From positions 1 to 36,836 of the forward strand of contig JAFLKM010000014.1 in NCBI GenBank assembly GCA_019163335.1: a stretch of DNA of 36,836 nucleotides. The letters are read 5' to 3'. This document shows, piece by piece, positions 1 through 36,836 of this stretch. The notes under the pieces are model-generated. The model ran no database searches. It was not told where the DNA came from and saw only the letters and a list, made by a program, of their open reading frames with translations. Position numbers and translations under genes: made by a program. Origin of the DNA: Desulfobulbaceae bacterium (lineage in GTDB: Bacteria; Desulfobacterota; Desulfobulbia; Desulfobulbales; Desulfocapsaceae). Positions within the stretch are counted from its first letter, which is position 1. Every line of letters begins with the position of its first letter.

Positions 1-36
1 GAAGTACTTGGGGGTGGACACCAAATAGTGTACGCT

Positions 37-282
37 TTATCCGACTTTCAGGTTAGTATCAAGAAAAGGCTTGATCATCAGTTCATAGCCCTCGATCTGA
101 TGCAAATGATAGAGGACAAAGACGTGGGAGAAACCTTCGAGATCCGTAAGGCCGGCACGGAACTCCGGCAAAACCTCAATGGCCCCTTCAACATCCTCGG
201 CGCCAATGGGCTGGATCGGCATTCCGTTAATTTCAGTATAAGGACTTTTAAAATATCCAATGGGTGAATATGAGATGTTCAT
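37..282 (-). pseudogene. Truncated TrmO/TsaA-like tRNA m6t6A37 methyltransferase
   Basis: The N-terminus (MNISYSPIGYFKSP) and the stretch LEGFSHVFVLYHLHQ are typical of the TsaA/TrmO beta-barrel family, which methylates N6-threonylcarbamoyladenosine at position 37 of some tRNAs using SAM. The reading frame follows the family up to IKPFLD and then runs DTNLKVG into a stop. The conserved continuation (RGVFATR, RPNPIG) is absent, and I could not find it in the other minus-strand frames of the first 36 bases. About 81 residues remain of a domain that is usually 130 or more, so the gene is broken. I chose the ATG at 282 because GGAG precedes it by about seven bases. It lies downstream of the ModE-like gene at 458-802 on the same strand. 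Confidence 0.6.
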
Positions 283-457
283 AATTTGTCTCCATATTTT
301 ATCCAGCAAATCCATGCCATCTCAAATGATGTCGATATGGTTCACCAGGTTTTAACGATTTGCGTTTTACTCTTGCCGCCTTCTGAACCATTCGGAAGGT
401 GGCTGCATCCCCTCAATCCTTTTCCTAGTCCAACAGTCTCCTGTCGTGACCCTGCAA

Positions 458-802
458 TTAATAATTCCTGCCCCGCTCATCTAAAATGGATTGCCACACT
501 GGCAGATATTTCTGCCAATATAAACTGGCCATCTTCTCCCCATTTTCAGTCAACTGCACCGGATCACAGTCAATGGGGTTTCCATCAAAGACAACCAGGG
601 GCTGCCTGAAATCTTCGTTCATTTCAAAAATGAGATCTCGAGCATGTTCGGCGTCGATGGATGAACTCATAGCGGCTTTTCCTAATGAGCCCAGCACCTT
701 AATTTCATTGAGCAATGAGGCCTTTCGATAGCCCAGAGAGGCCCCCTGATCCACTTCGATAATGACACAACAATCCGGCGGTACAACCCAACCTTTCTTC
801 AT
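458..802 (-). CDS. Small ModE-like winged-helix protein without Mop domains
   Basis: A 114-residue protein. The part from about residue 25 to 85 (LLNEIKVLGSLGKAAM, then HARDLIFEMNEDFRQPLV and QLTENGEKMASLYWQ) follows the ModE/LysR-type N-terminal winged helix. Typical members read LLxAIxxTGSLxxAA, a recognition helix, LNxxFxxPLV and LTxxGxxLL. The recognition helix has lost the usual SYxxAW residues, and no molybdate-binding Mop/TOBE domain follows. It could be a stand-alone DNA-binding partner, or an antagonist of the full-length ModE encoded divergently at 1462. A strong ribosome site (GGGGGAG) precedes the ATG. A ModE-type dyad lies only about 20 bases upstream of the start, so molybdate-dependent control is likely. 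The assignment rests on sequence pattern only. Confidence 0.65.
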   Translation of the reverse strand: MKKGWVVPPDCCVIIEVDQGASLGYRKASLLNEIKVLGSLGKAAMSSSIDAEHARDLIFEMNEDFRQPLVVFDGNPIDCDPVQLTENGEKMASLYWQKYLPVWQSILDERGRNY

Positions 803-822
803 GGCAGCTTTCTCCCCCTAAG

Positions 823-845
823 CGTTATTGGACAACGGAATAACG
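823..845. promoter_or_regulatory. Second ModE-type operator
   Basis: CGTTATTG, seven bases, then GAATAACG. This matches the core of the perfect dyad in front of modE (CGTTATTC-N7-GAATAACG) with one mismatch and the same spacer. It sits about 20 bases upstream of the ModE-like gene at 458-802, where a bound repressor would block transcription. ModE binding is inferred. Confidence 0.6.
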
Positions 846-1209
846 AATAACAGCAGTTGTTTCTTCAGCATACCAAAGCAAGATATGAGCCAGAATCCAG
901 CCTTGCCTTATATTTTTTCTTTCACCATCTGCGGAAAGTAGCTTCAGGCAAAGGCACTAGCCTGCAGCAATTTCTCTGCCAACCCTTCAAAATCACAAAT
1001 CTTTTACTCCTAGCCAAGAGAGCCGCCACCAGCTCATTTCCCCTGACAAGGCTGGGCTAAAAACTCTTCACCTAAAGACCTTTCAAGCTCAGCAGACTAA
1101 AGAAATGCGGATACTGACGGGATGTCCCGGAGAGATCAGAGGATTTCCAGCAGCTTCTTACCCTTGGGAATTTCTAAAATTCAGAGCGACCCTTCAATTT
1201 TGTCTAAAA

Positions 1210-1228
1210 AGTTACAATCAGCGTAACT
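1210..1228. promoter_or_regulatory. Possible enhancer dyad upstream of modE promoter
   Basis: AGTTAC, seven bases, GTAACT forms a perfect 6-bp dyad ending 127 bp upstream of the -24 element at 1355, a usual distance for a sigma-54 activator site. A second short dyad (GTAC, then GTAC) follows at 1231-1244. Apart from these and the operator at 823, I see no gene in 803-1354. Confidence 0.25.
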
Positions 1229-1354
1229 CTCGTACACCATGGTACAGGCACGTTTTTTTTCTTAAACAGGAAAAGATCAGAAACGGCCTCGTCCAGAGGC
1301 TAACATGTTAATATTCATACGTTAGTTATTATAAATGAGTTCTTTCAAATAACC

Positions 1355-1370
1355 TGGCACGAAACTTGAT
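1355..1370 (+). promoter_or_regulatory. Sigma-54 (-24/-12) promoter of modE-modABC
   Basis: TGGCACGAAACTTGAT matches TGGCACG-N4-TTGCW except for one base in the -12 element (A for C). Transcription would begin near 1381, just ahead of the ModE operator at 1394-1424. The dehydrogenase enhancer motif at its fixed offsets is not found here, so a different activator may be used. Confidence 0.6.
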
Positions 1371-1393
1371 AATCAAGTTGCAAATATCCACTC

Positions 1394-1424
1394 GTTACGT
1401 TATTCATATTTAGAATAACGTAAC
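1394..1424. promoter_or_regulatory. ModE operator, perfect 12-bp inverted repeat
   Basis: GTTACGTTATTC, seven bases, GAATAACGTAAC: both 12-bp arms are exact. It lies just downstream of the expected transcription start and about 40 bases before modE, a classic repressor position for autoregulation by molybdate-loaded ModE. The arms fit the general shape of ModE sites (a TA-rich dyad), though not the E. coli consensus letter by letter. Confidence 0.75.
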
Positions 1425-1461
1425 AGGTCGGCAACACTATTTACACAAAAAAAGGAATTAT

Positions 1462-2250
1462 ATGTCGCCCATATCGACAACGCTTCAACATGTTCTCGGC
1501 TGGTCAGGAGGAGAAAATGCAGCCATCCGGCTCCTGGAAAGCATTGACACCTGCGGCTCCATCAACCGGGCTGCCAAGGAGGTCGGCCTCAGCTACAAGG
1601 CGGCCTGGGAAAAAGTTGAGACCCTGAACAATCTTTCCGTGCAACCACTTGTCCTGCGCCAGGTCGGCGGAAGCGGCGGGGGCGGTACGGTGCTGACAGA
1701 TGAAGGACGGGAGTTGTTGCAGAAGGTTACAGTCTTGCGGCGGGAATTTTCTGCGTTTGTGAGTTTTTTTGGCGAGCGTCCGGAAGAGGCGCTCAATACC
1801 CTGAAAATGTTAAGGAGATTTGAAATGAAGGTAAGTGCAAGAAATGTCTGGGCAGGAACAGTTTCTAAAATCGACAAGGGAGCGGTCAACAGTGTGGTGA
1901 CGGTGGCTTTGAAGGGAGGAGACACTGTGGTGTCAGTGATCACCGACAGCAGTGTGATCCGCCTTGGACTTCAACCAGGCAGCGACGTTCTGGCCATGGT
2001 CAAGGCCACCTCGGTGATGCTTGGTCGTGATATCAAACCGGAGAACCTGTCGGCTCGTAATATCCTTTTCGGCAAAGTGGCCCGCATTGTCCCCGGGGTG
2101 GTCAATGACGAGGTAACCATCGATCTTCCCGGCGGCAGCACGGTGACTTCGATCAACACCAGCGAAAGTATCCGCAGGCTTGACCTTCACGCCGGAGTCG
2201 ATGTTGCCGCTATTATCAAGGCATCAAGCGTTCTGCTCGCAGTGCTCTAG
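1462..2250 (+). CDS. modE: ModE molybdate-responsive transcriptional regulator
   Basis: A 262-residue protein with an N-terminal winged helix at about residues 15-95 (AIRLLESIDTCGSINRAAKE, SYKAAWEKVETLN, GGGGTVLTDEGRELL) followed by two Mop/TOBE domains at about 124-188 and 197-262 (SARNVWAGTVSKI and SARNILFGKVARI). This is the standard ModE layout: the Mop pair binds molybdate or tungstate and the dimer then binds DNA. The start follows an AAAGGAA ribosome site. It is the first gene of modE-modABC, behind a sigma-54-like promoter and a perfect dyad, so autorepression when molybdate is plentiful is likely. Whether it senses Mo, W or both cannot be read from the sequence. Confidence 0.92.
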   Translation: MSPISTTLQHVLGWSGGENAAIRLLESIDTCGSINRAAKEVGLSYKAAWEKVETLNNLSVQPLVLRQVGGSGGGGTVLTDEGRELLQKVTVLRREFSAFVSFFGERPEEALNTLKMLRRFEMKVSARNVWAGTVSKIDKGAVNSVVTVALKGGDTVVSVITDSSVIRLGLQPGSDVLAMVKATSVMLGRDIKPENLSARNILFGKVARIVPGVVNDEVTIDLPGGSTVTSINTSESIRRLDLHAGVDVAAIIKASSVLLAVL

Positions 2251-2326
2251 GGTTGGGTCTTTTTGCTTCCGAGCATTTCAGGCCAACTTTTTCTCATAAT
2301 CCAAAATGTATTCCAGGAGTTCGACA

Positions 2327-3085
2327 ATGAAGATAAGAAAAATGCTATTCACAGTGCTTCTCTGTGCCTGTTCTCTGGTAACGACCGCTGCCCATGCGGG
2401 TGACATCAGTTTGTCTGCCGCTGCCAGCACAAAAGAGGCCTTAAAGGAGATCATTGATGGATTCAAAAAAAACCAGCCCAACGCCAATGTTCTCACCAAT
2501 TTCGGTGCCTCCGGTGCCCTTGCCAAGCAGACCGCGCAAGGGGCTCCGACGGATATTTTTATCTCCGCAAATGATCAGTGGCTGGATTTCATCGTCAAAG
2601 ATGGCAAGGCCGACGCAAAGAACAAGGGCGTCCTCGCCTATAACAAGCTGGTTTTTGCCGGCAAAAAAGGACTTGCAGTCAAGTCACTCTCCGACATGAA
2701 AACCCTGAGCCGTATTGCCATCGGTACTCCGGCCAGTGTTCCAGCCGGTGAGTACGCCGAACAGGCCTTGCGTGCAGCCAAGGTTTATGAGGATCTGGTA
2801 AAAGAGAACAAGCTGGTAATGGCACAGGATGTCCGTCAAGCCCTGCTCTATGCGGATCGTGGTGAAGTGGACGGGGCCTTCGTCTATTCCACCGATGCCC
2901 TTCTAGCCGAGAAAGCCGTCATCCTTCTGGTAGTCCCGGATGATCTCTACGATCGTGTTTCCTACCCAATGGTCATCACCACTGCCGGTGAGGCAAAGGC
3001 TGAAGCCAAAGCCTTTTACAGCTACCTGAGTGGACCGGAAGCCCAGGCTATTCTGAAAAAATTTGGCTTTGTGACCGTTAAATAG
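2327..3085 (+). CDS. modA: Periplasmic molybdate-binding protein ModA
   Basis: This is the substrate-binding subunit of the ModABC importer, acting in the periplasm. A Sec signal peptide is clear: MKIRK, a hydrophobic run, then cleavage after AAHA. The mature part starts DISLSAAASTKEALKEI and carries the family's oxyanion-binding features (AAASTKEAL, NFGASGALAKQ, GAPTDIFISAND) and a C-terminal KKFGFVTVK. I chose the ATG at 2327 because AGGAG lies seven bases before it; an in-frame ATG at 2306 has no such site and would spoil the signal peptide. A strong hairpin with a T-run follows before modB and may keep ModA in excess over the membrane subunits. Confidence 0.95.
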   Translation: MKIRKMLFTVLLCACSLVTTAAHAGDISLSAAASTKEALKEIIDGFKKNQPNANVLTNFGASGALAKQTAQGAPTDIFISANDQWLDFIVKDGKADAKNKGVLAYNKLVFAGKKGLAVKSLSDMKTLSRIAIGTPASVPAGEYAEQALRAAKVYEDLVKENKLVMAQDVRQALLYADRGEVDGAFVYSTDALLAEKAVILLVVPDDLYDRVSYPMVITTAGEAKAEAKAFYSYLSGPEAQAILKKFGFVTVK

Positions 3086-3115
3086 TGCGCGATGCGGCAC
3101 CTCTGAATCTTTTCT

Positions 3116-3173
3116 CCTGAGTTGCGGGAACCATCTACTGTCACGGATGTTTCCCCCAACTCAGGTTTTTTTT
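3116..3173 (+). terminator. Intrinsic terminator or attenuator between modA and modB
   Basis: CCTGAGTTG pairs with CAACTCAGG, extended by GGGAA with TTCCC, across a loop of about 20 bases, and eight T residues follow directly. It sits inside the operon, so partial read-through is expected. Confidence 0.75.
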
Positions 3174-3197
3174 AAGATTGTCCTTTTTTCCCATTAG

Positions 3198-3890
3198 ATG
3201 ATGGAATCATTTCTTCACCTCACCCCCCAGGACACCCACGCCATCTGGCTATCGATCAAAGTGGCCTGCGCCGCCACGCTGATCGCCAGTCCTTTTGGCT
3301 TTGCTGCGGCCTACCTGCTGGTTTTCTCAAAACTTCCGGCTAAGCCCCTGATTGAAGGTGTCATCAACCTGCCCCTGGTCCTGCCGCCGGTGGTTGTGGG
3401 CTACCTGCTGCTCCTGTTTTTTGGCCAGTCAGGAACCCTTGGGCCATTTCTCGGCCGCTTCGATATCCGGATCATCTTTACCCTGTCCGGGGCGGTCCTT
3501 GCCTCGGCGGTGGTTGGATTCCCCTTGATGGTACGGGCCATCCGCATCGGCATGGAGGGCATCGACCGCAACTGTCTGCAGGCGGCGCGCACGCTGGGAG
3601 CAGGCTGGTGGGATACTCTGTTCACCATTACCCTGCCGCTGTCCGGGCGTGCGGTTCTGGCTGGCATGACCCTGATGTTTGCCCGCAGTCTTGGTGAATT
3701 TGGTGCAACAATCATCCTTGCAGGCAATATCCCCGGAGTGACGCAGACCATCCCTCTGGCCATCTATGAGTATACCAACACCCCGGGAGGAGACCGTATG
3801 GCCCTCAATCTCTGTCTGGTTTCCATCGTCCTGTCCTTTGCCGTCCTGCTCCTCAGCGAGGCAATCGGGCGTTCCTTGAAGAAGAGGTAA
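3198..3890 (+). CDS. modB: Molybdate ABC transporter permease ModB
   Basis: A 230-residue inner-membrane permease with about five to six hydrophobic segments. It carries the ModB/CysW EAA-loop sequence (AARTLGAGWWDTLFTITLP) and ARSLGEFGATIILAGNIPG, a hallmark of molybdate permeases. It forms the channel with ModC as ATPase and ModA as donor. The start is uncertain by one codon (ATG ATG at 3198/3201) and lacks a good ribosome site, consistent with lower translation than modA. Its stop is followed within three bases by modC, so modB and modC are probably translationally coupled. Confidence 0.93.
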   Translation: MMESFLHLTPQDTHAIWLSIKVACAATLIASPFGFAAAYLLVFSKLPAKPLIEGVINLPLVLPPVVVGYLLLLFFGQSGTLGPFLGRFDIRIIFTLSGAVLASAVVGFPLMVRAIRIGMEGIDRNCLQAARTLGAGWWDTLFTITLPLSGRAVLAGMTLMFARSLGEFGATIILAGNIPGVTQTIPLAIYEYTNTPGGDRMALNLCLVSIVLSFAVLLLSEAIGRSLKKR

Positions 3891-3892
3891 GC

Positions 3893-4948
3893 ATGGAACT
3901 TGAAGTCAATGTGGAAAAACAGCACGGTGATTTTCACTTTGCCGCCGATTTCTCCCTTACCGAGCGACGCTGTGGAATTTTTGGGCCCTCCGGCAGCGGC
4001 AAATCAACCCTGATGCACATTCTGGCTGGCCTGCTGAAGCCCGATCAGGGGATAATAAAGCTTGCCGGCCAGACCCTTTTTGACAGCGCCGCCGGCATCA
4101 ACCAACCGCCTGAAAAGCGTCGGATCGGGGTGGTTTTCCAACACTCCCACCTTTTTCCCCATATCAATGTGCAGCGCAATCTGCTCTACGGCTGGCAGCG
4201 TACCGCCCCGGCCGAGCGCCGCATTTCTCCTGAGGCCCTGATCGAGGTGCTGGGCCTGCGCCCTTTACTCAAGCGCGGTGTAAACAGGCTCTCCGGTGGC
4301 GAGCGACAGCGGGTGGCCCTGGGCCGCACCGTCCTTGCATGTCCTCAACTTATCCTGATGGACGAACCCCTGAGCGGACTGGATGAGGAACTGAAGCACC
4401 AGATTATCCCCTACCTGAAGAAAGTCTTCCAAGAGTTCGACATTCCGCTCCTGTTTATCAGCCATTCCCTGCGGGAAATGCGACTGATGACCAATGAGGT
4501 CCTGGTCTTCCGGCAAGGTGCCCTTGAAGGACGGATGCTCACCGAGGAGCTGGCCCGCAACAGCATGGCCGCAGGCGGAGAGGGATACGCCAACCTGCTC
4601 GAACTCGGCAGGCCTCGAGCGGTTGGAGACCTATGGGCTTACGCCTGGGGAGAGACCGAACTGATCCTTACCGATCCGGGCGAAAGTGACGAGAACCTCT
4701 TTAAACTTGACGCCCGGGATATCGTCCTCTTCAAAAACCATCCGCAAGCCACAAGCGCCCGCAATCTCCTGGCCTGCAAGGTCGTCAGTCTCTTTGGGGT
4801 CAACAACCGGGTAGGCGTGGAACTCCTCTGCAGCGGCAAGCGCCTGATAGCCCAGATTGTCCCCGAGTCTGTGCGTGAGATGGAGATCACAGAAGGAAGT
4901 GAGCTGATTGCCGTGATCAAGGCCTCTTCTTTCCGAAAACTTGGCTGA
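3893..4948 (+). CDS. modC: Molybdate ABC transporter ATPase ModC
   Basis: A 351-residue ATPase. The N-terminal ABC domain has Walker A GPSGSGKST (residues 31-39), Q-loop VVFQHSHLFPH, signature LSGGERQRVALGR, Walker B LILMDEP and switch histidine in FISHS. A C-terminal Mop/TOBE domain (about 285-351, SARNLLACKVVSLFG) is typical of ModC and may regulate transport by binding oxyanion. The ribosome site overlaps the end of modB. The 290 bases after it hold no gene I can support apart from the hairpin at 5173-5207. Confidence 0.94.
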   Translation: MELEVNVEKQHGDFHFAADFSLTERRCGIFGPSGSGKSTLMHILAGLLKPDQGIIKLAGQTLFDSAAGINQPPEKRRIGVVFQHSHLFPHINVQRNLLYGWQRTAPAERRISPEALIEVLGLRPLLKRGVNRLSGGERQRVALGRTVLACPQLILMDEPLSGLDEELKHQIIPYLKKVFQEFDIPLLFISHSLREMRLMTNEVLVFRQGALEGRMLTEELARNSMAAGGEGYANLLELGRPRAVGDLWAYAWGETELILTDPGESDENLFKLDARDIVLFKNHPQATSARNLLACKVVSLFGVNNRVGVELLCSGKRLIAQIVPESVREMEITEGSELIAVIKASSFRKLG

Positions 4949-5172
4949 TCGCCACGATGCCCGTCACTGAAAAGATAGACATTATCTCTCATCAAGCCTG
5001 CCCTGACTTTCCCCTTTTTTCCTTCCGTGGCTTACCAAAGAGTTCTCATCCAGCGACAACGCATTTCATTTAATCCTGACCCAGCTTCCCCTTCCCGGGA
5101 TGACCTCTTTGATGGTATTCTGGTGTCCTCCTGGCCCCTTTCTCTGCTAATACTTGTTCCTGGAAATGAAAA

Positions 5173-5207
5173 CAGGTGCGGGCGGCCACTCTGCCACCCC
5201 GCACCTG
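5173..5207 (-). terminator. Terminator of the TorF-like gene
   Basis: CAGGTGCGGG pairs perfectly with CCCGCACCTG across a 15-base loop. On the minus strand TTTTCATTT follows. It lies about 30 bases past the stop of the outer-membrane gene at 5240. Confidence 0.7.
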
Positions 5208-5239
5208 CTCGGGATTAAAAATGAGAAATCCAAAAAATA

Positions 5240-6019
5240 TCAGAAGGCAAGGCTTACCGACACCCCACCAAAGATGATACTGTCATCTTTCCCGTCTTTG
5301 CTCAGGATTTCTTCCGCATCATCGGACAGGGCAAAGGTGTAACTGATTTTCGGGTTCACCGTGATATACTTCACAACCGGAATGGTGAATCCCACGGAGA
5401 CGACTCCGTCATGAAAATTGCTGTAGGCGTCATCAGGCTCACTGGGAATGCTGTAGGATGAGGCATCATCTGCTGACAGATACGCTGCCGAAGCCCCCAG
5501 ATCAAGGGTGATATCATCTTTAACCGGAATCGAATGGGAGATCCCCAGGCTGATGTACCACGCCGTCGAATGATCAATATCGCGGGTGATGCTCAGGGTT
5601 GGCTTCAAGAAGGTTTTCAAGGTTCCAGTGACAAACACCTCCTGCGTATCGTCGGAGGCGTCATAGGCATAGTAGGTGTAGCCGGCAGAAAAAATCACCG
5701 GATCAATCTCCCAACCATATTTCAGGGTCATGTCCGTTTCATTCCAGTTATTGGACTCATCCGTGCCGAAATAGGGATCGGTATCAAGGTTTCCCCAGAC
5801 ATTGGCAGAAAATCCCTTGTAGGCAACGGTCATGGATGGCTGAATAACAATGCTGTCTTTACTCAGCTCAAATCCGCGCGAGATATAGTGACTGTAGGCA
5901 CCTACGGTCAGGTTAGCGGTGGGTTTTTCTTCTTCAGCTCCGGCAAAACCGGAGAACATGGTCAGGCATGCACCGGTCACGGCAATACCGGCCAGCATTT
6001 TTTTTGCGATCTTCCTCAT
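5240..6019 (-). CDS. TorF-like putative outer-membrane porin
   Basis: A 259-residue protein with a signal peptide (MRKIAKKMLAGIAV...GFAGA, cleaved before EEEKPTA). Alternating-hydrophobicity strands rich in Tyr, Trp and Gly follow, ending in SLAF. A C-terminal Phe is the usual signal for outer-membrane beta-barrel assembly. Phrases such as GAYSHYISRGFELSKDSIVIQPSM, and the KYGWEIDPVIFSAGYTYY region, resemble the TorF/TIGR02001 family of porins of unknown substrate. I chose the ATG at 6019 because GAGAGG precedes it and the signal peptide begins there; the frame is open further upstream to 6142 without sense. It lies between the mod genes and the alcohol dehydrogenase; a role in uptake of an alcohol or oxyanion would be speculation. 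Confidence 0.7.
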   Translation of the reverse strand: MRKIAKKMLAGIAVTGACLTMFSGFAGAEEEKPTANLTVGAYSHYISRGFELSKDSIVIQPSMTVAYKGFSANVWGNLDTDPYFGTDESNNWNETDMTLKYGWEIDPVIFSAGYTYYAYDASDDTQEVFVTGTLKTFLKPTLSITRDIDHSTAWYISLGISHSIPVKDDITLDLGASAAYLSADDASSYSIPSEPDDAYSNFHDGVVSVGFTIPVVKYITVNPKISYTFALSDDAEEILSKDGKDDSIIFGGVSVSLAF

Positions 6020-6214
6020 CTTTTTGTTCCTCTCTATAAATTCTTTAAATGAAAATACCCGGGCATGGCCCAGACGTTTGTTTTTAAAAATTATCCTACA
6101 AAAGGTGGCCAACAGAAAGTAGCCGCCTATGAGGGACAGCAACTTGAGCTGTATGGGAGTGGTGCACTGGTGGCAAGCAAGCCAGCCATGCGATTTTTCA
6201 GCTTCAGGAAACTC

Positions 6215-6394
6215 TCAGGGCAGCAGGACGTCAGGGATGAACCCGGCCGGATATTCCCATCTCGAGAATTCGGCATCATTGGTCAGGGGGTCTTGCGGGG
6301 TTGGAACTATATCTGGCAGCAGGATGTCGGGGATCATCTTGGCGAGATGGTCTTGTTTGGCAAATTCACGAGCAATGTTCAGTTGGGTTTGCAT
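6215..6394 (-). CDS. Small protein with a repeated IPDxLLP motif
   Basis: A 59-residue ORF, MQTQLNIAREFAKQDHLAKM..., containing IPDILLP and, about 30 residues later, IPDVLLP at the C-terminus. AGGGG lies five to six bases before the ATG at 6394. It is downstream of the alcohol dehydrogenase on the same strand, separated by a strong hairpin. I do not recognise a family. The repeated motif and the good ribosome site argue for a real gene; its small size argues for caution. It ends in TGA and the same frame stays open into the TorF-like gene. Confidence 0.4.
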   Translation of the reverse strand: MQTQLNIAREFAKQDHLAKMIPDILLPDIVPTPQDPLTNDAEFSRWEYPAGFIPDVLLP

Positions 6395-6526
6395 GTTTTC
6401 CCCTACCGGCACTGAAGAAACTTCCCCTACTCCGGGCCATGACATTGAATTCATGAGCCCTCTCAGGCAGGAGTTCACTTGCCTTATCGCTTCAATCCAG
6501 TTGTTTGATTTGATCAGCAACCAGAT

Positions 6527-6567
6527 GAAGTCCAGGGGACGGAGAGTTATCCCATCCCCTGGACTTC
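6527..6567 (-). terminator. Strong hairpin after ADH1
   Basis: Thirteen-base perfect arms (GAAGTCCAGGGGA with TCCCCTGGACTTC) about 16 bases past the dehydrogenase stop. No T-run follows on the minus strand, so it may act as an mRNA-stabilising 3' structure rather than a simple terminator. Confidence 0.5.
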
Positions 6568-6582
6568 CAACAGCCTTTCGTA

Positions 6583-7764
6583 TTACAGGGCTGCCTTATA
6601 GATGGCAACAACATCAGTATTCTTCATCATCCTGGGGTTGGTCAGACCACAGGCGTCATTCTGGGCATTCTTGGTCATGGTGTCAATATCAGCCTCTTTC
6701 ACCTCTTTGCCGTAACGTTTTCCAAGCTCGACAAGGCCTGATGGAATACCAACATCAGCAGAAAGTTTTTTGATGGCAACCAGGGCCAGCTCAGCGGCAT
6801 CGCGCGGAGCAAGTCCTGTGACATTTTCGCCCATAAGCTGGGCTATCTTGATAAAACGATCAATCTTGGCGATAAGATTGAACTTCTCTACATGGGGAAG
6901 GAGGATGGCATTACATTCTCCATGGGGCAGGTCATAGAAACCGCCGAGCTGATGAGCCATGGCATGAACATGACCAAGACTGGCGTTATTGAAGGCCATA
7001 CCAGCCAGGAACTGAGCAAAACACATACCTTCACGAGCAACGATGTCCTGTCCGTTGGCAACGGCGGGACGAAGATGCTGGGCAATAAGCTCAATGGCCT
7101 TCTCTGCAGCAGAGTCGGTCATGGGAGTGGCGATGGTGGAAACATACGCCTCAACGGCATGGGTCAGGGCATCCATACCGGTGGCAGCAGTCAGTGCTGG
7201 GGGCATTCCCATCATCAGCAGTGGATCATCCAGGGCAATGCCCGGGGTGACACGCCAGTCAACAATGGCCATCTTTACCTTCCGGCTGGTATCGGTGATG
7301 ATACAGAAACGAGTCATCTCGGAAGCGGTACCGGCAGTGGTGTTCACGGCAACATAAGGAGGCATGGGTTTGGTGGATTTGTCCACGCCCTCGAAGTCAT
7401 GGATCTTGCCGCCATTGGCAATGACCAGACCGATTCCCTTTCCGCAGTCATGCGAACTTCCGCCGCCCAGGGTAATCAGACTGTCACACTTATTCTTTTT
7501 ATAGACCGCTACGCCGTCGTGGACATTTTTGTCAGTTGGGTTAGGAATGGTATCGTCATAGACCACATACTTCATGTCAGCTGCATCCAGGAGATCGGTA
7601 ATCTTTTTGGTGATCCCTGCTCCAGTTATTCCCTTATCGGTAACGACAAGAGGCTTGGTACCGCCGAGAGCCCGGATCTTGGCCGGGATTTCTTTCTGTG
7701 CGCCAATACCGATAAGAGTTACACTGGGAATAAAAAATCCATAAACCTGTTCACGTACTGCCAT
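6583..7764 (-). CDS. Iron-containing alcohol dehydrogenase (ADH1)
   Basis: A 393-residue group III NAD(P)-dependent dehydrogenase (alcohol to aldehyde, reversible). The Rossmann part has GGGSSHDCGKG. The metal-binding part has DALTHAVEAYVS and HAMAHQLGGFYDLPHGECNAILLPH, supplying the Asp and three His ligands. The start MAVREQVYGFFIPSV, at 7764, is the typical N-terminus of Desulfovibrio-type enzymes, and GGGAGAAAAC precedes it. It is transcribed from the sigma-54 promoter at 7845-7860, with three enhancer sites matching those of the aldehyde oxidoreductase and the second dehydrogenase. That makes ethanol or another short alcohol a plausible substrate, which is inference. Confidence 0.93.
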   Translation of the reverse strand: MAVREQVYGFFIPSVTLIGIGAQKEIPAKIRALGGTKPLVVTDKGITGAGITKKITDLLDAADMKYVVYDDTIPNPTDKNVHDGVAVYKKNKCDSLITLGGGSSHDCGKGIGLVIANGGKIHDFEGVDKSTKPMPPYVAVNTTAGTASEMTRFCIITDTSRKVKMAIVDWRVTPGIALDDPLLMMGMPPALTAATGMDALTHAVEAYVSTIATPMTDSAAEKAIELIAQHLRPAVANGQDIVAREGMCFAQFLAGMAFNNASLGHVHAMAHQLGGFYDLPHGECNAILLPHVEKFNLIAKIDRFIKIAQLMGENVTGLAPRDAAELALVAIKKLSADVGIPSGLVELGKRYGKEVKEADIDTMTKNAQNDACGLTNPRMMKNTDVVAIYKAAL

Positions 7765-7844
7765 AATGTTTTCTCCCTTTAAAAAGTGATTTGTCATTTG
7801 GGTTCAGTTAGCTGCCTTGAATCCAATACCTTGTCATCCCTCTA

Positions 7845-7860
7845 AGCAATTGGTGTGCCA
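7845..7860 (-). promoter_or_regulatory. Sigma-54 promoter of ADH1
   Basis: On the minus strand TGGCACACCAATTGCT fits TGGCAC-N5-TTGCW fully. The start of transcription would be near 7834, giving a leader of about 70 bases. The rest of 7861-8207 holds the three enhancer dyads and no gene I can support. Confidence 0.85.
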
Positions 7861-7915
7861 CATCATTAAATCTTTCAAATTCCTGTAGTTATGTATTTTT
7901 TACAGGTTATGGCAG

Positions 7916-7930
7916 AGGACACTATGACCC
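7916..7930 (+). promoter_or_regulatory. Enhancer dyad 1 of ADH1
   Basis: AGGACACTATGACCC, i.e. a GGGTCA-N3-TGTCCT dyad. The 13-base core (7918-7930) starts 58 bp upstream of the -24 element edge, the same offset as in the AOR and ADH2 promoters. Confidence 0.7.
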
Positions 7931-8017
7931 AGACACAAGGGGCTGGACAAACCTTGCCAGCAGTCAAGATGCGCAGCCTCCTGCCAAAGCATCAGCAGCA
8001 GGGGTTTCAAGTCAATC

Positions 8018-8032
8018 AAGACAAAATGAAAC
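8018..8032 (+). promoter_or_regulatory. Enhancer dyad 2 of ADH1
   Basis: AAGACAAAATGAAAC is identical to dyad 2 of the AOR promoter (22245-22259). Its core starts 160 bp from the -24 element, against 159 there. Confidence 0.72.
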
Positions 8033-8049
8033 AACCTGCAGCCCGGTGT

Positions 8050-8064
8050 GAGTCAAATTGACTC
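8050..8064 (+). promoter_or_regulatory. Enhancer dyad 3 of ADH1
   Basis: GAGTCAAATTGACTC is the most symmetrical copy: both half-sites are GAGTCA/TGACTC with a 3-bp centre. Its core starts 192 bp from the -24 element. Outer bases GGTGT and ACACC (8045-8072) extend the symmetry. Confidence 0.65.
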
Positions 8065-8207
8065 GCAACACCAAGCCCGCGTGGACTGTATCCAGACAAG
8101 GGCTGTCAAATGGGAATGGATGGGGATTGAGGCTGAGCTGAAAGCGAGGAGAAAATGTTAGAAGGAAAAGGAAACGCTACGGACAGCAATTCAAAAAGCC
8201 TCTCGAT

Positions 8208-9455
8208 TCAAGGAAACAGAAGAACAGAGACCTCGATGCCCCGCCCCAGCCCCTCGGTCTCCTGCCCGATGGGGAGAAGGCCGTCGGCCCGAACCAGCGG
8301 GCTGAGCAGCCCAGACTTGCCGTACACGGCGGTAGCCAATGGCAAGGCTCCGTCTTCCTGGGGGCTGAGAGATACACGGACGTACTCTTCCCGACCAATG
8401 GCCGAGGGAAATGGCTGGGCGGTGACCGCCCTTACGGAACTCAGGCCCAGCGTTGCCCCAAGACCCGCGTAGTGGCGCAGCAGGGGCCGGACAAAGCAAT
8501 AAAAGATGACCATGGCCGAGGCGGCAGGCCCGGGCAGCCCGAACAGGGACTTATTCCCCTGACGGGCAAGGATGGCGGGCTTTCCAGGACGAACTGATAC
8601 CCCATGGGACAGCATTTGGCCTTGGGGGATGGCGGCGAAGACCTGGTGAGTAAAGTCCCGCTGACCTCTGGAGCTGCCGCCGGAGAGCAACAGCACATCC
8701 GCCTCTTCCATGGCCTTGGTGCAGACCTTAAGCAGACGGTCAAAGTCATCGCCGCAGATGCCGTGGGCAATGGCAATGCCCCCCGCCTCCTCCACTAAAG
8801 CGGCCAGGGTGGTGGAGTTGATATCCCGAATCTTGCCGGGGGACGGGGTCTGATCCGCCGGCACCAGTTCATCACCGGTGGAGAGGATCGCCACCCGGGG
8901 TCTGCGATAAACCGGAACCGATGTAATGCCAAGCCCCGAAAGCACTCCCAGATCCTGGGGCCGCAACCGGCTCCCCCGACTGAGCACCACCGCCCCGTGA
9001 GCATAATCCTCGCCGGCATGAATAATATTTTCTCCAGGTGCCACCGGCCGGCAAATCTCGACGGCTCCCGTCTCCTGGTGCCGGGTGACTTCAACCATGA
9101 CCACGGCATCAGCCAACTCCGGCAACGCGCCGCCAGTGGCAATGCGTGCCGCCTGACCAGGCTGCAGGGACAATTCCTGAGCGGAATCCCCCATGGCTAT
9201 TGCACCGATCACCGTCAGATGAGCTGCCTCCAACCCGGAGCAACCACAAGTGTCGGCGGCCCGGACGGCATAGCCATCCATGGTCGATCGAGAAAATGGC
9301 GGCAGGAGCTCAGCGCTGACCACCTCCGAAGCAAGGACCCGGCCCCTGGCCATTGCCAGCGGCACCATTTCAGAGGCCAGAGGAGTAAAACCGGCAAACA
9401 GGGAATTAAAATCAGGGGAACTTTTCAGTGGGGAAAAATCGTTCATACTCTCCAT
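8208..9455 (-). CDS. moeA: Molybdopterin molybdotransferase MoeA
   Basis: A 415-residue protein that inserts molybdate into adenylylated molybdopterin to complete the cofactor. Seen: LLPPFSRSTMDGYAVRAADT near residue 50-70, then GQAARIATGGALPELADAVVMVE, RPRVAILSTGDELV and DINSTTLAALVEEAGG, which are MoeA/MogA-family signatures. A C-terminal domain IV follows (REEYVRVSL, PLVRADGLLPI). It is the last gene of the minus-strand aldehyde-oxidoreductase series, so it may be dedicated to that enzyme. A start at 9446 (MNDFS) is also possible. Some genomes carry several MoeA paralogues, one for W and one for Mo, which the sequence does not resolve. Confidence 0.92.
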   Translation of the reverse strand: MESMNDFSPLKSSPDFNSLFAGFTPLASEMVPLAMARGRVLASEVVSAELLPPFSRSTMDGYAVRAADTCGCSGLEAAHLTVIGAIAMGDSAQELSLQPGQAARIATGGALPELADAVVMVEVTRHQETGAVEICRPVAPGENIIHAGEDYAHGAVVLSRGSRLRPQDLGVLSGLGITSVPVYRRPRVAILSTGDELVPADQTPSPGKIRDINSTTLAALVEEAGGIAIAHGICGDDFDRLLKVCTKAMEEADVLLLSGGSSRGQRDFTHQVFAAIPQGQMLSHGVSVRPGKPAILARQGNKSLFGLPGPAASAMVIFYCFVRPLLRHYAGLGATLGLSSVRAVTAQPFPSAIGREEYVRVSLSPQEDGALPLATAVYGKSGLLSPLVRADGLLPIGQETEGLGRGIEVSVLLFP

Positions 9456-9802
9456 GCCTGGAAAATGGCTCCTAGATAGCCACGGAGCCGAGAGGCCAGC
9501 GCCGGAACATCAAAAAACCGGCAACACCGGCAGCCAACATTCATTTCCGGAAAAGATACCATATCCACTTGACTGCGTATAGGACGAACTCAGCAAACGG
9601 GTTCAGGCTGGGTCTGTCTTCGCCAAAGCCCAAGGATAGAAATAGTTTTAGAGTAGAGGAAACAAAAAAACTGCATATCAGAGTTACGAATTCTACAGAC
9701 GTGAATCCTCGGGCCACGGTTTCTTTTCCAGTTCAGGGACTCAAGAACCGTCAAATATAAAGGGATTGCCTGAGGTGCCCGGCAGGCAGGGAGCTGATTC
9801 CA
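9456..9802. other. Intergenic stretch, no gene seen
   Basis: 347 bases between moeA and the phosphatase gene, the longest gap inside this series. I see no convincing ORF, no sigma-54 element and no copy of the enhancer dyad. A separate vegetative promoter for moeA could lie here, but I cannot point to one. Confidence 0.4.
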
Positions 9803-10405
9803 TCAACTCTTCCGATTGATGGCATCAACACACCAGCAGCCATCTTGCCAACGGATGATATTGAGACAGCAGTAGTCCTGGGGAATACACAGGAGTTCCG
9901 CCAGGGGGAATTCCTGGATCCGGGAGAGGAGCACCCGGTTGATCCCTGCATGGGCAACAATCAGCAAAGGGCCGGGATTATTTTCGACAAGTCCGGTGAA
10001 GCAGGGAACGGTCCGCTGGGCCAGATCATGAAAGCTCTCCCCGTCCGGCGGCCGAAACGATGCAATGGCCCTGCCCCGCTCCTCGTACTGACCGGGAAAG
10101 CGTTGCCGCACCTCCTCAACCGTCAGTCCCTCCCACTGCCCCAGACTGATCTCGGCCAGATCAGGAATGGATACAACCGGCTTGATCTGTCGTGCGGCAA
10201 TGAAGGAGGCGGTGTGCACGGCTCGGGCGAGAGGAGAGGAAAAGATGCGGGAAAAACGGATAGTCTCAAGGATCTGGGCCATCCTGAGAGCCTGAGCCTC
10301 TCCAGCAGGGGTCAGGGGCAGATCCTGCTGTCCGACAAAACGGCGGGGCTCGGTCTGCTCGATCTGACCATGCCTGAGGAGATAGATCTGTTTTCCACCG
10401 TGCAT
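9803..10405 (-). CDS. Histidine phosphatase family protein (CobC/phosphoglycerate-mutase-like)
   Basis: A 200-residue protein with the catalytic RHG motif at residues 11-13 (YLLRHGQIEQ), an Arg/Glu-containing core (FSSPLARAVHTA, LGQWEGL) and the second His in LIVAHAGINR. The layout is like alpha-ribazole phosphatase, but the natural substrate is unknown. It starts a few bases after the end of the nucleotidyltransferase-HD gene (ATG at 10405, stop of the upstream gene at 10408). In this neighbourhood it may remove a phosphate from a nucleotide or cofactor intermediate; that is inference from context. Confidence 0.8.
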   Translation of the reverse strand: MHGGKQIYLLRHGQIEQTEPRRFVGQQDLPLTPAGEAQALRMAQILETIRFSRIFSSPLARAVHTASFIAARQIKPVVSIPDLAEISLGQWEGLTVEEVRQRFPGQYEERGRAIASFRPPDGESFHDLAQRTVPCFTGLVENNPGPLLIVAHAGINRVLLSRIQEFPLAELLCIPQDYCCLNIIRWQDGCWCVDAINRKS

Positions 10406-10407
10406 AA

Positions 10408-11556
10408 TCAGGCCTCGGGATGGCAGCGACAAAGCAGATCGAAAAGGCTGCTGCCGGTTTCCTCTTCGATGGCTCTCAGCACTGTCCGGGCACCGAGCAG
10501 CCTTCGTTGAATGGCGGCACAGGCCTCAGGATCATTGGCATAGAGATCAAGCTTCTGCTGAAAACGCTCTTCGACCCTAACCAAGCTGCTCCCGGACACC
10601 ATCTTGTCGGCAAGAAAGACAATCTCTTTTTCGCAAACCAGAGCCCCCGGGAGATAGGTACTCTCCCGATGGGCGGCAACGATCTCGGCAGCCCGGTCAA
10701 AGCCCAGCTCAAACAGGCGGCGCCCTCCTTCCTGCTCATGACCGGGGCTGCCTTTGGCCATATCGTGCAGCCAGCCGCACACCCGGCAGAGCTCGCGATC
10801 CGGCGGCGGTGTCCGGGTCAGGGCGATCAGATCACAGATAGCCACAGCCAGCTCCGCGACCTTCTCCGCGTGCGCCAGCCCCCGGTCAGGCATGGGATAG
10901 ATATGGCGGATCAGCACCTCACATTCACCCATGCTGGGAAATTCCCTGACGGCGTTGCGAGCAAGGCCGTCTTGATACGCCTCCGGAGTATCCATATCAA
11001 AAAGGATGTTGGCATCAGGAACAAGGATGTCGCGAACCTGGGCGGGGCTCTCTGTTTCGACCGCAGCCAGAATCCCTCGCAGCCCATGGCTGCCGTCCCC
11101 CTGCACAATGGTCTGACAGAGGGACGTGGAGATCAGCGGTGGATGGCCTCGATCGCCTCCGTAAACCGGATAGATCAGGCGCGATGCCGAGGCCTCAAAG
11201 GCCCTGACCAGCAAGCGAACGGTGCCTTTGCGAATCAAAGGGATATCCACCGGCAGGAGAAAAAACCCCTTACATTCGGGAGAAAGGGCCCGCAAACCAG
11301 TGCAAATGGAGGAGAACATACCGAGGCCGAAGTCCGGATTGAACACCGCCAATGCCCCTGTCTTTCTTGCTGCCGGCGCAGTAACTCCGGCCTCGTGCCC
11401 GGTCACCACAATAACCTCAGAAACACCGCAGTCATGAAACAATTCAACGGCCTGTTCTAAAACGGTGTTTTCTCCCAGCGGCAGCATGGCCTTGCAGGTA
11501 CCCATCCGGGATGAGAATCCGGCCGCAAGGATGATGGCCGCGAGCTTCTCAGCCAC
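10408..11556 (-). CDS. MobA/MocA-like nucleotidyltransferase fused to an HD domain (DVU_1551 family)
   Basis: Two parts. Residues 1-200 have the MobA/MocA signature AAIILAAGFSSRMGTCKAMLP, then FFLLPVDIPLI and YGGDRGHPPLIS, so transfer of CMP or GMP to molybdopterin is the likely chemistry. The C-terminal part carries an HD-type metal-binding set (HAEKV, CGWLHDMAKG, AAHRES, FLADKMV), as in small HD phosphohydrolases. I chose the GTG at 11556 because it gives the usual MobA N-terminus and follows GGAAG; the frame opens further to a TTG at 11598. It overlaps the 3' end of xdhC by eight bases. D. gigas-type Mop uses molybdopterin cytosine dinucleotide, so cytidylyl transfer fits, but that is inference. 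Confidence 0.82.
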   Translation of the reverse strand: MAEKLAAIILAAGFSSRMGTCKAMLPLGENTVLEQAVELFHDCGVSEVIVVTGHEAGVTAPAARKTGALAVFNPDFGLGMFSSICTGLRALSPECKGFFLLPVDIPLIRKGTVRLLVRAFEASASRLIYPVYGGDRGHPPLISTSLCQTIVQGDGSHGLRGILAAVETESPAQVRDILVPDANILFDMDTPEAYQDGLARNAVREFPSMGECEVLIRHIYPMPDRGLAHAEKVAELAVAICDLIALTRTPPPDRELCRVCGWLHDMAKGSPGHEQEGGRRLFELGFDRAAEIVAAHRESTYLPGALVCEKEIVFLADKMVSGSSLVRVEERFQQKLDLYANDPEACAAIQRRLLGARTVLRAIEEETGSSLFDLLCRCHPEA

Positions 11557-12592
11557 GGCTTCTTCCGCGGGCGCGCTGCTGGATGAGTTCCGCCACAATG
11601 CTCACCGCAATTTCCTCCGGGGTATCCGCCTCAATGGGAAGGCCGATGGGAGAATGCACCCGGTCGAGCTGGGCCTGACTGGTGCCGCCTGCAAGCAGGC
11701 TGTTATAGATGGTATCGCGTTTTTTACGGCTGCCGATCATCCCCACATAGCCGGCCTCGGTGGCCAGGGCCTGCTTCAAGACCTCATAATCATGCATATG
11801 GCCCCGGGTGACGATGACGAGATAACTATCGTGATTGATCACATACTCGCTGAAACAATCGGTAAAAAAGGGAATCACCCGTACCTCATCGCTTGTCGGA
11901 AATCTCTCCTGGTTGGCAAATTCCTCCCGATCATCAATAACAATCACCCGAAAGCCAACCCTTGCTGCCGCCTCGGCAGTACAGGCAGCCACATGCCCCG
12001 CCCCGACCAGGAAGAGCTCCCCTGGTATGGAAAAATAGGAAATCAGATACTCCGCCGTGTCATGGGCAATGACGGTGGGACTGGAGGTGGAGGAACGGAC
12101 TTTTTTAACCGCAGCAAGCAGGGACTCGGGTACCGGGCCATCACTCAGCTGGCCTTTATCGTCCATAAGAAAGGGATGATCGTTGGGTCCCTTGCCGGTG
12201 AGTCTGCTCACCAGGGTAAGCCTGCGGCCCTTATCAAGGGCCGTGAGCAGGATTGTAAAGAGGGCCAGATTCTCGGCATCGGCGGGGATGTGCTCCAGAT
12301 AAATCTCCATATTGCCGCCACAGATCATGTCGGTGATGGCCGCATCGGCATTGGTCAAATCAAATTTTTTAGAGAAGGACTGTTTATGGGAAAAGGCCTT
12401 TTTGGCATCCTGGATGGCCACAGCCTCCACAAGACCGCCGCCGATGGTGCCGGCAATCCGCCCGTCCCGGCGAACCACCATCCTTGCCCCGGCCATTCGA
12501 GGGGCAGAGCCGGACTTGCCGCAAACCGTGACCAGCACCAGGTCTTCGCCCTCTGCAAGAAGAGTGCAGGTCTCTTTCATCAGTTTTTTCAT
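11549..12592 (-). CDS. XdhC family molybdoenzyme maturation protein
   Basis: A 347-residue XdhC/CoxI-family protein. The N-terminal part has VTVCGKSGSAPRMAGARMVV and GTIGGGLVEA. The C-terminal part is a Rossmann fold (ELFLVGAGHVAA, VIVIDDREEFAN, VIVTRGHMHDYEVL, YVGMIGSRKK). Family members bind the Mo cofactor, help add its terminal sulfido ligand and deliver it to xanthine-oxidase-type enzymes. The aldehyde oxidoreductase in the same series is the evident client. A GAGG ribosome site precedes the ATG; a second in-frame ATG lies four codons on. Confidence 0.9.
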   Translation of the reverse strand: MKKLMKETCTLLAEGEDLVLVTVCGKSGSAPRMAGARMVVRRDGRIAGTIGGGLVEAVAIQDAKKAFSHKQSFSKKFDLTNADAAITDMICGGNMEIYLEHIPADAENLALFTILLTALDKGRRLTLVSRLTGKGPNDHPFLMDDKGQLSDGPVPESLLAAVKKVRSSTSSPTVIAHDTAEYLISYFSIPGELFLVGAGHVAACTAEAAARVGFRVIVIDDREEFANQERFPTSDEVRVIPFFTDCFSEYVINHDSYLVIVTRGHMHDYEVLKQALATEAGYVGMIGSRKKRDTIYNSLLAGGTSQAQLDRVHSPIGLPIEADTPEEIAVSIVAELIQQRARGRSRG

Positions 12593-12638
12593 AATAATCT
12601 TTTTCCTCTTTTCTTCATGCTTACGCTCTTATTTATAT

Positions 12639-13940
12639 TTACGCCCTCTTCTCTTCGATGACCCGTTTTCCCGGCTGGATACGACCGCTCCCCTCCAGCT
12701 CAAGAGCAAAGGAGAGATCCTTGAGATCAGCAAGGCCTTGAAGCCTGGCTCTGACCTCCTGCAGGACGGTGTCCGCCTGGCCCGGGATCAGGGTAAGGCG
12801 AAGGCTGAGCTGGTCACAATTTGCGACCCGTTCTAAAACAGCCTGAAAATCGAGGATGCCCGGCACTGGCAGCAGGATCTCGTCCAGGTCGGCCATGGAG
12901 AGGTTGCAGCCATTTTTTAGCTCCCGCACCTGATTGATCCTGCCCCGGACCCGATCAAGCCGCCTGATGTTGCTGCCGCAAGGACAGGGGCCGGCATGGA
13001 GGCGGCCATAATCCCCGGTACGGTAGCGGATGAGCGGCATGGCCCGACGATGCAGGGTGGAAAAGACGATCTCGCCAAACTCCCCGGGCGCAAGTACAGC
13101 CCCTGTCTGCGGGCAGATTACCTCGAAAAAAAGATCCGTCTCGCGCAGATGGCAGCCGCTTCGAGCCTCGCATTCCACCCCGCCTCCAAGTCCGGTTTCC
13201 ACGGTGCCGTAGTGGCTGAAGACCTGACATTGCCAGAGCTCGCTCAAGACATGACAGGTCGCCTTCGAGATATAATCTGAACAGAGGAGCACGGATCGGA
13301 TCCGTCCCATATCAATCTTCAGGGCGGCGGCACATCGGGCGAGGGCCAAAATCTGAACGGGAAACCCGAGAATCACCTCACAAGGGTGGGCAACCAGTGC
13401 CTTCACCGCCTCAACCGGGTCTGCCACCAGGCCGTAAATATGACTGCCCACCTCCATTCTGGCAAGGCCCCGGGCGAGGAGATCACCTGCCGAATCCGGG
13501 GTCTTGCCCGGCAGCAGAATCAGCACACGTTCTCCGGAGGACACCAGGGGCTGCATGCCATGATGGAAAAAATCCAGGGTCTGTTCCAGATCGTCTTCAC
13601 TGAAAAAAAGACGTTTGGGGGCACCGGTGGTGCCGGAGCTCTGCATGGTAATGATACGGGCGACTTCATCCTGGCTGACACAAAGCATCTCTGCCCCATG
13701 CCCGCGCAATTCTTCCTCGCTGGTAAAGGGCAGCAATGCAAACATCTCTGCATCGACTTCATCCAGCCCGGAGATGGCCGCGAATTTTTCCCGGTAGAAA
13801 GGACTGTTCCTCGAGGCGTAGGCAACGGTCTCAGCCAACTTGTCCATCTGATAGCTGTGGATGGCGGCAAGGGACACAGGCTTACTGGAATCCACCCCCA
13901 GTTTTCCGGCGGTGAGACTCTCCAGGGGCGATATCTTCAT
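12639..13940 (-). CDS. PaaK-like AMP-forming ligase (DVU_1553 family)
   Basis: A 433-residue member of the adenylate-forming superfamily resembling phenylacetate-CoA ligase. Seen: phosphate loop MQSSGTTGAPKR, SHYGTVETG (A5-type motif), YRTGDYGRL and the C-terminal hinge near RVRGRINQ. A PCPCG pair of cysteines before the hinge is typical of PaaK-like proteins. The substrate is unknown. Its position in a Mo-enzyme maturation series, overlapping the radical SAM gene by four bases, argues that it activates a carboxylate for a modification step rather than serving catabolism; an acid-to-CoA step after aldehyde oxidation is the alternative. Confidence 0.8.
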   Translation of the reverse strand: MKISPLESLTAGKLGVDSSKPVSLAAIHSYQMDKLAETVAYASRNSPFYREKFAAISGLDEVDAEMFALLPFTSEEELRGHGAEMLCVSQDEVARIITMQSSGTTGAPKRLFFSEDDLEQTLDFFHHGMQPLVSSGERVLILLPGKTPDSAGDLLARGLARMEVGSHIYGLVADPVEAVKALVAHPCEVILGFPVQILALARCAAALKIDMGRIRSVLLCSDYISKATCHVLSELWQCQVFSHYGTVETGLGGGVECEARSGCHLRETDLFFEVICPQTGAVLAPGEFGEIVFSTLHRRAMPLIRYRTGDYGRLHAGPCPCGSNIRRLDRVRGRINQVRELKNGCNLSMADLDEILLPVPGILDFQAVLERVANCDQLSLRLTLIPGQADTVLQEVRARLQGLADLKDLSFALELEGSGRIQPGKRVIEEKRA

Positions 13941-15325
13941 GGGGCCTCCGCCATCCGGTAGAGGGAGCGGCCTTCAGTGGAGGTGAGATTATAGGCGCAA
14001 AAGGGAATCAGTTTTCCCTCAGGCGATATCACGTGGATGCAGCAGCCCTGGAGTCGTTCTAGATCCAGGTTCCAGGCATCCTGAAAGGCCATGCCGGAGA
14101 TGGAAAAACGATGGGTTTGCGCCCTCCGCAGAAAGATGTCCAGATCGTCCACGGATGCCGCCGGATCTACCGGGGCATCACACACATCGGGCGCGGCCCA
14201 TTGTCTGGCGGTAAAGGAGACGCTTTTGTCTCTGCCCTCCATGGCCGTGGGGAGCGGGTCGCAGGCATTTGAGGTTGAGCAGCAGGCCTGCCGACCGGCG
14301 CCCAAAGCCTGCAGGCTTCCGTCCGGCTGAAGGAGATAGTTGGCATGAAAGGAACAGAGGGCATGTTCACAGGCGGGCGGAGCAAAGTGCTCAGTGCGGA
14401 TCTCGCCTTCACACTGCCGGGCTAACTGCTCCATGATCTCGGGCAGGGTAATGCGATCCTGATCCAGGGGCGGGGCTGGATATCGGCCAAAATAGCTCAC
14501 CGGCTGAAAATGAACACCGCGGACCACAGGCGAGAAACGGGCCCCATACCTGACGATCTCACCGATCTGGCCGGTATTGATCCCCGGAATAATGGTGGGC
14601 ACCAGCACCACGCCAAGACCGGCGGCACCGCAATGGATAATGGCCTGTTCCTTAAGCGCCGCCAGTGCCTTTCCCCGGATGGCCTGGTGCACATCATCGC
14701 TGATGCCGTCAAACTGGAGAAAGACCGAAGCCAGACCTGCCTCCTGCAGACTGCGGGCATAGGAGGCATCCAAGCCCAGACGGATCCCATTGGTGTTGAG
14801 CTGGAGAAAGGAAAAACCCTTGCGCCGACCCAGCCTGATAATCTCGGCGAGATCGTCCCGCATGGTTGGCTCCCCGCCGGAAAGCTGGATATTGCAGGGT
14901 CCGCTGGCCCGCAGGATCTCGTCATAAAGCACAGAGATCCGGGCAAGGCTGGGATCCTGCCCGGACCCGCTGCCGGCATCGGCAAAACAGACCTTGCAGC
15001 GCAGGTTACAGCGGGCGGTGATCTCCAGGAGGGCCGTGCAGGTATGTTGTCCGTGCGCCGAACAGAGACCGCAATCAAAGGGGCAGCCCTTTTCCGTGAC
15101 CGCAACAGGGCTGCGCGGCGCCGAGGGTTTCTTGGGCCGCTGCCAGGAAGGCATGGTGATCTTACCCCGCCAGATACAGGTGCGAAACTCCCCGTGTTCC
15201 GGGCAGTTCTTTATTAAAAAGACCGCATCACCCTCCTGTCTCCTAACCGCCGCCAGGGCCTTCAGACAGACTGGACAGACGCTGCCGGTGTGGGCAAGGA
15301 TCTTGTGCTGGTGATCTTTGGACAT
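13937..15325 (-). CDS. Radical SAM protein with extra N-terminal cysteines (TrsS-like)
   Basis: A 462-residue radical SAM enzyme. The canonical cluster motif is C106-x3-C110-x2-C113 (CNLRCKVC). Before it come CPVC (17-20), CPEHG (41), CPFDCGLC (81-88) and HTC (96). This N-terminal pattern recalls the Tes/MoaA-like group and the family I know as TrsS, in which an N-terminal position is sometimes selenocysteine; all positions here appear to be Cys. More cysteines near the C-terminus (ACEHALCSFH, GCCIH) may hold auxiliary clusters. I chose the start at 15325 because the preceding gene ends at 15330 and the protein begins MSKDHQHK there. Its substrate is unknown; its neighbours suggest maturation of the Mo enzyme or its cofactor. 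Confidence 0.78.
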   Translation of the reverse strand: MSKDHQHKILAHTGSVCPVCLKALAAVRRQEGDAVFLIKNCPEHGEFRTCIWRGKITMPSWQRPKKPSAPRSPVAVTEKGCPFDCGLCSAHGQHTCTALLEITARCNLRCKVCFADAGSGSGQDPSLARISVLYDEILRASGPCNIQLSGGEPTMRDDLAEIIRLGRRKGFSFLQLNTNGIRLGLDASYARSLQEAGLASVFLQFDGISDDVHQAIRGKALAALKEQAIIHCGAAGLGVVLVPTIIPGINTGQIGEIVRYGARFSPVVRGVHFQPVSYFGRYPAPPLDQDRITLPEIMEQLARQCEGEIRTEHFAPPACEHALCSFHANYLLQPDGSLQALGAGRQACCSTSNACDPLPTAMEGRDKSVSFTARQWAAPDVCDAPVDPAASVDDLDIFLRRAQTHRFSISGMAFQDAWNLDLERLQGCCIHVISPEGKLIPFCAYNLTSTEGRSLYRMAEAP

Positions 15326-15329
15326 GGGT

Positions 15330-15773
15330 TCAGCCCCTGGGGCTACTCGGGTCAAGGCCATGGGCGGTCAAAATTTCCAGAATCCGGTTGCGTACGGCCA
15401 CGATGATCGCACCACAGCCCTCAAGCTCTTTGCCCTTGTCCTCTCCCAGGATCTCATCACAGGTAATGCCGCCCCAGCGATGCGACCCGGTCTGCTGGAA
15501 CCATTCCATAAATTCAGCCAGCATCAGCGGATAGCTGTCGAGCGCTTCGTCTTGACTACCGCCTGCCGCCCCATACAGGGCAAGGACACAGGCCCCGCCA
15601 CTTGCTGCGCCGCAGATCGAGCCAATCCCCACCCCATTGCAGAGCCCGGCCATGGCACGAACCAGCGGCACATTTTCTTCTCCCATGTCTTCCAGGGCCA
15701 GCTGGATCAGAATCTGACTGCAGCACAACCCTTGCGCGACGTGGTGCAGGATCCGTATAGAGGTGTCATCCAT
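15330..15773 (-). CDS. C-GCAxxG-C-C family protein (DVU_1555 family)
   Basis: A 147-residue protein with the spaced cysteines that define the family: GLCCSQ (17-18), MAGLCNG (45), ICGAASGGAC (54 and 62) and GITCDEILG. Such proteins are thought to be redox or metal-binding; some homologues carry selenocysteine in place of Cys. The start at 15773 directly abuts the methyltransferase stop at 15775. The frame is open further upstream, but that part reads through the methyltransferase gene and is not used. Confidence 0.82.
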   Translation of the reverse strand: MDDTSIRILHHVAQGLCCSQILIQLALEDMGEENVPLVRAMAGLCNGVGIGSICGAASGGACVLALYGAAGGSQDEALDSYPLMLAEFMEWFQQTGSHRWGGITCDEILGEDKGKELEGCGAIIVAVRNRILEILTAHGLDPSSPRG

Positions 15774-15774
15774 T

Positions 15775-16515
15775 TTAATCCTCTTTCTTTTGGGCGATAA
15801 GCAGGTAATATCCAAGCCGCGCACCCTGCAGGGCGCAGCAGGTTTCACGGGCCTCTTCCTGGCCCATGAACAGCTGCCAGAATGTTTCCAGGCTGCCGTA
15901 GCTGAAAATGATCTGGCCCGCCAGCTGTTTCAGGGAGGCACTCTGATCCTCGAGAACAAGAATTGAAAACCCGGCAGCCTCAACTGCCGCCGTAATTATC
16001 TCCAAGGGCAGTGAGCTGGTCACACAGCTGCGTACTGCAGGAATACCAGAATCCTCCGGCCCCGCAGTTTCCCGGCTGAAGATATCGGTGAGCACCAGTT
16101 TTCCACCCGGCAGCAGAATCCGCGCCATCTCCTTTAAAGTTTTCGGAATATCTCCGCTCAATGACAGAACGCACTCGCTGATAATACCATCAAAGCCGGC
16201 ATCCAGCACGGGAATGGCCATGACCTCGGCCTGTATCAACGGAACAGTAGGATTTGCCGACACAGCCTGTCTGAGCATGGAGGCGCTGCTGTCAAGGCCG
16301 ACAGGCCGGAGCTGAAAGCAGCCGGCCAGGAGGGTCAGGGTATGGCCCGGCCCACAGCCGAGATCAAGAATGGTCGAGCCCGGCGGCAGGCCGCTAAGCT
16401 CTATGGCCCGGGCAGTCAACTCCACCCCACCCGGTCGGAGCATTCCCCCGGTGAGATCGGATAATGCCTTCTGCTCATACAGGGCAAAGGGTTGACAGGG
16501 GGCCACAAGACTCAT
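15775..16515 (-). CDS. Class I SAM-dependent methyltransferase (DVU_1556 family, TrsM-like)
   Basis: A 246-residue protein with SAM-binding motif I TILDLGCGPGHT (about residues 48-59), an acidic loop VGLDSS, IISECVLSLSGD and LLPGGKLVLTDIF, the usual post-motifs of UbiE/ArsM-like enzymes. The C-terminal third contains a conserved Cys (ETCCALQGARLGYYLLIA). It sits between the small CxxC redox protein and the C-GCAxxG-C-C protein. What it methylates is unknown; its constant partnership with the radical SAM protein suggests a shared small-molecule or peptide substrate. Confidence 0.82.
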   Translation of the reverse strand: MSLVAPCQPFALYEQKALSDLTGGMLRPGGVELTARAIELSGLPPGSTILDLGCGPGHTLTLLAGCFQLRPVGLDSSASMLRQAVSANPTVPLIQAEVMAIPVLDAGFDGIISECVLSLSGDIPKTLKEMARILLPGGKLVLTDIFSRETAGPEDSGIPAVRSCVTSSLPLEIITAAVEAAGFSILVLEDQSASLKQLAGQIIFSYGSLETFWQLFMGQEEARETCCALQGARLGYYLLIAQKKED

Positions 16516-16527
16516 AAAGACGTGGCC

Positions 16528-16737
16528 TTACTTATCTTCGAGAAGCTGTTCCACGGCATGCATCTTGCCCATGGCAAGATCTTCCGGAATCAGGACAAAA
16601 CCACAGGTGGAGCAGACCATCAGCTCCACGGTGAAGACGGAGCCCATATAGCTCACGTTGACTTTTTCCGGCTGCAGCTCCTGATTGCAGGGGGCACAGC
16701 GCCAGGTGGTTTGGGAGATAAAAGAAAAGGTGCTCAT
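16528..16737 (-). CDS. Small two-CxxC redox protein (DVU_1557 family)
   Basis: A 69-residue protein with CAPC at 14-17 and CSTC at 42-45, a zinc-ribbon or rubredoxin-like knuckle pair. It could bind one metal or pass electrons to or from the large flavin/iron-sulfur protein whose gene overlaps it by four bases (16734-16737). Too short for firm functional assignment. Confidence 0.75.
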   Translation of the reverse strand: MSTFSFISQTTWRCAPCNQELQPEKVNVSYMGSVFTVELMVCSTCGFVLIPEDLAMGKMHAVEQLLEDK

Positions 16738-19040
16738 ACTTTTTTTCCTTCGGGCAGAATCATCCGGTGGCTATAGGCATTATGGACACGATAGCCGGAG
16801 TCAAGGACCTCATATTCAGCCCAGTAGGTCACCCGGACGGGTCGGTGGTTTGCCAGGCGGTGACCGGTCTGAGGATCTTCGAGAAACCTTCCGGATTGCT
16901 CGGCCTGGAGGATAACCTTCTGTAGGTCATCTTCGAGAATCAGCCTTTTCTCCATCAGCTCCCGGACCTGCGGGGCAATGGTCAGGACAACCTGTTTGTG
17001 CTCAGGGGCAAGGGCTGACGCTTCCTGCCAGAGAGAGGCCAGCAGCTGTTCCTTGAGGCGGGCCCGGTTCTCGTGCCTCCCCGAAAAGCCGGGATTGGCA
17101 CGCAGCAGCGGGTCAGCCTGATCTGCTGCCGGGAAACAATAGTCAAGCAGATGGGCCACCCGATGTCCCGAGGCCGCCAGGTTGTCACGACACATGGCAC
17201 AATAAGCGAGACTATCGAGGCTGCTGCGTCCGCCCTTACGCTCGGCCGCCTCTTCACCCAAGGGACCATTGACAAACTGCATCAGACCGCCAAAGCCGCA
17301 GCAGTCAGTCAGTTCGCCGGAAAAGGGTTGTTCAGCCACGCTCATCCCCAGTTGACGGACAATGTTCCGGACACTGGCACGAATTTCCGGTTCCTTGCGA
17401 ACCCCGCAGGGATCATGAATGGTCATCGGCTGGGACAACGGTGCCCTCTTCTCTTCAGGCAGGCCAGTTTCTTCCAGGATCTGCCAGAGGGAACGGAGCT
17501 GGAGTTCCGGGGCAAACTCTTTGAAGGTCGCATAACAGCTTGAGCAGGCAGTGATGATAAGCGGATTGCCGTTTTCTTGAATGATGGTGGAAAAATCCTC
17601 CATGGTAGCGGCAAAGAGCTCCTGCCGGCCCGACCAGTGCGCCGGGATACCGCAGCAGCCAAGCATCAGCCCCACCCCATCCTCGAGATGCCGGGTCAGG
17701 TGCAGATAGGTTTTCTCAACGAGATCCGGGGCCGAACCTGCCAGCTGACAGCCGGGATAGAAGAGATAGCGGCTGCTCGATTTGCCCGGCTGATGGCGGA
17801 ACATCGCCGCCACAGCACTGAGACTGAAGTCCATGTCCTGCAGGGCGAACTCATGGGCCGAGGGCGGCATGGTAGAGTCGAGCACCATGCTCTGCCTGGT
17901 GGTCAGGCAGACCTCAGCCATGGGAAACTGATGCGGACAAATGAGGGTGCATTGACCGCAGAGACTGCACGAGTTGATCATCGTGTTGGCGGTACGGGTA
18001 CCCTGGACAACGGCCTGATTGTTATAAATTTTTCTGACTAATGTTTTGGGGTACTCCTTAAATGTCTGCAGGAAGGCGCACTGCTTAACGCATTCCAGAC
18101 ATTGGCACTGCAGGCAGCGAGCCGCTTCGCCGGCTGCCTCCTGCCTAGTATAACCGGCAACGGGGTCAGCGGGCAGAATGAGGCTGAGGGGTTCAATGCC
18201 GGTGATATCGGTAAAGAGCCTGGTGGCACAGGCGCCCTCCCGCTCACGTTGGGCGGTGAGAGACACCTTCTGCAGATAGCGTTCGATGGAAAGGGCCGCT
18301 CGACGTCCCTCTTCGACCTGCTGTATCACCGAATAGCCGTCCGGGCCAGTGCCGCCGCCGGTGAAACAGCCGGGGCGGTCCACTTCCAGGGTCAAGGGAT
18401 CCGGATGGCGGCAATCCAGACAGAAATCATCAATGGGAGCCCAGTCCCGATCCATGAAGACCGCGTCATAATAGTTGAGGGTGTATTCGACGAACTCAGG
18501 ATCCATTTGGCAGTCAAAAATGATATTGACTCCGTAAGAGCCCAGCTGTTCCACGGCAGCATCAAGAACCGTCAGGGGCAGCCGCTCCTCCCCGAAATTT
18601 CGCAGGGACCCGCCGATCTCCCGGTCGGTGGTCAGGATGGTAGCACTGCGTCCCTTACGGGCCAGGTCCAGGGCCGCGATCATGGAGGCAAGTCCTGAAC
18701 CGAAGAACACCACCCTTCCTTCAAGCTCCGGCAATTTTGTAAGTTTGAGAACCACCGCCGTGCCGGTGACGCAGTGGCGTTCCAGGGAAGCCACGGCCAG
18801 TGGATCGCCTGCTTCCAGGCGTTTGCAGGCCTGACGGCATGGCTCATCACAGATTCGGCCAACAATATCGGCAAAGGGCATGGTGCGATCGAGCACCCGT
18901 CTGGCCCCGCGCTCATCGCCTTTGGCCAGACAGGCCATGAAGGTGCGAACATCAACATGAATGGGGCAGGCCGCCGTGCAGAAGGGCAATTCCTCCTGGA
19001 TGCATGTGGCTTCAAGGGTACGGAGCAGCTGTTGTTCCAT
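16734..19040 (-). CDS. Flavin and dicluster iron-sulfur oxidoreductase with CCG domains (DVU_1558 family)
   Basis: A 768-residue multidomain redox protein. The N-terminus resembles GltD/NfnB (CTAACPIHVDVRTF, GRICDEPCRQACKR), followed by an FAD/NAD-type Rossmann segment (VVFFGSGLASMIAALDLARKG) and TGGGTGPDGYSVI. Then come two ferredoxin-like motifs (CLQCQCLECVKQCAF and CSLCGQCTLICPHQFP) and two HdrD/GlpC-type cysteine-rich modules (YPGCQ with GCCGIPA; HDPCG with DCCGFGGL). About 100 C-terminal residues follow that I cannot assign. It is the likely electron acceptor of the aldehyde oxidoreductase, linking it to a pyridine nucleotide, ferredoxin or the quinone/thiol pool. That role is inference from the adjacent gene. 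Confidence 0.82.
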   Translation of the reverse strand: MEQQLLRTLEATCIQEELPFCTAACPIHVDVRTFMACLAKGDERGARRVLDRTMPFADIVGRICDEPCRQACKRLEAGDPLAVASLERHCVTGTAVVLKLTKLPELEGRVVFFGSGLASMIAALDLARKGRSATILTTDREIGGSLRNFGEERLPLTVLDAAVEQLGSYGVNIIFDCQMDPEFVEYTLNYYDAVFMDRDWAPIDDFCLDCRHPDPLTLEVDRPGCFTGGGTGPDGYSVIQQVEEGRRAALSIERYLQKVSLTAQREREGACATRLFTDITGIEPLSLILPADPVAGYTRQEAAGEAARCLQCQCLECVKQCAFLQTFKEYPKTLVRKIYNNQAVVQGTRTANTMINSCSLCGQCTLICPHQFPMAEVCLTTRQSMVLDSTMPPSAHEFALQDMDFSLSAVAAMFRHQPGKSSSRYLFYPGCQLAGSAPDLVEKTYLHLTRHLEDGVGLMLGCCGIPAHWSGRQELFAATMEDFSTIIQENGNPLIITACSSCYATFKEFAPELQLRSLWQILEETGLPEEKRAPLSQPMTIHDPCGVRKEPEIRASVRNIVRQLGMSVAEQPFSGELTDCCGFGGLMQFVNGPLGEEAAERKGGRSSLDSLAYCAMCRDNLAASGHRVAHLLDYCFPAADQADPLLRANPGFSGRHENRARLKEQLLASLWQEASALAPEHKQVVLTIAPQVRELMEKRLILEDDLQKVILQAEQSGRFLEDPQTGHRLANHRPVRVTYWAEYEVLDSGYRVHNAYSHRMILPEGKKV

Positions 19041-19072
19041 TCTTGAATATACGAAGGCTGAAGATTAAGGGA

Positions 19073-19110
19073 AATCAGGGGAAAGCCGGATCGCCGGTTT
19101 TCCCCTGATT
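19073..19110 (-). terminator. Strong hairpin between the aldehyde oxidoreductase and its downstream genes
   Basis: Twelve-base perfect arms (AATCAGGGGAAA with TTTCCCCTGATT) enclosing a further CCGG/CCGG pair. On the minus strand TTTCCCTT follows, a weak U-run, so partial termination or 3'-end protection of the AOR message is likely. Confidence 0.65.
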
Positions 19111-19139
19111 GTTGCGTGTAAATGAATGGATGGAAGCGA

Positions 19140-21857
19140 TTATTTCTTCAAGGCAGCAAGAACTTTCTCCGGCAGGGCCGGCAGTCTTCTGATACGGGCG
19201 CCGCAGGCATTGTAGATGCCGTTGATAACCGCAGCATGGGGACAGGTCAGCGGCAGCTCACCAACCCCGGATGCCCCAAAGGGACCGTCAGGACGGGGGG
19301 TCTCCACATAAATCAGTTCCATATCGTCGGGAATCTGCTTGATATAGGGAAATCCTGCCCCAACCATGGTGGAGTGTTTCTTGATATCTTCAAAGTCTTC
19401 CGTCAAGGCCAAGCCGATGGCCTGGGCCATGCCGCCGTACAACTGACCATCCACCACCAGCTTATTAACAATCTTGCCGACGTCGGCAACACAGGTCATT
19501 TTCTCCACCGTTGTCTTGCCGGTGGCAAGCTCAACGGCCACTTCCGCCATGAACAGACCATACATATAACAGCAGAAGGGATTTCCCTGGCCGTTTTCAT
19601 CACAGTTGCCGGCCGGCGCCGACCACTTGCCATTGACCTTGGTGGGAATGTTTTCGGCAACCATCTCTACAAAGGAACGGAAAGTTCCGTCACTTTTCTG
19701 CATGGATTTGACCAGTTCCTCACATCCAACCCGGATGGACTGTCCCACCACCACCTGACTGCGGCTGCCGCCGGCGGGGCCGGAGTTGGGGCAGGTGGAG
19801 GTATCATTCATCACCAGTCTGATCTGGGCGGCAGTGATGCCCAAAGGTCGCAGAGCCTCATGGGCGGTGCCCAGGGTACCCATGTCAGCACCCTGTCCGT
19901 GGTCTTCCCAGGTGTTGTAAATGGTCACGGTGCCGTCGGCATTCAGTCCGACAACGGTTTCGGCAGTATCCGGGCCATCCAAGCCGCAACCATAGACCCC
20001 AAGGGCAATCCCCACTCCCCGTTTGACCGTATCCGTTGAAGCAGCGGCGGTCTTCTTTTTGGCCTCTTCATATTTGGGGCGCAGCAGGGTCAGCATCTCA
20101 GGCAGAGAATACACCTCGGGATCCTGACCGGTGGGGGTGGTGGCACCTTTCCGGTAGCAGTTTTTGAAGCGCAGTTCAAGGGGATCCATGCCCAGTTTTT
20201 CCGCCAGCTCATCCATAAGAACCTCGGAGGCAAACTCGGACTGGGGAGAACCGTATCCACGGAATGCAGACCCCCAGGCATGGTTGGTGCAAACGGTGCG
20301 GCCTTCGCCACGGATGTTTTTGATATCATAGCCGGCACCGATGAACTGGGCACCACGCAGGGTGAGCAAATCACCAAATTCCGAATAGGGCCCATGATCA
20401 ACCGACCAGTCGGTCTCCATGGCCTGCAGCATTCCATCCTTGTTCGCCGCCATCTTTACATTCATAAAGAAAGGCGAACGCTTGCCGGTATAGGTCTGCT
20501 GCTGGAAATAATCGTAACAGAGAAAAACCGGACGCTGGGTGGCAATGGCGGCGGCACCGACCAGGGCTTCCATGGTCGGACTGAACTTATAACCAAAGGT
20601 GCCACCGGCATTATTCTGCACCAGCACCAAATCCTCAGGGGCCACACCCAGGCCCGGGGCGATCATGTAGAGGTGGAGATGAACACCGATGGATTTGGAG
20701 TGAATAACCAGTTTGCCCTCATCGTTATAATAGGCAAAACCGACATCGGGCTCAATGGGCATATGCGGTTGACGGCCCACGTAATAATCACCTTCCATGA
20801 CCACGTCGGCCTTGGCAAAAATCGGGGCGGTTTCCTCACCCTTGGCAATCTTCTGGATATAATAGATGTTTGGGGTGCCGGGATGGATCTCAAGGGCATC
20901 CTGCTCCATGGCAGCCGGTGCGCTCATATAAGCCGGCAACTCTTCCAGCTCAACCTTGACCATTTTTGCGGCTGCCTTGGCATGTTTTTCGGTGTCGGCA
21001 CAGACGATGGCAATGGCGTCGCCAAATTGAAAGACCTTTTCATCGCAGAGAATGGGCCGATCCCAGCCGTCGCCCTTATTGGAGGGGAAGGTGATAAGCC
21101 CGGTGATGCGATTCTTGCCTTTGATATCCTTGGCGGTGACTACCTTGAAGACACCCGGCATCTTTTCGGCCTCGGTGGTGTCGACGGAGAGGATATTGGC
21201 GTGGGAAACCTCTGCCTGAACCAGGGCCATCTGGAGGGTGTTATCGGGCAGCTGAAGACCACGGTCAGCACCGAAGTCCCAGGTTCCCGTGACCTTGGCG
21301 GCAGCACTGGGGCGAGGCATGTTGGTGCCGAAGACTTTGCCGTCAGCGGGAATTTTATAGGCCAGATCCTTGAGCGTGAGCTCACCCTTCAAGACCTTGG
21401 CCGCATCCTGCACCGCATCCACCAACTGCTTGTACCCGGTACAACGACAGGCGTTGCGATTCTTCTGAAACCAGTCACGAATCTCTTCCCGGGAAGGATC
21501 ACCATTGCCGTCGAGCAAAGCCTTGGCCGACACGATAAATCCTGGAGTACAGAAACCGCACTGGGCACCACCATGGACCATCCACGCCATCTGGATGGCA
21601 TGCAGGTCAGTGGGGGTACCTATCCCCTCAATGGTGGTCACGGCAGCACCATCGGCCACCTTTTCCATCTTGGTGACGCAGGAACGGGTTAGTTTTCCAT
21701 CCACGATAACACTACAGGCACCGCACTGTCCCTTACCGCAACCGATTTTAGTCCCGGTGAGCATCAGTCTCTTGCGCAGGACTTCCGCCAGGCTCTCATC
21801 CGCTTCCACGACAAAGTTTCTTTCAATACCATTAACGTACAGTTTCTTTTTAATCAT
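19140..21857 (-). CDS. mop: Molybdenum aldehyde oxidoreductase, Mop type
   Basis: A 905-residue xanthine-oxidase-family enzyme (aldehyde plus water to acid, two electrons out). The plant-type [2Fe-2S] cluster has C40, C45, C48 and C60. The second cluster has C100, C103, C137 and C139; the spacing is as in D. gigas Mop. The Mo domain shows GGTFGYKFSPTMEAL, AFRGYGSPQ, PAGGSRSQVVVGQS and the catalytic Glu in GASGVGELPL. There is no FAD domain, so electrons must leave through the iron-sulfur clusters to an outside protein. The start is the ATG at 21857, with GGAG eight bases ahead; an in-frame TTG lies four codons upstream. It is transcribed from the sigma-54 promoter at 22073-22088 with a leader of about 200 bases. 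Confidence 0.95.
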   Translation of the reverse strand: MIKKKLYVNGIERNFVVEADESLAEVLRKRLMLTGTKIGCGKGQCGACSVIVDGKLTRSCVTKMEKVADGAAVTTIEGIGTPTDLHAIQMAWMVHGGAQCGFCTPGFIVSAKALLDGNGDPSREEIRDWFQKNRNACRCTGYKQLVDAVQDAAKVLKGELTLKDLAYKIPADGKVFGTNMPRPSAAAKVTGTWDFGADRGLQLPDNTLQMALVQAEVSHANILSVDTTEAEKMPGVFKVVTAKDIKGKNRITGLITFPSNKGDGWDRPILCDEKVFQFGDAIAIVCADTEKHAKAAAKMVKVELEELPAYMSAPAAMEQDALEIHPGTPNIYYIQKIAKGEETAPIFAKADVVMEGDYYVGRQPHMPIEPDVGFAYYNDEGKLVIHSKSIGVHLHLYMIAPGLGVAPEDLVLVQNNAGGTFGYKFSPTMEALVGAAAIATQRPVFLCYDYFQQQTYTGKRSPFFMNVKMAANKDGMLQAMETDWSVDHGPYSEFGDLLTLRGAQFIGAGYDIKNIRGEGRTVCTNHAWGSAFRGYGSPQSEFASEVLMDELAEKLGMDPLELRFKNCYRKGATTPTGQDPEVYSLPEMLTLLRPKYEEAKKKTAAASTDTVKRGVGIALGVYGCGLDGPDTAETVVGLNADGTVTIYNTWEDHGQGADMGTLGTAHEALRPLGITAAQIRLVMNDTSTCPNSGPAGGSRSQVVVGQSIRVGCEELVKSMQKSDGTFRSFVEMVAENIPTKVNGKWSAPAGNCDENGQGNPFCCYMYGLFMAEVAVELATGKTTVEKMTCVADVGKIVNKLVVDGQLYGGMAQAIGLALTEDFEDIKKHSTMVGAGFPYIKQIPDDMELIYVETPRPDGPFGASGVGELPLTCPHAAVINGIYNACGARIRRLPALPEKVLAALKK

Positions 21858-22072
21858 AAGAGTCTCCAAGTTTAATGTTTATTATCAAACAACTCGTCCA
21901 AGGTAACGGTATCATGAAAAATAATTAAACAACAGGACTATCCTGCGCCCACACTTTTCAAGCAACCGGGAATACATCAGATCAGACAAGATCCACAAGC
22001 CGACCAAAAACGTTCCTCCCCAAAGGACGCCTTCGCTCTTGTCTTGAATCCATAATTTAGCTTTTTTTCTGA

Positions 22073-22088
22073 TACAAAATATGTGCCA
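22073..22088 (-). promoter_or_regulatory. Sigma-54 promoter of the aldehyde oxidoreductase series
   Basis: On the minus strand TGGCACATATTTTGTA fits TGGCAC-N5-TTGCW with one change (T for C in the -12 box). Transcription would start near 22062. The region 21858-22800 holds this promoter, six enhancer dyads and the divergent ADH2 promoter; I see no gene in it. Confidence 0.82.
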
Positions 22089-22143
22089 AATGAAATTTCA
22101 CTGCTATTTTAATAAGTTGAGAGATTCTTCCTCAGGAGTTGAA

Positions 22144-22158
22144 AAGACAATATGACTC
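22144..22158 (+). promoter_or_regulatory. Enhancer dyad 1 of AOR
   Basis: AAGACAATATGACTC. The core at 22146 is 58 bp upstream of the -24 edge, exactly as in the ADH1 promoter. Confidence 0.7.
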
Positions 22159-22244
22159 AACAAACGTCAAACGAGGATTATCAAGAAAAATTCCCCACCT
22201 CTGTCTCTCTCTAAACGGCGTGATTAAAGACCTTTGTCTCGATG

Positions 22245-22259
22245 AAGACAAAATGAAAC
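22245..22259 (+). promoter_or_regulatory. Enhancer dyad 2 of AOR
   Basis: AAGACAAAATGAAAC, identical to dyad 2 of ADH1 (8018-8032), core 159 bp from the -24 edge. Confidence 0.72.
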
Positions 22260-22276
22260 AGCCATATTGGCAGAAA

Positions 22277-22291
22277 GGGACATTATGACCT
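22277..22291 (+). promoter_or_regulatory. Enhancer dyad 3 of AOR
   Basis: GGGACATTATGACCT, core 191 bp from the -24 edge. It lies 32 bp from dyad 2, i.e. three helical turns, as in ADH1. Confidence 0.7.
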
Positions 22292-22466
22292 GCACGATTT
22301 ATCGCAATGGACGATTGCTGAGCCTGTTTAAGTTTTTTTTTATCAAAAAACATGTTCCATGGCCAGAATACGCTTTCCTGTAAAACTGTTTTACCTGCCT
22401 GAGTCAATTCCCCCAAAACGGGATGACCATATCCATTATGCTCAAAGGAAAAAGCTCGCGCCAGAT

Positions 22467-22481
22467 GAGTCATACTGCCCC
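22467..22481 (-). promoter_or_regulatory. Enhancer dyad 3 of ADH2
   Basis: Plus strand GAGTCATACTGCCCC; on the minus strand the core reads GGCAGTATGACTC, one mismatch from the GACANNATGANNC pattern. Its near edge is 192 bp upstream of the ADH2 -24 element. Confidence 0.6.
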
Positions 22482-22497
22482 ACGATCGAGAAAAATT

Positions 22498-22512
22498 CGG
22501 TCATTATACCCC
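22498..22512 (-). promoter_or_regulatory. Enhancer dyad 2 of ADH2 (degenerate)
   Basis: Plus strand CGGTCATTATACCCC; the minus-strand core GGTATAATGACCG keeps one perfect half-site (GGTCA) and a weak second one. It is 161 bp upstream of the -24 element, close to the 159-160 bp of the other two promoters. Confidence 0.5.
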
Positions 22513-22600
22513 ATATCCAGGAAAGCCTACCGATTCAATACGATATATTCAGAAAATCCCCTTTGTAATTGTCAGTAAATACGATATACCATTTAACACA

Positions 22601-22615
22601 GGGTCATCTTGACAC
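22601..22615 (-). promoter_or_regulatory. Enhancer dyad 1 of ADH2
   Basis: Plus strand GGGTCATCTTGACAC, half-sites GGGTCA and TGACAC. The core edge at 22613 is 58 bp upstream of the -24 element at 22671, with the same orientation relative to the promoter as in ADH1 and AOR. Confidence 0.68.
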
Positions 22616-22670
22616 AGCCTGTAATTAGAATTTTTCACCAACCCCTTGAGTTACGATGTTTCTTTGCATG

Positions 22671-22686
22671 TGGCATGGAATCTGCT
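22671..22686 (+). promoter_or_regulatory. Sigma-54 promoter of ADH2 and the two-component genes
   Basis: TGGCATGGAATCTGCT fits the consensus with two changes (T for C at position 6, C for T at position 12) and correct GG-to-GC spacing. Transcription would start near 22697, about 100 bases before the ADH2 ATG. Confidence 0.72.
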
Positions 22687-22800
22687 TTGTAATTGAAGCT
22701 CTTTCAAACCTGAATATCGCCCGGACTATTTCCCGGGTTGAGCAAACCGGATTTCCCTGCATCGGCTGAAAGCGGTGCCCGGGACACTCTGAGAGAGGGC

Positions 22801-24018
22801 ATGATGGACAATTTACTGGATGTTTCGGCCCTTTGGCTGGACAACACTCAAAGGTCAATGAACAACATGATGGAGATAACCAAGTTTGCGATCCCTGAAA
22901 TAATTTTTGGCAGGGGAAGTATCAGCCGAGCTGGGCAGTGTGCCCTCAGGCATGGGGCCAAAAAAGTCTTTCTGGTGAGCGACAGCGGCATCGAGCAGGC
23001 CGGCTGGGTGCAACGGCTGATGGATATTCTGGAGGCGGAAGGCATTGACTGGATCTACTACCCCCGCGTTACCCCCAACCCCCGTGATTTCGAGGTAGAA
23101 CAGGGGGCGGAATTTTACTTGAAAAACGGCGCCGACGTTATCATGGCCATTGGCGGCGGCAGCGCCATGGACACCGCCAAGGGCATCGCCATCATCGCCA
23201 GCAATGGCGGCAAGATCCGGGATTACGAAGGCGCAAACAGGGTCCAACGGCCCTTGCCGCCGATGATTTTCCTTACCACCACGGCGGGCAGTGGCTCTGA
23301 CATCTCCCAGTTCTGTATCATCACCGATGTCAAACGGGCAGTCAAGATGTCCATCATTACCCGGAGCCAGGTTCCCAATATCGCGATTATTGACCCATTG
23401 ATCCTGCGTACCAAAAGCAAAAAGCTGATCATCGAGTCCGCCGTCGATGCCCTCGCCCATGCCATTGAGGCCTATCTGTCGCGGATTGCCTCTCCCTTTA
23501 CCATGCCCCAGTCACTCAAGGCCATTGACCTTATTTATCGCAACCTGTCCCACGCGGTTCAGACCGGGTCCCTCGATTCCCTTGAAAAATTAAGCATCGC
23601 CTCCATTAACGCCTCCATGGCCTTCAGCAATGCCGGACTGGGGGCTGAACACGCCTTGGCCCACTCCCTGGGCGGCCAGTTCGACATGTCGCACGGAGTG
23701 GTCCACCCCATCCTGCTGACTACGGTAATGCGCTATAATCTTGATTCCAGCCTGTCCCGCATGGCCGATATCGGAAGGGTGATCCTTGATCGCAAGCTTG
23801 GTTCAGACCGAGAGACGGCGTTAACGGGGATTGAAAAACTTGAGGAATTTTTTGCCTCCTTTAATGTTTCCCTTAAACTCAGCAACATCGTCGATGCCGG
23901 GGAGAAACACCATCTGGAATCCCTCTGTAAAATGGCGGTCAACGATGCCTGCAACCTTACCAATCCACGACCTGCCCCCTGGCAGGATCTGCTCGCCATC
24001 TGCGAGGAGGTCTGGTGA
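22801..24018 (+). CDS. Iron-containing alcohol dehydrogenase (ADH2)
   Basis: A 405-residue group III dehydrogenase, paralogous to ADH1 but clearly diverged. Seen: AIGGGSAMDTAKGIAII for the cofactor, and DALAHAIEAYLS plus HALAHSLGGQFDMSHGVVHPILL for the metal site (Asp and three His). The N-terminus is uncertain: ATG at 22801 or 22804 behind GAGAGG, or ATG at 22858 or later; I took 22801. About 20 residues ahead of the usual family start would then be extra (LLDVSALWLDNTQ). Its stop overlaps the kinase start (TGATG), so ADH2, kinase and regulator form one unit. That links the dehydrogenase directly to signalling. Confidence 0.9.
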   Translation: MMDNLLDVSALWLDNTQRSMNNMMEITKFAIPEIIFGRGSISRAGQCALRHGAKKVFLVSDSGIEQAGWVQRLMDILEAEGIDWIYYPRVTPNPRDFEVEQGAEFYLKNGADVIMAIGGGSAMDTAKGIAIIASNGGKIRDYEGANRVQRPLPPMIFLTTTAGSGSDISQFCIITDVKRAVKMSIITRSQVPNIAIIDPLILRTKSKKLIIESAVDALAHAIEAYLSRIASPFTMPQSLKAIDLIYRNLSHAVQTGSLDSLEKLSIASINASMAFSNAGLGAEHALAHSLGGQFDMSHGVVHPILLTTVMRYNLDSSLSRMADIGRVILDRKLGSDRETALTGIEKLEEFFASFNVSLKLSNIVDAGEKHHLESLCKMAVNDACNLTNPRPAPWQDLLAICEEVW

Positions 24019-25211
24019 TGTCCCATGCCACTACCCTGGAAGATCTTATCGGGATCGAACATAGCAAGCTCGGTTTTTACCAGGAACTGAAACGAAAAAT
24101 AGAAGAACTGAAAAGCTCAAACAGCGAGCTTGAAAAGAAACGAACTGAAATCGTCGCTCTGCTCGATGGAATCACTGATCTGATGGTGGTGCTTTCCGAA
24201 GACCTGCGCATTCTCTCAGTCAATCATATCTTCACTGAATGGTATCCGAACGCGGACGCCATCGGCCACTTCTGCTACGAGTTTTTCCAGGAAAAGGATG
24301 CCCCCTGCCCCAACTGTCCTGCCCTCAAGGCCCTGGATCGTGACGAGATCATCAGAGATCTCTGTCTCTACAAACGGGACGACAAGTTTCGCCATTTCGA
24401 CGTCATCGCCTCCCCCCTGAAAACCAACCCCACCAGTCAACGGAAGGTGCTGCTTTTTAAACGGGATGTCACCCGGGAAAAGGAATTCCAGGCTCAGTAC
24501 TATCAGGCCGAAAAAATGGCCACTGTTGGCACCCTGGCGGCTGGTGTAGCCCATGAGATCAATAACCCCCTGACCGCGATCAGCGGTTTTGCCGAAGGCC
24601 TGCAACGACGCCTCGGCCGTATCCACGGCAAGGTTGACGAAGATCTGTACAATGATTTTGAAGAATATACCGAAACCATTATCAAGGAGTGCCTGCGCTG
24701 CCGCGACATCGTCAGCTCGCTGCTTTCCTTCAGCCGTCCCGTTGACTCGAGCTTCATCCCGGTGAATCTGAACAAGTGTATCAACGACACCCTGTTTATC
24801 CTCAAACATCACTTAAAGGAACAGCATAAAGTCACGGTAAGCACCTATTTGTACAAAGACCTGCCCGATATCATGGGGGATGAGTCCCAGCTTAAACAGG
24901 TCATTATCAATCTCTTGACCAATGCCCTGGATGCCATTGGCGAAAACGGCACTATTCTGATCAGAACCTCCCTCGAGAAAGACGGCTGGGTGGAGTTAAT
25001 TGTTGAAGATTCCGGCTGCGGCATTCCCATGGCCATTCAAAACAAGCTGTTTGAGTTCTTTTTTACGACAAAGCCTGCGGGCAAAGGAATCGGCATTGGC
25101 TTGTCCACCTGCTATTCCATCGTTAAACACCATAAAGGAGAGATCAGTGTCTTCAGTGAAGAGGGCAAAGGCGCCACTTTCTGTGTACTGATCCCTGAAG
25201 TTGAAAAATAA
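24018..25211 (+). CDS. Soluble PAS-domain histidine kinase
   Basis: A 397-residue sensor kinase without membrane segments, so it should sense a cytoplasmic signal. A short coiled coil (residues about 20-45) leads into a PAS domain (about 45-155). That domain contains CYEFFQEKDAPCPNCPALKA, with C97 and C100 in a CPxC arrangement common to PAS domains of this type that may respond to redox state, metal or a bound ligand. HisKA follows with the phospho-acceptor His179 in AAGVAHEINNPL, then HATPase_c (NLLTNALDAIG, EDSGCGIP, GIGIGLS). The ATG at 24018 has GAGGAGG seven bases ahead; an in-frame GTG is one codon earlier. The cognate regulator overlaps its stop by one base. Confidence 0.9.
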   Translation: MSHATTLEDLIGIEHSKLGFYQELKRKIEELKSSNSELEKKRTEIVALLDGITDLMVVLSEDLRILSVNHIFTEWYPNADAIGHFCYEFFQEKDAPCPNCPALKALDRDEIIRDLCLYKRDDKFRHFDVIASPLKTNPTSQRKVLLFKRDVTREKEFQAQYYQAEKMATVGTLAAGVAHEINNPLTAISGFAEGLQRRLGRIHGKVDEDLYNDFEEYTETIIKECLRCRDIVSSLLSFSRPVDSSFIPVNLNKCINDTLFILKHHLKEQHKVTVSTYLYKDLPDIMGDESQLKQVIINLLTNALDAIGENGTILIRTSLEKDGWVELIVEDSGCGIPMAIQNKLFEFFFTTKPAGKGIGIGLSTCYSIVKHHKGEISVFSEEGKGATFCVLIPEVEK

Positions 25212-26548
25212 TGGAAAAAGAAAAATATCCCATTCTCGTCGTTGATGACGAGGAATCCATACGCCGCCTCCTGCAGAAAGAACTGGCAGGATCGAGCCGA
25301 CAGGTCTTCACTGCGGCCAATGCCTCTGAGGCCCTTGAGATGATCCGGACCCACCGCTTCGATGTGGTTATCATGGATCTGCGCCTGCCGGACAGTACGG
25401 ATCTGAACCTGCTCATCCAGGTCCGGGACTCCAGCCCCTACACCGAGGTCGTGATGATTACCGGGCAAGGCGACATTAACAGTGCGGTGGACGCCATGAA
25501 ACTCGGCGCCTGCGATTTTATTCCCAAGCCGTTTAATCTGGATCGGCTCGAGCTGGTGGTGGAAAAGGCCCACCAGCGAGCCCGACTTTCCCGGGAAAAT
25601 GAGCTGCTGCGCCACAGTGCCGGCAGCAGGCAGGGAGCAACGAATTTTATCGGCAACTCCCAGGCCGTACGTAATATCAAGTTTTTAGTCGAGAAAGTTG
25701 CCCCGGCTAAAGTCCCGGTGCTCATTACCGGGGCATCCGGGGTGGGCAAGGATGTGGTGGCCCATGCCATTCACAACCAATCTTCCCGGGCCGGCAATCC
25801 CCTGGTCATTAAAAACTGCGCCTCTCTGCAGAAAGAGTTGGCACGCAGCGAGCTCTTCGGCCATATCAAAGGCTCCTTCACCGGCGCCAGCGACTCCCGG
25901 GAAGGCCTGATGTATTATGCCCATGAAAGCTCCCTGTTTCTCGACGAAATCGGAGACCTGCCCCTTGAAGTGCAGGCAAGCCTCCTGAGGGCGCTGGAGA
26001 CCCAGACCTATCGCCGGATTGGCGAGAAAGAAGAGCGGAAAGTGGACATCCGCTTTATCTTTGCCACCAACCGGAATTTGGCCGAGGCGGTGGAGCTTGG
26101 TCAGTTCAATGAGGCTTTCTATCATCGGATCAATGTGTTCAATATTGATATCCCCTCACTGAGAGACCGCAAGGAGGACCTCCCCCTGCTGGTTGATTAT
26201 TTTCTCACAACCCTGAGTCCGGATCAGTCGCCCTACCGGATGGTACGAAAGGCCATGGACTGTATGCTCAGTTATCACTGGCCGGGAAATATCCGCGAGC
26301 TGCGCAATGTCATTGAACGGAGTATCATCCTTGCCGAAAACGGGATCATTACCGAACGCTGCCTGCCCAGGGAGATGGTGCTCACCGCCGAAAAATCCGA
26401 GGCAAGCATCACCATGGAGTCCGTTGAGAAAGAACATATATTGAAGATCCTTGCCTTTTTTGACGGCAACCGCTGCAAGGCTGCGGATGCCCTGGGAATC
26501 AGCCGCAAAACCCTGTACCGGAAGATGAACCAGTATAAAGCCGGCTGA
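25211..26548 (+). CDS. Sigma-54-dependent NtrC-family response regulator
   Basis: A 445-residue bacterial enhancer-binding protein. The receiver domain (residues 5-120) has acidic pocket VDDE, phospho-acceptor Asp56 in VVIMDLRLPD, and Lys106 in IPKPF. The AAA+ domain has Walker A GASGVGKD (174-181), the sigma-54 contact loop GSFTGA (221-226, Ser in place of the usual Ala) and Walker B LFLDEIGD (242-249). The C-terminal Fis-type HTH reads NRCKAADALGISRKTLYRKM. It should activate the three sigma-54 promoters in this window through the nine 15-bp dyads, including its own promoter at 22671. The Fis-type HTH fits binding of a symmetric site as a dimer. Direct binding is inference. Confidence 0.93.
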   Translation: MEKEKYPILVVDDEESIRRLLQKELAGSSRQVFTAANASEALEMIRTHRFDVVIMDLRLPDSTDLNLLIQVRDSSPYTEVVMITGQGDINSAVDAMKLGACDFIPKPFNLDRLELVVEKAHQRARLSRENELLRHSAGSRQGATNFIGNSQAVRNIKFLVEKVAPAKVPVLITGASGVGKDVVAHAIHNQSSRAGNPLVIKNCASLQKELARSELFGHIKGSFTGASDSREGLMYYAHESSLFLDEIGDLPLEVQASLLRALETQTYRRIGEKEERKVDIRFIFATNRNLAEAVELGQFNEAFYHRINVFNIDIPSLRDRKEDLPLLVDYFLTTLSPDQSPYRMVRKAMDCMLSYHWPGNIRELRNVIERSIILAENGIITERCLPREMVLTAEKSEASITMESVEKEHILKILAFFDGNRCKAADALGISRKTLYRKMNQYKAG

Positions 26549-26678
26549 GTCCTGATAAAAAATTGATCTTGTCCCGCCCCGAGACTTGCTCGTCTGCTGA
26601 CCATCCAATGGAAGTTTATACGCCCCCTTTATTGGCTCCGACAAACCCCAGAAGCCTCTACGCAACCATAACAATCCT

Positions 26679-28121
26679 ATGACTTCCCCGGCAATTCTGC
26701 CCCCCTCGTCGTCTCAAAGGACGCTTCAAAACAGCTGCGCCTGGGCATTTTCCCTGGTTGTCTGCCTGACTGTTTTGCTTGCCCCTGCCCTGTGGAATGG
26801 TTTTGCCATTGTCTTTTTTGATACCGGCGGCTATGTGGAACGAGTGCTGAAAATGACCCTGGCGCCGGGACGTTCCCTGTTCTATGGGTTCTTTCTATGG
26901 GCCATGTCACTGGGCTGGTATTCCTTCTGGGGGCCTATCCTGGCCCAATCGCTCTTTACCCTGTGGATCATCCATCTCACCCTCCGCTGCCATGACCTGC
27001 CCGCTGGCCCATTGACCACCGCCGCCTTTTGCACCGGCTTGGCCGGACTCACGGGAATTTCCTGGTATACCAGTCAGCTTATGCCGGACATCCTGGTGCC
27101 CTTGATGGTCATCGGCCTCTGGCTTCTCGGGTTCCGCTGGGACAAACTGATGTGGAGCGATCGCGGGGCGCTGGCCGCCCTGATTCTTCTGGGACTGCTG
27201 TCGCACATGTCGTGCATGGCGCTCGCCATGGGACTGATTCTAGGAATCCTGCTCGTAAAACTTGCTTTACGCAAGGGTAACAGTTCGTTGTCCATCTTCC
27301 TTCTGCCCCCAACCGCTGTGGTCGCGGTTGGCCTGATCCTGATGCCGATGCTCCATCTCTGCCTGACCGGTAAGGCAGGCTATACTCCGGGTGGCCCGGT
27401 TTTTATCTTTGGACGACTGGTACAGGACGGGATTGCCCAGCGCTGGCTGGCTGAAAACTGCCCTGCCCCCGGCATCAGGCTGTGCGGCCTGCAAGACCGC
27501 ATACCAAAAACCGCCGACGACTTCCTGTGGGGCGACACTTCCCCGTTTCAGGATCTAGGGGGTTGGAGCGGAACAGCCGATGCCGAACTGAGCTTTCTGG
27601 TGCAGGCAAGCATCAAAGCCTATCCCGGCACCTTTATCCGGACGTCTCTGGAGGCCACCGCCCTACAGATGATTAAGGTTGCGACAGGAGATGGCTTGGA
27701 TGAATTTCAGCCTGCTGCACGGGGAGTGTTTACCAACCTGCTTCCCCGCACGGCCCAGTCGTTTAACGCCGCCCAGCAGCAGCATGAACTCATCACCCAG
27801 TCCATATTTGATTTCTTGAACGGAGTGCATGTTCCTGTTGCATACGTGTCGATGCTGGGACTGCTGCTCATCGCTTTCTGGGGACTACGGAACAGACGCC
27901 AAGATCTTGCAGGACTGGCGCTTTTCGTCTTGCTGGCCCTCCTGGGAAACGCCTTTATCTGCGGGGCTCTATCGAACCCGCACGACCGCTATCAAGGTCG
28001 ACTGGTATGGATCGCCCCTCTGGTCTGCGGCATGGCGCTGATGGCGTACCGGCAACAATACAAGAAGAACAGGCACGTATCGCTTTCATCGGGGTTAGAA
28101 AAAACGCAGGGCAGTTTTTAG
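26679..28121 (+). CDS. Polytopic membrane protein, possibly GT-C-like
   Basis: A 480-residue protein with about ten hydrophobic segments, a soluble loop of about 130 residues (about 235-370) and an Arg/Lys-rich C-terminal tail. An acidic pair near the start of the first outer loop (FFDTGGYVERV) and the tail motif NPHDRYQGRLVW, before the last helix, recall GT-C lipid-linked glycosyltransferases and similar integral-membrane enzymes. I do not recognise a specific family. It starts 130 bases after the regulator gene and ends convergently with, and overlapping by four bases, thpR. Confidence 0.55.
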   Translation: MTSPAILPPSSSQRTLQNSCAWAFSLVVCLTVLLAPALWNGFAIVFFDTGGYVERVLKMTLAPGRSLFYGFFLWAMSLGWYSFWGPILAQSLFTLWIIHLTLRCHDLPAGPLTTAAFCTGLAGLTGISWYTSQLMPDILVPLMVIGLWLLGFRWDKLMWSDRGALAALILLGLLSHMSCMALAMGLILGILLVKLALRKGNSSLSIFLLPPTAVVAVGLILMPMLHLCLTGKAGYTPGGPVFIFGRLVQDGIAQRWLAENCPAPGIRLCGLQDRIPKTADDFLWGDTSPFQDLGGWSGTADAELSFLVQASIKAYPGTFIRTSLEATALQMIKVATGDGLDEFQPAARGVFTNLLPRTAQSFNAAQQQHELITQSIFDFLNGVHVPVAYVSMLGLLLIAFWGLRNRRQDLAGLALFVLLALLGNAFICGALSNPHDRYQGRLVWIAPLVCGMALMAYRQQYKKNRHVSLSSGLEKTQGSF

Positions 28122-28681
28122 TCACCGTCTTGATTCACTGATGGCGGAGACAGAAAATAGCTGGCCTCAAGCTGGTGCAGAGCCCCTTTTCCAGTGAGAA
28201 AGCTTGAGTAGAGGTGAAAGGCGTCCACCTCAAACTCCTCGCTTGCAAAAAGTGCGTTGTCGGCGAGATACCGGGTAAGCCTTGCGATCGGGACAGCCTG
28301 AAACCTTGCCAAGGTCACATGCGGCGCAAATTTTCGCCCTTCCGGCGCAAGTCCCAGTTGAACCAGAAAGGATTCCACCCTGTTGCGCAAAAGGGCGACA
28401 GGCTCCACAGGCGCGACCCCAGCCCACAGGATGCGCGGCTGCTTGCGGGGCGGGAAACATCCAAGTCCAACAAGACGGATGACAAAGGGGCAACCCCGTA
28501 TGCCGGCAAGTCCTTCCCGGATGTCCTGGAAAACACCGCCATCCACCTCGCCGATAAAACGCAAAGTGAGATGAATCTGATCATCCGCCACCCAGCGCGC
28601 TCCAGGAAGTCCACAGCAGAGTCCAGCCACTTCCATTCTCACTGCCTGCGGCAGATCAAGGGCAATAAAAAGCCTCGTCAT
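28118..28681 (-). CDS. thpR: RNA 2',3'-cyclic phosphodiesterase (2H family)
   Basis: A 187-residue LigT/ThpR protein. The two catalytic HxT motifs are present as HLTL (near residue 37) and HVTL (near residue 120), in a protein starting MTRLFIALDLPQAV. The enzyme hydrolyses RNA 2',3'-cyclic phosphate ends to 2'-phosphate; some homologues act as ligases. A GGGGGAGG ribosome site precedes the ATG. No functional link with the neighbouring genes is evident. Confidence 0.88.
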   Translation of the reverse strand: MTRLFIALDLPQAVRMEVAGLCCGLPGARWVADDQIHLTLRFIGEVDGGVFQDIREGLAGIRGCPFVIRLVGLGCFPPRKQPRILWAGVAPVEPVALLRNRVESFLVQLGLAPEGRKFAPHVTLARFQAVPIARLTRYLADNALFASEEFEVDAFHLYSSFLTGKGALHQLEASYFLSPPSVNQDGD

Positions 28682-28931
28682 TATTGTACCTCCCCCATAC
28701 TCTCGTTGATATCACCAGCCCCGCAGCGGGTCTGTCCGGTGCAGATTTGAGCGGAAAGAATTGACAGAAACGATGTTTCTCGGTAAACGATAGGCAATCA
28801 TTTTCATTGATTATTCATTCAACCATAATGACCAGCTCCTTGCCATGGGCAAGGCTGAAGACTGAAGGCAAGACTCAGCACTCAACCCCCGCCTGGCAAG
28901 GATTCCCAACAACTCTTTGCATACCGATACC

Positions 28932-30038
28932 ATGACCATATCATCAGAAACCCCCTTTCGCGCAGATGGACTGCCCTTACTCATTGGCAGCCTGCCGATT
29001 AATGATGCGCAGATTGCCATCAAAGAATGGATCCTGACCGCCACACCCAAGATCCCGATCTGGCCGCAACTGCCCGCCAACCCTTACGAACACATGCTGC
29101 ACCAGTTTGCCGAAGGCCTGCCGGGCGTTGTGGAAGAATCCATCGAGACCAGTGACAGCCGCATCTTCTATGACACCGAGGCCCCCGGATTTGAAGAGGA
29201 GCAGCTCGCCTTTTACGAGGAATACCTCCAGGTCATGGAAGATCCGGAACTGCTGCTTACCTCCCGTTTTGCGGTGAACCGCAAGCGGGCTCAAGGGATT
29301 TACACCCTTGCCGACATGACCGCCGAGCTTCCTGACCCCATCGCCCTCAAGGGCCAGATCACCGGGCCCTTCACCATGCTCACCGGCGTGCACGACAAGG
29401 AAGACCGGCTTGGATATTATAATGGTACCATCCGTGACATCGTCGTCAAGGGGCTGGCCATGAAGGGCGCCTGGCAGGCCTTGTATCTGCAGCGGCAATC
29501 GAACCTGCCCGTCCTGATCTTCATCGACGAGCCGGCTCTCGCGGGACTGGGCTCCTCGGCCTTTATCTCCATTGCTGCAGACGACATCCAGGCGGATATC
29601 AACGAGGTTGCAGCAGCGCTTCACTCCGTGGGCGCTTTAGCCGGAGTGCATGTCTGCGCCAACACCGAGTGGGACATCCTGCTTGGCTCCGATATCGACA
29701 TCCTGAGCTTTGACGCCTATGGCTATTTTGACCGGCTGATCCTCCTCAACCAGCAGCTGCACAGCTATCTTGACCAGGGAAAGATTCTCGCCTGGGGCAT
29801 AGTCCCTACCTCCGACCATGAGGCCATAGAAAAAGAGAGTTGTGCCTCCCTGGTTGCTCTGTGGGAAAAACAGGCGGCAGAGTTGGTCCGGCCAGGCCGG
29901 GATCTTGCCGCCATCCTGCGCCAGACCCTGATCACCCCCAGTTGCGGCACCGGCTCACTGCCGCCCGCGCTTGCCCGCAAGGTGCTGGATCTGACCCGGG
30001 ATATCTCAAGAGAACTCAAGGAAAAATATCAGGTGTAA
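28932..30038 (+). CDS. MetE/UROD-superfamily protein
   Basis: A 368-residue TIM-barrel-type protein related to the C-terminal half of cobalamin-independent methionine synthase and to uroporphyrinogen decarboxylase-like methyltransferases. Seen: IGSLPI near the start, GQITGPFTML, IFIDEPALAGLGSSAF, GVHVCANTEWD and TPSCGTGSL. The HxC pair and the later Cys match the zinc ligands of MetE-type enzymes, so methyl transfer to or from a thiol is plausible. It lacks the N-terminal MetE duplicate, so it could be a stand-alone core methyltransferase using a methylated corrinoid protein. Start chosen at ATG 28932; a TTG at 28917 is an alternative, and neither has a clear ribosome site. Confidence 0.68.
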   Translation: MTISSETPFRADGLPLLIGSLPINDAQIAIKEWILTATPKIPIWPQLPANPYEHMLHQFAEGLPGVVEESIETSDSRIFYDTEAPGFEEEQLAFYEEYLQVMEDPELLLTSRFAVNRKRAQGIYTLADMTAELPDPIALKGQITGPFTMLTGVHDKEDRLGYYNGTIRDIVVKGLAMKGAWQALYLQRQSNLPVLIFIDEPALAGLGSSAFISIAADDIQADINEVAAALHSVGALAGVHVCANTEWDILLGSDIDILSFDAYGYFDRLILLNQQLHSYLDQGKILAWGIVPTSDHEAIEKESCASLVALWEKQAAELVRPGRDLAAILRQTLITPSCGTGSLPPALARKVLDLTRDISRELKEKYQV

Positions 30039-30129
30039 TCTGTAAGGCACTAACTCTCCGGAATGCCGCCTGCAACTCTTAATCGGGGTGTCCCTGGCAC
30101 CCCCTCACCACCCTTTTAAAGCAGCCATT

Positions 30130-31671
30130 ATGAATCAAGAAAATCAGGTACTCAAGCAACGACGGGAAAAGGCCGAAGCCCTGGCCGACCTCGGTGTCAA
30201 CATCTTCAGCAACAGCTTCAAACCGGCCAACCGGATCAAGGAACTCCTGCCGAAAGGGGAACACCTGGCGGAAGAGACCTTTGATGAAACCCGGTTCACG
30301 TACTCCATCGCCGGACGGATCATGTCGATGCGGAAATTCGGCAAGGCAGCCTTTTGTCATCTGATGGACTCCTCCGGAAAAATCCAGATCTATCTCAAGA
30401 AGGATGTGACCGGCGATGAGCAGTTTGCCGCCTTCAAAAAATGGGACATCGGCGACATCGTCGGCATTGAGGGAAAGCTGTTCAAGACCCAGACCGGCGA
30501 GCTCTCGGTTATGGCCGACAAACTGGTGATGATCACCAAGTCCCTGCGCCCCCTGCCCGAGAAATGGCATGGCCTGACCAATGTGGAGACCCGCTATCGC
30601 CAGCGCTATGTTGACCTCATCGTCACCCCGGAGAGCCGTGCTATCTTCCGCAAACGGGTTGAGATCATTCGTCTGATCAGGGAATTTCTGGGGAACCGCG
30701 GCTTCATGGAGGTGGAAACCCCAATGATGCAGCCAATTCCCGGCGGTGCCACGGCCAAGCCTTTCAAGACCTATCATAACGCCCTCGGCATGGATCTCTA
30801 CCTGCGTATCGCCCCGGAGCTCTACCTCAAACGGCTGCTCGTGGGCGGCTTCGAGCGGGTCTTTGAGATCAACCGGAACTTTCGCAACGAGGGCCTCTCC
30901 ACCCGTCACAATCCGGAGTTCACCATGCTCGAGTTCTATCAGGCCTATGCCACCTACCACGACATGATGGATATCACCGAAGAACTGATCTCCTGGCTGT
31001 CACAGGAGGTCAACGATACCATGGAGATTGACTACCAGGGAACAACGGTTGACCTTACACCCCCGTGGAGCCGTATGACCATGAATCAGGCACTGGTCAA
31101 AATCGGACACATTGATCCGGAAATCGTCAATGATAATGACAAGATCCTGGCCCTGGCCAAGGCCACAAAAGGGGTGAAGCTCGAGCCCCTGGCCGGTTCC
31201 GGCAAGGCCAGAACCGCGCTCTTTGAACTGTTGGTGGAGGAAAAACTCATCAACCCCACCTTCATCACCTCCTACCCCATTGAGGTTTCCCCGCTGGCCC
31301 GACGAAATGAAGAGGACCCCACCGTCACCGACCGTTTCGAGCTCTTTATCACCGGTCGCGAGATTGCCAATGCCTTCAGCGAGTTGAGCGACCCCATTGA
31401 TCAGCGTCAGCGTCTGGAGCAGCAGATCGCCGAAAAAGGCGATGATGATGAGATTCACGCCGAGATGGATGAGGACTTCGTCCGTGCCCTGGAATACGGG
31501 ATGCCTTCAGCCGCCGGCCAGGGAATCGGCATCGACCGGCTGATCATGCTCCTCACCAACTCACCGTCCATCCGCGACGTGATTCTCTTCCCGCACATGA
31601 AGCCGGAGACGGAAACAGAAGAGAAAAAGGAAAAAGGACAGGCGGGCCAGTGCGGAAAATGCAAAGAATAA
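30130..31671 (+). CDS. lysS: Lysyl-tRNA synthetase, class II
   Basis: A 513-residue enzyme charging tRNA-Lys. An N-terminal OB-fold (about 60-150, IAGRIMSMRKFGKAAF) is followed by the class II catalytic core: motif 2 VFEINRNFRNEGLSTRHNPEFTM split across the active site, and motif 3 GIGIDRLIMLLT. The C-terminal tail is lysine-rich and ends GQCGKCKE, with a CxxC pair beyond the catalytic fold that is unusual. I chose the ATG at 30130 because the protein aligns there with the family; the frame is open to 30088. Confidence 0.95.
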   Translation: MNQENQVLKQRREKAEALADLGVNIFSNSFKPANRIKELLPKGEHLAEETFDETRFTYSIAGRIMSMRKFGKAAFCHLMDSSGKIQIYLKKDVTGDEQFAAFKKWDIGDIVGIEGKLFKTQTGELSVMADKLVMITKSLRPLPEKWHGLTNVETRYRQRYVDLIVTPESRAIFRKRVEIIRLIREFLGNRGFMEVETPMMQPIPGGATAKPFKTYHNALGMDLYLRIAPELYLKRLLVGGFERVFEINRNFRNEGLSTRHNPEFTMLEFYQAYATYHDMMDITEELISWLSQEVNDTMEIDYQGTTVDLTPPWSRMTMNQALVKIGHIDPEIVNDNDKILALAKATKGVKLEPLAGSGKARTALFELLVEEKLINPTFITSYPIEVSPLARRNEEDPTVTDRFELFITGREIANAFSELSDPIDQRQRLEQQIAEKGDDDEIHAEMDEDFVRALEYGMPSAAGQGIGIDRLIMLLTNSPSIRDVILFPHMKPETETEEKKEKGQAGQCGKCKE

Positions 31672-31713
31672 CAATGCCTTTCCCCTTCCAGTCTCTGATC
31701 TTTGGCTGCTGAT

Positions 31714-32940
31714 ATGTACGAATGGTTTATCAGCTTCCGCTATCTGCGGGCCCGCCATAAGCAGCGCTTTATCTCGCTGATTTCGCTTATCTCGGTGGCC
31801 GGCATCACCGTCGGGGTAATGGCCCTGATTGTGGTCCTGGCCGTCTATTCAGGATTCACCGACGGATTGCGTGATCAGATTCTGGGGATTAACTCCCATA
31901 TTATCGTTCAGCAGCCGGGCGGCTCCATTCTTGAATACAAATCACTGCGCGAAAAGCTCCTCAAAGTGGAAGGGATCACCGGGGCAACCCCCTATCTTTA
32001 CACCCAAACCCTCCTGAGCGGGGCGGCCGGCGGCAACGGGGTTATTCTCCGGGGCATTGATCCGGAAACCGCCCAAGGGGTTATCAGCCTGGGCAAGCAG
32101 ATGATTCGAGGCTCCATCCATGACCTCACCCAGAAGCCGGACAGTCGCGTGCCACATATCATTCTCGGCAAAAATCTGGCCCAGGAGCTGCGGGTTTCCA
32201 TGGGCGATAAGGTTCGGCTCATCTCCTCCTCCGGCCCCCTGACCCCCATGGGCGTCATCCCCAGAATCAAGACCTGCAAGGTCTCGGGCATCTTCGAGTC
32301 CGGGATGTATGAGTATGACTCCAACCTTGCCTATATGACCCTGACCGATGTCCAGGCCTTTCTCGAAAGCGGCGACGTGGTGCACGGCATTGAGGTCGCC
32401 GTCAAAAAAGACGAGCTGAATCAGGCTGACCAGGTGGCCCGACGCATCGTCGACACCATTGGCTCCGACTTTATCGCCAAGGACTGGATGTCCATGAACC
32501 GAAACCTCTTTGCCGCCTTCAAGCTGGAAAAGATCGGCATGTTCATCTGCCTGACCCTGATTATTCTGGTGGCCGCCCTCAACATCATCAGTGCCTTGAT
32601 CATGGTGGTCATGGAGAAGGAAAAGGATATCGCCATCCTCAAGTCCATGGGCGCCACCTCCCGCTCAATCATGAAAATTTTCTTCTTTCAGGGACTGGTG
32701 ATCGCCTTTTCCGGCACCACCCTCGGGGTGGCCGGGGGCCTCGGGCTTTGCGATCTGCTCTCCCGCTACAAGTTCATCGAGCTGCCCTCCAATGTGTATC
32801 CCATGAGTACCCTGCCGATCAAGGTCCTGCCGGGAGACGTGGTTATCGTCGCCATCTCCGCCATCATCATTACCCTGGCCGCCACCATCTACCCCTCTTG
32901 GAAGGCATCCCAGGTCCACCCCGGCGAGGTGCTCTCATGA
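31714..32940 (+). CDS. Lipoprotein-releasing ABC transporter permease LolC/LolE
   Basis: A 408-residue inner-membrane permease. The first segment follows MYEWFISFRYLRARHKQRF, then a periplasmic domain (about 45-260). Three C-terminal helices make up the FtsX-like part (LTLIILVAALNIISALIMVV onward, and KDIAILKSMGATSRSIM). With LolD it extracts lipoproteins from the inner membrane and hands them to LolA. Only one LolC/E-type gene is present here, so it may act as a homodimer (LolF-like). Start at ATG 31714; its stop overlaps lolD (ATGA). Confidence 0.9.
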   Translation: MYEWFISFRYLRARHKQRFISLISLISVAGITVGVMALIVVLAVYSGFTDGLRDQILGINSHIIVQQPGGSILEYKSLREKLLKVEGITGATPYLYTQTLLSGAAGGNGVILRGIDPETAQGVISLGKQMIRGSIHDLTQKPDSRVPHIILGKNLAQELRVSMGDKVRLISSSGPLTPMGVIPRIKTCKVSGIFESGMYEYDSNLAYMTLTDVQAFLESGDVVHGIEVAVKKDELNQADQVARRIVDTIGSDFIAKDWMSMNRNLFAAFKLEKIGMFICLTLIILVAALNIISALIMVVMEKEKDIAILKSMGATSRSIMKIFFFQGLVIAFSGTTLGVAGGLGLCDLLSRYKFIELPSNVYPMSTLPIKVLPGDVVIVAISAIIITLAATIYPSWKASQVHPGEVLS

Positions 32941-33623
32941 CCACACCGCCGCCACTTTTTGCCGCCCGCGATCTGCGCAAAAACTATGGGACCGGGGTCA
33001 GCGCCATTGAGATCCTGAAAGGGGTGAACATCGAAACCAAAAGCGGCCAGATGACCGCCATTGTCGGCGCATCCGGTTCCGGCAAGACCACCCTGCTCAG
33101 AATCCTGGGCACTCTCGATGCCCCCACCAGCGGCGAGCTTTTCTTCAAAGGCGAAAATCTGACCATCAAACAGGATGCCGAACTCGCGGGGTACCGGAAC
33201 CGTTCCGTGGGCTTTATCTTCCAGTTCCATCACCTGCTGCCTGAATTCACTGCTCTTGAAAACGTGATGATGCCCGGCCTCATAGCAGGCCGCAAACGAA
33301 GTGCCATGATCGAGCCCGCCACCAACCTGCTGACCCAGGTGGAACTGGGCCACCGCCTTTCCCATAAGGTAGGCGCTCTCTCCGGGGGCGAACAGCAGCG
33401 CACTGCCCTGGCCCGGGCCCTGATCATGAAACCTTCCCTGCTTTTTGCCGACGAACCCACCGGTAACCTTGACAGCCGTTCCGGCGATATTGTCTTTGCC
33501 CTCTTGCAGCAACTGTGCGGGGAGCTTGCCCTTTCCACCATCATGGTCACCCACAATATGGCCTTGGCCGACCGCATGGATCGCTGCCTGACCCTTAAAG
33601 ACGGGATCTTGTCGCAAGTGTAG
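32937..33623 (+). CDS. lolD: Lipoprotein-releasing ABC transporter ATPase LolD
   Basis: A 228-residue ATPase with Walker A GASGSGKTT, Q-loop FIFQFHHLLPEFTALENVMMP, signature LSGGEQQRTALARAL, Walker B LLFADEPTGNLD and switch VTHN. The FQFHHLLPEF sequence is distinctive of LolD among MacB-type ATPases. Translationally coupled to the permease through a 4-base overlap. Confidence 0.93.
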   Translation: MTTPPPLFAARDLRKNYGTGVSAIEILKGVNIETKSGQMTAIVGASGSGKTTLLRILGTLDAPTSGELFFKGENLTIKQDAELAGYRNRSVGFIFQFHHLLPEFTALENVMMPGLIAGRKRSAMIEPATNLLTQVELGHRLSHKVGALSGGEQQRTALARALIMKPSLLFADEPTGNLDSRSGDIVFALLQQLCGELALSTIMVTHNMALADRMDRCLTLKDGILSQV

Positions 33624-33769
33624 CCGCGGCCCAACAATGCTCCGGTCATTTGGGGCAGTTCACCCGCCCCTGCACTGCAATCATGGCCCGTCTTTTTCTT
33701 TCCCGATTCCTCAAATGAACCGGGGGATAAGCTATAAGGCCACCGGCAAAATTAAAACCTTCAACATCT

Positions 33770-33863
33770 CTTCCGTTCGTGGTGAGCTTGTCGAACCATG
33801 AACGGAAGAGATCGCCGGTAACTGTTTCCATTCATCCTTTGACAAGCTCAGGACGAACGGAAG
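33770..33863. repeat. Inverted pair of a dispersed palindromic repeat
   Basis: Left copy (33770-33808) contains TTCGTGGTGAGCTTGTCGAA and ends in AACGGAAG; right copy (33831-33863) contains GACAAGCTCAGGACGAACGG in the opposite sense. Elements with AGCTTGTCGAA cores are scattered in many bacterial genomes. It lies between lolD and the PAP2 gene and could form a long stem. Confidence 0.6.
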
Positions 33864-33876
33864 CAGTTGTGGAAAA

Positions 33877-34452
33877 ATGGGATGTTTTATATTTACCGAT
33901 CGCCAAACAGCCGTATCCACAATTATTCAATTCGTTATCACCCTTATTATCCATAACAGGCCCATGGACTCTTTCTTTTTAACAATCACCTGGCTGGGCT
34001 CATTATATTTGCTGCTGCCCTTGTCTGCGCTGTCCTGCCTCCTCTCGATCAGGTGCGGGAGGATTGGCGACGCTGCTCTGATGGGTATAAGCCTTGGCAT
34101 CACCATCATTTCAGTGCATGTGGCAAAGCTTATATTCCGCCGGCCACGACCGGACTTCACCGACTTGCTGGTCACAATGCCCTCTGACTGGTCATTTCCA
34201 AGCGCCCATACAGCCCAGGTCACCGCTGTCTTCCTGTCCCTCACCCTTATTTCCTTTCGGTGCCTGCCGCCATTCTGGGCAATTCTTGTGACTCTGCTCA
34301 GCCTGGGAGTCGTAGGAGTTGTCGGTTATTCGAGAGTCTACCTTCAGGTACACTACATTTCCGACGTCCTGGCGGGGATGGCCCTGGCAATTCTTATTGT
34401 CTTTGCAGTGCAGGTTATTGTTCCCCATCTGCCCTGGTTCCATTTGAAATAG
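33877..34452 (+). CDS. PAP2-family membrane phosphatase
   Basis: A 191-residue membrane protein with the three-part phosphatase signature: KLIFRRPRPD, PSAHT (usually PSGH) and SRVYLQVHYISD, supplying the conserved Lys, Arg, His and Asp residues. Substrates in the family include phosphatidylglycerophosphate, undecaprenyl pyrophosphate and lipid A phosphates; with the neighbouring dgkA-like gene, turnover of lipid phosphate is likely. About five to six membrane segments. Start at 33877; ATG 33964 is an alternative. Confidence 0.85.
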   Translation: MGCFIFTDRQTAVSTIIQFVITLIIHNRPMDSFFLTITWLGSLYLLLPLSALSCLLSIRCGRIGDAALMGISLGITIISVHVAKLIFRRPRPDFTDLLVTMPSDWSFPSAHTAQVTAVFLSLTLISFRCLPPFWAILVTLLSLGVVGVVGYSRVYLQVHYISDVLAGMALAILIVFAVQVIVPHLPWFHLK

Positions 34453-34499
34453 TTTTAATAAAAACAAACACCTGCTCTTATTGAGAAAGGAGTAAATCC

Positions 34500-34889
34500 G
34501 TGCGAAATAAATTCCTCGGGACGGGAGAACATGGCTATCACCCGTTCCGTAAGCTTAAAGTCTGCATCTCCGGCCTGCGCTATGCCATCCGCTATGATTT
34601 CAGCGTTGCCTATAAATTTTATGTCGCCCTGGTGATGCTGGTGGCCCTTTTTTTCCTCCGGCAATGGATTGATTTCTTTCTCATCATGGCGGCAACCGGC
34701 CTGGTGCTCATCGCAGAAATGTTCAACAGCGCCATAGAGGCCCTGTGTGATTTCATCGAGACGAATGAGAATGAAAAGATAAAAGTCATCAAAGATATTT
34801 CTGCGGCGGCAACCGGTATCTCAATCCTGCTCTGGTTTATTGTCGTTATCGTGGAATGTACGCGCTATTGGCAGGTTGTCTATCCCTGA
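34500..34889 (+). CDS. dgkA: Diacylglycerol or undecaprenol kinase (DgkA family)
   Basis: A 129-residue integral-membrane kinase with the family motif EMFNSAIEALCDF and KDISAAATGISI, which contains the conserved Lys-Asp and Ala-rich helix. It phosphorylates diacylglycerol or undecaprenol. The N-terminal extension before the first helix (about 25 residues, KLKVCISGLRYAIR) is normal for the Gram-positive-like and deltaproteobacterial type. It uses a GTG start at 34500, preceded by GGAG at a good distance. Confidence 0.88.
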   Translation: MRNKFLGTGEHGYHPFRKLKVCISGLRYAIRYDFSVAYKFYVALVMLVALFFLRQWIDFFLIMAATGLVLIAEMFNSAIEALCDFIETNENEKIKVIKDISAAATGISILLWFIVVIVECTRYWQVVYP

Positions 34890-34943
34890 GAGGAGCCGCC
34901 TTCCACAATGGACGATCTTGTTTATAGCCGACGGAGATTCTGC

Positions 34944-35243
34944 ATGGATATGGAAGACCAATACCTCAAAGCCAGTCGTTATGATATCAAGGCCAGTCGC
35001 CATAATTTCCAGGTCTTCCACCGCAGGCTGAAGAAACGACCATGGCTGTCGCTCCTCTTTTCAATCATCATGGGGATTCTCGCTGCCAACGGCTTCTTCA
35101 ATCTGGTCAACGCTCCTCGCTGGGATCTTCATCCATTGATGGGCTGGCTGCTTGGCGCGATTGCACTTATACCCGGCGTCTATTTTCTGACCACTGCCGT
35201 GAGCAGCCTTTACCAACGATACAAGGGTAAAGGGGAGAGTTAG
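34944..35243 (+). CDS. Small two-helix membrane protein
   Basis: A 99-residue protein. A charged N-terminal part (DQYLKASRYDIKASRHNF) with the repeated phrase KASR, then two hydrophobic segments (about 35-55 and 65-85), then a Lys-rich tail. I do not recognise a family. The ATG at 34944 has GGAG seven bases ahead; an in-frame ATG at 34908 would add 12 residues. It follows dgkA by about 50 bases in the same direction and may share its transcript. Confidence 0.55.
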   Translation: MDMEDQYLKASRYDIKASRHNFQVFHRRLKKRPWLSLLFSIIMGILAANGFFNLVNAPRWDLHPLMGWLLGAIALIPGVYFLTTAVSSLYQRYKGKGES

Positions 35244-35509
35244 AGAAAGCAAGAGAAGTGGCCTCGAAGATTTGCACAAGCAGTTGAAAGGAACACATGC
35301 TTCAAATATTGCCCTCTAATGGGCCATGGGGCAGGGAAAGAACTTTATTTTACAGGGCGGCACGAAAAAATTAGGTGAATGGGAGTGGAGGTGATAGCCT
35401 TTTGATATTCCGTTTTTATTCGGTGAACGAAATAGAATTTCATATCAATGATTTAACTCGTCCACACACTCCGCTCGTCCTCAGGGCGTTATAATTCTAG
35501 GGAGCTATT

Positions 35510-36013
35510 GTGCCAGAAATGGAAATACCAGACTGGAGTATTTCACTCTCAACCACTCTTCTCGCAGCCTTTTCCGGCTACCTCATAGCTGTTAAAAAAT
35601 TTAAGAAAGAAAAGTTGTGGGAAGAAAAATATCTATCATATCAGAATGTTCTTTCTGCTTTGGAAACTATGTTGCTATGGGCAAGTGAGACATATTGCAC
35701 GCATAAATTAATTCCAACAAAAGGAACTCAAGAACTTAATAATGGCAAATGGCTTAGCTTTTCTGAAGCTAAGAGAATAATTGCAAAAACATCATGCATT
35801 GGAAAATTACTATTATGCCAAGAAGTGATATCAGAGCTGGAGATGCTTGAGTCTGAATTATGGGAAGAAAATTTCAGGGCTGATGACGAAAATTATTATC
35901 CAAATACCATTGAAGAGCATGAAGCCATAGCAAAACATGCGAGAAATATTGAAAATATTGTTAGTCCAAGGTTAAAGCGAATTATTGTCTTTGCAAAAAA
36001 AGATCTCAAATAA
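35510..36013 (+). CDS. Hypothetical protein with an N-terminal membrane anchor
   Basis: A 167-residue protein from a GTG with GGAG five bases ahead. One hydrophobic segment near residues 11-27 (STTLLAAFSGYLIAV), a basic stop-transfer stretch (KKFKKEK), then a helical, acidic cytoplasmic part. No family recognised. Codon use is much richer in A and T than in the genes upstream, as in the next gene, which suggests recent acquisition. Confidence 0.6.
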   Translation: MPEMEIPDWSISLSTTLLAAFSGYLIAVKKFKKEKLWEEKYLSYQNVLSALETMLLWASETYCTHKLIPTKGTQELNNGKWLSFSEAKRIIAKTSCIGKLLLCQEVISELEMLESELWEENFRADDENYYPNTIEEHEAIAKHARNIENIVSPRLKRIIVFAKKDLK

Positions 36014-36131
36014 TTATAACAGGTCAATAAGCCTGACCGGAAAGAACAGCATTCTTAAACAGAGCGGGGCAACAGCCGGCAGTTTTTCTTTACCAGTTAG
36101 CGAGGGAAACGAAAACATGGAGAATGAACGC

Positions 36132-36788
36132 ATGAAAACAAATTTTTTTCATCTTACTGTCTTGGCTGTAATCATAAATCTTTCTTTTTGTATCGCTGGT
36201 TGTGGCCCATCCCTTGAAGAACGCCAAACCAAGGAACTCAAGGAAATGGTAGATAGAAAAAAGATGATACGGAATGATGAAGAAAAGGAAAAGACTGTTA
36301 TAAATCAAGTTGTTAAAAAGTATAATGCAATTTATTTCAGGCCTGAAGATATTGGGATAGATGCATTTACTGTGGAGTATCAGGAATTTTTCAAAGCACA
36401 TTCACAAGATCCTATACTTTTTCAAGGATACCTAGAAGATATTGAGGAAACACAAAACGGAACTTTCGTTGAATTTTTATGCCTTCATGGAGAGATGTAT
36501 CCTGTTGACAAAAAAGCCATCCGCTTCAGGCTAAAAATTTCTGATAGTTATTTAAAAATATTATTAAATCGGAAACAAACAAATCCCGATTTGGATGCGT
36601 TCCGTTACATGTCTGCACCAGAGTATTATGTGGTAGCAAAAATAGAAAATACTGCGAGTTCTCACCTCTATCAGTTTGAGGCTGAAACCAATGATAAAGA
36701 AGTTAGAATACAGTCAGGTGTTTCCAGGAACCTTATAGCAACTGGGCAGCTAATTGGTGCAGAAGCTATACCTAAAAATATTCAGTAA
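36132..36788 (+). CDS. Putative lipoprotein of unknown function
   Basis: A 218-residue protein whose N-terminus (MKTNFFHLTVLAVIINL, then CIAGCGPS) is a lipoprotein signal with a lipobox-like IAGC. A Lys/Glu-rich helix follows (about 30-65), then a probable beta-rich region (about 80-210). No family recognised. An ATG 15 bases upstream (36117) also has a ribosome site. It is AT-rich like its neighbour at 35510; the two may have arrived together. Confidence 0.62.
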   Translation: MKTNFFHLTVLAVIINLSFCIAGCGPSLEERQTKELKEMVDRKKMIRNDEEKEKTVINQVVKKYNAIYFRPEDIGIDAFTVEYQEFFKAHSQDPILFQGYLEDIEETQNGTFVEFLCLHGEMYPVDKKAIRFRLKISDSYLKILLNRKQTNPDLDAFRYMSAPEYYVVAKIENTASSHLYQFEAETNDKEVRIQSGVSRNLIATGQLIGAEAIPKNIQ

Positions 36789-36836
36789 TGTCCGGTTAAG
36801 GACTTGCATGCAATGTTTTGGTTGATTTATTGAGTT

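Follow-up and report, generated by a model that had tools for sequence, protein, structure and literature searches.

Four enzymes encoded with a Mop-type aldehyde oxidoreductase may serve its HdrB-type electron-transfer partner

Introduction

Why should the operon of an aldehyde oxidoreductase (AOR) also encode a radical SAM protein (TrsS), an ArsM-like methyltransferase, a PaaK-like ligase and a C-GCAxxG-C-C protein? The question is raised by the window, the whole 36,836-nucleotide stretch of Desulfobulbaceae DNA analysed here (contig JAFLKM010000014.1). A sequence-only reading of it had stated that these four enzymes have no known role in Mop biogenesis and had proposed that they may make a modified cofactor, a labile selenium or sulfur donor, or a small metallophore.

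The families themselves are already known, and so, probably, is their neighbourhood, since several of the NCBIfam models that recognise them are named after DVU_1551-1557; the model names, from which the DVU numbers used here are taken, assign the four unexplained proteins no role. That reading placed the Desulfovibrio vulgaris neighbourhood at DVU_1551-1558; the available part of one paper (PMC10920352) gives DVU_1559 as Aor. Judged by the model names, the genes are present in D. vulgaris, a species that is tractable in the laboratory. Literature searches by DVU number and family name returned no account of the cluster, and the literature searched, with Haft and Tolstoy 2025 (cited in the accessible text of the review PMC13188914) outside its coverage, gave no role for the four enzymes, as the earlier reading had it. 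The accessible main text of a D. vulgaris fitness paper treats the tungsten AOR DVU1179, and DVU155x genes are absent from it (PMC10102598).

Results

The eleven-gene AOR series is genuine. As had been claimed, positions 8208 to 21857 contain eleven open reading frames, all of them on the minus strand. Consecutive genes overlap or are separated by no more than 99 bp, apart from a 347-bp gap ahead of moeA, whose membership of the series is the least certain. Nine of the eleven proteins pass dedicated NCBIfam cut-offs (bits scored/curated cut-off in brackets below). The series begins with the 905-residue Mop-type AOR (19140-21857; NF045668, 1705/1100), whose ATG at 21857 is preceded by TTGGAG and which matches PDB entries 1dgj and 1sij over nearly its full length. 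The flavin/dicluster protein DIC, a four-part fusion (16734-19040; NF045663, 989/530) whose C-terminal domain we call DICC (16737-17048), is followed by a 69-residue two-CxxC zinc-ribbon protein of the DUF7479 or DVU_1557 family (16528-16737; PF24292; NF045645, 102/60). Next are the ArsM-like SAM methyltransferase of the DVU_1556 family (15775-16515; NF045667, 220/155) and the C-GCAxxG-C-C protein of the DVU_1555 family (15330-15773; PF09719; NF045669, 149.5/103), which likely starts at an ATG at 15773 behind AAAGAGG within a frame open up to 15848. TrsS (13937-15361, with a later start possible at 15325; NF045646, 682/490) and the PaaK-like adenylate-forming ligase of the DVU_1553 family (12639-13940; NF045666, 445/300) complete the unexplained set.

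The remaining genes encode an XdhC-family AOR maturation factor (11549-12592; NF045664, 429/350), a fusion of a MobA-like nucleotidyltransferase with an HD domain from the DVU_1551 family (10408-11598; PF12804 and PF01966; NF045665, 410/315), a CobC-like histidine phosphatase (9803-10405, in a frame open up to 10432; PF00300; TIGR03162 just below its cut-off, 150.5 against 162.9 bits) and a MoeA-type molybdotransferase (8208-9455), which has all three MoeA Pfam domains (PF03453, PF00994, PF03454) and scores below the MoeA equivalog cut-offs. The XdhC, MobA-like and MoeA families do explain molybdenum cofactor handling, as previously suggested.

The association of this AOR with the methyltransferase is far beyond chance: Among 492 sampled genomes, drawn evenly and some of them incomplete, all 29 that have a Mop-type AOR also have the methyltransferase. 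These comprise 20 of 20 in the sample of 247 genomes from the home phylum (19 over the cut-off plus G104, whose AOR is divided between two contigs) and 9 of 9 in a second sample, from the class Clostridia (Fisher p = 7e-24 and 1e-16, respectively, values which are overstated by related genomes). Full-length DIC over its cut-off occurs in exactly the 20 AOR genomes of the home-phylum sample. Conservation of the association, put forward earlier on the basis of one organism, is borne out across many lineages. The phylogenetic profile that had been proposed as a check gives a divided answer: AOR never occurs without the methyltransferase, but AOR is absent from 7 of the 36 genomes with the methyltransferase, and 7 of the 27 core-bearing genomes in the home-phylum sample are without AOR. 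The genomes of loci L111, L129 and L148 likewise have the core genes, and a search at E ≤ 1e-100 found no AOR in them. This goes part of the way towards the refutation that the earlier reading had set for itself, namely the unexplained families being widespread without AOR.

Within 8.5 kb downstream of 62 AOR genes, at loci mostly chosen through TrsS, we found DIC 62 times, the CxxC protein and the methyltransferase 61 times each, TrsS 60 times, and the C-GCAxxG-C-C protein and the ligase 58 times each. The named loci are the best 80 of at least 581 TrsS relatives, are skewed to complete cassettes and have sufficient flank in 48 of 80 cases. Exceptions outside the count are L162 and L163, which have AOR, DIC and CxxC genes only, and L063, which has AOR alone. 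Single members may be missing elsewhere: TrsS was not found in the G241 assembly, where AOR, DIC, methyltransferase, C-GCAxxG-C-C protein and ligase are present; G208 has no C-GCAxxG-C-C protein over the cut-off; and G361 has an AOR fragment below the cut-off adjoining a cassette whose methyltransferase falls under the search threshold.

The arrangement in G350, a single contig with three AOR genes, separates two groups of genes. Two of its loci consist of AOR, DIC and CxxC only and the third is a full cassette, and a genome-wide search covering the methyltransferase and AOR returned one methyltransferase match. Because the AOR-DIC-CxxC unit is repeated and the methyltransferase is not, the latter acts in trans. 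In G252, G255 and G257, TrsS is encoded at a distance from the AOR cassette. In G371, G417 and G439 a second methyltransferase adjoins a second AOR, which would be superfluous for a freely shared product.

The AlphaFold model of DIC (pLDDT 92, pTM 0.85) predicts a GltD/Nfn-like FAD module (residues ~1-331), a dicluster ferredoxin, an HdrB-like twin-CCG module (~423-651) and the C-terminal domain. In this model residues 1-331 match Nfn/Stn and residues 423-651 match HdrB (7bkb_B, Z 16.9 over 219 residues; 5odc_B, Z 16.3 over 222). Both CCG motifs are complete (C431, C462-463, C499 and C502; C545, C580-581, C614 and C617) and invariant in 26 sequences. DIC shares its predicted modules with HdrB/HdrABC and Nfn/StnABC and differs from them in several respects: its modules are fused into one chain, it seems to lack the NAD(P)-binding insert, it has the extra DICC domain, and it is encoded next to AOR. 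Disulfide reduction is not a property of every CCG protein: the structural matches include EtfD and LutA.

DICC is predicted to adopt a RelE/BECR-like fold: most of the 50 listed matches are RelE/ParE/YoeB/HigB-type or other BECR nucleases, at a best Z of 7.5, which is only moderate (below 8), and Foldseek alone returned nothing at E ≤ 0.001. The two-CxxC family profile matches YgiT-type proteins (hhalign 95.5%, E 1.4e-8); the L041 member exceeds TIGR03831 (24.0 bits against 20.2 needed) and the window protein has no match to it. Gene order, the predicted DICC fold and the YgiT-finger-like CxxC protein resemble DUF4258/YgiT toxin-antitoxin pairs. Two features set it apart from those pairs, namely that DICC forms part of an electron-transfer protein and that it falls under the DUF4258 cut-off: the hhalign match is weak (41%, E 2.8e-4, five sequences), and of two separate DICC frames scanned against Pfam, L054 gave E 0.07 (13.9 of 25 bits) and L041 no match.

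DICC is the constant companion of the core genes at AOR-less loci: It is present at all 11, in ten of them as a separate frame of 84-99 residues. Other core neighbours in AOR-less genomes are double-cubane-like, NuoF-like, fumarate-reductase-like or corrinoid-activator-like genes. G039 and G108 have the core and DICC and gave no DIC match at E ≤ 1e-60, so not every genome with the core has an HdrB-like client. A DsrK-like gene near the core at L045 was rejected as a partner, as it is missing in the close relative L056.

The four enzymes resemble, and depart from, characterised families. The methyltransferase retains both C-terminal substrate cysteines of the ArsM type, as judged by alignment to L150, a protein over the ArsM cut-off (the fused frames L151 and L152 were not counted). 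In PDB searches with the methyltransferase, other methyltransferases ranked ahead of the ArsM chains in one listing, and a second listing had no ArsM chain. C115 is kept in all 69 AOR-linked sequences and in all 10 AOR-less ones, and C164 in fractions of 0.80 and 1.00, respectively. In contrast to ArsM, it has lost the N-terminal GCG cysteine and scores far under the ArsM cut-off (69 of 263 bits). The radical SAM CxxxCxxC cysteines of TrsS (C118, C122 and C125) are invariant in 14 sequences and kept in at least 93% of 97. Its family profile matches tetraether lipid synthase Tes (7tol) over positions 5-312 (E 3e-128); this N-terminal two thirds is alike, whereas the C-terminal third is unmatched and the score against the Tes model is 346 bits of 450 needed. 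The ligase scores 122 of 646 bits against the PaaK model, passes NF045666 instead and retains the conserved positions of its own family.

Selenoprotein candidates were rejected: TGA is absent within the TrsS, C-GCAxxG-C-C, ligase, CxxC and AOR matches. For TrsS, the search covered the window and the 118 loci L032-L149, of which not all have TrsS, and gave no TGA lying 8 or more residues inside a match. The read-throughs that did turn up, one in the methyltransferase and three in DIC/DICC, sit close to where a match ends (L115, L140) or run from one gene to a separate one (L042, L043). Residues specific to core-linked AOR were also sought: 57 positions separate 47 high-scoring AORs from 5 low scorers, too large a number, with too small an outgroup, to be interpretable.

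Discussion

What might the four enzymes do? We tentatively favour a two-tier scheme in which the HdrB-type partner DIC depends on a factor that they make or install. The first tier would be the structural unit of AOR, DIC and the CxxC protein: AOR would oxidise aldehydes and pass electrons through the FAD and iron-sulfur centres of DIC to the twin-CCG HdrB-like site, with the small CxxC protein probably docked on DICC. The second tier, able to act in trans, would consist of TrsS, the methyltransferase, the ligase and usually the C-GCAxxG-C-C protein, and would synthesise such a factor, or put it in place, for electron-transfer proteins of the DIC/DICC type. The simplest such factor would be a small soft-atom redox compound of thiol, selenol or metalloid type, turned over at the HdrB-like site, while the ordinary molybdenum cofactor would be matured separately by XdhC, the MobA-like protein and MoeA. 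The scheme draws on the core without AOR, DICC at every AOR-less locus, the strict co-occurrence of AOR with the methyltransferase and with DIC, the single methyltransferase of G350, the separately encoded TrsS, the HdrB-like module, the ArsM-type cysteine pair and the plain cofactor of D. gigas AOR. Counting against it are the core-bearing genomes without a DIC match (G039, G108), G241 without TrsS and G208 without a C-GCAxxG-C-C protein over the cut-off, the second methyltransferases, the CCG proteins that are not disulfide reductases and the in vitro use of flavodoxin by D. gigas AOR; nor was any sulfur-inserting enzyme recognised in the gene set. That TrsS, the methyltransferase and the ligase build an undescribed small sulfur, selenium or arsenic redox cofactor for twin-CCG HdrB-type proteins outside methanogens, with AOR as one of several feeders, is a bolder version that we consider rather unlikely.

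Alternatively, TrsS and its partners could act on a residue in DIC/DICC, in the CxxC protein or in AOR itself as a dedicated post-translational maturation, with no free small molecule made. Small accompanying proteins are a frequent client type of radical SAM maturases, and DICC is small and constantly beside the core; the strict co-occurrence of AOR and methyltransferase and the paired second copies in G371, G417 and G439 also fit. Across 16 DICC sequences, however, Y79 is the sole invariant residue and no Cys is invariant, one methyltransferase serves three AOR units in G350, and protein maturation does not usually involve an acid-activating ligase or an ArsM-like methyltransferase. We regard such maturation as unlikely.

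A metabolic route seems quite unlikely. Here a carboxylate from AOR, or from a TRAP transporter at AOR-less loci, would be activated by the ligase and then processed further by TrsS and the methyltransferase. The route would suit the intact ligase positions, the iron alcohol dehydrogenases on either side of the window operon and some of the AOR-less neighbours: L140 has the TRAP permease DctM (over its cut-off) and a fumarate-reductase-like flavoprotein adjoining the core, homologous TRAP and RACo-like genes occur at L049 and L054, and L041, L043 and L129 have double-cubane-like proteins and an activase homologue. Against it, the core is constant while neighbours vary by locus, several of these neighbours match only under model cut-offs, and catabolism with two SAM-consuming enzymes is costly.

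The original proposal, that the set provides a modified cofactor, a labile selenium or sulfur donor or a metallophore for AOR itself, draws on the co-occurrence in 29 of 29 genomes and on the XdhC, NTP transferase and MoeA-like genes nearby, but fares poorly against the core genes without AOR and what is known of AOR. By homology to 1dgj and 1sij and by its Pfam domains, the window AOR would carry Mo-MCD and two [2Fe-2S] clusters, and the D. gigas and D. desulfuricans enzymes (1vlb/1sij and 1dgj) belong to the same subfamily over nearly their full length. According to the available part of PMC10223205, D. gigas AOR, used as a structural model for xanthine oxidase, has a plain pyranopterin cytosine dinucleotide with an oxo ligand, the sulfido ligand being unnecessary. 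The idea of a modified cofactor or sulfur or selenium donor is weak because these crystallised subfamily members have the ordinary cofactor, and 1dgj shares 93% identity, over 311 N-terminal residues, with the AOR of L134, whose cassette has all four enzymes. Furthermore, related AORs that score under the cut-off occur in G033, G184 and G237, where a search at E ≤ 1e-30 gave no methyltransferase match and the surrounding 20 kb (L064-L066) contain no core genes. We consider this proposal quite unlikely as well.

That an ArsM-like methyltransferase set shields AOR against arsenite and other metalloids, as the ArsM-type cysteine pair and the arsenite inhibition of D. gigas AOR (PMC10223205, available part) might suggest, is hardly credible given the core without AOR, the missing N-terminal cysteine and no arsenic regulator or pump among the subset of window genes scanned.

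Flavodoxin accepts electrons from D. gigas AOR in vitro in published work without DIC (PMC10223205, available part), whereas the operon points to a specific partner, the Nfn/HdrB-like fusion. This analysis is the source of what is said here on the AOR-less occurrences, the HdrB module and the single-copy arrangement, which Haft and Tolstoy 2025 may or may not also describe. The four enzymes accompany the AOR subfamily in nearly every sampled genome, and other oxidoreductases seem to use them too. A cofactor, if that is what the set makes, would give sulfate reducers, acetogens and gut Clostridia a new carrier.

The operon and its surroundings

The window is contig C32 of an assembly that has 103 contigs and totals 3.2 Mb. 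The eleven minus-strand genes that the sequence-only reading had laid out from 21857 to 8208 were borne out by the open reading frames and their coordinates. Each has Pfam and NCBIfam matches, and nine of the eleven proteins exceed the cut-off of a dedicated NCBIfam model. The names of these models include the DVU_1551, DVU_1553, DVU_1555, DVU_1556 and DVU_1557 families, "XdhC family aldehyde oxidoreductase maturation factor" and "radical SAM (seleno)protein TrsS". Curators have therefore already noticed the neighbourhood. The literature searched returned no paper with the DVU family names; TrsS is listed as a selenoprotein family in an excerpt of a 2026 review, which cites Haft and Tolstoy 2025 (PMC13188914). 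The closest named relative of the window's TrsS, among the matches listed, is from a Desulfurivibrio MAG (67% identical, L070).

Genes for ModE and ModABC (molybdate regulation and uptake; 1462-4948, plus strand) lie near the operon's end. The operon is flanked by genes for an iron alcohol dehydrogenase (6583-7797, minus strand) and an ErcA-like iron alcohol dehydrogenase (22738-24018, plus strand), the latter beside an AtoS/AtoC-like two-component pair (24015-26548, plus strand); some of the matches for these surrounding genes are under model cut-offs. The arrangement fits an island that oxidises alcohols and aldehydes and has a molybdate supply of its own. In 23 loci there is a MoeA-like gene of ~345 aa (locus L033, 16009-17046, and homologues), in most cases immediately upstream of AOR; it is distinct from the moeA that closes the eleven-gene series in the window.

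Co-occurrence of AOR and the core enzymes

Among 247 genomes of the home phylum, the Mop-type aldehyde oxidoreductase (AOR) scored over its cut-off in 19, or 20 counting G104, where it is split over two contigs; the full-length flavin/dicluster protein (DIC) was over its cut-off in the identical 20. The radical SAM protein TrsS exceeded its cut-off in 25 genomes and the ArsM-like methyltransferase was found in 27 at E ≤ 1e-30 (24 over cut-off). Those 27 also have the PaaK-like ligase, scoring at least 287 bits and in 25 of them exceeding its cut-off; the next score down is 240 bits. These 27 core-bearing genomes are the 25 with TrsS together with G039, which has TrsS in two pieces, and G241, in whose assembly no TrsS was found. 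All 21 genomes with the C-GCAxxG-C-C protein over cut-off are among them. The G241 locus (L161, contig C51) is a natural exception, reading AOR, DIC, methyltransferase, C-GCAxxG-C-C protein and ligase.

A second sample covered 245 genomes of the class to which a Clostridiaceae genome belongs; nine of them have the methyltransferase, and the same nine have an AOR over cut-off. Fisher p values for AOR against methyltransferase are 7e-24 (home phylum) and 1e-16 (second sample), and overstate independence because the genomes are related. G033, G184 and G237 hold AOR relatives below the cut-off (793-832 bits) and gave no methyltransferase match; no core gene was found in the fetched 20 kb around these relatives (L064-L066).

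The tie that had been proposed between the unexplained families and Mop-type AOR thus holds in one direction: none of the 20 home-phylum AOR genomes is without the methyltransferase, and seven of the 27 core-bearing genomes (G039, G075, G108, G125, G131, G152 and G212) have no AOR. This AOR subfamily was not found apart from the core, and the core does occur without AOR, a one-sided dependency.

Loci with the core enzymes but no AOR

We examined eleven AOR-less loci (L041, L042, L043, L045, L049, L054, L056, L111, L129, L140 and L148). No AOR was found at E ≤ 1e-100 in the genomes of L111 (Dehalococcoidia), L129 (Chloroflexi) and L148 (Methanomassiliicoccales), and the genome of L140 has AOR relatives below the cut-off only. 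The neighbours of the core differ between loci: double-cubane-like proteins with an activase in L041 (homologues in L043 and L129), a NuoF-like gene in L129, a fumarate-reductase-like flavoprotein with a TRAP permease in L140, a RACo-like activator with TRAP-type genes in L054 (homologues in L049) and a weak methylcobalamin:CoM methyltransferase relative in L148. Four kinds of these matches (double-cubane, NuoF, fumarate-reductase and methylcobalamin) score below their NCBIfam cut-offs. The constant element, present in 11/11, is DICC, the last ~90 residues of the window's DIC (16737..17048, minus strand), which stands alone as a small ORF in ten loci and lies inside a 151-aa ORF in L148. The two-CxxC protein was labelled in eight of the eleven, as many as hold the iron-sulfur/CCG part of DIC. 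G039 and G108 gave no DIC match at E ≤ 1e-60.

An enzyme unit and a set that can act in trans

From the best 80 of at least 581 TrsS relatives, we took the 48 loci with at least 9 kb upstream and at least 3 kb downstream of TrsS. These contain DIC and the ligase (43 each), the methyltransferase (41), AOR (39), the C-GCAxxG-C-C protein (34) and the two-CxxC protein (32), and 22 have the exact order AOR, DIC, two-CxxC protein, methyltransferase, C-GCAxxG-C-C protein, TrsS, ligase.

G350 (genome given as 4.0 Mb) has three AORs over cut-off on a contig of 4,044,777 bases: one lies in a full cassette (L164), and two (L162 and L163) lie in AOR-DIC-CxxC loci from which the four enzymes are absent. 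The genome gave one methyltransferase match for the three AORs. AOR cassettes also occur without TrsS in G255 (L176) and G257 (L173), and in G252 TrsS is absent or a fragment in L170 and L172, with L171 cut by the contig end; in each genome a TrsS gene lies elsewhere (L128, L125 and L092). The single methyltransferase of G350 and the placement of TrsS away from AOR cassettes indicate that AOR-DIC-CxxC behaves as an enzyme unit and that the remaining enzymes can act in trans. Free sharing of the product is harder to reconcile with G371, G417 and G439, where AOR and the methyltransferase are both present twice and the members of each pair share a contig or lie no more than a few kb apart.

Modules of DIC and the DICC-CxxC pair

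The predicted structure of DIC is confident (pLDDT 92, pTM 0.85; 26 sequences). Its residues 1-331 resemble flavoproteins of the Nfn/Stn and GltD types (9bov_A, Z 31.4 over 294 aligned residues). This alignment spans 306 residues of the model and 502 of the chain, so DIC appears to lack the NAD(P)-binding insert. In the same predicted model, residues 423-651 match HdrB (7bkb_B, Z 16.9; 5odc_B, Z 16.3), and both CCG motifs are invariant in the 26 sequences. This suggests disulfide or related chemistry at the HdrB-like site; EtfD and LutA are also among the structural matches to this region, and the EtfD match makes disulfide-type chemistry uncertain.

For DICC (model pLDDT 86), most of the 50 matches listed are chains with the BECR fold, among them the RelE/ParE/YoeB/HigB types (best Z 7.5); Foldseek with this model returned nothing at E ≤ 0.001. 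The family of the two-CxxC protein (16528..16737, minus strand, 69 aa) aligns with YgiT-type fingers (hhalign 95.5%, E 1.4e-8), and DICC aligns weakly with DUF4258 (hhalign 41%, E 2.8e-4). Five DUF4258 genes (L153-L157; G047 and G132) are each followed, in the same order, by a gene for a zinc-finger-like protein; in L154 and L156 this protein has CxC as its second cysteine pair. We lean modestly towards DICC-CxxC being a toxin-antitoxin-like (DUF4258/YgiT-type) pair reused as a protein contact.

Features of the methyltransferase, TrsS and ligase

ArsM families are the nearest curated relatives of the methyltransferase outside its own model (68.8 bits for the window protein, 113.5 bits for the L041 member). 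All 79 aligned members have C115; C164 occurs in every AOR-less member and in 80% of those linked to AOR. Aligned to an over-cut-off ArsM (L150), the two coincide with its NCVxNL and CxGGA cysteines, which bind As(III) in ArsM; the N-terminal GCG cysteine of ArsM is absent. With the ArsM-type pair kept, the methyltransferase active site may, judging from sequence, accept a soft atom.

Positions 5-312 of the TrsS profile align with tetraether synthase (E 3e-128), and the SAM-cluster cysteines of TrsS are conserved, as are many others. Across 89 ligase sequences, 29 positions, including C257, C319 and C321, are conserved to 93% or more. A large open ORF in L151 (G000, contig C51; 1-3267) seemingly joins radical SAM, ArsM-like (NCVINL) and cysteine-rich C-terminal parts, and L152 is similar. 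L061 has three clustered TrsS/Tes-like radical SAM ORFs (7519-12087), with no AOR in the stretch.

Proposed role of the core enzymes

The window AOR matches 1dgj and 1sij along nearly its whole length. According to an excerpt on the D. gigas AOR, that enzyme has a pyranopterin cytosine dinucleotide, does not need a sulfido ligand, is inhibited by arsenite and uses flavodoxin as in vitro electron partner (PMC10223205); it is at most 79% identical to any fetched AOR over the compared 314 residues. The AOR of L134, whose cassette has all four enzymes, is 93% identical to 1dgj over 311 N-terminal residues. The plain D. gigas cofactor, this match inside a full cassette and the AOR relatives without the core argue against the earlier suggestion that the four enzymes may supply AOR with a special Mo cofactor.

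Given the one-sided dependency, the constant DICC, the HdrB module and the arrangement in trans, the simplest reading, which we hold with moderate confidence, at a little under even odds, is a predicted role in which the core enzymes serve DIC/DICC-type electron-transfer proteins, for which the four would make or install something.
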